NCBI GenBank assembly: GCA_903914955.1
Contig: CAIWRB010000363.1
Coordinates: forward strand, 1-47,306
Reading direction: 5' to 3'
Source: an uncultured Chloroflexota bacterium
GTDB lineage: Bacteria > Chloroflexota > Anaerolineae > Anaerolineales > Villigracilaceae
Length of the DNA: 47,306 nt
In this document: positions 1 to 47,306 of the stretch, one piece after another
How the letters are laid out: every line of letters starts with the position of its first letter
How positions within the stretch are numbered: position 1 is the first letter of the stretch
The notes under the pieces: model-generated
The model's database searches: none
What the model was told of the DNA's origin: nothing
What the model saw: only the letters and a program-made list of their open reading frames with translations
Made by a program: the position numbers and the translations under genes

Positions 1-2
1 GC

Positions 3-110
3 GCCGAAATGTTTTCTAACAAGATAGTCAATTTATTCAATGACCATTACTTTGATCTGCAAAAGGTGGAGAGAATTTGCAAAGTGATTTTGGAGAATTA
101 TGAAGGTTGA
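3..110 (+). CDS. 3' end of an upstream gene, possibly a DegT-type aminotransferase
   Basis: An open frame enters from the left edge and stops at TGA 108-110, giving about 35 residues (AEMFSNKIVNLF... ending ILENYEG). It overlaps the next start codon by 11 bases, which suggests translational coupling to the wecE-like gene. The tail, a short beta segment followed by a helix, resembles the C-terminus of DegT/DnrJ/EryC1 sugar aminotransferases, but the fragment is too short to be sure. The coding call rests on the overlap and good codon flow. The family call is a weak inference. Confidence 0.5.
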   Translation, partial: AEMFSNKIVNLFNDHYFDLQKVERICKVILENYEG

Positions 111-1230
111 TTTTAATCGTCCTATTACTGTTGGAAATGAATTTGAGTATATGCGTCAGGCAGTCGAGAATGCGCATATTTCAGGTGATGGCCCCTTTAC
201 TAAAAAATGCCACGCTCTTCTTGAAGAGGAACTGGGCGTTTCGAAGGCTTTACTTACCACATCTTGTACACACGCATTGGAGATGTCTGCGATTTTGTTG
301 GAGATTAAACCCGGCGACGAAGTTGTCATTCCGGATTTCACCTTTGTCTCGACTGTAAATGCATTCGTGCTAAGAGGAGCTAGACCGGTCTTTCTTGACG
401 TTCGGCCCGATACACTGAATTTGGACGAGTCTCGGCTGGAAGCTGCGCTGACTTCGCGAACGAAGGCAATTGTCCCGGTCCATTATGCTGGTGTCGGCTG
501 CGAGATGGATTCGATTATGGCTATTGCCAGACGCCACAATGTGGCAGTAATTGAAGATAATGCACATGGTTTATTTGGAAAATATAAAGGGAAGTATCTC
601 GGCACATTTGGGTTAATGGCTGCGCAGTCTTTTCATGAAACAAAGAATTTTTACTGTGGAGAAGGGGGCGCGTTATTGATCAATGATGCCAATCTGGCTG
701 AACGTGCCGAGGTTATCCGTGAAAAAGGAACCAACCGCTCCCGTTTTTTTCGTGGTCAAGTCGATAAATATACGTGGGTGGATATCGGATCGTCTTATCT
801 CCCATCAGATATCCTTGCCGCGTTTTTATTTGCACAGTTTGAACAACGCGATAAAACGCAGAATCACCGCAAAGGTGTTTGGGAAAAATATAATTCGGCA
901 TTGAAATCTTGGGCAGAAAAACATGAGGTAAAGTTGCCTTATATTCCCCCTGACTGCGAACAAGCATATCATATGTACTATATGCTTTTGCCGAATTTGG
1001 AATTACGCCAAAGATTTATCTTGTATTTACGTGAACAGGGTATTTTTAGCGTTTTTCATTACTTGCCACTCCACCTTTCTGATATGGGGCAGAGTTTCGA
1101 ATATAAATCCGGTAATTTTCCCGTAACAGAGAAAATCAGCGATCAATTAATCCGCCTGCCATTTCATAATGCATTGACGAGCCATGAACAGGAACGAGTT
1201 ATAGACACTATTTTGGAGTTTAAATTCTAA
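100..1230 (+). CDS. wecE: dTDP-4-amino-4,6-dideoxygalactose transaminase (WecE/RffA type)
   Basis: A PLP-dependent sugar aminotransferase of the DegT/DnrJ/EryC1/StrS family. By similarity to WecE it would aminate dTDP-4-keto-6-deoxyglucose to give dTDP-4-amino-4,6-dideoxygalactose (TDP-Fuc4N) for surface polysaccharide. The 376 residues match the usual WecE length. Visible motifs are the FTFVST loop near residue 80, IEDNAHG around 151-157 (the Asp that binds the PLP pyridine nitrogen), and SFHETKNF with the Schiff-base lysine at K182, followed by GEGGAL. The C-terminal YLPLHLSDMG segment is also typical. Its ATG overlaps the end of the preceding frame, and its TAA shares a base with the next ATG, so it belongs to a tight sugar operon. 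The family is certain; the exact substrate is inferred. Confidence 0.88.
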   Translation: MKVDFNRPITVGNEFEYMRQAVENAHISGDGPFTKKCHALLEEELGVSKALLTTSCTHALEMSAILLEIKPGDEVVIPDFTFVSTVNAFVLRGARPVFLDVRPDTLNLDESRLEAALTSRTKAIVPVHYAGVGCEMDSIMAIARRHNVAVIEDNAHGLFGKYKGKYLGTFGLMAAQSFHETKNFYCGEGGALLINDANLAERAEVIREKGTNRSRFFRGQVDKYTWVDIGSSYLPSDILAAFLFAQFEQRDKTQNHRKGVWEKYNSALKSWAEKHEVKLPYIPPDCEQAYHMYYMLLPNLELRQRFILYLREQGIFSVFHYLPLHLSDMGQSFEYKSGNFPVTEKISDQLIRLPFHNALTSHEQERVIDTILEFKF

Positions 1231-3236
1231 TGAATTCTTCACCAACCACCTCGCGACGTGAATCCTTTTATGCAATTTGCCTTATTATTTTAACTACCGT
1301 CATAACCTATGGCGTGCTGATCTCTCAGCTAGGTTTTTATCGAGATGACTGGTATTTGCTTTGGACATCTGAATCACAGGGTGCAACGGGCTTACTTAAC
1401 CTGTTCCGCGGCGACCGTCCGCTTTTAGGCTGGTTATATATTTTTGATTTTTCCATGCTCGGTGTTTCTCCTTTCGAGTGGCATTTATATGTCTTAATTA
1501 TCAAAATTATCTCTGCTCTGGCTTTTTTTTGGCTGGTTCGCAGTATGTGGCCACAAAGGAAAATAGAAACTACGTTCATAACACTGTTATTTGTCGTTTA
1601 TCCTGGATTTTATCAGCAGCCCGATGCACTCACTTTTAAACAATTGCTGCTTGCATATGCAGCGGCATTGTTTTCGCTCGCGCTGACTGTTCAAGTTCTT
1701 AAAACAAAGAATGTTATCCATAAATTACTCTTCACTATCCTTGCTGTCATGTTGTCTGCTTTTTACATTTTTATTTATGAGGCTTTGATTGGGTTGGAGG
1801 TTGCCCGCTTCTTATTGATCTGGTATTTTTTGTATAAACAAAATATAAAATGGAGGGCAAGTCTTCGTTCATCTGTGTTGAAATTTGCCCCGTATCTTAT
1901 ATTCACGGCTTTATTTGTCTTTTGGCGTGTTTTTATTTTTCATAGCACACGAAATGCGACAAGTTCGCAAATCTTGGCAGGCAGCTTTACCTCTTTGCAC
2001 GGCTTAATTCGTCTTATCGTTGAAACTGGAAAGGACTTGATCGAAACATCAATCTTTGCATGGGGCGTTCCCTTTTATCAGTTTTCTGTTAGGGCAATAT
2101 ATAAAGATATCGGTCTGGCACTTGGGTTAGGAATTTTGGTTGTAATGGCCGGGGTTGGATATTATTTCCTTGTTAGGAGGCAGGTCGAAATTCAGAATGA
2201 TGCGGGGGTTGAGACGTCGCTTGATTGGCTTATCCTTGGTGCCATCATCGTGTTTGTGACCACTTTGCCTGTCGTCGCCGCTGGTCGCGATGTCGTTTTT
2301 GGAATTCAATGGGATCGCTATACATATCAGTCTGTTTTTGGTGTTTCATTGTTAGTTGCCGGTTTTGTATTCTATGCTTTGCGGGGTAATCTACGTTGGA
2401 TCATTATGGTTTCGTTATTGATGAGTGGCGTTGCAACCCAGGTCTTTAGCGAAATGTATTACCGTGATTTCTGGGAGATACAACGTGAAACATGGTGGCA
2501 ATTATATTGGCGTGCTCCTCAAATTAATGATGGCACTACCGTAATTGCCTCACTGCCCGGTGGATACCAATTTGCTGAGGAATATGAAGTGTGGGGGCCG
2601 ATAAACCTTATCTATCATCGAGGCGAGCCATTGAAAGTTGCCGGGCAAGTTGGATTAAAGCAGATCGAGGTTGATCTGGCACAGGGAACTGTTGAAGAAA
2701 GGTTTGTACGCGACACAATTAAGGTAAATCGTGATTATAACAATTCTATAATTATATCAACCCCGTCGACAGTTTCTTGTTTGCATATTTATAATGGCTT
2801 ATTACTTGATCTATCTCTTTCTGAGTCTTCGAATATAGTAATGCTTGCACCTTATTCCAAAATGGATTTGATTAAGATATCTGTGCCTTCCCCCGATGCG
2901 CCAAGTCAAATCATGGGTGCTGAGCCTGAACATGGGTGGTGCTATTATTATCAGAGTATCAACCTTTTCCTGCAAGCAGGAAATTGGACTGAAGCCGCAC
3001 GTTTGGCAGATGAATCTCGCCTGGTAGACGTGCAGCCGAGGGATGAAGCAGAGTGGTTGCCCGTATTAATAGCATATGCAAACCATGACGAAGAGAAAAA
3101 AGCCAAACGAGTATCCACTTTCATTACAGATAAAGATAATCGTCATTATCTTTGCCAGCAATTGAAAAAGGTATCTGATTGGCCTGATGGCTATCGTTCG
3201 GATGTCATACTCAAGATATTGTGTAACGTAAATTAA
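1230..3236 (+). CDS. Large polytopic membrane protein, GT-C-like (unknown function)
   Basis: A 668-residue protein with about ten to twelve hydrophobic segments in residues 15-415, followed by a mostly soluble C-terminal region of about 250 residues. After the first membrane segment comes FYRDDW, with the acidic pair D39-D40. An acidic pair at the first extracytoplasmic loop is characteristic of GT-C glycosyltransferases that use lipid-linked sugars. No precise family is recognised. The start is coupled to wecE (TAATG overlap). The neighbours, a sugar aminotransferase before it and a polyprenyl-phosphate-type GT2 after it, support a role in moving sugars from lipid carriers to a surface polymer. 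That role is inference. A similar SDDW signature occurs in the minus-strand membrane protein at 7886-9373. Confidence 0.75.
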   Translation: MNSSPTTSRRESFYAICLIILTTVITYGVLISQLGFYRDDWYLLWTSESQGATGLLNLFRGDRPLLGWLYIFDFSMLGVSPFEWHLYVLIIKIISALAFFWLVRSMWPQRKIETTFITLLFVVYPGFYQQPDALTFKQLLLAYAAALFSLALTVQVLKTKNVIHKLLFTILAVMLSAFYIFIYEALIGLEVARFLLIWYFLYKQNIKWRASLRSSVLKFAPYLIFTALFVFWRVFIFHSTRNATSSQILAGSFTSLHGLIRLIVETGKDLIETSIFAWGVPFYQFSVRAIYKDIGLALGLGILVVMAGVGYYFLVRRQVEIQNDAGVETSLDWLILGAIIVFVTTLPVVAAGRDVVFGIQWDRYTYQSVFGVSLLVAGFVFYALRGNLRWIIMVSLLMSGVATQVFSEMYYRDFWEIQRETWWQLYWRAPQINDGTTVIASLPGGYQFAEEYEVWGPINLIYHRGEPLKVAGQVGLKQIEVDLAQGTVEERFVRDTIKVNRDYNNSIIISTPSTVSCLHIYNGLLLDLSLSESSNIVMLAPYSKMDLIKISVPSPDAPSQIMGAEPEHGWCYYYQSINLFLQAGNWTEAARLADESRLVDVQPRDEAEWLPVLIAYANHDEEKKAKRVSTFITDKDNRHYLCQQLKKVSDWPDGYRSDVILKILCNVN

Positions 3237-3331
3237 TATGAATAGGGAAATTTTTCATCGGAGGCATATACACTTACTTTTTGGAAAATAGACGCAATTT
3301 CCAATTGTGAAGCGCATGGTAAAATTCCTGC

Positions 3332-4291
3332 GTGTCTCCAAAGCGTAAAACCCAGGTTGATCTGGTCATCCCCATCTATAACGAAGCCGGCGTCGTGGAA
3401 CAAACTCACGTGCAGGTTCGTGCTGTGGTGGATTCTCTCCCATACGATTTTAAATTCATTTACGTAGACGACGGTTCAAACGACGGGACAGTTGACGTGC
3501 TCCGAAAAATAGCGGAAGGCGACCCCCGTATTTCCCTGCTCCAATTAAGCCGAAATTTTGGACACCAAGCTGCGCTGACAGCCGGCTTGGATGCGTCACG
3601 CGGCGACCTGGTCATCACCATGGACGGCGACGGACAGCATCCGCCCGCAATGATCCCGCAGATGATCAAACTCATCGAACAGGGATATGACATCGTGCAG
3701 GCACAGCGCATCGCTACGCGAGATGAGAGTTCCATATCGTTCAAAAAAATCACCTCCAATCTATTTTATCGTTTGATCAACATCATCAGCGGCACACAAG
3801 TTTTGCAAGGCGCTGCAGATTTCCGTGCGCTTTCGAAAAATGCACTCAACGGATTGCGCTCCATGCATGAGTATCATCGTTTTCTGCGCGGCATGATCTC
3901 ATGGATGGGATACTCCAGCGTCATCCTGCCTTATCACGAGCCAGCTCGCGTTGGCGGGAAATCAAAATATTCACTTGGCAAAATGATTCGCCTGGCATCG
4001 GATGCGATCTTCTCTTTTTCTCTTGCCCCGTTATATATTGGATTAAGCGCAGGTCTGGGATTTTTTGTCCTGGCTGCGGTGCAGCTCATTTACGTCTTAA
4101 CTTTGTGGCTGACTGGACACACAGAACGGATCGTTGCGGGTTGGAGTTCGTTGATGGGCGTGGTGCTGATCGCAAGCGGCATCATCATGATCCTGCTTGG
4201 TTTTATCGGCGTTTATGTTGGATATATTTTTCAGGAAGTTAAACGCCGCCCAATTTACTTGATAACGGGGGATAAGAAAAATGGAGAATAG
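3332..4291 (+). CDS. Family 2 glycosyltransferase, polyprenyl-phosphate sugar synthase type (ArnC/DPM1-like)
   Basis: A 319-residue GT2 enzyme that probably transfers a sugar from a nucleotide donor to a polyprenyl phosphate on the cytoplasmic face. The GT-A fold begins at VDLVIPIYNEAG (about residues 9-20), followed by YVDDGSNDGT and the DxD-type MDGDGQHPP (about 97-105). A QRxxRDES segment and GAADFRALSK are typical of the DPM1/ArnC/GtrB group. Two C-terminal transmembrane helices lie near residues 235-260 and 270-300, also typical of GtrB-like enzymes. The start is GTG at 3332. The stop overlaps the next gene by 11 bases. It could charge the lipid carrier used by the GT-C-like protein upstream; this is inferred from position. 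Confidence 0.88.
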   Translation: MSPKRKTQVDLVIPIYNEAGVVEQTHVQVRAVVDSLPYDFKFIYVDDGSNDGTVDVLRKIAEGDPRISLLQLSRNFGHQAALTAGLDASRGDLVITMDGDGQHPPAMIPQMIKLIEQGYDIVQAQRIATRDESSISFKKITSNLFYRLINIISGTQVLQGAADFRALSKNALNGLRSMHEYHRFLRGMISWMGYSSVILPYHEPARVGGKSKYSLGKMIRLASDAIFSFSLAPLYIGLSAGLGFFVLAAVQLIYVLTLWLTGHTERIVAGWSSLMGVVLIASGIIMILLGFIGVYVGYIFQEVKRRPIYLITGDKKNGE

Positions 4292-4922
4292 ACCTCAACC
4301 TTTTCACATCACATTAATGCGTCACGGCGAATCTGTCGGAAATGCTGAATCGCGATGGCAGGGACAGGCAGATTATCCGCTTACAGATACAGGCCGTGCG
4401 CAGGCACGCGCACTGGCTGTCCGTTGGAAAAATGAAAAAGTAAAATTTGATCTCGTGATTGCCAGTCCGCTTGTACGTACAAAAGAGACTGCCGAGATCA
4501 TAGCTTCGGCACTCAATGTGACTATTGAATTTGAACCGCTCTGGCTTGAACGCGATAATGGCGACTTCTCAGGACTCACCGCCTATGAAGTCCGCCAGAA
4601 CTTCACACAATCCCAATTCAGCACGCCGTATGATCCAGTGGGCGGGGATGGCGAAGGAGATTGGGAATTGTTCCTGCGCGCAGGCCAGGCTTTGCAAAGT
4701 TTATTAAAACGCGAACCTGCCAGATATTTGATTGTTTCGCACGGCGGCCTCTTGAACCAGTTCATGCACGCGGTGACCGGAGTTGCTCCGCAAGCCAACA
4801 ACGCGGGCACCCGCTTCCGTTTTGGCAATACCGCATTCGCGCAGTTGATGTATTATCCGCATCAACATCGTTGGGCGATTGACAGACTCAATGATCACGC
4901 ACATTGGAAAGATGCGGATTAG
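4281..4922 (+). CDS. Histidine phosphatase family protein (phosphoglycerate-mutase-like)
   Basis: A 213-residue member of the phosphoglycerate mutase/acid phosphatase branch. The N-terminal LMRHGES carries the phospho-accepting histidine (H15) with R14. The second catalytic histidine lies in IVSHGG near residue 155, and the acid/base glutamate is probably in WLERDNGDFSG. The substrate is unknown; family members act on sugar phosphates, cofactors and nucleotides. It overlaps the GT2 gene by 11 bases, so it is co-translated with it and might dephosphorylate a sugar intermediate, but that is speculation. Confidence 0.85.
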   Translation: MENRPQPFHITLMRHGESVGNAESRWQGQADYPLTDTGRAQARALAVRWKNEKVKFDLVIASPLVRTKETAEIIASALNVTIEFEPLWLERDNGDFSGLTAYEVRQNFTQSQFSTPYDPVGGDGEGDWELFLRAGQALQSLLKREPARYLIVSHGGLLNQFMHAVTGVAPQANNAGTRFRFGNTAFAQLMYYPHQHRWAIDRLNDHAHWKDAD

Positions 4923-5021
4923 AGCGTGGACAAGTAGATAAGTAAACAGAAAATCGAGCATTACTTTGCGTAAACAGGTTTAGAAAATATGCCTGAGAAT
5001 TAATTTTATTAAGAGGCAACT

Positions 5022-6125
5022 TTGCAATCATCCATAGCTGCAATAAAAACATCCGAAAAGTTAAATGTGCTTGTTTTCGGTGCGGGAGCGATCGGAACAT
5101 ATTTTGGCGGCTCGCTGATTCTGGCAGGACATAATATCGTCTTTGTGGAACAACCCAAAATGGTCACTGAACTGCGTGAGCGTGGATTGCGACTCGATCT
5201 CACGGTTGATGAAAGACGAAATACAAAAGAAGTTTTTGTGATCGAATCACGATCCTTTGTCATTGAACCATCGCTGGAAGATGCTTTAAGATTCGGCCCT
5301 TTTGATGTTGCGCTCTTTGCATTAAAATCTTTCGATACCGCCGCCGCGTTGGAAGGGATGAAACCCTTCGCCGATAAACTTCCGCCCATACTTTGCCTCT
5401 CCAACGGCGTGGAAAATGAACAGTCCATTGCGCAGACACTTGGCGCGGATAAGGTCATCTATGGCACGGTGACCACTGCCATCGGTCGTCGTGGCGCGGG
5501 TGATATTGTTCTGGAAAAACTACGGGGTGTCGGCGTCGCGGCAGGGAATCCGCTTTCAGAGAAACTAGTCTCGGCCTTGGATGGTGCATTTCTGAAGAGT
5601 CGTTTGTATCCCGAGCCACTCGGGATGAAATGGTCTAAGATGCTCACCAACCTGATTGCCAATCCATCCTCTGCAATTTTGAATATGACCGCCGCGCAGG
5701 TTTTTTCGAACAAAAAATTATATAAACTTGAAATTGAAATGTTGAGTGAATGCCTTGCGGTAATGGCAGCCCAAAAATTACAGGTGACTGATCTGCCCGG
5801 CGTGCCTGTCAAAGCGCTGGCCTTGGCCACGAAACTGCCGCTCTGGCTTTCCAAGCCATTCCTTGCACGCGCCGCCGGCAGCGGACGGGGCGCGAAGATG
5901 CCCTCCTTTCACATTGACTTGTATTCAGGCCGCGGCCAAAGTGAAGTGGAATATTTGCATGGCGCAGTGGTGCGCGCCGGCAGGGAATTTAATATTTCCA
6001 CGCCTGTCAACGAAATGCTCACCGATACACTTCTGGCTTTGACAAATAAAGAAATTCCACTGGAAGAATACGCAAATCAACCAGAAAAGCTTTTGTCGAA
6101 AGTCAAAGGTCAGAAGTCGGCTTGA
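5022..6125 (+). CDS. Ketopantoate reductase family protein (ApbA/PanE)
   Basis: A 367-residue NAD(P)H-dependent reductase resembling 2-dehydropantoate 2-reductase of the pantothenate/CoA pathway. The Rossmann motif GAGAIG is at residues 20-25. CLSNGVENEQ, KMLTNLIANPSSA (with the family's catalytic lysine) and the C-terminal RGAKMPSFHIDLYSGR correspond to the two conserved PanE blocks. It is longer than typical PanE (about 300 residues) because of a longer C-terminal half, and such long forms are often paralogues of unproven substrate. The start is TTG at 5022, with an AAGAGG ribosome site five bases upstream. No pan genes lie nearby, so panE itself is not claimed. Confidence 0.78.
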   Translation: MQSSIAAIKTSEKLNVLVFGAGAIGTYFGGSLILAGHNIVFVEQPKMVTELRERGLRLDLTVDERRNTKEVFVIESRSFVIEPSLEDALRFGPFDVALFALKSFDTAAALEGMKPFADKLPPILCLSNGVENEQSIAQTLGADKVIYGTVTTAIGRRGAGDIVLEKLRGVGVAAGNPLSEKLVSALDGAFLKSRLYPEPLGMKWSKMLTNLIANPSSAILNMTAAQVFSNKKLYKLEIEMLSECLAVMAAQKLQVTDLPGVPVKALALATKLPLWLSKPFLARAAGSGRGAKMPSFHIDLYSGRGQSEVEYLHGAVVRAGREFNISTPVNEMLTDTLLALTNKEIPLEEYANQPEKLLSKVKGQKSA

Positions 6126-6154
6126 CCTTCAACCTTCGACCAGTACCCTTTGAC
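6096..6154 (+). repeat. Inverted repeat spanning the stop codon of the PanE-like gene
   Basis: GTCAAAGG (6102-6109) is complementary to CCTTTGAC (6147-6154). A second, nested pairing of 14 of 17 bases links 6096-6112 with the C/T-rich arm 6124-6140 (GACCTTCAACCTTCGAC). The TGA stop of the upstream gene is at 6123-6125. It has no U-tract, so it is not a normal terminator. See the finding on recurring stem-loops. Confidence 0.5.
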
Positions 6155-6165
6155 AACAAAAAAAC

Positions 6166-7860
6166 ATGCCAATTAAAATCGTTCAACCAAATAAAAATGT
6201 CGAGCTCCATCTTTCTGATGGCCGTGTACTCTCCGGCTTGCGGGGAGCGCAAGTGGGGGATTTCCTACAAATGGTCAAGAATGATTTTAGCGCGCCCATT
6301 GTTGCCGCGATCATCAATAATGAAATTCACGAACTTACTTATAAAATAGAGACCGAATCACATTGCACGCCTGTCACCATGGACACTGCCGATGGCGCAC
6401 GTATTTATCGGCGTTCGCTTATCTTTCTGCTGGAAATTGTTTTCGCAAACCTCTTCCCTAAAAGTAAACTTACCATTGATCATTCTGTTTCATCGGGCGG
6501 GTTTTACTGTCAGGTAACGGGGGATATCATATTGACGCGAAAGGAACTTGATTTGCTTAAAGTCCACATGAAAAAATTTGTGGATAAAAACCAATCATTT
6601 GAACGCAAGCAAATTCCCGTTCAGGAAGCCATTCAATATTTCACGCAGCTTGGTTACGAAGATAAAGCTCGTTTATTTTCGCACCGTCATAAAGATTACG
6701 TTACACTATATAGCCTCAATGATCAAATGGATTACATGCATGGCTATATGGTTCCATCCACTGGATACTTGCGCTGGTTCGATCTCAATCTTATTAACGG
6801 TGGGTTCACCATCCAATTCCCGCGTCGTCATGCGCCCATGCAGCTTGAGCCGATGGGCGACTACCCAAAATTATTAAGTGCCTTTCGTCAATATGGCAAT
6901 TGGTTGACGCATCTCGCTATTGATAATGTTGGTGCACTTAACGACGCCATCGAAGCGGGTCGCGCGGATGAGATCGTGCTGGTTTCGGAAGCGCTTCATG
7001 AACAAAATGTCGCAGATATCGCGCAACAGATCGCGCAAAAAAATTCACGTATTATTCTAATTGCCGGCCCATCCTCCTCAGGCAAAACTACTTCGTCACG
7101 CCGCCTCGCGATCCAATTGCTTGCGCGCGGTGTTTCGCCTTATCCGCTTGAGCTTGATAATTATTTTATAGACCGCGAAAAGACTCCGCTCGGCGAAGAT
7201 GGCAAGCCTGATTTTGAAAACCTTGAAGCGTTGAATCTGACCCGCCTCGCGCAGGACATCGAAAAAATTCTCGGCGGAGAAAAAGTCCAAATGCCGCGCT
7301 ACAACTTCAAATCTGGGATGAGCGAAATCGGCGAGACCGTCCAATTAAAAGACGGACAACCACTTATCCTCGAAGGCATTCATGGGATGAACCCGCGCCT
7401 CATTCCTGCCCATTTGACTGATGCGGCCTTTCGAGTTTATGTCTCTGCCCTGACACAACTCAACCTCGACCGCCATAATAGAGTTTCGACCACCGATACG
7501 CGTCTCATTCGGCGAATAGTGCGCGACGCGCGCGAGCGTGGATATTCTGCCACGCAGACTATCAGTCGCTGGGAGTCTGTCCGCCGCGGCGAGAAGCGGC
7601 ACATCTTCCCCTATCAGGAAAATGCGGATGTGATGTTCAATTCTGCGTTGGTGTATGAACTTTCTGCGCTCAAAGCGTTTGCTGAACCTTTGCTTAGGCA
7701 GGTGCAATATCGCGCGCCAGAGTATATCGAAGCACGAAGATTGCTGGCCTTCCTTGAATGGTTCCTGCCATTGGATATGAATTTGATCCCAGCGAATTCG
7801 ATTGTGCGCGAATTTTTAGGAGACTCAGGGTTGAAAGATTTCAAGATTTGGAGAGGATAG
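6166..7860 (+). CDS. TGS-domain/uridine kinase-like fusion protein
   Basis: A 564-residue fusion. Residues 1-70 look like a TGS domain (VELHLSDGRVLSG...). Residues 70-200 resemble the threonyl-tRNA synthetase second additional domain, with the metal-site-like segments IDHSVSSGGFYC and FSHRHKDY. Residues from about 290 form a P-loop kinase of the uridine kinase/phosphoribulokinase type, with Walker A GPSSSGKTT near 301-309, LELDNYFIDRE, and ILEGIHGMNP. This architecture is a known uncharacterised nucleoside-kinase family in Thermotogae, Firmicutes and Chloroflexi; its real substrate is not known to me. The ATG at 6166 lies 40 bases after the preceding stop, behind an inverted repeat, so co-transcription is possible. 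Confidence 0.85.
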   Translation: MPIKIVQPNKNVELHLSDGRVLSGLRGAQVGDFLQMVKNDFSAPIVAAIINNEIHELTYKIETESHCTPVTMDTADGARIYRRSLIFLLEIVFANLFPKSKLTIDHSVSSGGFYCQVTGDIILTRKELDLLKVHMKKFVDKNQSFERKQIPVQEAIQYFTQLGYEDKARLFSHRHKDYVTLYSLNDQMDYMHGYMVPSTGYLRWFDLNLINGGFTIQFPRRHAPMQLEPMGDYPKLLSAFRQYGNWLTHLAIDNVGALNDAIEAGRADEIVLVSEALHEQNVADIAQQIAQKNSRIILIAGPSSSGKTTSSRRLAIQLLARGVSPYPLELDNYFIDREKTPLGEDGKPDFENLEALNLTRLAQDIEKILGGEKVQMPRYNFKSGMSEIGETVQLKDGQPLILEGIHGMNPRLIPAHLTDAAFRVYVSALTQLNLDRHNRVSTTDTRLIRRIVRDARERGYSATQTISRWESVRRGEKRHIFPYQENADVMFNSALVYELSALKAFAEPLLRQVQYRAPEYIEARRLLAFLEWFLPLDMNLIPANSIVREFLGDSGLKDFKIWRG

Positions 7861-7885
7861 ATTAAATGTGAATCTGTAAAGATGC

Positions 7886-9373
7886 TTATTTAGATATTGA
7901 ATTAGTAGGGGCAAGGCCATAGATGGAATCAAAACCATAATAGGTAGATGCGCATGTCTGTACCCATTTGCCGATATCTCGTGAGCGCATAATGTCTTTT
8001 GTGCCTATTCCGTTGGTATCAATCACAGGTACCTCCATTGTAGCGAGCCCATTTGCAATTGCCTCTCTCATAGCAAAATCGCGCGCATCCCATTGTTCAG
8101 CGCGGGTTAAAAATCCGGGAAATTCCTGATAGATTAAATTTGTTGCACGTATGGTGTACCCAAATCCAACGAACAAAAAGAAAATTGGAATAAGCATTAG
8201 CTTTTTAGAGAGTCGGCTGGATATAATTAAACCAACGAACCAGGCGATAAATCCCAGACCAATTGTCATTGTAAAACGAGATAGTGACTGACCTCGCGGG
8301 TCGGGTTGCGAACTGTAAAGGTAGGTTGTCGGAGCCTGAATGGCCGTGATTAGGAGAAAAGTTGCAATTGCAATTGCTGAGATGATAAAAATTAATGACT
8401 TAATATTTATTGTTTCTAGATCATCTTTGCTTATGTGGTGAAATAGGGAGAGCGCGCAGATGGTCGAAAAGATAATCAGGTGGGGAAGAGGCGCACCTTT
8501 TAGCGACTGAACGATAAATACAGCTGCGGATTTTAGAGATAGCAATGGTACTAACAAAGGTTGTGTGGTTGTATTGATGTCTGTTGCTCTTGAGTTAGAC
8601 GGCGAAATGACTAAAACGATTATGGACAAAATTAGGGCGATGAGAGCAATTAAGGCTGGATTGATGGCTTTCCTGAATGAGGGGTTTTTGGCACCTTTTT
8701 GCCACCAACTTATTAATAGAATTAGGACCATACAGCTAAAAAGGTAAACAGCCCCAATTTCTGAAAAGCCTCCCGCAATGAATGCAGTTAGTCCTATCAG
8801 AATGTTAAATATGACAGAGGCTTTTTCTCTTATTGATTGACCTGTAATTAATCCCAGGGTAATCAACCCGAAAATAATGGCAAAGCTATATGAAATAACT
8901 CCTGAACGCCAATATAAGATCTGAAATCTGTCTGTAGAGATATAAAAGTTGAAGAAAAGCAGAAATCCAGCTGACAGAATAATTATGCTTTTCGGGATAT
9001 CTGTTTTTAGCATAATTGAAATGTTAATTAATATCCAGTACATAGATGCTAGCCAAATCATGATGGTAATAGCGGCAAGCGCCTGGGTTCCGATTACTCC
9101 CATCGAATAAAATAAACCGCTAAATAAGGAGAGGGAATAACGGTCTGTAGGAGTTCCGCGTTGAGCTTCTTCACCTGTGGCGAAATAAAACCCTGTAGTT
9201 TTAACAACGCCATAATTTTTAAAGTCACTGTTGTAGCACCAGTCATCAGACCAGTATCGATTGTAGAAACCGAGATAAGCGAGCAGGATCAAACCTCCAA
9301 AGACAACAATGTTCCCAATGGTGAATATTAGGATTGAGCGTCTTTCGAGCGTGGGTTTGGAGGATAGTGTCAT
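7886..9373 (-). CDS. Polytopic membrane protein, DUF6056/GT-C-like
   Basis: A 495-residue integral membrane protein with about twelve hydrophobic helices and a short soluble tail. Following the first helix is RYWSDDWCYN (acidic pair D43-D44), then a TPTDRYS segment in the first large loop. This layout resembles the DUF6056 family and, more loosely, GT-C glycosyltransferases that use lipid-linked donors. No enzymatic function is known to me. The start ATG directly abuts the stop of the DUF92 gene upstream on the same strand, so the two are co-translated. It converges on the kinase fusion gene with 25 bases between stops. Confidence 0.75.
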   Translation of the reverse strand: MTLSSKPTLERRSILIFTIGNIVVFGGLILLAYLGFYNRYWSDDWCYNSDFKNYGVVKTTGFYFATGEEAQRGTPTDRYSLSLFSGLFYSMGVIGTQALAAITIMIWLASMYWILINISIMLKTDIPKSIIILSAGFLLFFNFYISTDRFQILYWRSGVISYSFAIIFGLITLGLITGQSIREKASVIFNILIGLTAFIAGGFSEIGAVYLFSCMVLILLISWWQKGAKNPSFRKAINPALIALIALILSIIVLVISPSNSRATDINTTTQPLLVPLLSLKSAAVFIVQSLKGAPLPHLIIFSTICALSLFHHISKDDLETINIKSLIFIISAIAIATFLLITAIQAPTTYLYSSQPDPRGQSLSRFTMTIGLGFIAWFVGLIISSRLSKKLMLIPIFFLFVGFGYTIRATNLIYQEFPGFLTRAEQWDARDFAMREAIANGLATMEVPVIDTNGIGTKDIMRSRDIGKWVQTCASTYYGFDSIYGLAPTNSISK

Positions 9374-10171
9374 TTAGAAGAGTCCTTTGATCAAAAGATA
9401 GGTGAATACCCCAAATGCGCCGCACGCAAAATTGACCCAGTCATTCGTGAGCCAACCCCAGCCGCGGATTAAAGTTGTGGGTGTGCCGCAGGTGTGCAGC
9501 GGATGTTTCTCAGTCTCTTTATTATCTTTGGGGCAAAAATACATGGCTTGTACCGTTGCGCCGAGCAAAGAGTCAAAGAGTGCGCCAGCGAGTCCGGCTA
9601 TGGTGATGATGAATATCGAAACAGAATCAGGCGTCGGGTGGAGGAATGCGGCGAAAATACCAATTAAGGCTGAACCTGCCAAAGCCGCGAGAGTGCCAAT
9701 GAATGAGATTCCGCCTGAGGTGCCTTTTTCCACAATATTTTTTAAATTCGTAATGATGCGCGGTGGATGCGGATTCAGCACGCCCAACTCGGTTGCCCAC
9801 GTATCGGCGTTGACCGCGGCGAGCGCGGTGGCGAATCCGACCCACGGGAGAGTTGATTCAGGGAAAAAGAAATGGAGCGCGGCGAATAGTGTGGCGATGC
9901 CTCCATTCCCAAAAACCTGCCCCGCGTCACGTTCGTGGCCTTTTGAAAATTTTTCATTGAGACCTTGTTTGTTTTTTTTGAATGCGCGGCTTAATATAGA
10001 GGAGGTAATGAAAAATGTCAGCAATAAAATTGCCCATTGCCAGCCGCCAATTCCGAAGATGACAGAGCCAGTAATAGTCGCGGCGATCGCTCCGCTTTTA
10101 TTTAAACTGTGCGCGCGATACGCGAGATAGGCAATGATGAGGGCGAAGATGAATCCGATGAGTAGTTGCAT
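9374..10171 (-). CDS. DUF92 family membrane protein (VTE6-like)
   Basis: About 265 residues with six or seven membrane segments. NKSGAIAATITGSVIFGIGGW near the N-terminus and NADTWATELG plus GTSGGISFIGTLAAL in the middle are hallmarks of the DUF92/TIGR00297 family. Plant VTE6, a phytyl-phosphate kinase, belongs to this family, so a polyprenol/phytol phosphate kinase role is possible but unproven in bacteria. The frame is open to a TTG at 10180, but the ATG at 10171 is the more natural start; no strong ribosome site decides it. The stop touches the start of the membrane protein downstream. Confidence 0.85.
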   Translation of the reverse strand: MQLLIGFIFALIIAYLAYRAHSLNKSGAIAATITGSVIFGIGGWQWAILLLTFFITSSILSRAFKKNKQGLNEKFSKGHERDAGQVFGNGGIATLFAALHFFFPESTLPWVGFATALAAVNADTWATELGVLNPHPPRIITNLKNIVEKGTSGGISFIGTLAALAGSALIGIFAAFLHPTPDSVSIFIITIAGLAGALFDSLLGATVQAMYFCPKDNKETEKHPLHTCGTPTTLIRGWGWLTNDWVNFACGAFGVFTYLLIKGLF

Positions 10172-10225
10172 GATTATCAAGTCGTAAGATTAATAGCGAA
10201 GATCAAGCTTTTGGCTTTCAATCTT

Positions 10226-11134
10226 TTAAGTGGGAGTTGTGATTATGAATAGCACGGCGAGTAAAAATAATAAACTGGCAAATGTGCTTGAACCCCATAC
10301 GATGAATGCCAGCACGCGTTCCTTGTCCCAGCGATAAAAATATAAACCTGCGATCCAACCAGCAACAGAAAGCAGAAGGCTGATGACCGGAAAGAGGATC
10401 AGTTGTGTTGATGGGACAGTTTCAAGCGCGCTTCCATTAAATTGCGGACCAAGCTGCACAAACGGGGTCGAAGGAATGATAAGACTTGCCCAAATGAACA
10501 AACCAATATTGAGGAACAAGGTGCTAAACCATAAATAGCGTGCCAAACCACTTTCCCAGGCTTGCGTGACAACAAAGGATGGGTAAACAGATTTTGCATC
10601 TGAGGGCGTGATGCTCCCCAATTCTGTGTTTCGTGCAAATGTTTGTGCAAACCCTGCAGGGTCTTCAGGTGAAATGATAAATACACGTTTTGCGGTTGCG
10701 ACGATCAACAGTTTTTTTGAGTCTGAGGCGAGAAATTCCACCGCGCCGAGATCGGGATGACGGCGTGTTCCCAATAATCCGCCGGGGATAGGGAATGGCG
10801 GCAATGCGATCGGGTAAGTCAGGTCATCTACTGAACGGATGAATTCAATATTCGAAAGTGGAATTTCCTCAACACGCAGGCCCCAACTGATGGAGAGGCT
10901 GTTGCGGTCGAGGTAATAATCGGCCTGCCTTAGCGAATATGCACGATAGACAAAAAAAGGAATCGGCATGAACGCGGCCAGCGCAATTAATAGCGATACT
11001 AAAAATGCAGGGCCAACATCTGTGAGCGCGAGGTTGATAAATCCAATGATGGCAATAACTGCCAATACAATGATGATCAGGCTGTGAATTGTCAAGCCGC
11101 TTCGTTTGGGAGGAGGGAAGTGTCCGATTTTCAT
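10226..11134 (-). CDS. Membrane protein with PH-like domain (unknown function)
   Basis: A 302-residue protein with two N-terminal membrane helices (about 15-65), a soluble middle region (75-175) and two or three C-terminal helices. The soluble region includes YYLDRNSLSISWGLRVEEIPLSNIEFI, the beta-hairpin pattern of bacterial PH-like (bPH_2/bPH_4) domains that follow helix pairs, and then VEFLASDSKKLLIVAT and VFIISPEDPAGFAQTF, again typical of these domains. No catalytic motif is visible. It lies 26 bases downstream of the ProRS-derived gene on the same strand. Function unknown. Confidence 0.75.
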   Translation of the reverse strand: MKIGHFPPPKRSGLTIHSLIIIVLAVIAIIGFINLALTDVGPAFLVSLLIALAAFMPIPFFVYRAYSLRQADYYLDRNSLSISWGLRVEEIPLSNIEFIRSVDDLTYPIALPPFPIPGGLLGTRRHPDLGAVEFLASDSKKLLIVATAKRVFIISPEDPAGFAQTFARNTELGSITPSDAKSVYPSFVVTQAWESGLARYLWFSTLFLNIGLFIWASLIIPSTPFVQLGPQFNGSALETVPSTQLILFPVISLLLSVAGWIAGLYFYRWDKERVLAFIVWGSSTFASLLFLLAVLFIITTPT

Positions 11135-11160
11135 TTTTATACTGAGGAAGCGGTGGTGTT

Positions 11161-12378
11161 TTAGGAGATTTCACTGATCTTTGAAATGATATCGATTTGA
11201 GAAATCAGCAGATTTTTATCTGCCTTGCGGGATTTTAATTCTACCATTCCCTCTTTGAGATTCTTTTCCCCAACCGTAATTCTTATGGGGCAGCCGATCA
11301 GATCCGCATCGTTGAATTTGACGCCAGCGCGTTCATCACGCTCATCGAATATTACAGATATATCAGCAGACTGCAGCGTGTTATATATTTCTTCGACTTT
11401 TGCACGCGTATCCAATTCTTTACCAGCGATATGCATGAGATATACATCAAAAGGCGCTGCGGATTTGGGGAGGGTAAGCCCTTTGTCATCGTGATGTGTT
11501 TCGGCGAGGGCAAATAGTATGTTTTCGATATAAACTTCAGATCGTGTTGTCAGGCTAATGGCAGGCAGGATCGACAAGGTGTTGTCGCATTGAAAACATC
11601 GATCGCCTGTTTTTGCTTCAACCAGGTCCGCAATGATCTCGGCGGAATAATCACGATCAAAATTTGTGTTGAGCAGGTGATATCCCGCTTCATTCGCTCC
11701 TGCTGCCAGATTTGGAGATTGTGGAATCAGATCATCTACAACGATGATCGCGTGCTTTAATCCCACAGGCGATGCATATCCTGCGGATGCGCCTGCAGCT
11801 ATGATCTCTTCATATGTTGCCAGACGGAATTCGCCAATTGTGTTCTTAAGTTTTGCCTCGCTGAGGGTCATGTCTCCGCGCACGACAACAAATATAAATT
11901 GATTGTCTTGGGTGCGTGTGTACATCAAGGCTTTGGCGGTTTTCTCTTTAGGAATGTTTAAGAAATTGGCGAGCGCTTCGATCGTGTGACAATTAGGAGT
12001 TAATACTTTTTCAATTGGAAGTTTTGATTCCTGCGGTGAGGCTGGTTTCTTGAATTGAGCCAGCTCTTTGCGTTGAGTGTAATTACATGAAGGACAATGG
12101 ATAACTTCGATGGAACCAGTTGAAAGTGGAAGGAAGGTTTCGGTTTCGGTTGAAATAATCGGGAGAGATAACGTTGCCTTGAGACTCTCAAAGGGAGGTG
12201 AGGAGAAAGAAGGGTCGGATGCTAATTTTTTTAATCGTGAAATCACCTGCTGACCAAGTGGAAGGATCTCATTTTCGCGAGTCATATATCCCGCGCGGAC
12301 GAGCCAGCCAAAGCCTGGCGTGCGCGCGTTGTTGGGGAATTCTCTTTGGGTTTGGATGTGGAGTTCTTGATATTTCAT
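11161..12378 (-). CDS. ProRS-derived protein lacking the class II synthetase core; putative trans-editing factor
   Basis: 405 residues, against about 570 for bacterial prolyl-tRNA synthetase. Residues 4-51 match the ProRS N-terminus (LHIQTQRE, LVRAGYM, LPLGQQVISRL). The aminoacylation core with motifs 1 and 2 is then absent; the sequence goes to a zinc-ribbon-like C95PSC98. Residues 127-250 match the INS editing domain, retaining K149 in KTAK and H234 before NFDRD, the equivalents of the editing lysine and histidine of E. coli ProRS. C261-FQ-C264 completes the cysteine pairs. Motif 3 (GIGxxR) is lost: the region reads SEVYIENILFALAE. Residues 307-400 match the anticodon-binding domain (FDERDERAGVKFNDADLIGCP). 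The frame is intact, so this looks like a maintained paralogue rather than a pseudogene. It probably edits mischarged tRNA-Pro or binds tRNA; a complete proS is expected elsewhere in the genome. Confidence 0.8.
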   Translation of the reverse strand: MKYQELHIQTQREFPNNARTPGFGWLVRAGYMTRENEILPLGQQVISRLKKLASDPSFSSPPFESLKATLSLPIISTETETFLPLSTGSIEVIHCPSCNYTQRKELAQFKKPASPQESKLPIEKVLTPNCHTIEALANFLNIPKEKTAKALMYTRTQDNQFIFVVVRGDMTLSEAKLKNTIGEFRLATYEEIIAAGASAGYASPVGLKHAIIVVDDLIPQSPNLAAGANEAGYHLLNTNFDRDYSAEIIADLVEAKTGDRCFQCDNTLSILPAISLTTRSEVYIENILFALAETHHDDKGLTLPKSAAPFDVYLMHIAGKELDTRAKVEEIYNTLQSADISVIFDERDERAGVKFNDADLIGCPIRITVGEKNLKEGMVELKSRKADKNLLISQIDIISKISEIS

Positions 12379-12430
12379 TTGGATGGCAATCCCTTTCTCC
12401 CTTTTTAGAAAAGGGGAAACAGGAGTGATG

Positions 12431-12961
12431 TTAGGCTTCGTTTTTTTTCTTCCCGCTTCGCATCATTTTCTGCGTTGATTCAATAACTGGCGCTGATTCA
12501 GGCATCATGATCGGTGTGGCAGCGATGGATTCTGCCTGGGCGACCTCTGATGGTGTCGCCTCGGGAGCAGGCTCGAGGTTAAGTTCGACTGATTCTTCCA
12601 TCCGAATTTGGCCGCGTAGAAAGGCGCCTTCTTCCGTTACGAATGCTGTTGTGACCACGTCTCCCCAGACGCGTCCTGAGGCGCGAATCTCCAGTTTTTG
12701 CGTGGTGATGTTGCCACGGACTGCGCCTGCCACGATGACGGTATTTGCACGTACGTTCTGGCATGTGACACGTCCCGTCTCGCCAACTACAAGCATGCCT
12801 CGCATCGCGATCTCGCCCTCGAATGCGCCTTCAATGCGGACTCCGCCTGAACCGTTGATACTGCCATGCCAGACCACGCCAGAGCCAAGTACAGAAGTAA
12901 TGCGCTCGACGGCTTGAACTGGCTGGGATGTATCAGTGGGCGTGGTATTTCGTTTGAACAT
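12431..12961 (-). CDS. Bactofilin family protein (polymer-forming cytoskeletal)
   Basis: About 176 residues. The core (about residues 20-125) shows the repetitive beta-helix pattern of bactofilins/DUF583: GSGVVWHGSINGSGGVRIEGAFEG, then VVGETGRV, VIVAGAVRGNI and LEIRASGRVWGDV. A flexible Pro/Ala-rich tail ends in a basic stretch (KMMRSGKKKNEA). Bactofilins polymerise without nucleotide and scaffold cell-wall or polar structures. The frame is open back to 13000, but that start falls inside the fabI terminator stem, so ATG 12961 (MFKRN...) is preferred. It lies downstream of fabI and upstream of the ProRS-derived gene. Confidence 0.85.
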   Translation of the reverse strand: MFKRNTTPTDTSQPVQAVERITSVLGSGVVWHGSINGSGGVRIEGAFEGEIAMRGMLVVGETGRVTCQNVRANTVIVAGAVRGNITTQKLEIRASGRVWGDVVTTAFVTEEGAFLRGQIRMEESVELNLEPAPEATPSEVAQAESIAATPIMMPESAPVIESTQKMMRSGKKKNEA

Positions 12962-12980
12962 ATAAGTAATTTTACCGTAG

Positions 12981-13024
12981 AAAAGAAAAAGGGCGGACAT
13001 TGCACGAAATGCAGTCCGCCCTTC
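12981..13024 (-). terminator. Intrinsic terminator after fabI
   Basis: A perfect 10-bp stem, AAGGGCGGAC (12989-12998) with GTCCGCCCTT (13014-13023), with an inner TGCA/TGCA pairing. On the minus strand the stem is followed by TTTTTCTTTT. It lies just past the fabI stop. Confidence 0.9.
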
Positions 13025-13038
13025 CTAGGTCTTAATTC

Positions 13039-13827
13039 CTACTCGTCTTTATCACTAATCTGCACGCCAATGGTATTAAAGCCAGCATCAACATATAAAA
13101 CCTCACCAGTGATGTGAGATGATAGATCAGATGCGAGGAATACTGCCGAGTTGCCGACATCTTCAATTGTGACGTTTTCGCGTAAGGGCGCCATATCCGC
13201 GAAGTGTTTATACATATCACGGAAGCCGCCCACGCCAGCCGCAGCGAGTGTGCGGATCGGCCCCGCTGAAATAGCATTGACGCGAATTTTCTGGGGGCCA
13301 AGATCATATGCCAGATATCTTGTGGATGATTCCAGCGCGGCCTTTGCAACTCCCATCACATTGTAATGCGGGGCAACTTTTACCGAGCCGTAATAGGTCA
13401 TGCACATCACCGAAGCACCAGGGTTGAAGAGCGGCAGAAAGGCGTTGGTCAGCGCGACGAGCGAAAATACGCTGATTTCCATTGCCACTTTGAAACCTTC
13501 GCGGCTAGTTTCGTGAAACGGTTTGTTCAATTCATCACGTCCTGCGTATGCGATGGAATGAACCAGAACATCGATCTTCCCAAAATGTTTAGCGGCTTTT
13601 TCAACGGTGATAGAGATCTGATCATCTTTTGTCACATCACATTCTTCGACCCATGTACAATCCACCTTTTCAGCCAGAGGCTTTACTCGGCGTTCAAGCA
13701 TTTCACCCGCATAACTGATACCGATATTTGCACCTTCACGTTTGAAAGCCTGCGTAATACCCCACGCAATAGACTTGTCGTTCGCAAGACCAAAGATCAA
13801 CGCATTCTTACCTTCTAAAAGTCCCAT
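13039..13827 (-). CDS. fabI: Enoyl-[acyl-carrier-protein] reductase (NADH)
   Basis: A 262-residue short-chain dehydrogenase of the FabI type, catalysing the last step of each fatty-acid elongation cycle (trans-2-enoyl-ACP to acyl-ACP). The N-terminal LIFGLANDKSIAWGI is the FabI-specific cofactor loop. The catalytic tyrosine and lysine are Y155 and K162 in YNVMGVAK, with Y145 in TYYGS also conserved; these sit one residue before the E. coli positions. The SAGPIRTLAAAGVGGF substrate loop and C-terminal ITGEVLYVDAGF are intact. The ATG has a GAGGAG ribosome site. It is followed by a strong terminator. The call is unambiguous. Confidence 0.97.
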   Translation of the reverse strand: MGLLEGKNALIFGLANDKSIAWGITQAFKREGANIGISYAGEMLERRVKPLAEKVDCTWVEECDVTKDDQISITVEKAAKHFGKIDVLVHSIAYAGRDELNKPFHETSREGFKVAMEISVFSLVALTNAFLPLFNPGASVMCMTYYGSVKVAPHYNVMGVAKAALESSTRYLAYDLGPQKIRVNAISAGPIRTLAAAGVGGFRDMYKHFADMAPLRENVTIEDVGNSAVFLASDLSSHITGEVLYVDAGFNTIGVQISDKDE

Positions 13828-13856
13828 TGAGCATCTCCTCGTTATTGGTTACACAA

Positions 13857-14435
13857 TTATCTAATTTTGAGCATCGATTCTTTGACTAAAAATCGCCATG
13901 GCTTGGATAACCATGGTTCTGGCGTTTTATTTAAACCCACACGAGGGCCAATCGTCACGCTTTTATTGGGGACGAAAATCCCCGTTTCGATTCTTAAGCT
14001 GGAATTTGCCTCTGTCAAATTGATATTATTCTCACTTTTGGTGATTTCCAGCGCCTGAGTCAGCTTTCCCGGACCCAACGAGTCCCGTCCCTGACGACGC
14101 TCCAATATCACTTCGATCCCTTCAATCGGCTGGATTGCACGGATCAATACAGCAGCCGGGAATCCCTCTTTTTCAGTGACTGCATTCAGCATCCAGTGAT
14201 TGCCATAAGTGAAATAAACATATGCGTGTCCCGGCAGGCCAAACATCGGTGCCGTGCGAATGGTTCTGCCCGCTTTTGCGTGACTTGCAAGATCATCAAA
14301 ACCAAAGTATGCCTCGGTTTCACTGATTAGGCCGACCAATTTCACTCCATCCATTATCCGCACTAATCGCGCACCAAGGAGTTCGCGTGCGACAGTCAAA
14401 GTGGGGCGGTCATAGAATTTTGTTGGGAGAGTCAT
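13857..14435 (-). CDS. DNA-3-methyladenine glycosylase (AAG/MPG family)
   Basis: About 192 residues, normal for bacterial Aag-type glycosylases that excise alkylated purines in base-excision repair. Motifs: PTLTVARELLGARLV, then ISETEAYFG with the probable catalytic Glu (E41), SHAKAGRTIRTAPMFG, AYVYFTYGNHWMLNAVT, and AAVLIRAIQP with LGPGKLTQALEI. The frame is open to TTG 14474 (13 more residues), but homologues begin near MTLPTKFYDRP, so ATG 14435 is preferred. It lies 29 bases upstream of fabI on the same strand and may be co-transcribed with it. Confidence 0.9.
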   Translation of the reverse strand: MTLPTKFYDRPTLTVARELLGARLVRIMDGVKLVGLISETEAYFGFDDLASHAKAGRTIRTAPMFGLPGHAYVYFTYGNHWMLNAVTEKEGFPAAVLIRAIQPIEGIEVILERRQGRDSLGPGKLTQALEITKSENNINLTEANSSLRIETGIFVPNKSVTIGPRVGLNKTPEPWLSKPWRFLVKESMLKIR

Positions 14436-14499
14436 TATTTTATTGTTGGCAAGTTTGAAAACTGGAATATTCAAACATAAACCTGATGCCTTGAAGAGT

Positions 14500-15423
14500 T
14501 TACTTAAACCTTGGGTCGCGTTGAAGCGTCAAGCGCAGTCCTTCTTCCAAATTGATCGAAGGTTGGAAACGTAATTTCTCTTTTGCGAGATTCAAATCTG
14601 CTTTCATATACGAGACTCCGCCTGATGTTTGGGCGTTGTAGACTATGTTGGCTTTGCTATTCGTCACGTTCAAGACAATGCGGATGAGGTCGCGAATGGC
14701 AATTTCATTTCCCGACCCAATATTAATAACCAGGTTATTAATATTGGGTGCCGTGGATGCTGCAACCATTGCGCTGACTACATCGTCTACATATATGTAA
14801 TCGCGGGTTTGATTCCCATCACTATGTGCGACGAGCGTTCCGCCGCGCAGGGCTTGACGAAGATAATGCGGCACAACCGGTGGGTGAGATGGCGGCAGGT
14901 GTTGACCCGGTCCGTACGCGTTGAAAATTCTTAGGCTGACAGTTTCGATTCCCCATAATCCGCCAATTGTGCGGACGTAATACTCCGCTGCTAGTTTGGA
15001 AACTGCATAAGGTGAGCGTGGATTTGGTGTGGCAGACTCTATCAAAGTTGATTCGCCCAAGTCGCCGTACACAGCTCCGGACGATGCCAGTACGACGCGT
15101 TTGACTCCCACGTCGCGAATGGCTTCCATCAAAGCCACTGTCCCGCCTACGTTGACAGCGTTGTAGTCGCGTGGATATAAGATGGATTCCTGCACCGAGA
15201 CGCGCGCCGCGAGATGATAGACCACATCTACATCCTGAAGTAAAGTCCATAATTTGGGGCGGTCATTCACATCCCCGCGTGTAAAGTGAACGTCGGGAGC
15301 GAGGGCTTGGGGATCGCCTGTGGAAAGGTCGTCCAGTGCGCGTACTTGGTGCCCCTCGCGGGCGAGGTGGTTGGCAAGAGAAGATCCGAGGAATCCCGCG
15401 GCTCCGGTGATTAAGAAGTTCAT
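14500..15423 (-). CDS. NAD-dependent sugar epimerase/dehydratase (UDP-glucose 4-epimerase-like)
   Basis: A 307-residue extended short-chain dehydrogenase. The N-terminal FLITGAAGFLGSSLA has the GxxGxxG dinucleotide motif, followed by LDDLSTG, then LAARVSVQES. The catalytic set is SSGAVYG and YAVSK. ARIFNAYGPGQ-like and RDYIYVDDVV blocks are the usual GalE-type landmarks (here LRIFNAYGPGQ). It probably epimerises or dehydrates an NDP-sugar for surface glycans. The substrate cannot be read from the sequence. Confidence 0.88.
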   Translation of the reverse strand: MNFLITGAAGFLGSSLANHLAREGHQVRALDDLSTGDPQALAPDVHFTRGDVNDRPKLWTLLQDVDVVYHLAARVSVQESILYPRDYNAVNVGGTVALMEAIRDVGVKRVVLASSGAVYGDLGESTLIESATPNPRSPYAVSKLAAEYYVRTIGGLWGIETVSLRIFNAYGPGQHLPPSHPPVVPHYLRQALRGGTLVAHSDGNQTRDYIYVDDVVSAMVAASTAPNINNLVINIGSGNEIAIRDLIRIVLNVTNSKANIVYNAQTSGGVSYMKADLNLAKEKLRFQPSINLEEGLRLTLQRDPRFK

Positions 15424-15452
15424 AGCTAAGGATTATAAGCGATATAAAAAGC

Positions 15453-15486
15453 TAACAATAAAACCCGGCTCTCGTTGAGCCGGGTT
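15453..15486 (-). terminator. Intrinsic terminator after the YiiX-like gene
   Basis: A perfect 10-bp stem: AACCCGGCTC (15462-15471) and GAGCCGGGTT (15477-15486), with loop TCGTT. On the minus strand it is followed by a T-rich run (TTTTATTGTT). It begins two bases after the TAG stop. Confidence 0.88.
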
Positions 15487-15487
15487 C

Positions 15488-16096
15488 CTAATCCCTGATT
15501 TCAAATTTCTGGTTGCTATTTGCCAACCTGTGCATGCACTCGCCCCAAATTTCCTGCGGATAGATTATGGCGTTCGTTCCGGGCAGTTGTTCAATGGATA
15601 AGCCTGTGTTCAAATCGATCCCAACTTGTTGGTAGGCTTTATAGATCAATTGGCTGCAATAAAAAGTCTCCTCGGTTTCGGCGTTGAGGAAGTTTAGGTT
15701 GTACGGTTTGCCGATCTGTGCGAGGCAATATTTTGAGACCGTAGTGCGCATTTCAGCTTCTTCTTCAGATGTGAAACCTTGGCCTTCGAGCGGGGATGCG
15801 ATGCCGTAGAAGGTATCAAACAAAAGGCCGCGTTGACGAGCCATGCGTTCAGTATCCCATGTTGAATTTGGGATATCAAACGTGATAACGCCGCGTGAGC
15901 CTGCTTCCACGCACCTGCCCCCGGGACCGACGTACATCATGACATGGTCTACGTCGCCGGGTACGAGACGTCCCACCAGCCGCCAGAACTCACCCGGCAA
16001 AATATCGGGTTTGCCGTTACTGGTGCAGATGATGTCACCTGTTTGTATTGCCAAGCCTTCGATTTCAAATGTATGGATCATATTCAATGTATTCAT
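15488..16096 (-). CDS. YiiX/YebB-like permuted papain-fold cysteine peptidase
   Basis: About 202 residues. The layout matches circularly permuted NlpC/P60-type enzymes (YiiX/YebB/DUF830): GLAIQTGDIIC near the N-terminus, the catalytic histidine in GDVDHVMMYVG, then VEAGSRGV, and the catalytic cysteine in TFYCSQLIYKAYQ near the C-terminus. Such proteins cleave peptidoglycan-type peptides or lipid ester/amide bonds. No signal peptide is seen. The frame is open to TTG 16129, but that codon lies in the U-tract of the rhlE terminator, so ATG 16096 (or 16081) is more likely. Flanked by two strong terminators, it is an isolated unit. Confidence 0.78.
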   Translation of the reverse strand: MNTLNMIHTFEIEGLAIQTGDIICTSNGKPDILPGEFWRLVGRLVPGDVDHVMMYVGPGGRCVEAGSRGVITFDIPNSTWDTERMARQRGLLFDTFYGIASPLEGQGFTSEEEAEMRTTVSKYCLAQIGKPYNLNFLNAETEETFYCSQLIYKAYQQVGIDLNTGLSIEQLPGTNAIIYPQEIWGECMHRLANSNQKFEIRD

Positions 16097-16121
16097 TATA
16101 CGGGGAATTGATAAAAATGTT

Positions 16122-16155
16122 TCAATCAAAAACCCGTCTCTTGTGAGACGGGTTT
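16122..16155 (-). terminator. Intrinsic terminator after the RhlE-like helicase
   Basis: An 11-bp perfect stem: AAACCCGTCTC (16130-16140) and GAGACGGGTTT (16145-16155), loop TTGT, followed on the minus strand by TTTTTGATT. It lies 13 bases after the helicase stop. Confidence 0.9.
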
Positions 16156-16168
16156 CCTAATCACCAAA

Positions 16169-17428
16169 CTATCTACTCTTCCTTGGCGCGAGTCGATTCC
16201 TGCCATAACTCTTCGGCGTGGGCGCGGGGCGCGGTGGGCGGCGGGCATCCTCTCGCGGGGCGCCTCGTCCTCGGGCTTCACCGGCAGCTTTCGGCGGGGC
16301 CGCAGCGGTGTAATCAAATCCTTCAAGAGTCTCTCGTTTAAGCGGGCTTCCCATAATGCGCTCGAGAATCTTAATCATATCGTTGTCTTCCGGTGTAACC
16401 AAAGTGAACGCGTCACCTGTGCGCTGGGCGCGGCCTGTACGTCCAATTCTATGGATGTACGCGTCGGCGGTGTCGGGCATATCGTAATTGATGACGTGCG
16501 AAATGCTTTCCACATCCAACCCGCGCGCGGCGATATCTGTAGCGACCATGATCTGATGCGTGCCATCCTTGAAACCCTTAAGCGCAGATTGGCGTTGCCC
16601 TTGCGAGCGGTCGCCATGCAAACTTGTCACCTTGTGCCCGGCGCGTTCAATTTGTTGTGATACTTTTTGCGCGCGATATTTTGTGCGCGCAAAAATTAAC
16701 ACAGAATTGGTATCCGTTTTTTTGAGCAGCGCCAACAGCAATTGCGACTTCAAATGCGGTGGTACAGGATATAGCGCGTGAGTCACAGTATGCGCGGGGC
16801 GGCTGATGCCCATCGCGATCTTCTGCGGATTCTTGAGTGTGCTCGATGCGAGAAATTCCACTTCAGAAGGGAAAGTCGCCGAGAATAACATGGTTTGTCG
16901 CTGCGTTGGCAAAGTCTTGATGATGCGCTTCACGTCGGGCAGAAAGCCCATGTCGAACATGCGGTCGGCTTCATCCAACACAAGAGTTTCGATCTTCCCC
17001 AAACGCGCATGACCTTGATTGACGAGATCTAGAAAACGGCCAGGGCAAACGATCAGGATTTCTGCGCCATCGCGCAGTGCCTTGACCTGAGGAGCGGGAC
17101 CGACTCCGCCGTAGATGGTTGCACTGCGGAGCTTGGTCCCAGCTGCGAGTTCCTTCACGACATCGTGAATTTGCTCTGCCAGTTCGCGCGTCGGTGTGAC
17201 GATCAGCACACGTGTCACATTGCGTGGACCTTCGAGGAGAAGTCTATGTAAGATTGGGAGGACGAATGCGGCGGTCTTGCCTGTGCCTGTTTGTGCGGTA
17301 CCGATAATGTCACGTCCACGTAGGGCGGCCGGGATTGCTGCTTCCTGAATGGGCGTAGCGGTTTCATAGCCCGCCTTTTTGATTCCCACCATTAGGCGCG
17401 AATCGAGATTAAATTGTTCGAAGTTCAA
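16169..17428 (-). CDS. DEAD-box RNA helicase (RhlE-like)
   Basis: A 419-residue ATP-dependent RNA helicase with all core motifs: Q motif (TPIQEAAIPAAL), motif I AQTGTGKT, PTRELAEQI, VLDEADRMFDMG (DEAD), LFSATFP (SAT), FARTKYRA, ATDIAARGLDVE and HRIGRTGR. A basic Arg/Pro/Ala-rich tail after residue 365 is an RNA-binding extension typical of RhlE/CsdA relatives. It probably acts in ribosome assembly or RNA decay, often under cold stress. The start is TTG 17428, with an AAAGGA ribosome site five to six bases upstream. About 270 bases upstream lack genes and could hold a regulated leader. Confidence 0.93.
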   Translation of the reverse strand: MNFEQFNLDSRLMVGIKKAGYETATPIQEAAIPAALRGRDIIGTAQTGTGKTAAFVLPILHRLLLEGPRNVTRVLIVTPTRELAEQIHDVVKELAAGTKLRSATIYGGVGPAPQVKALRDGAEILIVCPGRFLDLVNQGHARLGKIETLVLDEADRMFDMGFLPDVKRIIKTLPTQRQTMLFSATFPSEVEFLASSTLKNPQKIAMGISRPAHTVTHALYPVPPHLKSQLLLALLKKTDTNSVLIFARTKYRAQKVSQQIERAGHKVTSLHGDRSQGQRQSALKGFKDGTHQIMVATDIAARGLDVESISHVINYDMPDTADAYIHRIGRTGRAQRTGDAFTLVTPEDNDMIKILERIMGSPLKRETLEGFDYTAAAPPKAAGEARGRGAPREDARRPPRPAPTPKSYGRNRLAPRKSR

Positions 17429-17584
17429 AATATTCCTTTTCTTCAGAAGTCTATCAATGTTGGGAGATAAAAACAGCGCGGACTGCTGAAATAAGTGAGT
17501 CTGCGGATTTATAAATCAGGGACTCGATGGGTTGATTGTAAAAGGATTATAGCACTGAAAAGAACATAATTTTTATCACGAAGG

Positions 17585-17630
17585 TCCCTGCCAGCAATTT
17601 ACTTGCGCCGTATTTCATTGCTGGCGGGGA
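17585..17630. repeat. 14-bp inverted repeat in the EamA/helicase gap
   Basis: TCCCTGCCAGCAAT (17585-17598) pairs with ATTGCTGGCGGGGA (17617-17630), with one G-U in 14 and an 18-base loop. It lies downstream of the EamA gene (minus) and upstream of the helicase. No U-tract follows on either strand, so it is either a non-canonical terminator or a palindromic repeat. The rest of 17429-17701 shows no ORF or recognised RNA. Confidence 0.6.
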
Positions 17631-17701
17631 ATACAAAGGAGAAATACAACATCTCCATGACTTGTCGTCCCCGTGGTTTATTCATTTGGCTGCTTACGAC
17701 T

Positions 17702-18571
17702 CTAAGATTCATTGCCTTTTGTTAATTCACTTCGTGTCAACAAGATCACAGCGATTAGAATCAACCCGCCGCCGACCATCACAATTGGTTTTAATCTTTC
17801 CCCAAATAACCACGCTGCCAGCAAAACAGTGACGACTGGTTCGAGCGTCGAGAGCATGGCTGCGTTTGTGGGACCAATTCTTTCAAGTCCTGCTAAAAAT
17901 GTGACCACAGGAATAATGGTCGAGATGACAATGATGCCCAGCATGGCGAGTACGCCTGAATTGCTGGCAGGGAAATGAGCACCGTTGGCGAACGCTAAAA
18001 TTCCAAATACGGCGCCAGCGGATGCGAAAATGAACACAGAAGATTGAACGGCTGAAACATGTTTCATCACATTTGTGCCGACGATAATATAAATGGAGTA
18101 GATCAATGCCGCAGCAACCGCCATCAGTGCGCCGATCAGTTGACCGCCATTTGGGTCAACGGTTAATGCCGACCCTGTGAGCGCGAGGATTAATGCGATT
18201 ACTTTTACGGATGTCGTTTTTTCACGCAATATAAAGACCGATAAGATAAATACGAACATCGGATAGAGATACAAAAGCAATGCGACCAATCCAGAGGACG
18301 CGTATTTAATAGCGGTCATGTATAGAAACGATTGTCCTACATACCCCAGCGCGCCCATCCCTACGAGTTGAACCAGAATTTGTCCGCGTGGAAAATGCTC
18401 TTTGCGCAGAAGCAGAATAATGGTCATAAAGACTGCGGAGACTCCAAATCGCAAGAAGAGCACCGTCAAGGTATCCATCCCATCTACGTACACATAATGC
18501 CCAAAAATGGCGAGTGTCCCAAAGGAGGCGGCGGAGATTGCGATCAGGAGGATTCCAATAAGTCGTTTCAT
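17702..18571 (-). CDS. EamA/DMT family transporter
   Basis: A 289-residue protein with ten predicted membrane helices in two EamA repeats. The second repeat shows GPTNAAMLSTLEPVVTVLLAAWLFGERL, the classic DMT signature (LEPV...LxxGE), and the first shows ALLLYLYPMFVFILSVFILREKTT. It is expected to export small metabolites across the cytoplasmic membrane; the substrate is unknown. It starts four bases after the stop of the GT4 gene and is the last gene of the MDR-PTPS-GT4-EamA unit, so it may export that unit's product (inference). Confidence 0.88.
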   Translation of the reverse strand: MKRLIGILLIAISAASFGTLAIFGHYVYVDGMDTLTVLFLRFGVSAVFMTIILLLRKEHFPRGQILVQLVGMGALGYVGQSFLYMTAIKYASSGLVALLLYLYPMFVFILSVFILREKTTSVKVIALILALTGSALTVDPNGGQLIGALMAVAAALIYSIYIIVGTNVMKHVSAVQSSVFIFASAGAVFGILAFANGAHFPASNSGVLAMLGIIVISTIIPVVTFLAGLERIGPTNAAMLSTLEPVVTVLLAAWLFGERLKPIVMVGGGLILIAVILLTRSELTKGNES

Positions 18572-18575
18572 GTTG

Positions 18576-19622
18576 TCAAATCATGGAGCGTAGAAAAGCG
18601 CGGATTCGACCAGCCGTCTCATTCCACGAAGGTTGTTGAATATAACGCTTGCGCGCATTGAGTGAAATTTTTGCGAGCAGATCTCTGTCTGATGCGAGCT
18701 GCGCGATGAGAGACGCGAGCGTTTCATGATCATTTGGTTTAATCAGATAACCAGTTTTTCCGTGTTCGATAATTTCACCTGCCGCGCCAGCCGTTGTGCC
18801 AATGGCGGGCAAACCAAATCCCATGCCCTCAAGGTACACGATCCCAAAGCCTTCATAAGAAGATGGGACGATCAGCGCGTGGGATTGTAGTAGTTTTTGT
18901 TTGAGAAATTCGTTGTCGAGAGATGAGTGAAACGTGACCTTGGATGTTAGGCCCTTGTCCATGACGCGCTCCCGCATTTTTTTTGCATATTTTGGTTCAG
19001 TGGTCAATGAACCGACAATGTCAAGTTGAAGGTCTACGATCGAAGGGATTAATGCTTCCAGAAGAATATTAAGCCCTTTGCGCTCAATGATGTTGCCAAG
19101 AAATAAAATCCGCAGTTCATTGGTTTTAGATCTTTTTGTGATTTCGTTTTCAGAAATTGCATCACCAAATCTGTCGGTGGGTGGGTAGGCGACAACCTCT
19201 GGCTTGCTGCTCTCTAATAAACTATTTACTACGTCTCTGGTCGTTTTTGAATTGAAAATGAATCCATCCACATTTTGCAGGTATTTGTTCTCGACCACGC
19301 GATATAGATCGTTCTGCCATTTTGGGCGCAGTTCCGAACATCTTAAATGATGGACCAGTGAAATGATCGGGTATGGATGTTTTCCAGAATTCGCGGCGAT
19401 CAGCGAAGGATGATTGAGTTCATCTTGAATCAGAATGTCGAGATCGGCTGGCAGCTTGAAGGAAAGATTGTCTGTGAGATGCGCGCTGTAATTTCTCCAG
19501 GGCAGCGAAATGATCTCAACCGTATCTCCCTGCGCGCGCAAATATTCCACCAGCTTACGGTCATATAAATATCCGCCGCTGAGCGTGTCCAGCGGGCCGT
19601 AAATTACGAAACCTATTTTCAT
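18576..19622 (-). CDS. Family 4 glycosyltransferase
   Basis: About 348 residues with a GT-B fold. The N-terminal MKIGFVIYGPLDTLSGGYLYDRKL is the acceptor-side Rossmann start. LRILFLGNIIERKGLNILLEAL opens the donor domain, and SSYEGFGIVYLEGMGFGLPAIGT carries the EX7E motif of retaining GT4 enzymes. The frame is open to 19709, but the upstream part overlaps the PTPS-like gene, so ATG 19622 is the start. The sugar and acceptor are unknown. It sits between the PTPS-fold gene (25 bases) and the EamA exporter (4 bases), which suggests it glycosylates a small molecule that is then exported. That link is inferred. Confidence 0.88.
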   Translation of the reverse strand: MKIGFVIYGPLDTLSGGYLYDRKLVEYLRAQGDTVEIISLPWRNYSAHLTDNLSFKLPADLDILIQDELNHPSLIAANSGKHPYPIISLVHHLRCSELRPKWQNDLYRVVENKYLQNVDGFIFNSKTTRDVVNSLLESSKPEVVAYPPTDRFGDAISENEITKRSKTNELRILFLGNIIERKGLNILLEALIPSIVDLQLDIVGSLTTEPKYAKKMRERVMDKGLTSKVTFHSSLDNEFLKQKLLQSHALIVPSSYEGFGIVYLEGMGFGLPAIGTTAGAAGEIIEHGKTGYLIKPNDHETLASLIAQLASDRDLLAKISLNARKRYIQQPSWNETAGRIRAFLRSMI

Positions 19623-19647
19623 GGAGTTTGAATGTTTGAAAGACCTG

Positions 19648-20034
19648 TTAACTTTCCAACCTGTCAACTGAATAGGCCGCCCACGCGTGCTCATGCTCCC
19701 ACAATACAACTTTGAGCGTAGTGATATTCTTGGTTTTGATCCTAATATTTAATGTTGAGGCAAGGATGCGCGAAAAATGTTCAATCGATGGATTCAACCC
19801 TGAGAATTCTGGCTTTTCATTGAGCATTTGCTCCTTGTAATAATTGACCACATCATCGAGGTGTTTTTCCACATCCACAATATCTGCGAGATATCCGTGT
19901 TGATCGAGTTCTGCTCCTGCAAGTTGTAGTTCAAGGATGTAATGATGCGAGTTGGGGAAGTTCTCTGGTCCCCAGTCTCCCCCAATTAAGAAATGACGGG
20001 CAATAAATTCGCGGCGAACTCCAAGGGTGTACAT
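19648..20034 (-). CDS. 6-pyruvoyl-tetrahydropterin synthase/QueD-fold protein without catalytic cysteine
   Basis: 128 residues, the usual length of the PTPS/QueD family. It keeps FIARHFL (H14, first zinc histidine), HHYILELQL (H30 at the third zinc position), the GYLADIVDVEKHLDDVV helix, NPSIEHFSRILA and WEHEHAWAAY with the substrate-binding Glu. The rest of the active site is altered: there is no cysteine anywhere in the protein, the residue aligned with the catalytic Cys is E24, the second zinc ligand position is N28, and the DH pair (LDHxxLN in QueD) reads YKEQMLN. It therefore probably does not run the QueD or PTPS reaction. It lies 15 bases after the MDR dehydrogenase and just before the GT4 gene. 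Confidence 0.8.
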   Translation of the reverse strand: MYTLGVRREFIARHFLIGGDWGPENFPNSHHYILELQLAGAELDQHGYLADIVDVEKHLDDVVNYYKEQMLNEKPEFSGLNPSIEHFSRILASTLNIRIKTKNITTLKVVLWEHEHAWAAYSVDRLES

Positions 20035-20049
20035 AGGTGTGCTCCAGTT

Positions 20050-21051
20050 TCAGGTTGTATGGTCGAAGATCACTTGTATCGTCTCTTGCGGATTTCCATC
20101 CAACAGTTGATATGCTTTGGCTGCGTCATTTAACGCAAACCTGTGCGTGATCCATTTCTCTGGTTTGATTTTTTCCAACGCATTCCAGGTTATATCAAAT
20201 CGTCGTGACTTATCCCACCTGCCTGATAATTCGGGCGAAATGCTGCTCACTTGCGAAGAAATAAGTTTAATCCGCGAGCGGTGGAACGCGCCGCCCAGGT
20301 TGATTTCCGCACGTTTTTGTCCGTACCAGGAGCCGATCACGATCCGTCCGCTGAAAGTTGTCAGCGGTATGGCATCATTCAAGGCGGAGGGGGAACCGCT
20401 CAGCTCAAAGGTCAGATCAAATGCGTCGAAGGTGGAAGGTCGAAGGTCGTGTGGCGCAAAGCCTTCAACTTTTAACCTTGCCTCTTCAACTTGTAACGCC
20501 TTCCTTCGCAATTCAAAATTATCCACTATAACCAAACGCTCCAGCGGAAATTCTCTTAACAATGAAGCAGTTAATAAACCGACAACTCCCTGTCCAAAAA
20601 CTAAAACTCGCTCACCCAGAATTGGGGCGCCATCCTGCACCAAATTAACAGCGGTTTCCATATTCGGCAGGAAGCATGCTGTTTCAGGAGAAAGTGATTC
20701 AGGAATGGAAATTAAGGAGGAAGGCTGAGCTATGAAGGCTGAAGCGTGCGGGTGAAATGCAAAAACAAGTTTATTGCGCCAGGATACATCAACTTGTTTA
20801 CCTGTTTCTGTTACCCGCCCCACGCACGCATATCCATACGCCAGCGGATAATTCAAATCGCTGCTTAGGTTGTCATGCACATCTGCCAAATTCGGGAACT
20901 GCCCGCGATAGACCAGCATCTCTGTCCCTGCGCTGATGGCAGAGCATAGAGTCTCAACGAGTACTTCATCCTCATTGAGATCTGGAAGTTCTGATTCGCG
21001 CAGTTCCACTTGTTTTATTGATGTGAAGAAAAGTGTTTTGGCTTTTGGCAT
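20050..21051 (-). CDS. MDR-family alcohol dehydrogenase (BchC-like subgroup)
   Basis: A 333-residue medium-chain dehydrogenase/reductase. CSAISAGTEMLVYRGQFP near residues 36-53 and YPLAYGYACVGRV match the subgroup that contains BchC and many 'zinc-binding dehydrogenases'. The Rossmann motif is VLVFGQGVVGLLTASLL, with VIVDNFELRR after it. The structural-zinc cysteine lobe is absent. Around residues 190-212 the protein reads VEEARLKVEGFAPHDL and then RPSTFDAFD; this stretch is encoded by a G/A-rich and C/T-rich imperfect inverted repeat similar to intergenic repeats in the window. It is the first gene of the MDR-PTPS-GT4-EamA unit. The substrate is unknown. Confidence 0.82.
   Translation of the reverse strand: MPKAKTLFFTSIKQVELRESELPDLNEDEVLVETLCSAISAGTEMLVYRGQFPNLADVHDNLSSDLNYPLAYGYACVGRVTETGKQVDVSWRNKLVFAFHPHASAFIAQPSSLISIPESLSPETACFLPNMETAVNLVQDGAPILGERVLVFGQGVVGLLTASLLREFPLERLVIVDNFELRRKALQVEEARLKVEGFAPHDLRPSTFDAFDLTFELSGSPSALNDAIPLTTFSGRIVIGSWYGQKRAEINLGGAFHRSRIKLISSQVSSISPELSGRWDKSRRFDITWNALEKIKPEKWITHRFALNDAAKAYQLLDGNPQETIQVIFDHTT
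20425..20490. repeat. Purine/pyrimidine-armed repeat inside the MDR dehydrogenase gene
   Basis: On the plus strand a G/A-rich stretch of GTCGAAGG-type units (20425-20447) is followed by a C/T-rich stretch of CCTTCAAC-type units (20461-20490). The two are imperfectly complementary. The same ACCTTCRACC-like unit occurs at 6124-6141. Here it stays in frame and encodes extra residues in the dehydrogenase. Confidence 0.4.
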
Positions 21052-21065
21052 GATCTGAGTTTAAC

Positions 21066-21096
21066 ATAAAAAGGAAACTCGACATTTGAGTTTGCC
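21066..21096 (-). terminator. Intrinsic terminator after the PilZ gene
   Basis: AAACTC (21075-21080) and GAGTTT (21088-21093) form a stem, extended by GG/CC with one bulge. It is followed on the minus strand by TTTTTATG. It lies just past the PilZ stop and before the MDR operon. Confidence 0.7.
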
Positions 21097-21100
21097 AAAA

Positions 21101-21487
21101 TTATTTAACAGGTGATGGCTTGATGGGATAATTTGGCGCATCGCGGCGGAATTCGTATTGATCTATGATCGCCCGAATGACCTTTTTTTGCTCATCAGCA
21201 ACTTCCTTGAATTCAAGTCCCACATTATAAAATTCAGGACTGACATCTGGCTTACACCACGCCACGTGAATAGGCAAGGTGATCCGTGAAGTATTGATCT
21301 TTGGCAAGTCGGGCAATTCGATCGCGATGGTGAAATCCATATTTTCAGGGATAGGTTTGTTCCCGATCACCATGGCTCCGCGTAAATTTAGATCTGCAAG
21401 GTAGCCGATCAAAAAACCGCCATACAGATCAAAGACCTGTGTATATGCCATTAAAGTCTTGCGTTGTTCTTTACGCCGTTCCTGCAT
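21101..21487 (-). CDS. PilZ domain protein (c-di-GMP receptor-like)
   Basis: A 128-residue single PilZ domain. The N-terminal RxxxR motif is present (R5-KEQ-R9). The second c-di-GMP motif, normally D/NxSxxG, reads D32-L-N-L-R-G37, with Asn in place of Ser. C-terminal features (IHVAWC, YNVGLEF) are typical of the beta-barrel. It probably senses c-di-GMP, though the Ser-to-Asn change may weaken binding. It is transcribed divergently from the PIG-L gene with 54 to 63 bases between starts, and is followed by its own terminator. Confidence 0.85.
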   Translation of the reverse strand: MQERRKEQRKTLMAYTQVFDLYGGFLIGYLADLNLRGAMVIGNKPIPENMDFTIAIELPDLPKINTSRITLPIHVAWCKPDVSPEFYNVGLEFKEVADEQKKVIRAIIDQYEFRRDAPNYPIKPSPVK

Positions 21488-21550
21488 GATTTCTCCAAAA
21501 TATAGTTTACATCAAACCCAATCTAATTTCATTGCCAGTTTGTGGTAAAA

Positions 21551-22279
21551 ATGCCCATGCGTTGGATCTATATTTCCCCTCATTTGGATGATGCTGTACT
21601 CTCCGCGGGCGGCTTAATCTACGAACAAACTCGCGCGGGCATGGATGTGGAAATCTGGACGTTTATGTGCGGATTCCCTCCCAGCGAAGAACTCTCTCCT
21701 TTCGCACAGGTGCTCCATTTTCAGTGGGGTATTTCCGCCGCCGCCGAAGTGGTGACTGCCCGCCGCGCAGAAGATATCAAAGCTGTGAACATACTCGGCG
21801 CGAAAACAATTCATTTTGATTTTCTCGATTGTATTTACAGACAAGGCAAAAATGGAGACTGGCTATACTCGGATGTTTTTCTTCCCCCCCATGAGGACGA
21901 TCAGGATTTATCCGCTCGAATAGCAGAATCTATTTCCGCCCGACTCAACCCGACCGATCAACTGGTCTGTCAACTTGGGCTTGGTTCACACGTGGACCAT
22001 GTCCTCGTCCGCCGCGCAGTCGATTTGATTCCGCGGCCTGTGCTTTATGACGTGGATATTCCCTACCTGTTCAATTCACCGAATGAATTGGCACCGCAAA
22101 CTGCCGGGATGAAAGAAAATATCCATCGAATATCCGAACCAGGTTTGAGTTTATGGCAGGATGCGATTACCGTTTATGCTTCACAGATCAGCAGCCTGTT
22201 TGAAAGTCCAGAAGCGATGCGGGGGCTTATCAAGAATTATTGTGAAGAAAATGGCGGCCTTCGTCTCTGGTCAGTGTAA
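21551..22279 (+). CDS. PIG-L family deacetylase
   Basis: About 242 residues of the LmbE/PIG-L zinc-dependent N-deacetylase family. The zinc motif PHLDDAVLSAGG at the N-terminus (HxDD) and GSHVDHVLVRRAV (HxxH block) in the second half are intact, as is ARRAEDIKAVNILGA. Members remove acetyl groups from GlcNAc-type sugars or conjugates. GTG 21542, ATG 21551 and ATG 21557 are all possible starts; no ribosome site decides between them. It ends 29 bases before the microprotein-MBOAT-SGNH genes and is likely co-transcribed with them, which would pair a deacetylase with an acyltransferase on the same polymer (inference). Confidence 0.88.
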   Translation: MPMRWIYISPHLDDAVLSAGGLIYEQTRAGMDVEIWTFMCGFPPSEELSPFAQVLHFQWGISAAAEVVTARRAEDIKAVNILGAKTIHFDFLDCIYRQGKNGDWLYSDVFLPPHEDDQDLSARIAESISARLNPTDQLVCQLGLGSHVDHVLVRRAVDLIPRPVLYDVDIPYLFNSPNELAPQTAGMKENIHRISEPGLSLWQDAITVYASQISSLFESPEAMRGLIKNYCEENGGLRLWSV

Positions 22280-22308
22280 TATTGATTCCGCCCCTATTGG
22301 TGACTATT

Positions 22309-22437
22309 ATGAAAAAAATATTGAATAGCATATTTACTCGCGAGAACATTTTGGCTCTTTTGCTCTGTTTGATATTGATCGCTTTGGTAATATTTACTGC
22401 TGATACTTCGCCAACCTGGATCTATCAAGGATTCTAA
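22309..22437 (+). CDS. 42-residue membrane microprotein with C-terminal Tyr motif (DltX-like)
   Basis: A short gene: ATG 22309 to TAA 22435-22437, 42 residues. It has a basic start (MKKILNSIFTREN), one hydrophobic helix of about 16 residues (ILALLLCLILIALVIF), then TADTSPTWIYQGF at the end. The terminal WIYQGF, with Y39, resembles the FIYNEF-type C-terminal motif of DltX, the microprotein of Gram-positive dlt operons whose tyrosine is reported to carry the acyl group between the MBOAT DltB and DltD. The stop overlaps the MBOAT ATG (TAATG), so the two are translationally coupled. A GGTGA ribosome site lies about eight bases upstream. Its place directly before MBOAT and SGNH genes strongly supports a role as the acyl relay. 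The homology call rests on the motif and context only. Confidence 0.8.
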   Translation: MKKILNSIFTRENILALLLCLILIALVIFTADTSPTWIYQGF

Positions 22438-23849
22438 TGTCGGTCTCGCAGATTCTTATTCTCGCCGTAGTTGCTGTTCTCGTCAATCAATTGAGGAAAG
22501 GGCGTTCTCTGGCTTTGCTAGCCGTGAGCGCGCTGGTGATTTATTGGATTCAACCTTATCAAGAACCGGTCAACTTGATTTTTTGGTTCCCAACATTAAC
22601 TCTGGCGATAACTGTGATTTTTTGGCTGATTACCTCCAGTCCTGAAACTCGGGCTTGGAGACAGAATTGGGGCACGGTGGCGATTTTGTTGAGCGTAGTT
22701 GTGCTCGTTGACCTGAATCGTTATTTTCAAGTTGAGGTTTTTTTTATCACTAATACACCAAGATTTCAGTTGGTTGCTATTGTGTTGTTGGGCGTCGTGG
22801 CTGTTGGCTTGCTACTGGGGCGCATCAAGAAATTTCATGGGTTGGTTTTCACGTTTGCGATAATTGGATTGATCACGATGCTAATTTTTCTAAAAACGCC
22901 GTTAGCTTCGACGAGGTTGATCGAATCAATCTCCAGGTTTCGGGGGAAAGAGAGTGGTGGAGTATCTTCATTCGCATGGCTTGGATTTTCTTATATTTCC
23001 TTTCGTCTTTTGCATACAATCATTGATCGAAAAGCGGGACGTTTACCACCGGTCACGTTGGACGAGTATGTCAATTATGTTATTTTTTTCCCGACATTTA
23101 CAGCGGGACCGATAGACCGCCTTGAACGATTTACCCGTAATTTGACCGAGCCTGTATTTTTGGATCAGGAAGGCTGGGTGGATGCGGGCACTCGTCTGTT
23201 CTGGGGCTTGTTCAAGAAGTTCATCATTGCAGATGCGTTGGCGTGGATCGCTTTGAATCAGGCCTTTGTGCCAGATGTTCGCTCAGTGAGTTGGATGTGG
23301 TTTTTTTTGTATGCATATTCGCTGCGAATATATTTTGATTTTAGCGGTTATACCGACATTGCAATTGGGCTTGGTAAATTGTTGGGAATGCAGCTACCTG
23401 AAAATTTTGATTCGCCATATCTCAAGCGGAACCTGACTCAGTTTTGGAACTCCTGGCACATGACGTTAACGCAATGGTTCAGATCCTATTTTTTCAATCC
23501 GCTCACACGTGCTATGCGTTCAGCCAAAATACCCTTGCTATTGCCGGTGATGATCTTGATTACACAGGTAGCCACCATGATTTTGATTGGCTTATGGCAT
23601 GGCGTGACTCTAGGCTTTTTTCTTTGGGGCACATGGCACGGGGTTGGATTATTCATTCAAAACCGATGGAGTGAATGGATGCGTACTCATACGCCCGTCT
23701 GGGGGATGAAACCCTTGGGCGCGGATGTTTTGAAATATTCAGGCATTTTCTTTACCTTTAATTTTGTGACATTAGGTTGGCTGTTTTTCTTTTTGCCAGA
23801 TCCTGCCATGGCGTGGAATGTAATGTTGAAACTATTTGGTGTCGCATGA
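22437..23849 (+). CDS. MBOAT family O-acyltransferase (DltB/AlgI-like)
   Basis: A 470-residue polytopic enzyme with about eleven membrane helices. The MBOAT core is clear: FPTFTAGPIDRLERF, FDFSGYTDIAIGLGKLLG, ENFDSPYLKRNLTQFWNSWHMTL-type segment with H341, and IGLWHGVTLGFF with H388. The two histidines are 47 residues apart, the same as H289 and H336 of DltB as I recall. A further WHG has H401. It is expected to take an acyl group from a cytoplasmic donor and pass it across the membrane, here probably onto the microprotein tyrosine. The donor is unknown, as no ligase or acyl carrier gene lies nearby. Overlaps on both sides (TAATG and ATGA) tie it to the microprotein and SGNH genes. Confidence 0.93.
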   Translation: MSVSQILILAVVAVLVNQLRKGRSLALLAVSALVIYWIQPYQEPVNLIFWFPTLTLAITVIFWLITSSPETRAWRQNWGTVAILLSVVVLVDLNRYFQVEVFFITNTPRFQLVAIVLLGVVAVGLLLGRIKKFHGLVFTFAIIGLITMLIFLKTPLASTRLIESISRFRGKESGGVSSFAWLGFSYISFRLLHTIIDRKAGRLPPVTLDEYVNYVIFFPTFTAGPIDRLERFTRNLTEPVFLDQEGWVDAGTRLFWGLFKKFIIADALAWIALNQAFVPDVRSVSWMWFFLYAYSLRIYFDFSGYTDIAIGLGKLLGMQLPENFDSPYLKRNLTQFWNSWHMTLTQWFRSYFFNPLTRAMRSAKIPLLLPVMILITQVATMILIGLWHGVTLGFFLWGTWHGVGLFIQNRWSEWMRTHTPVWGMKPLGADVLKYSGIFFTFNFVTLGWLFFFLPDPAMAWNVMLKLFGVA

Positions 23850-24952
23850 ATACCATGGTCCGTCCGATAGCGGTGATTGTCAAGGCAGTCTGTTTATTTG
23901 TTGTGATTAACTTGGTCTATGGCCTGATAGAGCCTCCGATTGCGGAAATCTCCGCCTACAACGTGTTTGTCCCCGGTCTGGAACGAACGCCGTTTGGCAA
24001 TAGCGCTGATCCTTACACTGTAGCCATAGATAACGCGGATGCGATGTTTGCTTCTCACGAGATTTCTGCCGAAAAACAACCTGATGAGATTCGAGTTGCG
24101 CTGATCGGTGATTCATCTATTTGGGGTGAAAGCCTTTTACTTGAAAATACACTGTCCGGGCAATGGAATCAACTTGGTTCTCAGTGTGGTGGCAAAAAGA
24201 TCAAAGCATACAACCTTGGTTATCCTCACCCTTCAATTATTAAAGACCTGATTTTTATGGATGAAGTAATGAGCCGGCAGCCTGATGTGATTATATGGTT
24301 CGTCACTTTGAACACATTGATGAATCAATATCGCTTGCATCCTTTTTTAGCGGGGAACCACGAGCGAGTCCTGAAAATAGTGGAGAAATATGATCTTTCC
24401 TTTGGCCCTAGAAAAATTTTGTCGGAGCAAGAGACAGGTTTCTACGAAAAGACACTTGTTGGACAGCGATCCCTACTGGCGCGTTTACTAAAATTGCAGG
24501 GGCTTAGTTTGATTTGGTCTGCAACGGGAGTTGATTTTCATGTTGAACCAGGTATCCCACAAGCGCTCGCATCGGATGTAGATAAAGATATTGCATACCG
24601 AGCTATGGAACCAGGGACTGATCTGCGCGAGTCTCTTTTGCTTGATGCGATTGGCGCAGGATTTGATATTGCCGGTGAGACTCCGGTTTTGCTTGTTAAT
24701 GAGCCGATCTTTATCGCCAACGGACTGCATTCTGATGTGCGCTATAATGATTTTTATCCACGTTGGGCATATGACCAATATCGCGATGTACTTATAAAGC
24801 AGACTGAGAAATCCCTCTTCAACTATCTTGATATGTGGAACACCATCCCACCAGAAAATTTTATCGATACACCTTTGCATCTCAATGCCGAAGGTGAACG
24901 TCTGCTCGCTGAGCAGATCAACCCAACTTTACTTTCCATGGTTTGTCCATAA
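23846..24952 (+). CDS. Membrane-anchored SGNH hydrolase-like protein (DltD/AlgX-like role)
   Basis: About 368 residues from ATG 23846, which overlaps the MBOAT stop (ATGA). The frame is open upstream, but that part lies inside the MBOAT gene. One N-terminal helix (residues 8-27) anchors a soluble domain expected outside the membrane. SGNH block I is IGDSSIWGE with nucleophile S90; block V is D341-TPL-H345 followed by LNAEGERLL. LGYPHPSI and VIIWFVTLNTLMNQ correspond to the Gly and Asn blocks. In alginate, teichoic-acid and peptidoglycan O-acylation systems such a protein makes the final transfer to the polymer. The acceptor here is not known. Confidence 0.88.
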   Translation: MNTMVRPIAVIVKAVCLFVVINLVYGLIEPPIAEISAYNVFVPGLERTPFGNSADPYTVAIDNADAMFASHEISAEKQPDEIRVALIGDSSIWGESLLLENTLSGQWNQLGSQCGGKKIKAYNLGYPHPSIIKDLIFMDEVMSRQPDVIIWFVTLNTLMNQYRLHPFLAGNHERVLKIVEKYDLSFGPRKILSEQETGFYEKTLVGQRSLLARLLKLQGLSLIWSATGVDFHVEPGIPQALASDVDKDIAYRAMEPGTDLRESLLLDAIGAGFDIAGETPVLLVNEPIFIANGLHSDVRYNDFYPRWAYDQYRDVLIKQTEKSLFNYLDMWNTIPPENFIDTPLHLNAEGERLLAEQINPTLLSMVCP

Positions 24953-24980
24953 AATTTGATTTCCCCGTAAATAAGATACT

Positions 24981-25007
24981 CTGAGGCAGACCTCTCACTT
25001 TTTTTTT
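24981..25007 (+). terminator. Weak intrinsic terminator after the SGNH gene
   Basis: GAGG (24983-24986) pairs with CCTC (24991-24994), followed within four bases by nine T residues (24999-25007). The stem is short, so the call depends mainly on the U-tract and its place after the last gene of the acylation unit. Confidence 0.45.
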
Positions 25008-25029
25008 ATTAACTCTTGCTATGTAGAAT

Positions 25030-25069
25030 GTCCCGCACATTTTCATATTACAGTTTGAATGTGCGGGAC
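25030..25069. repeat. 12-bp perfect inverted repeat between convergent genes
   Basis: GTCCCGCACATT (25030-25041) is exactly complementary to AATGTGCGGGAC (25058-25069), with a 16-base loop. It lies between the SGNH gene (+) and the DUF1858 gene (-). No U-tract follows on either side. It may act as a bidirectional terminator or RNA-stability hairpin. Confidence 0.65.
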
Positions 25070-25093
25070 GGTGTGTACTGTTTGTTATTGGTT

Positions 25094-25309
25094 TTATTTA
25101 TTTGCAATTGCCTGATTCAGAATTTCAAGAAACTTGTCCAATGGTACGCGGTGGACACGCGCCGCCCATTCAACTGTGATTGCTTTGGTAATAAATGTTC
25201 GTATGGAATAGCGTGCCACGCGTTTGATTCCAAAAACTTCCATCACATCGGCGATGTCGCCGTATTCTTCAAGAATGGCGGATACACGTGTGTCTTTTGT
25301 AATTTCCAT
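25094..25309 (-). CDS. DUF1858-like small protein lacking the cysteine pair
   Basis: 71 residues. ITKDTRVSAILEEYGDIADVMEVFGIKRVAR matches the DUF1858/ScdA-N pattern (a strand-helix start followed by a helix ending in YG or FGI). In typical members the loop after this point holds CxGC or CC that binds iron or acts as a redox disulfide. Here it reads GIKRVARYSI and the protein has no cysteine. It sits 33 bases after the heme-copper-oxidase-like gene in an operon headed by a Crp/Fnr regulator, so a role in NO or oxygen stress is plausible but unproven. Confidence 0.65.
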   Translation of the reverse strand: MEITKDTRVSAILEEYGDIADVMEVFGIKRVARYSIRTFITKAITVEWAARVHRVPLDKFLEILNQAIANK

Positions 25310-25341
25310 GTTGAAATTCTCCGATGTTATGATCGATAATT

Positions 25342-26517
25342 CTATGCTTCAATTTTTTGTAAACCAGCTCGCGCGATTTCTAAGATTTCCATCAGCGGGT
25401 GGATCAACGCCAGTGCGTACAGCGCGAAGCCGATCCCATATAAAACACCTCTTGCTGGAACGATGAAGATGCTCGCCCACACAAACAGACTCCCCGCTGT
25501 TGCCGCAGAAAGGCTTGCCCAATTACCGCCAAGCTGTGATGTCTCATCCTTTAGGAAAAAACGCCGCGCAATGTATGGAATCAGGGCTATTCCATATTGA
25601 AGTACCCATCCATAAATTAAAGCCTGAGGCGCAGTTGTTTCGATCGGCCCACTTTTAAAGATCCCCATCATAATAAATGGCGCCATCATGATCGGTAGGA
25701 TGATCCATATGTAGGATGAAACCAAATGCCACGCGCCTGCGCTGTTCAATCTGCCGCTTTCTTTGAAGGCCTTGATCATTAAAACTACAAGCCACAAAGT
25801 GGATGAAACATGCATGAGCAAACCTAAAATGGTGGGAGGTTTACTGCCACCGAGCCAAGGGGCCAGTACGAGGCTGAATGCGCCAAGTGTCATGCCCCAG
25901 TAAATCAGTGAAATATTTTTTGTTGTGCCAAGCGGACGCCCCGTAATCATTGGAACAAAATCCACAAGCAAGCCTGCGAATACCAGTGACATGAATCCCC
26001 ATGAATTGGCGTGGATGTGCGCTTCAAGAGGACTTTTGATGAACAGCGTTTCGCTCCAGTTGAGATACAAACCTGTGCCAATGATGATGCCAACCAACAG
26101 GTAGAACATTCCTGTAATATAAAACTTGAGACTTTCGGGTGCGTCACCGCCGCGTACATTCCATAATTGAATGAGGAGCATCGTGGCAGAGATGAAAATC
26201 AATGTGCCGCCTGCAAAGATCATTGGGTGATTCATGCCTCCGAAGCCAGCCACAAGGGCAACCAAGCCCACATTGAGTGTCAACCAGATATCCCAGCGCA
26301 TTGCGGGACGCGGCTTTTTGGAAAGCGATGCGACCAGCAATGGCAGTAACCCGAAGATGACCTGCGAGAGAATTCCGAGTGTGACGAAATGGACGCGCAC
26401 CCAGCGTAATGCAGGGAATGCGCTAACAAGATTTATGCTTACCAATGAAGCATCTGCCGCGGCGAGTATTGCCACGAAAGTGAATATCAAAGTTGTGAGT
26501 AAATATGGAATCGGCAT
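25342..26517 (-). CDS. Heme-copper oxidase subunit I-like / NnrS-like membrane protein
   Basis: About 391 residues with eleven or twelve hydrophobic helices. Histidines fall within or at the edges of helices: H43 (RVHFVTLG), H97 (MNHPM), H167 and H169 (EAHIHANSWGF), H236 (LLMHVSST) and H264 (WHLVSSY). This pattern resembles cbb3-type cytochrome oxidase subunit I and related heme-containing membrane proteins such as NnrS. No catalytic subunit II or III is nearby, so it may be a stand-alone heme protein rather than a full oxidase. The frame is open to TTG 26541, but ATG 26517, one base after the cupin stop, is the likely start. It belongs to the Crp-cupin-DUF1858 unit. Confidence 0.72.
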   Translation of the reverse strand: MPIPYLLTTLIFTFVAILAAADASLVSINLVSAFPALRWVRVHFVTLGILSQVIFGLLPLLVASLSKKPRPAMRWDIWLTLNVGLVALVAGFGGMNHPMIFAGGTLIFISATMLLIQLWNVRGGDAPESLKFYITGMFYLLVGIIIGTGLYLNWSETLFIKSPLEAHIHANSWGFMSLVFAGLLVDFVPMITGRPLGTTKNISLIYWGMTLGAFSLVLAPWLGGSKPPTILGLLMHVSSTLWLVVLMIKAFKESGRLNSAGAWHLVSSYIWIILPIMMAPFIMMGIFKSGPIETTAPQALIYGWVLQYGIALIPYIARRFFLKDETSQLGGNWASLSAATAGSLFVWASIFIVPARGVLYGIGFALYALALIHPLMEILEIARAGLQKIEA

Positions 26518-26518
26518 T

Positions 26519-26842
26519 TTATTGTTCGCCTTTTGAACCAAGGAAAATCACGCGCGTTTTTGCGTTCATGCCGCGTTTCACACCGCTCGACACCACAATG
26601 GTTACGCTTGGTTTGATCTCAAAGACTTCATCACCAACCGTCATCAAGCCAGTTCCTTCGAGAAAATGATACATTGCTGATTCACCAGGGTGGACCGGAA
26701 TTTGTCCGCCCGCTTCCAGACCAACTACCAGTGCTTTGAACTTCGGCGTGTCAATTAGAAATTGCGGCTTCGGGCCTTCTGATGAAAAGATAGCCTTTGC
26801 TTTTGTATCTGAAAAATAGATTTGAGAAGTTGTGTCAGACAT
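26519..26842 (-). CDS. Cupin domain protein
   Basis: A 107-residue single-domain cupin. VVGLEAGGQIPVHPGESAMYHFLEGTG carries motif 1 with the metal-type residues H and E, and later EVFEIKPSVTIVVSSGVKRGMNA is motif 2, where the usual metal histidine appears to be missing. Metal binding may therefore be partial. No enzyme activity can be assigned. It lies between the Crp/Fnr gene and the heme-copper-like gene; the next start follows its stop by one base, so they are co-translated. Confidence 0.82.
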   Translation of the reverse strand: MSDTTSQIYFSDTKAKAIFSSEGPKPQFLIDTPKFKALVVGLEAGGQIPVHPGESAMYHFLEGTGLMTVGDEVFEIKPSVTIVVSSGVKRGMNAKTRVIFLGSKGEQ

Positions 26843-26892
26843 TGTGTCTCCTTTTTGACTATGTCTAACTTTATCCCTTTTCCTGTTTCGTG

Positions 26893-26914
26893 CCCCGACT
26901 TTTGTCGGGTTTTT
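26893..26914 (+). terminator. Hairpin with U-tract, plus orientation
   Basis: CCCGAC (26894-26899) and GTCGGG (26904-26909) with loop TTTT, followed by TTTTT on the plus strand. The flanking genes are both on the minus strand, where no U-tract follows, so its role is unclear. It might block antisense transcription entering the crp gene. Confidence 0.4.
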
Positions 26915-26925
26915 ACCCCCAGTTA

Positions 26926-27609
26926 TTATTTGCCCTGAATCATTGCCTGTTGCTTTAATTGCTCGCGATCTAAAATGCGGAAGTGATGCTTGTTCATTTC
27001 AATGATTCCAGCCTTTGTTAATTCGCGAATGACGCGGCTTAGCACATCCGGCACAGTTCCGAGCCGCGAAGCCATTTCTGTTGGGGTTGCCCAGCTGCCG
27101 CGTTCGATTAAATCTCCTTCGGCCTGTTCGAGCAGAAGTTTTGCAAATCTGGCTTTCACGGATTTCAAGGAAAGATCTGCAGCCAGCGAGATCAGATCAA
27201 TGAATTTATCCGCCATGCTTTCTATGATCTGTAATGCCATTTTCGGATTTTCCAGCAATACCTCTTCGATTGACTGGCGCGGGATTAGCCATACTCCGGA
27301 TTCTTCCAAGGCAACTGCCGTGGCGGGATTTGGACGTTTTGCCAGAACTCCCACTTCATTGAATATTTCGCCCGCGCTAATATGTCTCAAGACCTGTTCG
27401 CGTCCATCTGGAGAAGCTTTCAAAACCTTGAGCAAGCCATATTGCAAGTAATATAGATTGGATTCGGAATCACCCTCCCAAAATACCACAGCATCAGCGG
27501 CAAAGACTTTCCAGCGCGCGCCACTTGCGATCTTTCCCAGAGTTTCGTCATCGAGTCCGCGCAGATATTCAACGGCTTGCAGTCGCTTGAGCAGGATGTT
27601 GTTTGGCAT
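26926..27609 (-). CDS. Crp/Fnr family transcriptional regulator
   Basis: A 227-residue regulator. Residues 20-120 form the cyclic-nucleotide-type sensor domain (FWEGDSESNLYYLQYGLLKVLK, GREQVLRHISAGEIFNEVGVL). A dimer helix precedes the winged helix (TPTEMASRLGTVPDVLSRVIRELTKAGII), with recognition helix SRVIREL. There are no N-terminal cysteines, so it is not an Fe-S FNR; a heme/NO-sensing Dnr-like or nucleotide-sensing role is possible. It precedes the cupin, heme-copper-like and DUF1858 genes and probably controls them. The 228-base region upstream (27610-27837) shows no gene or clear FNR box. Confidence 0.9.
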   Translation of the reverse strand: MPNNILLKRLQAVEYLRGLDDETLGKIASGARWKVFAADAVVFWEGDSESNLYYLQYGLLKVLKASPDGREQVLRHISAGEIFNEVGVLAKRPNPATAVALEESGVWLIPRQSIEEVLLENPKMALQIIESMADKFIDLISLAADLSLKSVKARFAKLLLEQAEGDLIERGSWATPTEMASRLGTVPDVLSRVIRELTKAGIIEMNKHHFRILDREQLKQQAMIQGK

Positions 27610-27837
27610 AAGGTTATTCTACACTACCCCGCGAATATGACATTCTTGCGACAGCTCTTTGGATCAGATTGTTGGGGTGTCAGCTTTGGCAGAGGCGGGT
27701 AAATGGCGGGATGATAAACTTCCCTGTCCAATTTCGTGGAAGTCTGCTTGCGCAAATTCATGTAATTGGCATGAAAGTCTTCCATGCGCTGCTGGAATAC
27801 TTCAGCGTAAGTGTTGATAACAAGAATATAAAGTTAT

Positions 27838-28995
27838 CTACGGCGTGGGAGGAATTAATCCAAATGTTGGCGCGCAGACAATATCATAATATTCCAACTC
27901 AGTGGCTTTGTTTTGCTCGGCATATGCAGCGGCATCCTTACCCATTACTCGGATGGTATCCAATTGTGCCAACACTTGCGTCGGCCAATATCGCGGAAGG
28001 GTCAGGCGTGGATCATTCGCAGGCCCTTCAGGAATAAAAGCTGGGCGCCCCGCATCTGGCGCATCTGAGAGCGGAATCCAGTTGAACATGATCGGTCCAC
28101 GCGGATTGATGGTGAATCCCACGCGATAACCAACTTCCCTTGCGACTTGTACTCCGCGCGGAGTGAATCCGCCACCAGGCCAGATGTAGGCAATGGGAGT
28201 TTTCTGGAAATACTTTTGTAAATTATCAATTGAACCTTGAAGTTCGCTGTGAATGAACTCCTCGGTTGAGTTGGGGCTAATGTTGATATTATGAATCACG
28301 CCATGAGCCTGATAGTCTACCCAGCCTTCGTTGGAAAGATTAACGTTTTCCTGCAGGAATTGATCTTCTCCGCCAAAGGCGCTGATCCAGCCGTTGATCA
28401 CAGGCCAGCCCCATTGTTCATAATAGGGACGGAAATGTTCGAAGGCTTGGGCGGTATGGCGGTCATCATAAGTGAGCACCACCGAACGTTGTGGAATGTG
28501 CGCATTGCTATCTAAAAATTCTGCGAGCTGAGTTGCGTTTATGGCTTCAAATCCCAATTCCTTGAGGCTGCCCATTAACTTGTTGAAATCTTTAACAGTA
28601 ATGTCATTGGCATCCAGGGAACTGGAATCTTTATTAATGCCGTGGAACATGATCACCATTACGATCGTGCCGGGTGCAGCGTTGTTCGGATCCCATTTGG
28701 ATTTAAGATACTGACACGAATCCTGGATGTACGTATGCGGTACATCCAGAGGGTTCAATACTGTTGTTGTAAAAGCGGGCGGTAATGCCGGCGGCGTGCG
28801 TTGAACGGTTGCGGTAGGAATGGGAGTTTCAGTTGGTGCAAGTGTAGCGGTTGAAACATTGATCTGAGCGAAGGCAGTTTCAATCGCTGCGGTCATTACG
28901 ATCCGCGGATCAGCGGTAGGAGCTGCAGGCTGGCAGGATGCCAATAATCCAGCAAGCAAGCTAAAGGTTAAGAAAAGATGCGAGGTTTTCATCAT
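27838..28995 (-). CDS. Lipoprotein polysaccharide deacetylase (NodB-like)
   Basis: A 385-residue secreted lipoprotein. The signal peptide ends in the lipobox LLASC, with C21 as the lipidated residue, followed by a Thr/Pro-rich linker to about residue 80. The NodB-type domain has VVLTYDDRHT (motif 1, two Asp), AHGVIHN (motif 2, HxxxH) and IAYIWPGGGFTPRG (motif 3, altered from the usual RxPYG). It is expected to remove acetyl groups from cell-wall or capsule glycans at the outer face; the variant motif 3 suggests an atypical substrate. It is followed by no clear terminator. Confidence 0.85.
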   Translation of the reverse strand: MMKTSHLFLTFSLLAGLLASCQPAAPTADPRIVMTAAIETAFAQINVSTATLAPTETPIPTATVQRTPPALPPAFTTTVLNPLDVPHTYIQDSCQYLKSKWDPNNAAPGTIVMVIMFHGINKDSSSLDANDITVKDFNKLMGSLKELGFEAINATQLAEFLDSNAHIPQRSVVLTYDDRHTAQAFEHFRPYYEQWGWPVINGWISAFGGEDQFLQENVNLSNEGWVDYQAHGVIHNINISPNSTEEFIHSELQGSIDNLQKYFQKTPIAYIWPGGGFTPRGVQVAREVGYRVGFTINPRGPIMFNWIPLSDAPDAGRPAFIPEGPANDPRLTLPRYWPTQVLAQLDTIRVMGKDAAAYAEQNKATELEYYDIVCAPTFGLIPPTP

Positions 28996-29011
28996 GTGTG
29001 AATTCTACCTG

Positions 29012-29045
29012 AAAAAAAGAGACGTCTGCATAAGCAAACGTCTCT
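29012..29045 (-). terminator. Intrinsic terminator after inositol-phosphate synthase
   Basis: AGAGACGT (29018-29025) pairs with ACGTCTCT (29038-29045), with inner TGC/GCA pairing, followed on the minus strand by seven T residues. Confidence 0.9.
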
Positions 29046-29071
29046 CTAATCCCTAATTCCTTTTTTCTAAT

Positions 29072-30157
29072 TTATTCGTCACTTTTGCCTGAGATGAAAT
29101 CCTCCACCTTGTCGCGGCAGATATCATCGCGGAATTGCTTGGGCGGGGTCTTGAAGAAATAAGAAGATGGCCCAACGATCGGCCCCGCGAGTTCGCGGTC
29201 AAGTGCGATCTTGGCACAGCGCACCGCGTCGATCATCACACCCGCCGAATTGGGACTGTCCCACACTTCCAGTTTTAATTCCACATTGAGCGGAACGTTG
29301 CCGAAGGTGGTGCCTTCCATGCGGATGTAGCACCACTTGCGGTCGGTCAGCCATGGGACATGGTCACTCGGCCCAACGTGGACATTATCCTTGCCCATGT
29401 CGTAGGGCACCATGCTGGTAACGGCGTTGGTCTTGGAAATTTTCTTGCTTTCCAATCGTTCGCGTTCGAGCATGTTGAGGAAGTCTGTGTTGCCGCCAAA
29501 GTTGAGTTGATAGGTGCGGTCGATCTTCACGCCTCTATCCACGAATAGGCTGGTCAACACACGATGAACAATCGTCGCCCCGACCTGACTCTTAATGTCA
29601 TCGCCAAGAATGGGCAGGCCTGCATCGCGGAAACGCTTCCCCCAATATTCAGAAGATGCGATGAATACAGGAATGGCATTCACGAATGCGCAGCCCGCTT
29701 CAAGCGCCTGCTCGACGTACCATTTAGTTGCCATTTCAGAACCAACTGGCAGGAAGTTGATGATCACATCCGTTTTGGTATCTTTCAACAGTTTGACTAT
29801 ATCCGCTGTGGGGCCGGGCGCTTTTGTGATGATCTCGCTCAAATATTTTCCGAGACCATCATGTGTCATACCGCGCACAACTGGAACATTGAGATTGGGG
29901 ACATCTGCGAACTTGAAGGTGTTGTTTGGTTCGGCAAAGATGGCTTCGGATAGGTCCTTGCCAACTTTGTTGACATTTACATCAATGCCAATGGTGAACT
30001 CAATATCGCCGACGTGATACTCGCCAAGTTGTGTGTGCATGATGCCGGGGATGGCTTCATCCTCTTTGGCGTTTTTGTAAAACTGTACACCTTGCACAAG
30101 CGACGACGCGCAATTTCCAACGCCAATAATGGCGACACGTACTTTTTTATTTGCCAT
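29072..30157 (-). CDS. ino1: Inositol-3-phosphate synthase
   Basis: About 361 residues of the myo-inositol-1-phosphate synthase family, converting glucose 6-phosphate to L-myo-inositol 1-phosphate with NAD. Visible are the Rossmann motif [52 protein letters not shown] and [11 protein letters not shown], all prokaryotic/archaeal Ino1 landmarks. The frame is open to 30187, but ATG 30157 has a GGAGAG ribosome site and homologous [12 protein letters not shown] start. The product feeds phosphatidylinositol-type lipids or inositol solutes. It has its own strong terminator and is divergent from the histidine kinase gene. Confidence 0.94.
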
Positions 30158-30232
30158 AATATTTCTCTCCTTGATATTTAATTGCAATTTCCTTGTTTTA
30201 GGTCAACTTCCCTTTCAGATAGACCTGTGATG

Positions 30233-30238
30233 TATAAT
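30233..30238 (+). promoter_or_regulatory. Possible -10 element of the histidine kinase gene
   Basis: A consensus TATAAT lies 18 bases before the kinase ATG. The -35 region is not convincing, and the transcript would have a very short leader. Confidence 0.4.
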
Positions 30239-30255
30239 CTTACTATAGGTTATAT

Positions 30256-31518
30256 ATGGCGCTAGAGCAAACCAAAATTCTTGCACGTCTTCTGGAAGTT
30301 ACACGCGGCCTCGGCACGCTGGTGGACCTTGAAACGTACATACGGTCCATTTTTTCTGCAGCGGCTGAATTGACAGGGAGTGAGTCAGCTTTGTTAATGG
30401 AATATGATGATTCCGCACGTGAACTTTATTATAAGTTTGTGCCATGGTTCCACCGCGAGAAAATTAATTTTGTCAAAGTCCCTTTGGACGAGAGTGCAGC
30501 AGGCTGGGTATTCCTGCATAATAAGCCGCTTACGATCGATGACGTCACAAAGGATGACCGTCATTATAGCAAAATTGATGAAATGTTCGGTTTTGTCACC
30601 CACTCTCTTTTGGGAGTTCCACTTCTATTACATGGAAAACCCGTGGGCGTACTTGAAGTTATTAATAAAACCGATGGTAATTATACCGGGGATGATATCT
30701 CAATTCTCGAGGCCCTTGCCTCGCTTGCTGTGATCGCGATGCAAAATGATCTTCTGGAGGGTAACACGATTTCATCTCAAAGTGAATCGCGCGATCTCGA
30801 CCAATTAAAGAATGAATTTATCGCGATTACTTCCCACGAACTTCGTACGCCCCTTGGATTGATCCTCGGCCACGCAACTTTTTTGCGCGAACTTATTGGC
30901 GATGAATATGAAGAACAGATGGATGCCATTATTCGCAACGCTGTCAGGTTAAAAGAGATTATAGAAAGCCTTTCAAGCGTGGAAAATCACCAAACAGGGA
31001 ATGCTCGGATCCGTCAGCGAAGAGTTTCCATTGCACGGATTATCGAGGATGTATCTGCGTCCTTTCGTGATATTGCCATTCAAAAGGGCGTCGCCTTAAA
31101 TGTAGAAGTGAGTCGCGGTGATGATTTGTTCGTAGATGCAGATGACAGTAAGACTGCGATCGTCTTATCCAATCTAGTCAAAAACGCCGTCACTTTTACG
31201 AATCAAGGCGGGTATGTCATCATTCGTGGTGAAAGACATCCTGATTTTATCAAAGTGACTGTCGAAGATAATGGCGTGGGGATTCCTGCCAAAGACCTGC
31301 CGTATGTATTTGAACGCTTCTATCAAGTTGAATCACACCTCACCCGCAAGAATGGCGGCATGGGGCTTGGTCTTTCCGTTGCGAAGGTAATGATCGAGTT
31401 GCATGATGGGCAAATTTGGGCTGAGAGCACCGAAGGCATAGGGAGTACCTTCACCTTTATATTACCTCTCGAGCAGAAAAGCGCAGAAGAAGATTCTGTT
31501 CAACCATTTGCTCAATAA
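30256..31518 (+). CDS. GAF-domain sensor histidine kinase
   Basis: A 420-residue soluble sensor kinase. Residues 15-165 form a GAF domain (ESALLMEYDD, LDESAAGWVFLHNKPL, VPLLLHGKPVGVLEVINK). The HisKA helix holds FIAITSHELRTPLGLIL with the phosphorylated H194. The ATPase has the N box (LSNLVKNAVTFT), G1 (VEDNGVGIP), F box (FERFYQV) and G2 (GGMGLGLSVAK). No membrane segment is seen, so it senses a cytoplasmic signal or partner. No response regulator is adjacent; it overlaps the open frame of the next gene but not its likely start. Confidence 0.92.
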   Translation: MALEQTKILARLLEVTRGLGTLVDLETYIRSIFSAAAELTGSESALLMEYDDSARELYYKFVPWFHREKINFVKVPLDESAAGWVFLHNKPLTIDDVTKDDRHYSKIDEMFGFVTHSLLGVPLLLHGKPVGVLEVINKTDGNYTGDDISILEALASLAVIAMQNDLLEGNTISSQSESRDLDQLKNEFIAITSHELRTPLGLILGHATFLRELIGDEYEEQMDAIIRNAVRLKEIIESLSSVENHQTGNARIRQRRVSIARIIEDVSASFRDIAIQKGVALNVEVSRGDDLFVDADDSKTAIVLSNLVKNAVTFTNQGGYVIIRGERHPDFIKVTVEDNGVGIPAKDLPYVFERFYQVESHLTRKNGGMGLGLSVAKVMIELHDGQIWAESTEGIGSTFTFILPLEQKSAEEDSVQPFAQ

Positions 31519-31612
31519 AAAGGTTAGACGAAAATTGTGTCTCGTCAGATTGGTTGACGGGATTTTTGATTCTTTGATACACTCACGCTCATTAAATATT
31601 CAAGGATGTTTT

Positions 31613-32794
31613 ATGCAAAGTTCTAACATGCAGTTCGATCTAATTCGCCAATCTGCCACGGTTGCAATGGCAGATAGAATCCTCGCGCTCAAAGCCAGTG
31701 GACATAATATCATCGGTTTACAAGTGGGCGACCCCGATTTTGGGACTCCACCCGCAATTGTGGATGTTGCCCTAAAAGCCATGCAAGATGGCCTGACTCA
31801 CTATGGTCCTTCTCGCGGCTTTCTGGACCTGAGAACTTCGGTTGCTTCCAAACTGAATCGTGATGAAGGTGTTTCCTATGATCCCGCCTCCGAAATAATA
31901 ATCACACATGGCGGTATCCACGCATATTATCTTGCCATGCAATCAATCTTGAATCCGGGCGATGATGTTTTAGTTCCAGACCCATCCTGGGCGACTCATT
32001 CCAACATGGCCATCATGCTGCGCGGAAATGTGATCCGCGTGCCCGCTCCCGCCGAAAACGGATTCATCCCTCATTTTGATTCGTGGTTGAAAGCTTTTAC
32101 TCCCAAAACCCGGGCCATCGTCTTGAACTATCCATCCAACCCAACGGGCGCATATCCTACACGTGAGTATTTACAGAATTTGCAGGATTTTGCTGCAAAA
32201 CATCACCTGTGGATCGTAAGCGATGAAGTATATGGAAGTTTATATTATGAAGGGAAGCCGACCTCCGCGGCGGCGGTCACAGGTGCGAAAGAAAGAACCT
32301 TACTCGTAAATAGCTTATCCAAATCCTACGCGATGACAGGTTGGCGCGTTGGCTATCTTGCGGCACCCGCACGAGTGATCGAGAACGCGTTGAAAGCGGG
32401 ACAAAACTCCATTACCTGTGTCGCGCCTTTTATTCAGAAAGCCGCCACATTTGCATTGACTGATCCTGCGATTCAAAAAGTTACTGAAAACATGCGTACC
32501 GCATACAGTCGTCGCCGTGAATTGGTTTTGCGCCTGTCGCATGAATTGGAGAGCGACAAAGTAAAAGTGATCCCGCCGCAGGGAGCGTTTTATTTCTTCC
32601 TTGATCTTCGCGCGTTGAAAATGTCTTCCATTGAAATGTGCGAAAAAATTCTGGATGAAGTGGGCGTGGGGCTTGTCTCGGGTTCTGCGTTTGGCGAACA
32701 GGGTGAGGGATTCATCCGTATGACAATAGCAGCCTCCGACGAAGATGTCGAAGCGGGATTTAGAAAGATCGTGGCATGGGCTGAAAAGCAATAG
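31613..32794 (+). CDS. Class I/II aminotransferase (aspartate aminotransferase-like)
   Basis: About 393 residues, fold type I PLP enzyme. GLQVGDPDFGTPPAIVD, YGPSRGFLDLR, NYPSNPTGAYP, VSDEVYGSLYYEG and SLSKSYAMTGWRVGYL (PLP lysine K237) are typical of subgroup Ib aspartate/prephenate aminotransferases. The frame is open to 31508 but that part overlaps the kinase; ATG 31613 with AAGGA upstream is preferred. It precedes prephenate dehydratase, so it may supply the transamination step to phenylalanine as well as aspartate (inference). Confidence 0.88.
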   Translation: MQSSNMQFDLIRQSATVAMADRILALKASGHNIIGLQVGDPDFGTPPAIVDVALKAMQDGLTHYGPSRGFLDLRTSVASKLNRDEGVSYDPASEIIITHGGIHAYYLAMQSILNPGDDVLVPDPSWATHSNMAIMLRGNVIRVPAPAENGFIPHFDSWLKAFTPKTRAIVLNYPSNPTGAYPTREYLQNLQDFAAKHHLWIVSDEVYGSLYYEGKPTSAAAVTGAKERTLLVNSLSKSYAMTGWRVGYLAAPARVIENALKAGQNSITCVAPFIQKAATFALTDPAIQKVTENMRTAYSRRRELVLRLSHELESDKVKVIPPQGAFYFFLDLRALKMSSIEMCEKILDEVGVGLVSGSAFGEQGEGFIRMTIAASDEDVEAGFRKIVAWAEKQ

Positions 32795-32829
32795 TCGAAA
32801 ACCGAACGATCTTAGTCTTTCGACTATTG
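32789..32829 (+). repeat. 12-bp perfect inverted repeat across the aminotransferase stop
   Basis: CAATAGTCGAAA (32789-32800) is complementary to TTTCGACTATTG (32818-32829). The TAG stop is at 32792-32794 within the left arm, and the pheA ribosome site starts 11 bases after the right arm. No U-tract. Confidence 0.65.
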
Positions 32830-32850
32830 ACAAGATTTTAAGGAGAAACC

Positions 32851-33663
32851 ATGAAAGTATCATTCCAAGGTGAATCAGGCGCGTATAGTGAGCAGGCTGT
32901 ATTCAATTACTATGGAAGTGTGGAAACCCTTTCATGCGAATCCTTCGATGTGATGTTTGATTCAGTGATGGCTGGCAAAAGCGATGCGGCACTGGCTCCC
33001 ATTGAAAATTCACTGGCTGGCAGCATCCACCAGAATTATGATCTGCTTCTGCGTCATAATCTTCACATCGTGGGGGAGTACTTTCTGCGTGTACAGCATT
33101 GTTTGATCACGATGCCGGGGGTAAAAATGGAAGATATCAAAAAAGCGATCAGTCATCCGCAGGCGCTGGGACAGTGCGCCGTTTATTTGCGGACTCGGGG
33201 AATTAAATCGGAACAGGTTTACGATACAGCAGGAAGTGTGAAAATGCTCAAAGAGTCTGGTGTGCTTGATGTTGCCGCAATTGCGTCGAAGCGGGCGGCT
33301 GAGTTATACGGGATGCAAATTCTGGAGGAAGGCATTGAGGATAACCCTGAAAACTATACGCGTTTTCTTGCTATCCAACGGGAAGCAACCATCCCTGAGG
33401 GCGAAGCAAAAACTTCGATTGTTTTTACACTCAAGAATGTCCCTGGCGCATTATTCAAAGCATTGAGTGTCTTTGCATTGCGTGATATTGACTTGACAAA
33501 GATCGAATCTCGTCCTTTGCAAGGCAAGCCTTGGGAATATTTATTTTATATTGATTTCATCGGTGCCATGCACGAGGAAACGTCCAAACGTGCCCTGGAC
33601 CATTTGGGAGAATATGCGTTGATGCTGCGTGTATTGGGGTCCTATCCGCGATTTAAGAGATAA
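32851..33663 (+). CDS. pheA: Prephenate dehydratase
   Basis: A 270-residue monofunctional prephenate dehydratase, converting prephenate to phenylpyruvate. FQGESGAYSEQAV opens the PDT domain, APIENSLAGSIHQNYD and SHPQALGQC are conserved, and NYTRFLAI carries the catalytic Thr and specificity Phe. Residues from about 190 form the ACT domain (TSIVFTLKNVPGALFKALSVFALRDIDLTKIESRP), with the GALxxxL and ESRP motifs that bind phenylalanine for feedback control. The ATG has an AAGGAG ribosome site. It probably forms an operon with the aminotransferase upstream. Confidence 0.95.
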   Translation: MKVSFQGESGAYSEQAVFNYYGSVETLSCESFDVMFDSVMAGKSDAALAPIENSLAGSIHQNYDLLLRHNLHIVGEYFLRVQHCLITMPGVKMEDIKKAISHPQALGQCAVYLRTRGIKSEQVYDTAGSVKMLKESGVLDVAAIASKRAAELYGMQILEEGIEDNPENYTRFLAIQREATIPEGEAKTSIVFTLKNVPGALFKALSVFALRDIDLTKIESRPLQGKPWEYLFYIDFIGAMHEETSKRALDHLGEYALMLRVLGSYPRFKR

Positions 33664-33768
33664 GGTTTGCCTCAGCAGTTCATTTAATATTGCGGCGTGA
33701 TTTCCCTTCGTGTGTTTTGCGAGTGATATTTAAAACCTTCAGAGTGGAAAATTGCCCAGATAAAATCA

Positions 33769-33796
33769 TTGACTCATTTCATTTTTCGAGTAGAAT
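33769..33796 (+). promoter_or_regulatory. Sigma70-like promoter of the arginine operon leader
   Basis: TTGACT (33769-33774) and TAGAAT (33791-33796) are separated by 16 bases. The predicted transcript starts near 33803, a few bases before the leader ORF at 33807, which would then be nearly leaderless. Confidence 0.65.
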
Positions 33797-33806
33797 ACCG
33801 CCCATC

Positions 33807-33896
33807 ATGTTTATGCTATTTGCTCTCCCGCGTACACGTCGTCCGAAATCAACTCTCCGAGAAGGTCGGGATTTTTTTGTTTTGATTGTGCGATGA
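33807..33896 (+). CDS. Putative Arg-rich leader peptide of the argG operon
   Basis: A 29-codon ORF, ATG 33807 to TGA 33894-33896, with six arginines: R9, R11, R12, R18, R21 and R29. The run CGT-ACA-CGT-CGT is at 33831-33842. It begins just after a predicted promoter and ends 41 bases before an intrinsic terminator. Codons 17-21 contain CTCCGAGAAGG (33855-33865), the exact complement of part of the terminator. The ORF has no evident Shine-Dalgarno site and is short, so coding is inferred from the whole attenuator layout. An upstream in-frame TTG (33690) also exists but precedes the promoter. Confidence 0.5.
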   Translation: MFMLFALPRTRRPKSTLREGRDFFVLIVR

Positions 33897-33937
33897 GTAA
33901 CGCAACAGTGAGCTAATAGACAGTCACAAGTCAACCC

Positions 33938-33971
33938 AAACAGCCCTCCTTCTCGGAGGGCTGTTTTTATT
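33938..33971 (+). terminator. Intrinsic terminator/attenuator before argG
   Basis: A perfect 12-bp stem: AAACAGCCCTCC (33938-33949) with GGAGGGCTGTTT (33955-33966), loop TTCTC, running into TTTTT and further T-rich sequence. It lies 53 bases before the argG ATG and downstream of a promoter and leader ORF, so it can stop transcription before argG. Its inner part, CCTTCTCGGAG (33948-33958), can instead pair with the leader at 33855-33865. The stretch 33664-34023 holds no other gene. Confidence 0.88.
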
Positions 33972-34023
33972 TTCCCCTTTTCCTCTCCCAGAGGCAGAGG
34001 AAATCAAATACCAGGAGAAACAA

Positions 34024-35295
34024 ATGAATTCCAAACCGAAGCCGCAAGTTAAGAAAGTCGTCCTCGCTTATTCAGGCGGACTGGATACATCCGTGATCGT
34101 GCCGTGGCTCAAAGAGAACTATGGCTGTGAAGTAATCTGCTTTTGCGCCGATGTGGGGCAGGTTGATGAGGACATGCGCGGTCTCGAACAGAAAGCCATC
34201 AACAGCGGCGCGAGTCAATGCATCATCCACGACATGAAGGAAGAGTTCGCTGCCGAATATCTTTTTCCAATGCTCAAAGCGGGGGCGGTTTATGAACACA
34301 AGTATTTATTGGGCACATCCGTGGCCCGTCCATTAATTGCAAAACATCTCGTTGATGTGGCTCACGAAGTCGGCGCGGATGCGATCGCGCATGGCGCGAC
34401 AGGCAAGGGTAATGATCAGGTTCGTTTCGAGCTAACCGTCATGGCGCTTGACCCGCGCCTCAAGATCATCGCTCCATGGCGCGAGTGGGATATCCGCTCG
34501 CGTGAAGATGCGATCGCCTATGCCGCGAAACATAATGTGCCCGTCACCGCCACCATTAAATCTATTTACAGCCGCGACTCAAATCTCTGGCATCTTTCGC
34601 ATGAGGGTGGTTTGCTCGAAGACCCGTGGAATGAACCTGAAGAAGCGATGTTCCAACTTTCCACTTCACCAGAGAATGCTCCAGAAGAAGGTGCGTATGT
34701 CGAGATCGAATTTGAAAGCGGCAACCCGATCGCGGTAAATGGCGAGAAACTTTCAGCTGCAAAAATTGTTGAAACGCTGAATGTCATTGGCGGTGCGCAC
34801 GGCATTGGCCGCGTTGACCTGGTTGAGAATCGACTCGTCGGCATGAAGTCGCATGGCGTCTATGAAACTCCTGGCGGTACAATTTTGCTTTACGCGCATC
34901 GCGAACTTGAGTCACTTGTCATTGACCGCGAAACAATGCACTTCAAGGAAATGGTAGCGGTGAAATATGCCGAGGTCACATACAACGGATTGTGGTTCAC
35001 GCCTCTTCGCGAAGCAATTGACGCCTTTGTTAATTCCACCCAGGGCCCTGTCACGGGGCTCGTGCGCCTCAAACTTTACAAAGGCAACATCATCACCGCG
35101 GGCCGCAAGTCGCCGTTTAGTTTGTATCGCGAAGATTTTGCAACTTTTGGCGAAGAGGATGTCTATGACCAAAGTCACGCCGAGGGTTTCATTCGCCTAT
35201 TTGGCCTCAGCCTGAAAGTCCGCGCGATGAACGGACTGCCCGTTTCTGGTCTCGATATGCCCAAACCTGATTATTCGAAATTCAAACGAGATTAG
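34024..35295 (+). CDS. argG: Argininosuccinate synthase
   Basis: A 423-residue enzyme joining citrulline and aspartate with [21 protein letters not shown] is the N-type pyrophosphatase P-loop; [32 protein letters not shown] and [17 protein letters not shown] are family signatures. It is the first structural gene after the attenuator, with GGAG upstream of the ATG. argH follows after 25 bases and then the LysW-type genes, which ties the LysW pathway here to arginine. Confidence 0.97.
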
Positions 35296-35320
35296 GTAAA
35301 CACGTACACAAGGAGTTCAG

Positions 35321-36682
35321 ATGACCCTCTGGGGCGGACGCTTTTCAACAAAATTAAACGATCAAGCCTGGGATCTCAATTCATCCCTGCCCGTCGATCA
35401 GCGCATGGCAATTCAAGATGTGGATGGTTCGCTTGCGTGGGCGGGTGCTTTGCACAAGGCAAATATTCTTTCGGATGAAGAATACACTTCGATCTCGCTT
35501 GGGCTTGATACTGCCAAAGCAGAATTCGATTCGGGCGAGTTTCTTTTCGTTCCCTCCGATGAAGATATTCACACCGCCGTAGAGCGCCGCCTCACGGAAC
35601 TGATTGGCGTGACTGCAGGAAAACTCCACACAGGACGCAGCCGAAACGATCAAGTCGCCACCGATTTCAGGTTGTGGATGTTGCAAGCCATCCCTCATCT
35701 GCTTTCTGCATTCAGTCTTCTGCAAACTACGCTCGTGGAACAAGCCGAACTTGCAGGCGAGACTCTCATGCCTGGTTACACTCATCTGCAACGCGCCCAA
35801 CCGATCCTGCTTTCACATTGGTGGCTGAGTCATTATCATCCACTTCAACGTGACCGCGAACGATTTACCGATTTAATTAAACGTGTTTCGATATTGCCTC
35901 TTGGAAGCGGGGCACTTGCAGGTACGCCTGTCCCTGTGGACCGCGCCGCGCTGGCTGAGTCACTTGGATTTGCAGTCGCTTCGCCCAATAGCCTCGACTC
36001 TGTTTCAGATAGAGATTTCGCCGCTGAGTTCTTATTCTGCGCCACAATGACAGGCATTCATCTGAGTAAACTTTCGGAGCAAATTGTTTTGTACACCAGC
36101 ACTGAATTCGGTTTCTTCGAACTTTCTGATGCATTCTCAACGGGTTCGAGTCTAATGCCGCAGAAAAAAAATCCAGATGTATTTGAACTCACACGCGGCA
36201 AGGCTGGCACGTTGATCGGTTTGTTGACAGGGCTGCTCGCAACACTCAAAGGTTTACCCTCCACCTATGATAAAGATTTACAGGAAGATAAAGCGCCTGT
36301 TTTTATGGCAACCGATACATTGCTTGCAGTCCTTCCAGTTATCGCTGGTGCGCTGCGGACGATCACTACGAAACCTGAACGAATGCGAAACGCGATCGAC
36401 TCGTTCATGATGGCGACCGATCTGGCGGATTATCTCGTCAGCAAGGGAATCCCGTTTCGAGAGACTCATGTCATTGCTGGAAAAGCTGTCCGCGTGGCTG
36501 TGGAGCAGCATGTTCAGTTGGAGGAACTGTCACTCGAAGCGTATCAGGCGCTCAGTCCGGCATTTGAAGCGGATGTGTATCAGGTTTTCGACCCGCTGAA
36601 ATCCATCGAAAAAAGAAATGCGATTGGCGGCACGAGTCTCCAATCTGTAAAAAATCAAATACAACAAATCAAAGGAGATTAA
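35321..36682 (+). CDS. argH: Argininosuccinate lyase
   Basis: A 453-residue lyase of the fumarase superfamily, splitting argininosuccinate into arginine and fumarate. LWGGRFS at the N-terminus, LHTGRSRNDQVATDFRLW, PGYTHLQRAQP and the superfamily signature GSSLMPQKKNPD are intact. The ATG has AAGGAG upstream. The lysW gene starts three bases after its stop, a strong sign of one operon. Confidence 0.97.
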   Translation: MTLWGGRFSTKLNDQAWDLNSSLPVDQRMAIQDVDGSLAWAGALHKANILSDEEYTSISLGLDTAKAEFDSGEFLFVPSDEDIHTAVERRLTELIGVTAGKLHTGRSRNDQVATDFRLWMLQAIPHLLSAFSLLQTTLVEQAELAGETLMPGYTHLQRAQPILLSHWWLSHYHPLQRDRERFTDLIKRVSILPLGSGALAGTPVPVDRAALAESLGFAVASPNSLDSVSDRDFAAEFLFCATMTGIHLSKLSEQIVLYTSTEFGFFELSDAFSTGSSLMPQKKNPDVFELTRGKAGTLIGLLTGLLATLKGLPSTYDKDLQEDKAPVFMATDTLLAVLPVIAGALRTITTKPERMRNAIDSFMMATDLADYLVSKGIPFRETHVIAGKAVRVAVEQHVQLEELSLEAYQALSPAFEADVYQVFDPLKSIEKRNAIGGTSLQSVKNQIQQIKGD

Positions 36683-36685
36683 AAA

Positions 36686-36856
36686 ATGTCTGCTATAACC
36701 TGCCCTGAATGTGAAGCCCAAGTTGGATTGGATGATGGGACCGAAGTTGGTGAGATTATTGTCTGCTCAGATTGCGGTGTTGATCTCGAAATAATTGCGC
36801 TTGAGCCTGCCGCTGTGCAACTGGCGCCCATGGAACAGGAAGATTGGGGAGAATAG
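36686..36856 (+). CDS. lysW: LysW amino-group carrier protein
   Basis: A 56-residue acidic carrier. The N-terminal zinc ribbon has CPEC (after MSAIT) and CSDC; the C-terminus is the conserved EDWGE, whose last Glu gamma-carboxyl is amidated by LysX/ArgX to hold the amino group of alpha-aminoadipate or glutamate. In Thermus it serves lysine; in Sulfolobus it serves both lysine and arginine. It has an AAAGGAG ribosome site within the end of argH and starts three bases after the argH stop. In this operon it most likely carries glutamate toward ornithine. Confidence 0.95.
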   Translation: MSAITCPECEAQVGLDDGTEVGEIIVCSDCGVDLEIIALEPAAVQLAPMEQEDWGE

Positions 36857-36907
36857 CAGAAAGTAGAAGGCGGAATGCAGAAAAGAATCTGTCTTCTACT
36901 TTCTGCT
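36855..36907 (+). repeat. 15-bp perfect inverted repeat across the lysW stop
   Basis: AGCAGAAAGTAGAAG (36855-36869) is exactly complementary to CTTCTACTTTCTGCT (36893-36907), with a 23-base loop that can form a small CAGA/TCTG hairpin. The TAG stop of lysW is at 36854-36856. No U-tract follows, so it probably shapes mRNA stability or processing between lysW and lysX. Confidence 0.75.
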
Positions 36908-36925
36908 TTCTCTTGGATGGTCATT

Positions 36926-37795
36926 ATGCAAAAGAGATTGAAGATTGGCGTTTTATATTCACGTGTGCGTGTGGAAGAAAAATGGATTTTCGCGGCGATG
37001 GAAAAACGCGGCATTGATTATGAAAGACTCGATGACCGCGTGATTTCATTTGACCTGGAAAATCCTGAACCGTGGCGCGCGTTTGACGCGGTGCTGGAAC
37101 GCAGCATCAGCTACACAAGCGGATTATATGCCCTGCGATTGTTGAACGCGTTCGGTGTGCTGACAGTCAACACTGCGCTGGTGGCTGAAATTTGCGGTGA
37201 CAAATTGACCACCTCCGCGATGCTGGCGAAGGCGGGCGTGGCGCAGCCTCGCAATGTGGTGGCATTCACGCCTGAGGCCGCGTTGGAAGCGATCGAAGCG
37301 TTTGGCTATCCGGTTGTATTGAAACCTGTTGTTGGTTCGTGGGGGCGGCTTCTGGCAAAGATCAATGACCGTGACGCGGCGGAAGCGGTGCTTGAACACA
37401 AGGCCACGCTCGGTTCGGTACAACATTCAGTTTTTTATATTCAGGAATTTATCGAGAAACCAGGCCGCGACATCCGCGCTATCGTGATCGGTGACCGCGT
37501 GGTGACGGCCATGTATCGTAAATCTGAGCATTGGATTACGAACACAGCGCGCGGTGGCGAAGGCGAGTTGTGTCCCATCACGCCTGATATCGAAGAGTTA
37601 TGCTTGAAAGCGACTGCGGCTGTTGGCGGCGGCGTTTTAGCCGTGGACCTGGTTGAACATCCTCAAAAGGGATTGGTTGTCAATGAGATCAATCACACGA
37701 TGGAATTTCATACAATGCAGCCTGTCAGCGGAATCGATATCGCAGGTGAGATCGTGGAATACGTAATAGCAAATACAAGCATGAGGGGTGAATGA
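36926..37795 (+). CDS. lysX: LysW-glutamate/aminoadipate ligase (LysX/ArgX)
   Basis: About 289 residues, ATP-grasp ligase of the RimK-like group that couples the amino group of glutamate or alpha-aminoadipate to the terminal Glu of Lys[16 protein letters not shown] opens the N-terminal domain; [55 protein letters not shown] are ATP-grasp and metal motifs. The frame is open to 36875, but that codon lies in the loop of the inverted repeat; ATG 36926 gives the usual LysX start. Substrate choice cannot be settled from sequence alone; argGH in the operon favours glutamate. The stop overlaps the next start (ATGA). Confidence 0.9.
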
Positions 37796-38850
37796 TGAAC
37801 GCTTCGCGTGAATTAAAATTAACAGTTTCCATTATCGGCGGTTCGGGATATGGCGGCGGGGAACTGTTGCGCTTACTGTTGGGTCATCCCAATCTGGAAG
37901 TGAAGCAAGTCACGTCACGCTCGCATTTGGGTGAGTATGCCTATCAAGTCCACCCGAATCTACGAAAGCGGACTCAACTCAAGTTCAGCGATCCTGCCGC
38001 CCTGGAGCCTGTGGATGTTTTGTTCCTCGCCCAGCCGCATGGACAGGCTCAGCATAACATCGAGCAATATGTAAAATTGGGAACGAAGATCATTGATCTC
38101 GCTGCAGATTTCCGCCTGCGAGATGCGGCGTTATATGAAAAATGGTACGGCGAAAAACATTCCGCGCCTGAGTGGCTGAACAAGTTTGTATATGGGCTTC
38201 CAGAACTTCATCGCGACGAGATTTCCAAGGCTAGTTATATCAGCGGTGTCGGATGCAATGCCACGGCGGGCAACCTCGCGCTGCTGCCATTGGTCAAAGC
38301 GGATTTGATCGATTTATCGGCGCCTGTGATTATTGAAATAAAAGTTGGTTCATCAGAGGGTGGCGCTGAAGTAAATTCTGGTTCGCACCACGCGGAACGT
38401 GCAAATGTGATTCGAACATTCTCCGCGTTTGGGCATCGTCACACCGCGGAAGTGATTCAGGAAATGGGAGTGCAAGACGTTTCATTAACGATGACCGCCG
38501 TGGATTTAGTCCGCGGGGTATTGGCGACGGCTCATGCGAAAGTGAAAACGGGTGTTGTCACTAAAGACTTGTGGAAAGCCTATCGCGCAGTGGCGAATGA
38601 AAATCCGTTCGTGCGTGTGGTCAAGGAACAGCGTGGAATTTACCGTGTGCCCGAGCCGAAAATTTTGGCTGGCTCAAATTACGCCGACCTCGGTTTTGAA
38701 TTGGACGAGAGCAACGGTCATGTCGTTTCTATGTGCGCGATCGATAACTTGATGAAGGGTGCGGCTGGTACAGCGCTGCAGTGCATGAATTTGATGATGG
38801 GCTGGGATGAGACTCTTGGGTTGGAGTTCGCGGGCTTACATCCAATTTAA
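37792..38850 (+). CDS. lysY: LysW-linked gamma-glutamyl/aminoadipyl phosphate reductase (LysY/ArgC)
   Basis: A 352-residue NADPH-dependent reductase of the ArgC/LysY family, turning the carrier-bound acyl phosphate into a semialdehyde. [22 protein letters not shown] is the nucleotide motif; [17 protein letters not shown] holds the catalytic Cys; [32 protein letters not shown] has the conserved His. ANS-type and [15 protein letters not shown] close the protein. The ATG at 37792 overlaps the lysX stop. Next is the kinase gene, ten bases on. Confidence 0.92.
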
Positions 38851-38859
38851 GGATGAATT

Positions 38860-39675
38860 ATGAAGGATGAAATTATTGTTGTAAAGCTTGGCGGAACGGA
38901 AGGTGTGGATTTCTCCGCGATCTGCGCCGATGCCGCCGAATTATTGAAGCAAGGCAGATGTCTTGTTTTTGTGCATGGCGGATCTGCCGAGGCGAATGCG
39001 CTCGGAGAAGCCCTGGGTGCGCCGCCGAAGATGATCACTTCGCCTTCGGGATACACGTCACGTTACACCGATCGAAAGACGCTAGAAATATTTTTGATGG
39101 CGGTCAATGGTAAGATCAATTCGCTGCTGACGGAGCAATTGCAAATGTTGGGAATCAACGCGTTTGGGTTGTGCGGACTCGATGGAAAACTTTTGCAAGC
39201 CACACGAAAAGAATCTATTCAGAGTGTGGAGCATGGCAAGCGCAAAATTATCCGTGACGATTACACGGGCAAGATCGATAAAGTAAACAGTGAGCTGCTT
39301 TCGATGTTGTTGAACGCGGGTTATTTGCCAGTCATCGCGCCTGTGGCTGTCAGCGAAAAAGGTGAGGCTCTCAACGTGGATGCAGACCGCGCGGCGGCGA
39401 TGGTGGCGTCCGCACTCAAGGCGGATACTCTGCTATTGCTGACGGCGGTACCAGGGCTGATGAAAAATTTCCCAGACGAGTCGACGCTCATTCGGCAGCT
39501 GCCGCAGAGTCAACTTGCGGCGGCGAGTGAAGTGGCGCAGGGTCGCATGAAAAAGAAAGTGCTTGGTGCGCAGGAAGCGCTTCAGGGCGGTGTCACTCGC
39601 GTCATCATCGCGGACGGACGAATTCAAAATCCAATCTCAAATGCTTTGGCAGGAAACGGAACGGTGATCCAATGA
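38860..39675 (+). CDS. lysZ: LysW-linked glutamate/aminoadipate kinase (LysZ/ArgB)
   Basis: A 271-residue amino-acid kinase phosphorylating the gamma/delta-carboxyl of the LysW-bound amino acid. IVVKLGGTEG is the N-terminal phosphate loop; FVHGGSAEANALGEALG replaces the acetylglutamate-kinase block; NVDADRAAAMVASALKADTLLLLTAVPGLM is the nucleotide-binding part, and GRMKKKVLGAQEALQGGV the conserved C-terminal block. It starts ten bases after lysY and its stop overlaps the lysJ start. Confidence 0.92.
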   Translation: MKDEIIVVKLGGTEGVDFSAICADAAELLKQGRCLVFVHGGSAEANALGEALGAPPKMITSPSGYTSRYTDRKTLEIFLMAVNGKINSLLTEQLQMLGINAFGLCGLDGKLLQATRKESIQSVEHGKRKIIRDDYTGKIDKVNSELLSMLLNAGYLPVIAPVAVSEKGEALNVDADRAAAMVASALKADTLLLLTAVPGLMKNFPDESTLIRQLPQSQLAAASEVAQGRMKKKVLGAQEALQGGVTRVIIADGRIQNPISNALAGNGTVIQ

Positions 39676-40853
39676 ACAAACAAGAAATTATTGATATCGA
39701 AACAAAGCACACTTCTGGCGTGTATGCCAAGCAAATGCTGACTATCGTGCGTGGACAAGGCGCGTCGTTGTTTGACGTGGATGGAGTCGAATATTTGGAT
39801 TGTTCGTCCGGACATGGCGTTGCCAATCTCGGTCACGCTCACCCGAAAATTGCGGAGGCGATCTATAAGCAGGCGAATACGCTGATAACTTTGTTCGAGA
39901 CCTTTCCGAATGACAAACGTGCAGAGTTAATGAAGAAGATCACTTCGCTGGTGGATGGCTTGGATAAAGTTTTCCTTTGCAACTCAGGGACAGAATCTGT
40001 TGAAGCTGCGTTCAAATTTGCGCGAATTTCAACGGGACGAAAAAATATCGTCGCGGCCATGCGGGCTTTTCATGGCAGAACATATGGCTCACTCTCTGCG
40101 ACATACAATAAAAAATATCGGGAAGGCTTTGAACCGCTGGTGCCTGGGTTTAGTCATGTGGCGTACAACAATGTTGAAGCATTAGACAAAGCTGTGAATG
40201 AAGAAACCGCCGCCGTGATTTTAGAAGTTATGCAAGGCGAAGGCGGCGTGTATCCCGCAACAGCGGAATACATTCAGGCCGCGCGGCGGATATGCGATGA
40301 ACGCGGCACATTATTGATCGTGGACGAGATCCAAACAGGATTTGGCCGCACAGGCAGGATGTTCGCGATTCAACATTTCGGCGTCAGGCCTGATCTGTTG
40401 GTTTGTGCCAAGTCGCTTGCTGGAGGCGTGCCGATGGGCGCGGTCTTGATTGGTCACAGTGTGAAAAATCTAACCCCAGGTGTACACGGCTCGACCTTTG
40501 GCGGGAATCCGCTTTCGTGTGCTGCGGCAGTCGCGGCGATGGGTGTGATGGACGACGAAGACCTGCCAGGTCAAGCCGCGGCCAAAGGCAAATACTTGAT
40601 GGATAAGTTGAAGAAGATCGAATCTCCCAACATCCGTGAAGTGCGCGGAATGGGATTGATGATCGGTATTGAAATGAAACAGAAAGTTGCGCCATATATT
40701 AAGATTCTGCAGGAGAAAAGGATCATCGCTTTGAATGCGGGTATGACGGTGATTCGTCTGTTGCCTCCGCTGGTGATCACCTATGAACAGCTCGATCATC
40801 TGATGGATGTGCTGACAGAAGTGCTAACTCAGACAGCGGACGATGAACAGTAG
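39672..40853 (+). CDS. lysJ: LysW-linked semialdehyde aminotransferase (LysJ/ArgD)
   Basis: A 393-residue class III aminotransferase that aminates the carrier-bound semialdehyde, giving LysW-ornithine or LysW-lysine. CSSGHGVANLGHAHP, LCNSGTESVEAAFKFAR, AFHGRTYGSLSATY, IVDEIQTGFGRTG and CAKSLAGGVPMGAV (PLP lysine) are all present. The ATG overlaps the lysZ stop (ATGA). A stem-loop spans its own stop, and lysK follows after 41 bases. Confidence 0.94.
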   Translation: MNKQEIIDIETKHTSGVYAKQMLTIVRGQGASLFDVDGVEYLDCSSGHGVANLGHAHPKIAEAIYKQANTLITLFETFPNDKRAELMKKITSLVDGLDKVFLCNSGTESVEAAFKFARISTGRKNIVAAMRAFHGRTYGSLSATYNKKYREGFEPLVPGFSHVAYNNVEALDKAVNEETAAVILEVMQGEGGVYPATAEYIQAARRICDERGTLLIVDEIQTGFGRTGRMFAIQHFGVRPDLLVCAKSLAGGVPMGAVLIGHSVKNLTPGVHGSTFGGNPLSCAAAVAAMGVMDDEDLPGQAAAKGKYLMDKLKKIESPNIREVRGMGLMIGIEMKQKVAPYIKILQEKRIIALNAGMTVIRLLPPLVITYEQLDHLMDVLTEVLTQTADDEQ

Positions 40854-40883
40854 ACGATGGTCTACCGTCCACTGCCTATCGTC
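40848..40883 (+). repeat. Stem-loop between lysJ and lysK
   Basis: GACGATGG (40853-40860) pairs with CCTATCGTC (40875-40883) with one bulged base; an alternative pairing joins CAGTAGACG to CGTCCACTG. The lysJ TAG stop is at 40851-40853. No U-tract. Confidence 0.45.
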
Positions 40884-40894
40884 AAGGATTTAGG

Positions 40895-41956
40895 ATGAGT
40901 GATACTTTAATTGGTTTAGTTTCACAATACAGCCCATCAGGACAGGAACGAGGCGCCGTGGACTGGCTTGTCCTACGCATGAAGTCGCTGGGATATGACG
41001 ATGCGTTTATTGATGAAGCGGGCAATGCGGTTGGTGTAATGGGAAAAGGGCCCAGGCAAGTGATACTGCTCGGTCACATTGATACAGTACCAGGGGAAAT
41101 TTTTGTTACCCTTATCCCACCTTCTTTCCCAGCAGGAGACGGGACAGTACTCTATGGCCGCGGCTCTGTGGATGCAAAAGGTCCGTTGGCATGTTTTGCC
41201 GACGCGGTGGCGCAAGTCGGCGCGAAGGATGGCTGGCAATTCGTGGTCATTGGCGCGGTGGAAGAGGAGCGTAATTCGGAAGGCGCGCGTTTTGTCGCCG
41301 AAAATTACAAACCAGATTTTGCGATCATTGGTGAGCCGAATCAATGGGACAGAATTGCGCTTGGATATAAAGGCAGCGCCTGGGCAAATGTGACAGTCAA
41401 GCGCGGTCAGGTCCACTCGGCGAGCGGGGAAGTCACAGCGGCGGAAGTGGCAGTTGAAATTTGGTTAAAAATAAAAATGTATGTTGATTCACTTAACACT
41501 GATAAGCAAAAGATGTTCGATAAATTATTGCCGACCCTGCGTGAAATAGAATCAAGTTCGGATGATTTTCAACAGCGGGCACAAATGAAAATTGGAGTGC
41601 GCCTGCCCGTGGAAATTTCGCCAGAAGAATGGTATGGAAAATTAAATGAAATTGCAGATGGAGAAATTGTCGAACCTGTGGGATTCGCCATTTCTGCCTG
41701 GGGATGCGAGAAAAATACTCCGCTGGTGCGTGCTTTCTTAAGCGGAATCAGGTCACAGGGCGGCGAGCCGCGCTTCGTCTACAAAACAGGAACAGCCGAT
41801 CTGAACATCGTCGCGCCTGTCTGGAAATGCCCTGCAGTGGTATATGGGCCGGGTGATTCCGCGTTTGATCATACACCGAATGAGCATATCAATTTGGATG
41901 AGTACGCAAAGGCGGTTGATGTTTTGAGCGCGGCATTGCTAAAATTAACAACATAG
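40895..41956 (+). CDS. lysK: LysW-ornithine/lysine hydrolase (LysK)
   Basis: A 353-residue M20-family metallopeptidase that releases ornithine (or lysine) from LysW, closing the carrier cycle. LLGHIDTVPGEI is the first metal motif; YGRGSVDAKGPLACFADAV holds the bridging Asp; GAVEEERNSEGARF has the catalytic Glu pair; GTADLNIVAP and GDSAFDHTPNEHINLDEY give later metal residues. The gene ends the operon, converging on metA with eight bases between stops. The ornithine carbamoyltransferase needed to reach citrulline is not in this window. Confidence 0.93.
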   Translation: MSDTLIGLVSQYSPSGQERGAVDWLVLRMKSLGYDDAFIDEAGNAVGVMGKGPRQVILLGHIDTVPGEIFVTLIPPSFPAGDGTVLYGRGSVDAKGPLACFADAVAQVGAKDGWQFVVIGAVEEERNSEGARFVAENYKPDFAIIGEPNQWDRIALGYKGSAWANVTVKRGQVHSASGEVTAAEVAVEIWLKIKMYVDSLNTDKQKMFDKLLPTLREIESSSDDFQQRAQMKIGVRLPVEISPEEWYGKLNEIADGEIVEPVGFAISAWGCEKNTPLVRAFLSGIRSQGGEPRFVYKTGTADLNIVAPVWKCPAVVYGPGDSAFDHTPNEHINLDEYAKAVDVLSAALLKLTT

Positions 41957-41964
41957 CCCACACT

Positions 41965-42906
41965 TCAAGAGTGCCTTACCTGTGGAATCTCATTCACATC
42001 ATACGGTGTGACTTGATAGACATAGTAATTTAGCCAGTTTGCATATAACAGATTCGCATGCCCGCGCCAGAGAACTTGCGGATCCTGCGCAGGGTCGTCT
42101 TTGGGATAATAATTTTGTGGGATGTGGATCGGCAAGCCCTTGTTCACATCACGGTCATATTCAAACTTCAATGTGAGCGGATCATATTCTGAATGACCTG
42201 TGATGAAAATATGACGCCCATCTTTGGTGCCGACAATATACACGCCCGCTTCATCTGATTCGGCGAGGATGTTCAACTCGTCAACTTTCTCAATGTCTGC
42301 GCGGCGGATCTCGGTGTGACGGGAATGCGGGGCCAGGAAAATATCGTCAAATCCGCGCAGCAGGGGAGCGGCGCCAACAGCGGAAGAAAGAATGCGGTGC
42401 TTGTAGACGCCAAACATCTTATGGGGTAGATCATATTTTGGAATGCCATATTTGTGATAAAGCGCGGCTTGCGCTCCCCAGCAAATATGGAAATTAGATT
42501 CCACATTGGTCTCGGCCCAATCCATGATCTCGGTCAATTCTTTCCAATAATCAACTTCTTCAAAAGGCATTTGTTCGATGGGCGCGCCTGTGATGATGAG
42601 ACCGTCGAATTTTTTATCTTTTATTTCATCAAAGGTGACGTAGTGATTAAGCAAATGTTCGGCGTCTGTGTTCTTTGATTCATGCGTGGCAGTATGCAGC
42701 AGTGTAATCTCAACCTGCAGCGCAGAGTTGGAAAGTAATCGCAGGATTTGGGTTTCAGTTGCGACCTTGGTCGGCATCAGATTCAATATCGCCACTTGCA
42801 GCGGACGAATATCCTGGTGTTGTGCGCGGTCTTCATCCATGATGAAAACATTTTCGTTTTCCAAAATGGCGCGCGCGGGAAGGGTGGATGGAATTTTTAC
42901 TGGCAT
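41965..42906 (-). CDS. metA: Homoserine O-acetyltransferase (MetA family)
   Basis: A 313-residue MetA/HTS-family enzyme activating homoserine for methionine synthesis. [14 protein letters not shown], the catalytic cysteine C142 in [18 protein letters not shown], and [10 protein letters not shown]-like ([11 protein letters not shown]) with HSEYDPLTL are conserved. Residue 111 is Glu (GAPIE111[10 protein letters not shown]). In studied MetA proteins Glu at this place favours acetyl-CoA while Gly favours succinyl-CoA, so this one should make O-acetylhomoserine. That agrees with the O-acetylhomoserine sulfhydrylase gene upstream. It probably shares the SAM-riboswitch transcript. Confidence 0.92.
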
Positions 42907-42926
42907 AGGAGAAAGTAATATTGATG

Positions 42927-42991
42927 AAGGATGAATTGTGAAGGCGGAAGAATGAAAGATGGTTTTTATTTATCCTTCCGCCTTCATCCTT
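42927..42991 (-). repeat. Stem-loop between metY and metA
   Basis: AAGGCGGAAG (42941-42950) pairs perfectly with CTTCCGCCTT (42975-42984); outer AAGGATG (42927-42933) pairs with CATCCTT (42985-42991) with a seven-base bulge. The metY stop is at 42990-42992. The loop side has a short T-run on the plus strand, but the minus strand lacks a U-tract, so readthrough into metA is likely. Confidence 0.55.
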
Positions 42992-44282
42992 ATGAATTTA
43001 GCGCTTGATCCAGATCCCACTTGATGTCTTCGAAATCTTCGAGACCAATGCTCAAGCGGATAAAATCGGGACTGACACCAGCTGCGATCAGATCTTCAGA
43101 ATTTAGCTGGCTGTGTGTGGTAGTGGCGGGATGAATGGCCAAACTGCGCGCATCGCCCACGTTGGCAAGGTGACTAAAGAGTTGCAGGCTTTCGATGAAT
43201 TTTTTGCCTGCTTCCACATCGCCTTTGATTCCGAAGCCGAGAATCGCGCCTGCGCCTTTGGGTAAATATTTCCTGGCACGCTCATAATCGGGATGACTCT
43301 TGAGTCCTGGATATTTGACCCAGCTGACTTTGGGATGGTTCTCAAGATATTCCGCAACAGCTTGAGCATTTTGGACATGACGATCCATGCGCAGGTTGAG
43401 GGTTTCAAGCCCGAGCAGTGTCTGCCACGAATTGAACGGTGACTGGCACGCGCCGATATCACGCAGCACTTGTACACGCGCCTTGATCGCAAACGGCGGA
43501 AGTCCCGCGGCGGCAATGGAGGAATAAACCAATCCATGATATGAGGGATCAGGCGTGTTGAAATTCTCGAACTTGCCATTGCTCCAATCATAATTGCCGC
43601 CATCCACGATGATGCCGCCGATGGAAGTTCCATTGCCTGTGATGAACTTGGTGGTCGAATGGGTGATGACATGCGCGCCCCATTCAAATGGGCGGAAGAG
43701 ATAAGGCGTGGCGAAGGTGTTGTCAATCAACAAAATAAGTTTATGTTTCTTCGCGATCTCCGCAACTTCCTCGAACGGAAATACGGAAATGTCGGGGTTG
43801 CCCAAGGTCTCGCCGTAGATAATTTTTGTGTTAGGTTGGATCGCCGCCTCAAAATTCTTCGGGTCGCTTGGGTCAACGAAGGTCACATTAATGCCGAGTC
43901 TGGGAAGCGTGTACTTGAATTGATTGTACGTGCCGCCATATAATCGTGATGATGAAACAATATGGTCGCCTGCGCTGCATAAGGTAAAGATCGCCTGTGC
44001 CTGCGCCGCATGACCCGAACTTGCCGCCAGCGCGGCCACACCGCCTTCGAGCGAAGCAATGCGCTGTTCGAGCACATCGGTGGTCGGGTTCATCAAGCGT
44101 GTGTAAATATTTCCAAGTTCTTTGAGCGCGAACAAATTGGCGGCGTGTTCTGTGCTCTTAAATTGATAGCTCGTTGTTTGATACAACGGTACCGCGCGGC
44201 TGCCCGTAGTGGGGTCTGGGGAATAGCCCGCATGTAGCTCACGGGTGGCGAAACCTAATTTGCGATCCTTGATTGTGGACAT
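42990..44282 (-). CDS. metY: O-acetylhomoserine sulfhydrylase (aminocarboxypropyltransferase)
   Basis: A 430-residue Cys/Met-metabolism PLP enzyme making homocysteine from O-acetylhomoserine and sulfide. LHAGYSPDPTTGSRAVPLYQTTSY, NIYTRLMNPTTDVLEQRIASLEGG, LIDNTFATPYLFRPFEWGAH and HSTTKFITGNG (PLP lysine K212) are MetY landmarks; the 430-residue length fits MetY rather than MetB/MetC. The ATG has GAGGAG upstream, and a SAM-I riboswitch with terminator precedes it, so expression falls when S-adenosylmethionine is high. Confidence 0.95.
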   Translation of the reverse strand: MSTIKDRKLGFATRELHAGYSPDPTTGSRAVPLYQTTSYQFKSTEHAANLFALKELGNIYTRLMNPTTDVLEQRIASLEGGVAALAASSGHAAQAQAIFTLCSAGDHIVSSSRLYGGTYNQFKYTLPRLGINVTFVDPSDPKNFEAAIQPNTKIIYGETLGNPDISVFPFEEVAEIAKKHKLILLIDNTFATPYLFRPFEWGAHVITHSTTKFITGNGTSIGGIIVDGGNYDWSNGKFENFNTPDPSYHGLVYSSIAAAGLPPFAIKARVQVLRDIGACQSPFNSWQTLLGLETLNLRMDRHVQNAQAVAEYLENHPKVSWVKYPGLKSHPDYERARKYLPKGAGAILGFGIKGDVEAGKKFIESLQLFSHLANVGDARSLAIHPATTTHSQLNSEDLIAAGVSPDFIRLSIGLEDFEDIKWDLDQALNS

Positions 44283-44328
44283 GAATTTTCTCCTCTTGAA
44301 TAATATTTACCCGCCCTTCAGAAGAGAT

Positions 44329-44361
44329 AAAAAAAACCTCTTCTGAAAGTACAAGAAGAGG
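44329..44361 (-). terminator. Riboswitch-controlled terminator before metY
   Basis: CCTCTTCT (44337-44344) pairs with AGAAGAGG (44354-44361), followed on the minus strand by eight T residues. The stem's first arm on the minus strand (CCTCTTCT) can also pair with the GAGAGG at the 3' side of aptamer helix P1, giving the antiterminator. Confidence 0.92.
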
Positions 44362-44378
44362 TATGCGTCTATACCGTC

Positions 44379-44503
44379 CTCTCATCTTCCAGATATGAAT
44401 GACTAACGTCATTCTTATTTGTCGGATTTGGCACCATAACTCATGAAATGGTCTGGTTGCCGAGACTTCAAAGGGCCGATCCCTCAGTCTCTCTGGATAA
44501 GAG
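44379..44503 (-). ncRNA. SAM-I riboswitch (S-box) aptamer
   Basis: On the minus strand it starts CTCTTATCCAGAGAG, then GAGGGATCGGCCCTTTGAAG, CGGCAACC, GGTGCCAAATCC, and closes with GATGAGAG, which pairs with CTCTTATC to form P1. These are the conserved SAM-I core blocks in the right order and spacing. P4 (GAATGACGTTAGTCATTC) is also visible. It lies between a predicted promoter and the metY terminator, so SAM binding should favour termination. Confidence 0.95.
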
Positions 44504-44522
44504 CGAATATTTAATTTTGTCG

Positions 44523-44552
44523 TTTATATCACAGCGGTTGAAGTTGCGTCAA
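44523..44552 (-). promoter_or_regulatory. Sigma70-like promoter of the metY transcript
   Basis: On the minus strand, TTGACG (44547-44552) and TATAAA (44523-44528) are separated by 18 bases, placing the start site about ten bases before the riboswitch. Confidence 0.6.
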
Positions 44553-44555
44553 GGG

Positions 44556-45605
44556 CTATAACAAATTTTCGTTGACTAATAATTCGGCATTGTAAATGGA
44601 TCCGCCCGCCGCGCCACGAATCGTGTTGTGTGAAAGCACAACAAATTTAAGATCTAAAAGTGGATCCCGCCTTAAGCGGCCGACAACGGTCGTCATGCCT
44701 TTTCCTGTTAATCGGTCGAGTCTTGGCTGGGGACGATCCGCTTCTTCTCTGACGCTGATCGCTGGCCGCGGACTCGATGGCAGGTCTCGCGCTGATGCAG
44801 GAGCTTGATAGCTCCTCATGACTTGAATCGCATCTTCGGGTGAAACACGCTGCGCAAATTCCACGCTGACGCAGACAGTATGGCCATCGATCACAGCCAC
44901 ACGATTCGTATGCGCGCTGAATCGTATATCTGACAGTTGAATTTTTGAATCAGCCATTTTACCCAGCATTTTGCGCGGTTCCCATTCCACTTTTTCTTCT
45001 TCGCCGCCGATGTTTGGAATGACGTTGTCAATGATATCGAGAGATGAAACGCCAGGATATCCCGCGCCGGAAAGTGCTTGCAGCGAAACCGCAAAAACTT
45101 TTTTTACACCGAATGAATCATCAAGCGCCTTGAGTGCAACGGTCAGTCCAGTGCTCGTGCAATTTGGATTCGTGAGAATGCATCCACTCCAGTCGCGCTG
45201 CTGGCGTTGAATCTTCACGAGTTGAATATGCTCCGCGTTGACTTCGGGCAGCAGAAGTGGCACATCTTCTTCGCGGCGATAGGAGGAAGCGTTCGAACAA
45301 ACTGCCGCGCCCGCTTTCGCAAATTGAGGTTCAAGGTCTTTTGCAATTTCGTTATGCAAAGCAGAGAAAACAATTTTAGCTTGAACTGAATCAGGTGACG
45401 CAGAAACGACAACCATATCACGCGCATACTCGGGCATGGGTTCATTGAGAACCCAGCGGCACGCGTCTGAAAATTTTTGTCCAACCGAACGATCAGATGC
45501 AGCCAGCGCAACCACCGTAAACCACGGATGGTTATCGAGCAAAGAGATAAATCGCTGACCGACAGAACCTGTCGCGCCGAGTACTGCTACGGGGATGGGT
45601 TTCAT
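44556..45605 (-). CDS. asd: Aspartate-semialdehyde dehydrogenase (archaeal/fungal type)
   Basis: A 349-residue NADP-dependent dehydrogenase reducing aspartyl phosphate to the semialdehyde. VAVLGATGSVGQRFI is the nucleotide motif; ILTNPNCTSTGL carries the catalytic C149; QALSGAGYPGVSSLDIIDNVIPNIGGEEEKVEWE and SAHTNRVAVIDGHT are conserved, and the CTSTGL form marks the archaeal/fungal branch. It follows lysC after 21 bases with a GAGGAG ribosome site, forming a lysC-asd pair. The riboswitch transcript for metY begins just past its stop. Confidence 0.95.
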   Translation of the reverse strand: MKPIPVAVLGATGSVGQRFISLLDNHPWFTVVALAASDRSVGQKFSDACRWVLNEPMPEYARDMVVVSASPDSVQAKIVFSALHNEIAKDLEPQFAKAGAAVCSNASSYRREEDVPLLLPEVNAEHIQLVKIQRQQRDWSGCILTNPNCTSTGLTVALKALDDSFGVKKVFAVSLQALSGAGYPGVSSLDIIDNVIPNIGGEEEKVEWEPRKMLGKMADSKIQLSDIRFSAHTNRVAVIDGHTVCVSVEFAQRVSPEDAIQVMRSYQAPASARDLPSSPRPAISVREEADRPQPRLDRLTGKGMTTVVGRLRRDPLLDLKFVVLSHNTIRGAAGGSIYNAELLVNENLL

Positions 45606-45626
45606 AAAAGCTCCTCTGAAAATTAT

Positions 45627-47054
45627 TTATTTGACGATCAATTCATGTAATGACCGCACGGCTAATTCCGTGTCCACTGCGGCGACGACCATACTAATGG
45701 ATACTTCCGATGAACCTTGAGCAATCGCTAAAACATTAGCTTTGTTATTTCCTAGCTGAGTAAATACCTGCCCCGCCACGCCAGGCGTATGGCGCATTCC
45801 CACGCCAACGACGGTGATGATAGAAACGTCCTCGGTCATCCAAACGCGGTCAATGTCTTCATCTTCAATCTCGCTGGCAAAGACAGCCTGAAGCGCGTTG
45901 ATCACAGATATGGCGGATTCAGATGGCACTGCAAAACAAATGGATTGCTCCGATGATGCTTGTGTAATTAATGGCACGCTGGTTTTCGTGGACGCCACTG
46001 CACCAAAAGCGCGCGCCGCCACGCCAGGCACGCCCAGCATACCACGTCCTTCGATGGTCACCAATCGTTGGTTGCGGATGGCGGTCACGGCTTTGACAAC
46101 TTGACCATTTCGCGCCTGTGAATCCGACGGCACATTTGCGATCAGCCGTGTGCCAGGATGGGACGGGTTGAAAGTGTTGCAGATGCGAAGCCCAATTCCT
46201 GCATCTACAACAGGGCGGATCGTTTTTGGATGCAACACATTCGCGCCGTAATAGGCTAATTCCGCAACTTCGCTATATGTGATTTCAGATAATGTGCGCG
46301 CTCCTTTCACAATGCGTGGATCGGTGGTCATGATGCCGTCCACGTCTGTCCAGATCCAGACATCGTCAGCAGGCAGGACTGCGCCAATGATCGCCGCTGA
46401 GTAATCACTACCGCCGCGCCCGAGGGTTGTGATCACTCCTTCGGGGGTTGCGCCAATAAATCCGGTCGTCACAGGAATGATATTATTTTCAAGAAGCGGA
46501 TTTAATAATTTTCTTGTCTTTTCAGTCGTGACTTTGAAGTCGGGGTGTGCGTGCTGGAAGTGTGCGTTGGTAACTATGAACCCAGTTGATTCGATTGCTT
46601 TCGCGTTAACGCCCGCGCTTTCTAAGATTGCGCCAAGTAAGCGGATGCACATCCGCTCTCCGATGGAGGCCACTGTATCCAGCACTCGCGGACTGGCTTC
46701 ACCGAGAACTGCGATCGCTTTGCAAAGATCAATGAGTGAGAAGATCAGTGAATTGATTTCGGATTTTGTTGCTTCACGCAATTCCTCATCCATGATGAGT
46801 GCGTCTGCGGCGGCGAAATGTTTTTCCCTGAGCGAGGATTCTGCTTTCGGAAGCGAATCAACTTTCCCTTGTGAAGCGAGTGCGGCAGAGTCCAATAATA
46901 AATTGGTGACTCCCGACATCGCGGAAGTGATCACCACTACGCGTGCATATTCTATGCGCGCATCCTTCACGATCTGCGTTACTTTCATCAGCGCATCCAC
47001 TGAGCCGACAGAGGTTCCTCCAAATTTCATTACGAGCGTTTGTTTTTCTGGCAT
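45627..47054 (-). CDS. lysC: Aspartate kinase
   Basis: A 475-residue monofunctional aspartokinase, first step of the aspartate family. VMKFGGTSVGS is the substrate/ATP motif; ITSAMSGVTNLL, TTLGRGGSDYSAAIIGA and VWIWTDVDGIMTTDPRIV follow. Two ACT domains fill the C-terminus (RLVTIEGRGMLGVPGVAARAF, VSIITVVGVGMRHTPGVAGQVF), where lysine or threonine usually gives feedback inhibition. An AAAGGAG ribosome site lies at 47063-47069. A transposon end lies directly upstream of that site, so the native promoter may have been displaced. Confidence 0.96.
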   Translation of the reverse strand: MPEKQTLVMKFGGTSVGSVDALMKVTQIVKDARIEYARVVVITSAMSGVTNLLLDSAALASQGKVDSLPKAESSLREKHFAAADALIMDEELREATKSEINSLIFSLIDLCKAIAVLGEASPRVLDTVASIGERMCIRLLGAILESAGVNAKAIESTGFIVTNAHFQHAHPDFKVTTEKTRKLLNPLLENNIIPVTTGFIGATPEGVITTLGRGGSDYSAAIIGAVLPADDVWIWTDVDGIMTTDPRIVKGARTLSEITYSEVAELAYYGANVLHPKTIRPVVDAGIGLRICNTFNPSHPGTRLIANVPSDSQARNGQVVKAVTAIRNQRLVTIEGRGMLGVPGVAARAFGAVASTKTSVPLITQASSEQSICFAVPSESAISVINALQAVFASEIEDEDIDRVWMTEDVSIITVVGVGMRHTPGVAGQVFTQLGNNKANVLAIAQGSSEVSISMVVAAVDTELAVRSLHELIVK

Positions 47055-47073
47055 CTTCTTCTCCTTTGATGTG

Positions 47074-47306
47074 ACTACTCCCCACGCCTAAAGGCGGGGG
47101 CTTCCAGGGCAAAGCCCAGGCTCTCTAGTCCGAGAGCTTCAATGTTTAGCGAAGCGTTCAAATCACGATCAAGAACCAAACCGCACGAAGGACAATCATG
47201 GACACGAACTGACAAATCTTTTTGAACAACCCAACCACAGCCAGAGCAACGTTGCGAAGTACCGCGCGGATCAACCAATACGACTGCACGACCAGCCCAT
47301 TCTGCC
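47074..47306 (-). mobile_element. Right end of an IS200/IS605-family element (partial)
   Basis: It contains the 3' part of tnpB and, at its end, an imperfect palindrome: CCCCACGCCT (47080-47089) with AGGCGGGGG (47092-47100), the short hairpin typical of IS605-type right ends, with one bulged base. The element continues past the window edge. The exact junction with lysC upstream DNA is within about 47066-47076; it cannot be fixed without the empty site. Confidence 0.82.
47075..47306 (-). CDS. tnpB: TnpB RNA-guided nuclease, C-terminal part
   Basis: About 76 residues are visible, open at the window edge, beginning AEWAGRAVVLVDPRGTSQ. The zinc ribbon has CSGC and CPSC, and LDRDLNASLNI includes the RuvC-III aspartate. 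These are diagnostic for IS605-family TnpB, the ancestor of Cas12. The stop TAG (47075-47077) lies at the outer side of the right-end hairpin, so the last codons (AFRRGE) are encoded by the palindrome, as often in this family. Whether the full gene is intact cannot be seen. Confidence 0.92.
   Translation of the reverse strand, partial: AEWAGRAVVLVDPRGTSQRCSGCGWVVQKDLSVRVHDCPSCGLVLDRDLNASLNIEALGLESLGFALEAPAFRRGE

Follow-up and report, generated by a model that had tools for sequence, protein, structure and literature searches.

A Tyr-tailed microprotein locus of Anaerolineae that looks like part of an apparently undescribed Dlt sister

The Dlt system attaches D-alanine to teichoic acids. In it, a tyrosine-bearing microprotein, DltX, acts as an acyl shuttle (PMC12148441). 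The window analysed here, i.e. the whole 47,306-nucleotide stretch of DNA, contains a 42-residue open reading frame (MKKILNSIFTRENILALLLCLILIALVIFTADTSPTWIYQGF) located between a PIG-L gene and the MBOAT and SGNH genes (Table 1), which raises the question of whether this frame is a genuine gene, whether it belongs to a Dlt relay and what would load such a relay with an acyl group.

Table 1. Position and proposed role of the features at the microprotein locus (window numbering)
Feature	Position	Strand	Description
42-aa microprotein gene	22309..22437	+	Single hydrophobic helix after a basic N-terminus, ending in WIYQGF; proposed acyl shuttle
Tail codons W37-I38-Y39-Q40-G41-F42	22417..22434	+	Y39 (22423-22425), proposed acyl-accepting tyrosine
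MBOAT acyltransferase, DltB-sister class, no C-terminal Tyr tail	22437..23849	+	H341 (23457-23459) and H388 (23598-23600), proposed catalytic residues
SGNH-fold extracytoplasmic transferase, N-terminal hydrophobic helix	23846..24952	+	S90 (24113-24115), proposed nucleophile; H345 (24878-24880), proposed base
PIG-L family deacetylase	21551..22279	+	Upstream neighbour in the window's lineage only; judged outside the conserved system

The microprotein gene and its distribution

An earlier sequence-only reading had described the PIG-L, WIYQGF-tailed, MBOAT and SGNH genes in this order, with the last three overlapping, and this layout was confirmed by the open reading frames, by the matches to PF02585 (46.1 bits, cut-off 28.2) and PF03062 (69.2 bits, cut-off 27), and by the SGNH-fold model. 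The microprotein and MBOAT genes are joined by a TAATG overlap (22435-22439) and the MBOAT and SGNH genes by an ATGA overlap (23846-23849). That reading had further placed the deacetylase at the head of the unit; the PIG-L gene ends 29 bases before the microprotein start, but a search at E<=1e-8 detected PIG-L in only two of the 121 loci (the window and L073), both of a single lineage, and it was rejected as a part of the unit. The genome of the window contains a second, paralogous microprotein-MBOAT-SGNH set, and the arrangement is thus not a product of chance.

The 42-residue frame is a real, conserved gene. A profile search through 400 genomes, taken as members of the phylum Chloroflexota through contigs common with named records, recovered the microprotein in all 34 genomes that possess the split-MBOAT class and in none of the 366 others. 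At the level of loci, a short frame with a Y..F tail was found within about 300 bases before the MBOAT gene in 34/37 MBOAT-chosen loci (36 and the window), a count that includes one frame cut by a contig end (L051). The microprotein lies two genes upstream of the MBOAT gene in L067, and in the genomes of L061 and L068 it is encoded on another contig, both copies ending in WIYQGF. Residues I38, Y39, G41 and F42 were invariant in the 31 aligned rows, and W37 and Q40 were kept in at least 90% of them, the first tail residue being W and once F; as Tyr and tail patterns were used for gathering, this invariance, in the 31 rows and in the microprotein-chosen loci, is partly by construction. A fairer test is provided by the profile search together with the three further copies found by it and read afterwards, all three of which possess the WIYQGF tail. 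Among 105 copies (5460 pairs), the median pN was 0.25, with pS close to saturation at 0.74. The two expectations that a short frame should accompany orthologous MBOAT genes and that Y39 should be conserved were therefore both borne out, and the proposal of a DltX-like tyrosine relay with MBOAT and SGNH partners is supported. Within the data searched, the system was encountered only in Chloroflexota and unnamed bacteria: the best 80 of 270 relatives in a scan of genome contigs bear Chloroflexota names (as read from the names) or 'uncultured bacterium', and a plasmid scan returned one record, that of Leptolinea sp. HRD-7 (plasmid AP024711.1, proteins BCY19582.1 and BCY19583.1). Locus L095 belongs to the cultured Levilinea saccharolytica KIBI-1; its MBOAT gene is present, and the contig stops about 1.8 kb beyond the microprotein.

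The tail is close to the FIYQGF of Chloroflexota DltX, over 10 aligned residues. Beyond this motif, profile comparison with S. aureus DltX revealed no similarity (probability 3.6), and none of the 31 microproteins matched PF12459, the DltX family, at E<=10. The two sub-cut-off PF12459 matches at E<=1 in the window's genome did not fall on the microproteins, while the Chloroflexota DltX proteins of L214 and L221 both scored 31 bits against a cut-off of 25.

The MBOAT and SGNH partners compared with Dlt

In the window MBOAT, whose H341 and H388 are invariant in 21/21 aligned MBOATs, the chain ends in KLFGVA, in line with the split class, which ends near KLFG. A fused-tail enzyme of the PatA/AlgI type was rejected because no tyrosine motif is present at this C-terminus. 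Approximately 78 MBOAT places scored below the split class in the 400-genome search, and 35 of their tails were read: among 20 fetched, 18 had a fused Y..F tail and two ended like DltB; seven others met in passing were all of the fused-tail type; and eight further ones comprised two fused and six more DltB-like enzymes. Since these last eight were mostly chosen for looking short or DltB-like, the proportions are valid for the 20 only. A pattern search identified a Y..F-tailed short frame upstream of five of the eight DltB-like genes and not of the other three (L215, L219 and L220).

Comparison of the MBOAT profile with the PDB returned DltB as the sole match at E<=0.01. In an unrooted tree, the window class groups with DltB against all sampled fused enzymes (support 100/99), and the two form neighbouring clades; the final tree includes Chloroflexota DltBs, with five rows dropped and seven added relative to a first tree with a long DltB branch. 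The two MBOAT copies of the genome scored 214 and 229 bits against the DltB equivalog TIGR04091 (cut-off 375), for which a phylum control, L216, reached 432 bits. Furthermore, the DltB carrier-docking residues M302, V305, I306 and M309 correspond to N354, T357, R358 and R361 in the window MBOAT, so that carrier docking must differ from that of DltB.

For the window SGNH gene, no Pfam match was obtained at E<=0.01. Its AlphaFold model (mean pLDDT 94) adopts an SGNH fold, and G88-D89-S90 and H345 are invariant in 51 aligned sequences. The model aligns with DltD structures over 269-290 residues at Z 14.0-15.1, the value for 6o93 (Z 15.1, rmsd 4.5, 278 residues) being tied with other SGNH folds. 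No NCBIfam family, including the DltD equivalog TIGR04092, was matched by the window SGNH at E<=1 or by its paralog at E<=0.01, and hhalign of the window-type SGNH against S. aureus DltD gave a probability of 0.3.

These family models do recognise Dlt proteins of the phylum. In G028, a genome of the window's family, a canonical dlt operon (L221) has all five parts above the cut-offs (bits/cut-off: DltC 73/52, DltD 171/150 with TIGR04092, DltX 31/25, DltA 571/560, DltB 446/375), and it shares contig C50 with a window-type cluster (L037), so we place the window-type system parallel to Dlt rather than within it. For DltA, TIGR01734 (cut-off 560) appears slightly strict in the phylum, as the proteins of L216 (548 bits) and L214 (512 bits) fall just below it; both lie above the NF003417 cut-off of 476, with 575 and 528 bits, respectively.

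A carrier and a ligase in related clusters

The sequence-only reading had noted that the loading genes are absent. This holds for the window copy, around which neither carrier nor ligase was found within 47 kb, but not for the family: over half of the related loci possess both, typically in the order microprotein-MBOAT-SGNH-(GDSL)-ACP-ligase. After removal of 8 duplicate and 4 fused-only loci, microprotein, MBOAT, carrier and ligase were found together in 54 of 109 non-redundant loci; carrier and ligase were linked in 22/37 MBOAT-chosen loci, and in 7/80 microprotein-chosen loci the ligase directly precedes the microprotein with no MBOAT nearby. The further suggestion that the donor must differ, perhaps being acetyl-CoA, was not upheld, as the clusters carry their own acyl carrier protein and acyl-AMP ligase.

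With thresholds placed at the gap in each score list, the ligase (at least 490 bits) was detected in 31 of the 34 microprotein genomes and one other, and the carrier (at least 66 bits) in 30 of the 34 and one other, leaving, by these limits, three genomes without the ligase and four without the carrier. Fisher tests among the 55 class members gave p values of 7e-11 for the ligase and 4e-10 for the carrier, which are too small given shared ancestry. The two genes are not always neighbours, since they lie on different contigs in four genomes (G283, G262, G037 and G349). In the window's own genome, contig C205 carries a ligase and a carrier beside the paralogous microprotein-MBOAT-SGNH set; 3 of 11 ligase candidates were scored in this genome, and weaker ligase copies may exist.

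The carrier scored 26.9 and 34.2 bits against PF00550 (cut-off 20.8) and 17 bits against the DltC equivalog TIGR01688 (cut-off 52.35; the control L213 reached 76 bits). Its Ser39 and Phe40 are invariant in 61/61 sequences and position 44 is D or E in 60/61, a spacing from Ser39 that equals that of S35 and E40 in DltC, where E40 is a DltB contact (PMC11035591). The ligase of C205 and the clusters scored 144 bits against PF00501 (cut-off 29.9), and its best PDB matches are fatty acyl-AMP ligases (FAALs; 3kxw and 3pbk, approximately 1e-71), with which it aligns across most of its length. No DltA was found among its PDB matches at 1e-20, and the best alignment with S. aureus DltA (28.5 bits) spans 84 residues. 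The DltA equivalog (TIGR01734, 559.85 bits) had 11 matches in the window's genome, of which the best scored 96 bits. By these sequence matches the ligase appears to be of the fatty acyl-AMP ligase type, although it falls under the curated cut-off of every FAAL model listed (best NF006624, 347/600 bits), and the acyl group may thus well differ from D-alanine. Known stand-alone FAALs feed PKS/NRPS or lipid pathways.

A proposed relay and its alternatives

We consider it probable that these genes encode a five-part acylation machine, sister to but distinct from Dlt, of which the microprotein, MBOAT and SGNH protein would form the membrane half. Both systems comprise a Tyr-tailed single-helix microprotein, a tail-less MBOAT, an SGNH protein of apparently similar fold, a carrier and an acyl-AMP ligase. 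In contrast to Dlt, the window-type ligase is FAAL-like, the gene order is X-B-D-C-A rather than the C-D-X-A-B of Chloroflexota dlt (L221), and the parts miss PF12459, TIGR04091, TIGR01734, TIGR01688 and TIGR04092, so membership in Dlt was rejected given that phylum controls did score. The gene clusters and co-occurrence suggest that the FAAL-type ligase would activate a carboxylic acid and load it onto the dedicated carrier. If DltB-DltX and the auto-acylation of PatA are taken as models, the MBOAT would then pick up the carrier-bound acyl group on the cytoplasmic side and hand it to Y39 on the outer side. The microprotein tail may next swing to the SGNH protein, where S90 would accept the acyl group and transfer it to a hydroxyl group on an envelope polymer or a glycolipid. 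The window copy may be fed in trans by the C205 ligase and carrier, which are of the right kind and lie beside the paralogous copy. We give an even chance to the broader proposal that some Anaerolineae operate two parallel relays, Dlt for D-alanine and a FAAL- and carrier-fed sister that would move a fatty or other non-amino carboxylic acid outward, via an MBOAT and a separate acyl-tyrosine microprotein, and acylate an envelope polymer.

The co-occurrence of carrier and ligase argues against an acyl-CoA donor, and the loading logic (ligase, carrier, MBOAT) looks Dlt-like. A PatA-like relay in which acyl-CoA supplies the acetyl or other acyl group, the tail is merely a separate protein and the ligase and carrier serve another pathway would agree with the window's lack of both genes, with the recurrence of ligase-less second copies (e.g. 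L050 of G337, besides the ligase-linked L033) and with the acetyl-CoA donor of PatA, whose tyrosine undergoes auto-acetylation (PMC12148441). We regard it as unlikely, since ligase and carrier track the microprotein by genome and often share its cluster, the ligase occurs in only 1 of the 38 other genomes with an MBOAT match in the 400-genome search, and the MBOAT groups with DltB, itself carrier-fed. Even less credit is due to a divergent Dlt, with the same chemistry and acyl group and with parts that drifted below the family models: the five parts are the same in kind, the MBOAT grouping, the DltD-like SGNH model and the resemblance of WIYQGF to FIYQGF all speak for it, but the canonical dlt operon of G028 coexists with a window-type cluster on one contig, and the ligase resembles FAALs far more than DltA.

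An equally improbable reading, which makes the microprotein a subunit of the MBOAT with a structural or regulatory role rather than an acyl carrier, draws on our co-folding of microprotein and MBOAT (chains tied by one residue), in which the best model is good for the MBOAT (pLDDT 85, pTM 0.84) and leaves the tail with Y39 unplaced, with microprotein residues 30-41 under a pLDDT of 50; a regulatory role was also considered earlier for DltX (PMC11035591). Against it, the tyrosine is conserved, the split MBOATs lack a tail where the microprotein exists, and the same kind of hexapeptide was demonstrated to be acylated in PatA (PMC12148441).

The relay that we favour shares with PatA-PatB/AlgI an MBOAT, an SGNH protein and a C-terminal tyrosine hexapeptide as acyl shuttle; in those systems, however, the MBOAT itself ends in the peptide and an acyl-CoA donor is used with no carrier, whereas the window type has a separate protein, a carrier and a ligase. 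According to PMC12148441, MBOAT-SGNH pathways other than Dlt lack the tail microprotein and the carrier and use acyl-CoA. The window family is an exception by gene content as to the microprotein and carrier and, as we infer, also as to acyl-CoA use. Among the titles and abstracts listed in literature searches, none describes a microprotein-MBOAT-SGNH-ACP-ligase system, and no paper in the collection searched pairs 'fatty acyl-AMP ligase' with 'MBOAT'. In many Anaerolineae, the window-type cluster thus looks like an apparently undescribed sister of Dlt that differs in having a loading enzyme of the fatty-acid type; the envelope chemistry of this phylum is poorly known. The cluster would provide a second case in which the tyrosine shuttle is a stand-alone protein, one that shares little sequence with DltX apart from the motif. 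The acyl-Tyr mechanism thereby becomes testable where the acyl group is probably a different one. If the proposal is true, split relays of the DltX type would constitute a general architecture that is fed by carriers and accepts interchangeable loading modules, and Dlt would be one of its branches. Whether tail splitting is linked to carrier feeding likewise becomes a testable question; the two need not go together, as in Metabacillus a fused-tail MBOAT lies beside a carrier and a ligase.

A conserved microprotein beside the MBOAT gene

The window encodes a 42-residue single-helix microprotein with the C-terminal tail WIYQGF, followed by MBOAT and SGNH genes, and the overlaps TAATG and ATGA noted in the sequence-only reading are present in this gene set. 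A second microprotein-MBOAT-SGNH set was identified on contig C205 of the same genome (L001/L040), where the microprotein comprises 41 to 48 residues, depending on the start codon, and ends in WIYLGF; no PIG-L gene was found in this paralogous stretch.

Genes of the window set and loading genes of the paralogous cluster
Feature	Coordinates	Strand	Location
PIG-L gene	21551-22279	+	window
Microprotein gene, 42 codons	22309-22437	+	window
MBOAT gene	22437-23849	+	window
SGNH gene	23846-24952	+	window
Carrier	12011-12256		L040 (C205)
Ligase	12323-14002		L040 (C205)

Two separate searches of 400 genomes of the phylum, one with the MBOAT and one with a microprotein profile, returned the same 34 genomes by set comparison. 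Window-class MBOATs, sisters of DltB, were called at 281 bits or more, with the next-ranked gene at 172, and the microprotein profile matched none of the remaining 366 genomes at E<=1e-4. As predicted from the window, a short ORF is conserved with orthologous MBOATs: it is Y..F-tailed and lies within ~300 bases upstream in 34 of 37 MBOAT-chosen loci (36 plus the window; L051, counted among the 34, is cut by its contig). At L067 such an ORF lies two genes upstream of the MBOAT, and for L061 and L068 the microprotein, with the tail WIYQGF in both, is on another contig of the same genome. The proposed acyl-accepting residue, Y39, proved invariant in 31 aligned copies, rows that were gathered with a tyrosine pattern, as did E12, A16, L21, P35, I38, G41, and F42; three copies found by the profile and read afterwards agree. 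Median pN was 0.25 vs a pS of 0.74 (5460 pairs, 105 copies). The microprotein is a real, conserved gene. A GTDB-wide scan with the microprotein as query returned 270 relatives, the best 80 of which bear Chloroflexota names, mostly Anaerolineae, or none, and in one public record, the Leptolinea sp. HRD-7 plasmid, both genes are annotated as hypothetical proteins.

The PIG-L gene, initially counted as part of the unit, was found in only 2 of 121 loci, one being the window and the other L073, which is closely related and whose microprotein is identical, and the associated proposal that a de-N-acetylated glycan is acylated found no support outside this lineage. Genes for myo-inositol-1-phosphate synthase and a polysaccharide deacetylase, at 29072-30187 (-) and 27838-28995 (-), share the window with the PIG-L gene and possibly serve inositol lipid chemistry.

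Separation of the tyrosine tail from the MBOAT

As reported in PMC12148441, PatA is an MBOAT that acetylates itself on a tyrosine of its C-terminal FxYxxF peptide, and DltX provides DltB and DltD with this peptide in the form of a separate protein. Window-class MBOATs have their C-terminus near KLFG and carry no FxYxxF-type peptide, whereas 18 of 20 lower-scoring MBOATs that were fetched end in a Y..F tail and the other 2 have a DltB-like end; peptide and enzyme are therefore split where the microprotein occurs. All 21 aligned MBOAT sequences share H341 and H388, which lie 47 residues apart, as do residues 289 and 336 of DltB in the accessible text of PMC11035591, where residue 289 is variously given as His and Asn. 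These features are the grounds for proposing a relay through the microprotein tyrosine. In a predicted structure of the read-through microprotein-MBOAT chain from L117, the MBOAT was well folded, with DltB as its nearest PDB fold, and the microprotein tail had a pLDDT under 50. At L044, L065, L081, and L088, the split cluster is preceded at a distance of a few kb by fused-tail (PatA/AlgI-type) MBOAT genes, so that both types stand side by side; L081 is a duplicate of L044.

Carrier and ligase genes

The absence of DltA/DltC-like loading genes, reported in the sequence-only reading, holds for the window and fails for the majority of related loci, whose clusters include an acyl carrier protein (carrier) and an acyl-AMP ligase. 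Among 109 non-redundant loci, a carrier was found in 61, a ligase in 63, and both together with microprotein and MBOAT in 54, counts that are lower bounds because many loci end at contig ends or at the end of the flank taken. Both genes are linked in 22 of the 37 MBOAT-chosen loci. At a threshold of 490 bits, the ligase was detected in 32 of the 400 genomes, 31 of which also have the microprotein; the carrier, at a threshold of 66 bits, was detected in 31, of which 30 have the microprotein. Of the 38 other genomes that had an MBOAT match and lacked the microprotein, only 1 encodes a ligase at this level.

Of the three ligase candidates scored in the genome of the window, one passes the threshold, as does a single carrier; the two lie in the C205 paralogous cluster. 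Carrier and ligase also occur as a pair unlinked to the MBOAT in three other genomes (G046, G248, and G120), and in G283, G262, G037, and G349 they lie on two different contigs. Since the passing genes sit at C205 and unlinked pairs occur elsewhere, the most plausible reading of the window copy is that it is a second one, which would be fed in trans. The window further contains, at 34024-40853 (+), genes for argininosuccinate synthase and lyase, then a LysX-like ATP-grasp protein, an amino acid kinase, and a class III aminotransferase, a set that resembles carrier-protein-mediated arginine or lysine biosynthesis.

Among curated models, the ligase best matches those for fatty acyl-AMP ligases (FAALs) or related enzymes, with scores under the cut-offs (347 of 600 bits). 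The solved structures closest to it are the FAALs 3kxw and 3pbk (~1e-71, most of the length aligned); its best alignment to S. aureus DltA covers 84 residues at 28.5 bits. The DSF motif of the carrier, which includes Ser39, is invariant, and D or E occurs in 60 of 61 sequences at position 44, which is the place of DltC Glu40 in the accessible text of PMC11035591. At its contact positions the matching MBOAT helix departs from DltB, presenting N, T, R, and R in the window and M, V, I, and M in DltB, and the docking surface has therefore changed.

Relation to Dlt and atypical loci

Membership in Dlt itself was rejected, as the window-type parts pass none of the five curated Dlt models. Canonical Dlt also exists in the phylum: a genome of the window's family (G028) carries a dlt operon in the order C-D-X-A-B (L221, 3095-7421 on C50), whose products exceed the cut-offs for DltC (73 of 52 bits), DltD (171 of 150), DltX (31 of 25), DltA (571 of 560), and DltB (446 of 375), and the same contig bears a window-type cluster, L037. 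Two further DltA proteins of the phylum scored 512 and 548 of 560, just below the strict model, and passed a broader one. Genes similar to those of L221 were also seen in L213, L214, L216, and L217, scanned in part. At L215, L219, and L220, a ligase-like gene precedes a DltB-like MBOAT, and the pattern found no Y..F-tailed short ORF.

In an unrooted tree of 37 MBOATs, the window-type enzymes formed one clade (99/99) and the DltBs of Firmicutes and Chloroflexota a separate one (100/100), and a further split (100/99) set both clades apart from the full sample of 13 fused-tail enzymes. Sequence comparison gave no DltD match for the SGNH protein; its predicted structure aligned with DltD over 269-290 residues (Z 14.0-15.1), and other SGNH proteins tied with DltD in Z over shorter alignments. 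The window-type system is real and conserved, and is a variant of the Dlt kind, with the five-part logic of ligase, carrier, MBOAT, Tyr-tailed microprotein, and SGNH protein common to both and a different loading enzyme. No description of it was found in the literature searched, which covers a minority of subscription papers.

The Metabacillus sp. B2-18 plasmid pB218 (L185, 260-4588) encodes in a row a carrier, an AMP-binding protein, an MBOAT whose fused tail is FIYGGF, and a hypothetical protein that by eye resembles SGNH proteins. This MBOAT looks carrier-fed, and its position beside carrier and ligase implies that tail splitting and carrier feeding are not absolutely linked.

Seven loci (L089, L097, L100, L102, L104, L119, and L120) have the ligase directly upstream of the microprotein, and in these stretches neither an MBOAT nor an SGNH or carrier gene was found; several lie upstream of genes that by eye resemble hydrogenase maturation factors. 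At L106 (6001-11709) and L116 (6001-8279), the microprotein gene precedes one or more SGNH genes, a carrier, and a ligase, with no MBOAT in the stretch, and L140 holds the microprotein and GDSL genes only. L136 (472-3116) contains two microprotein genes, one preceding an SGNH gene and the other an MBOAT gene.
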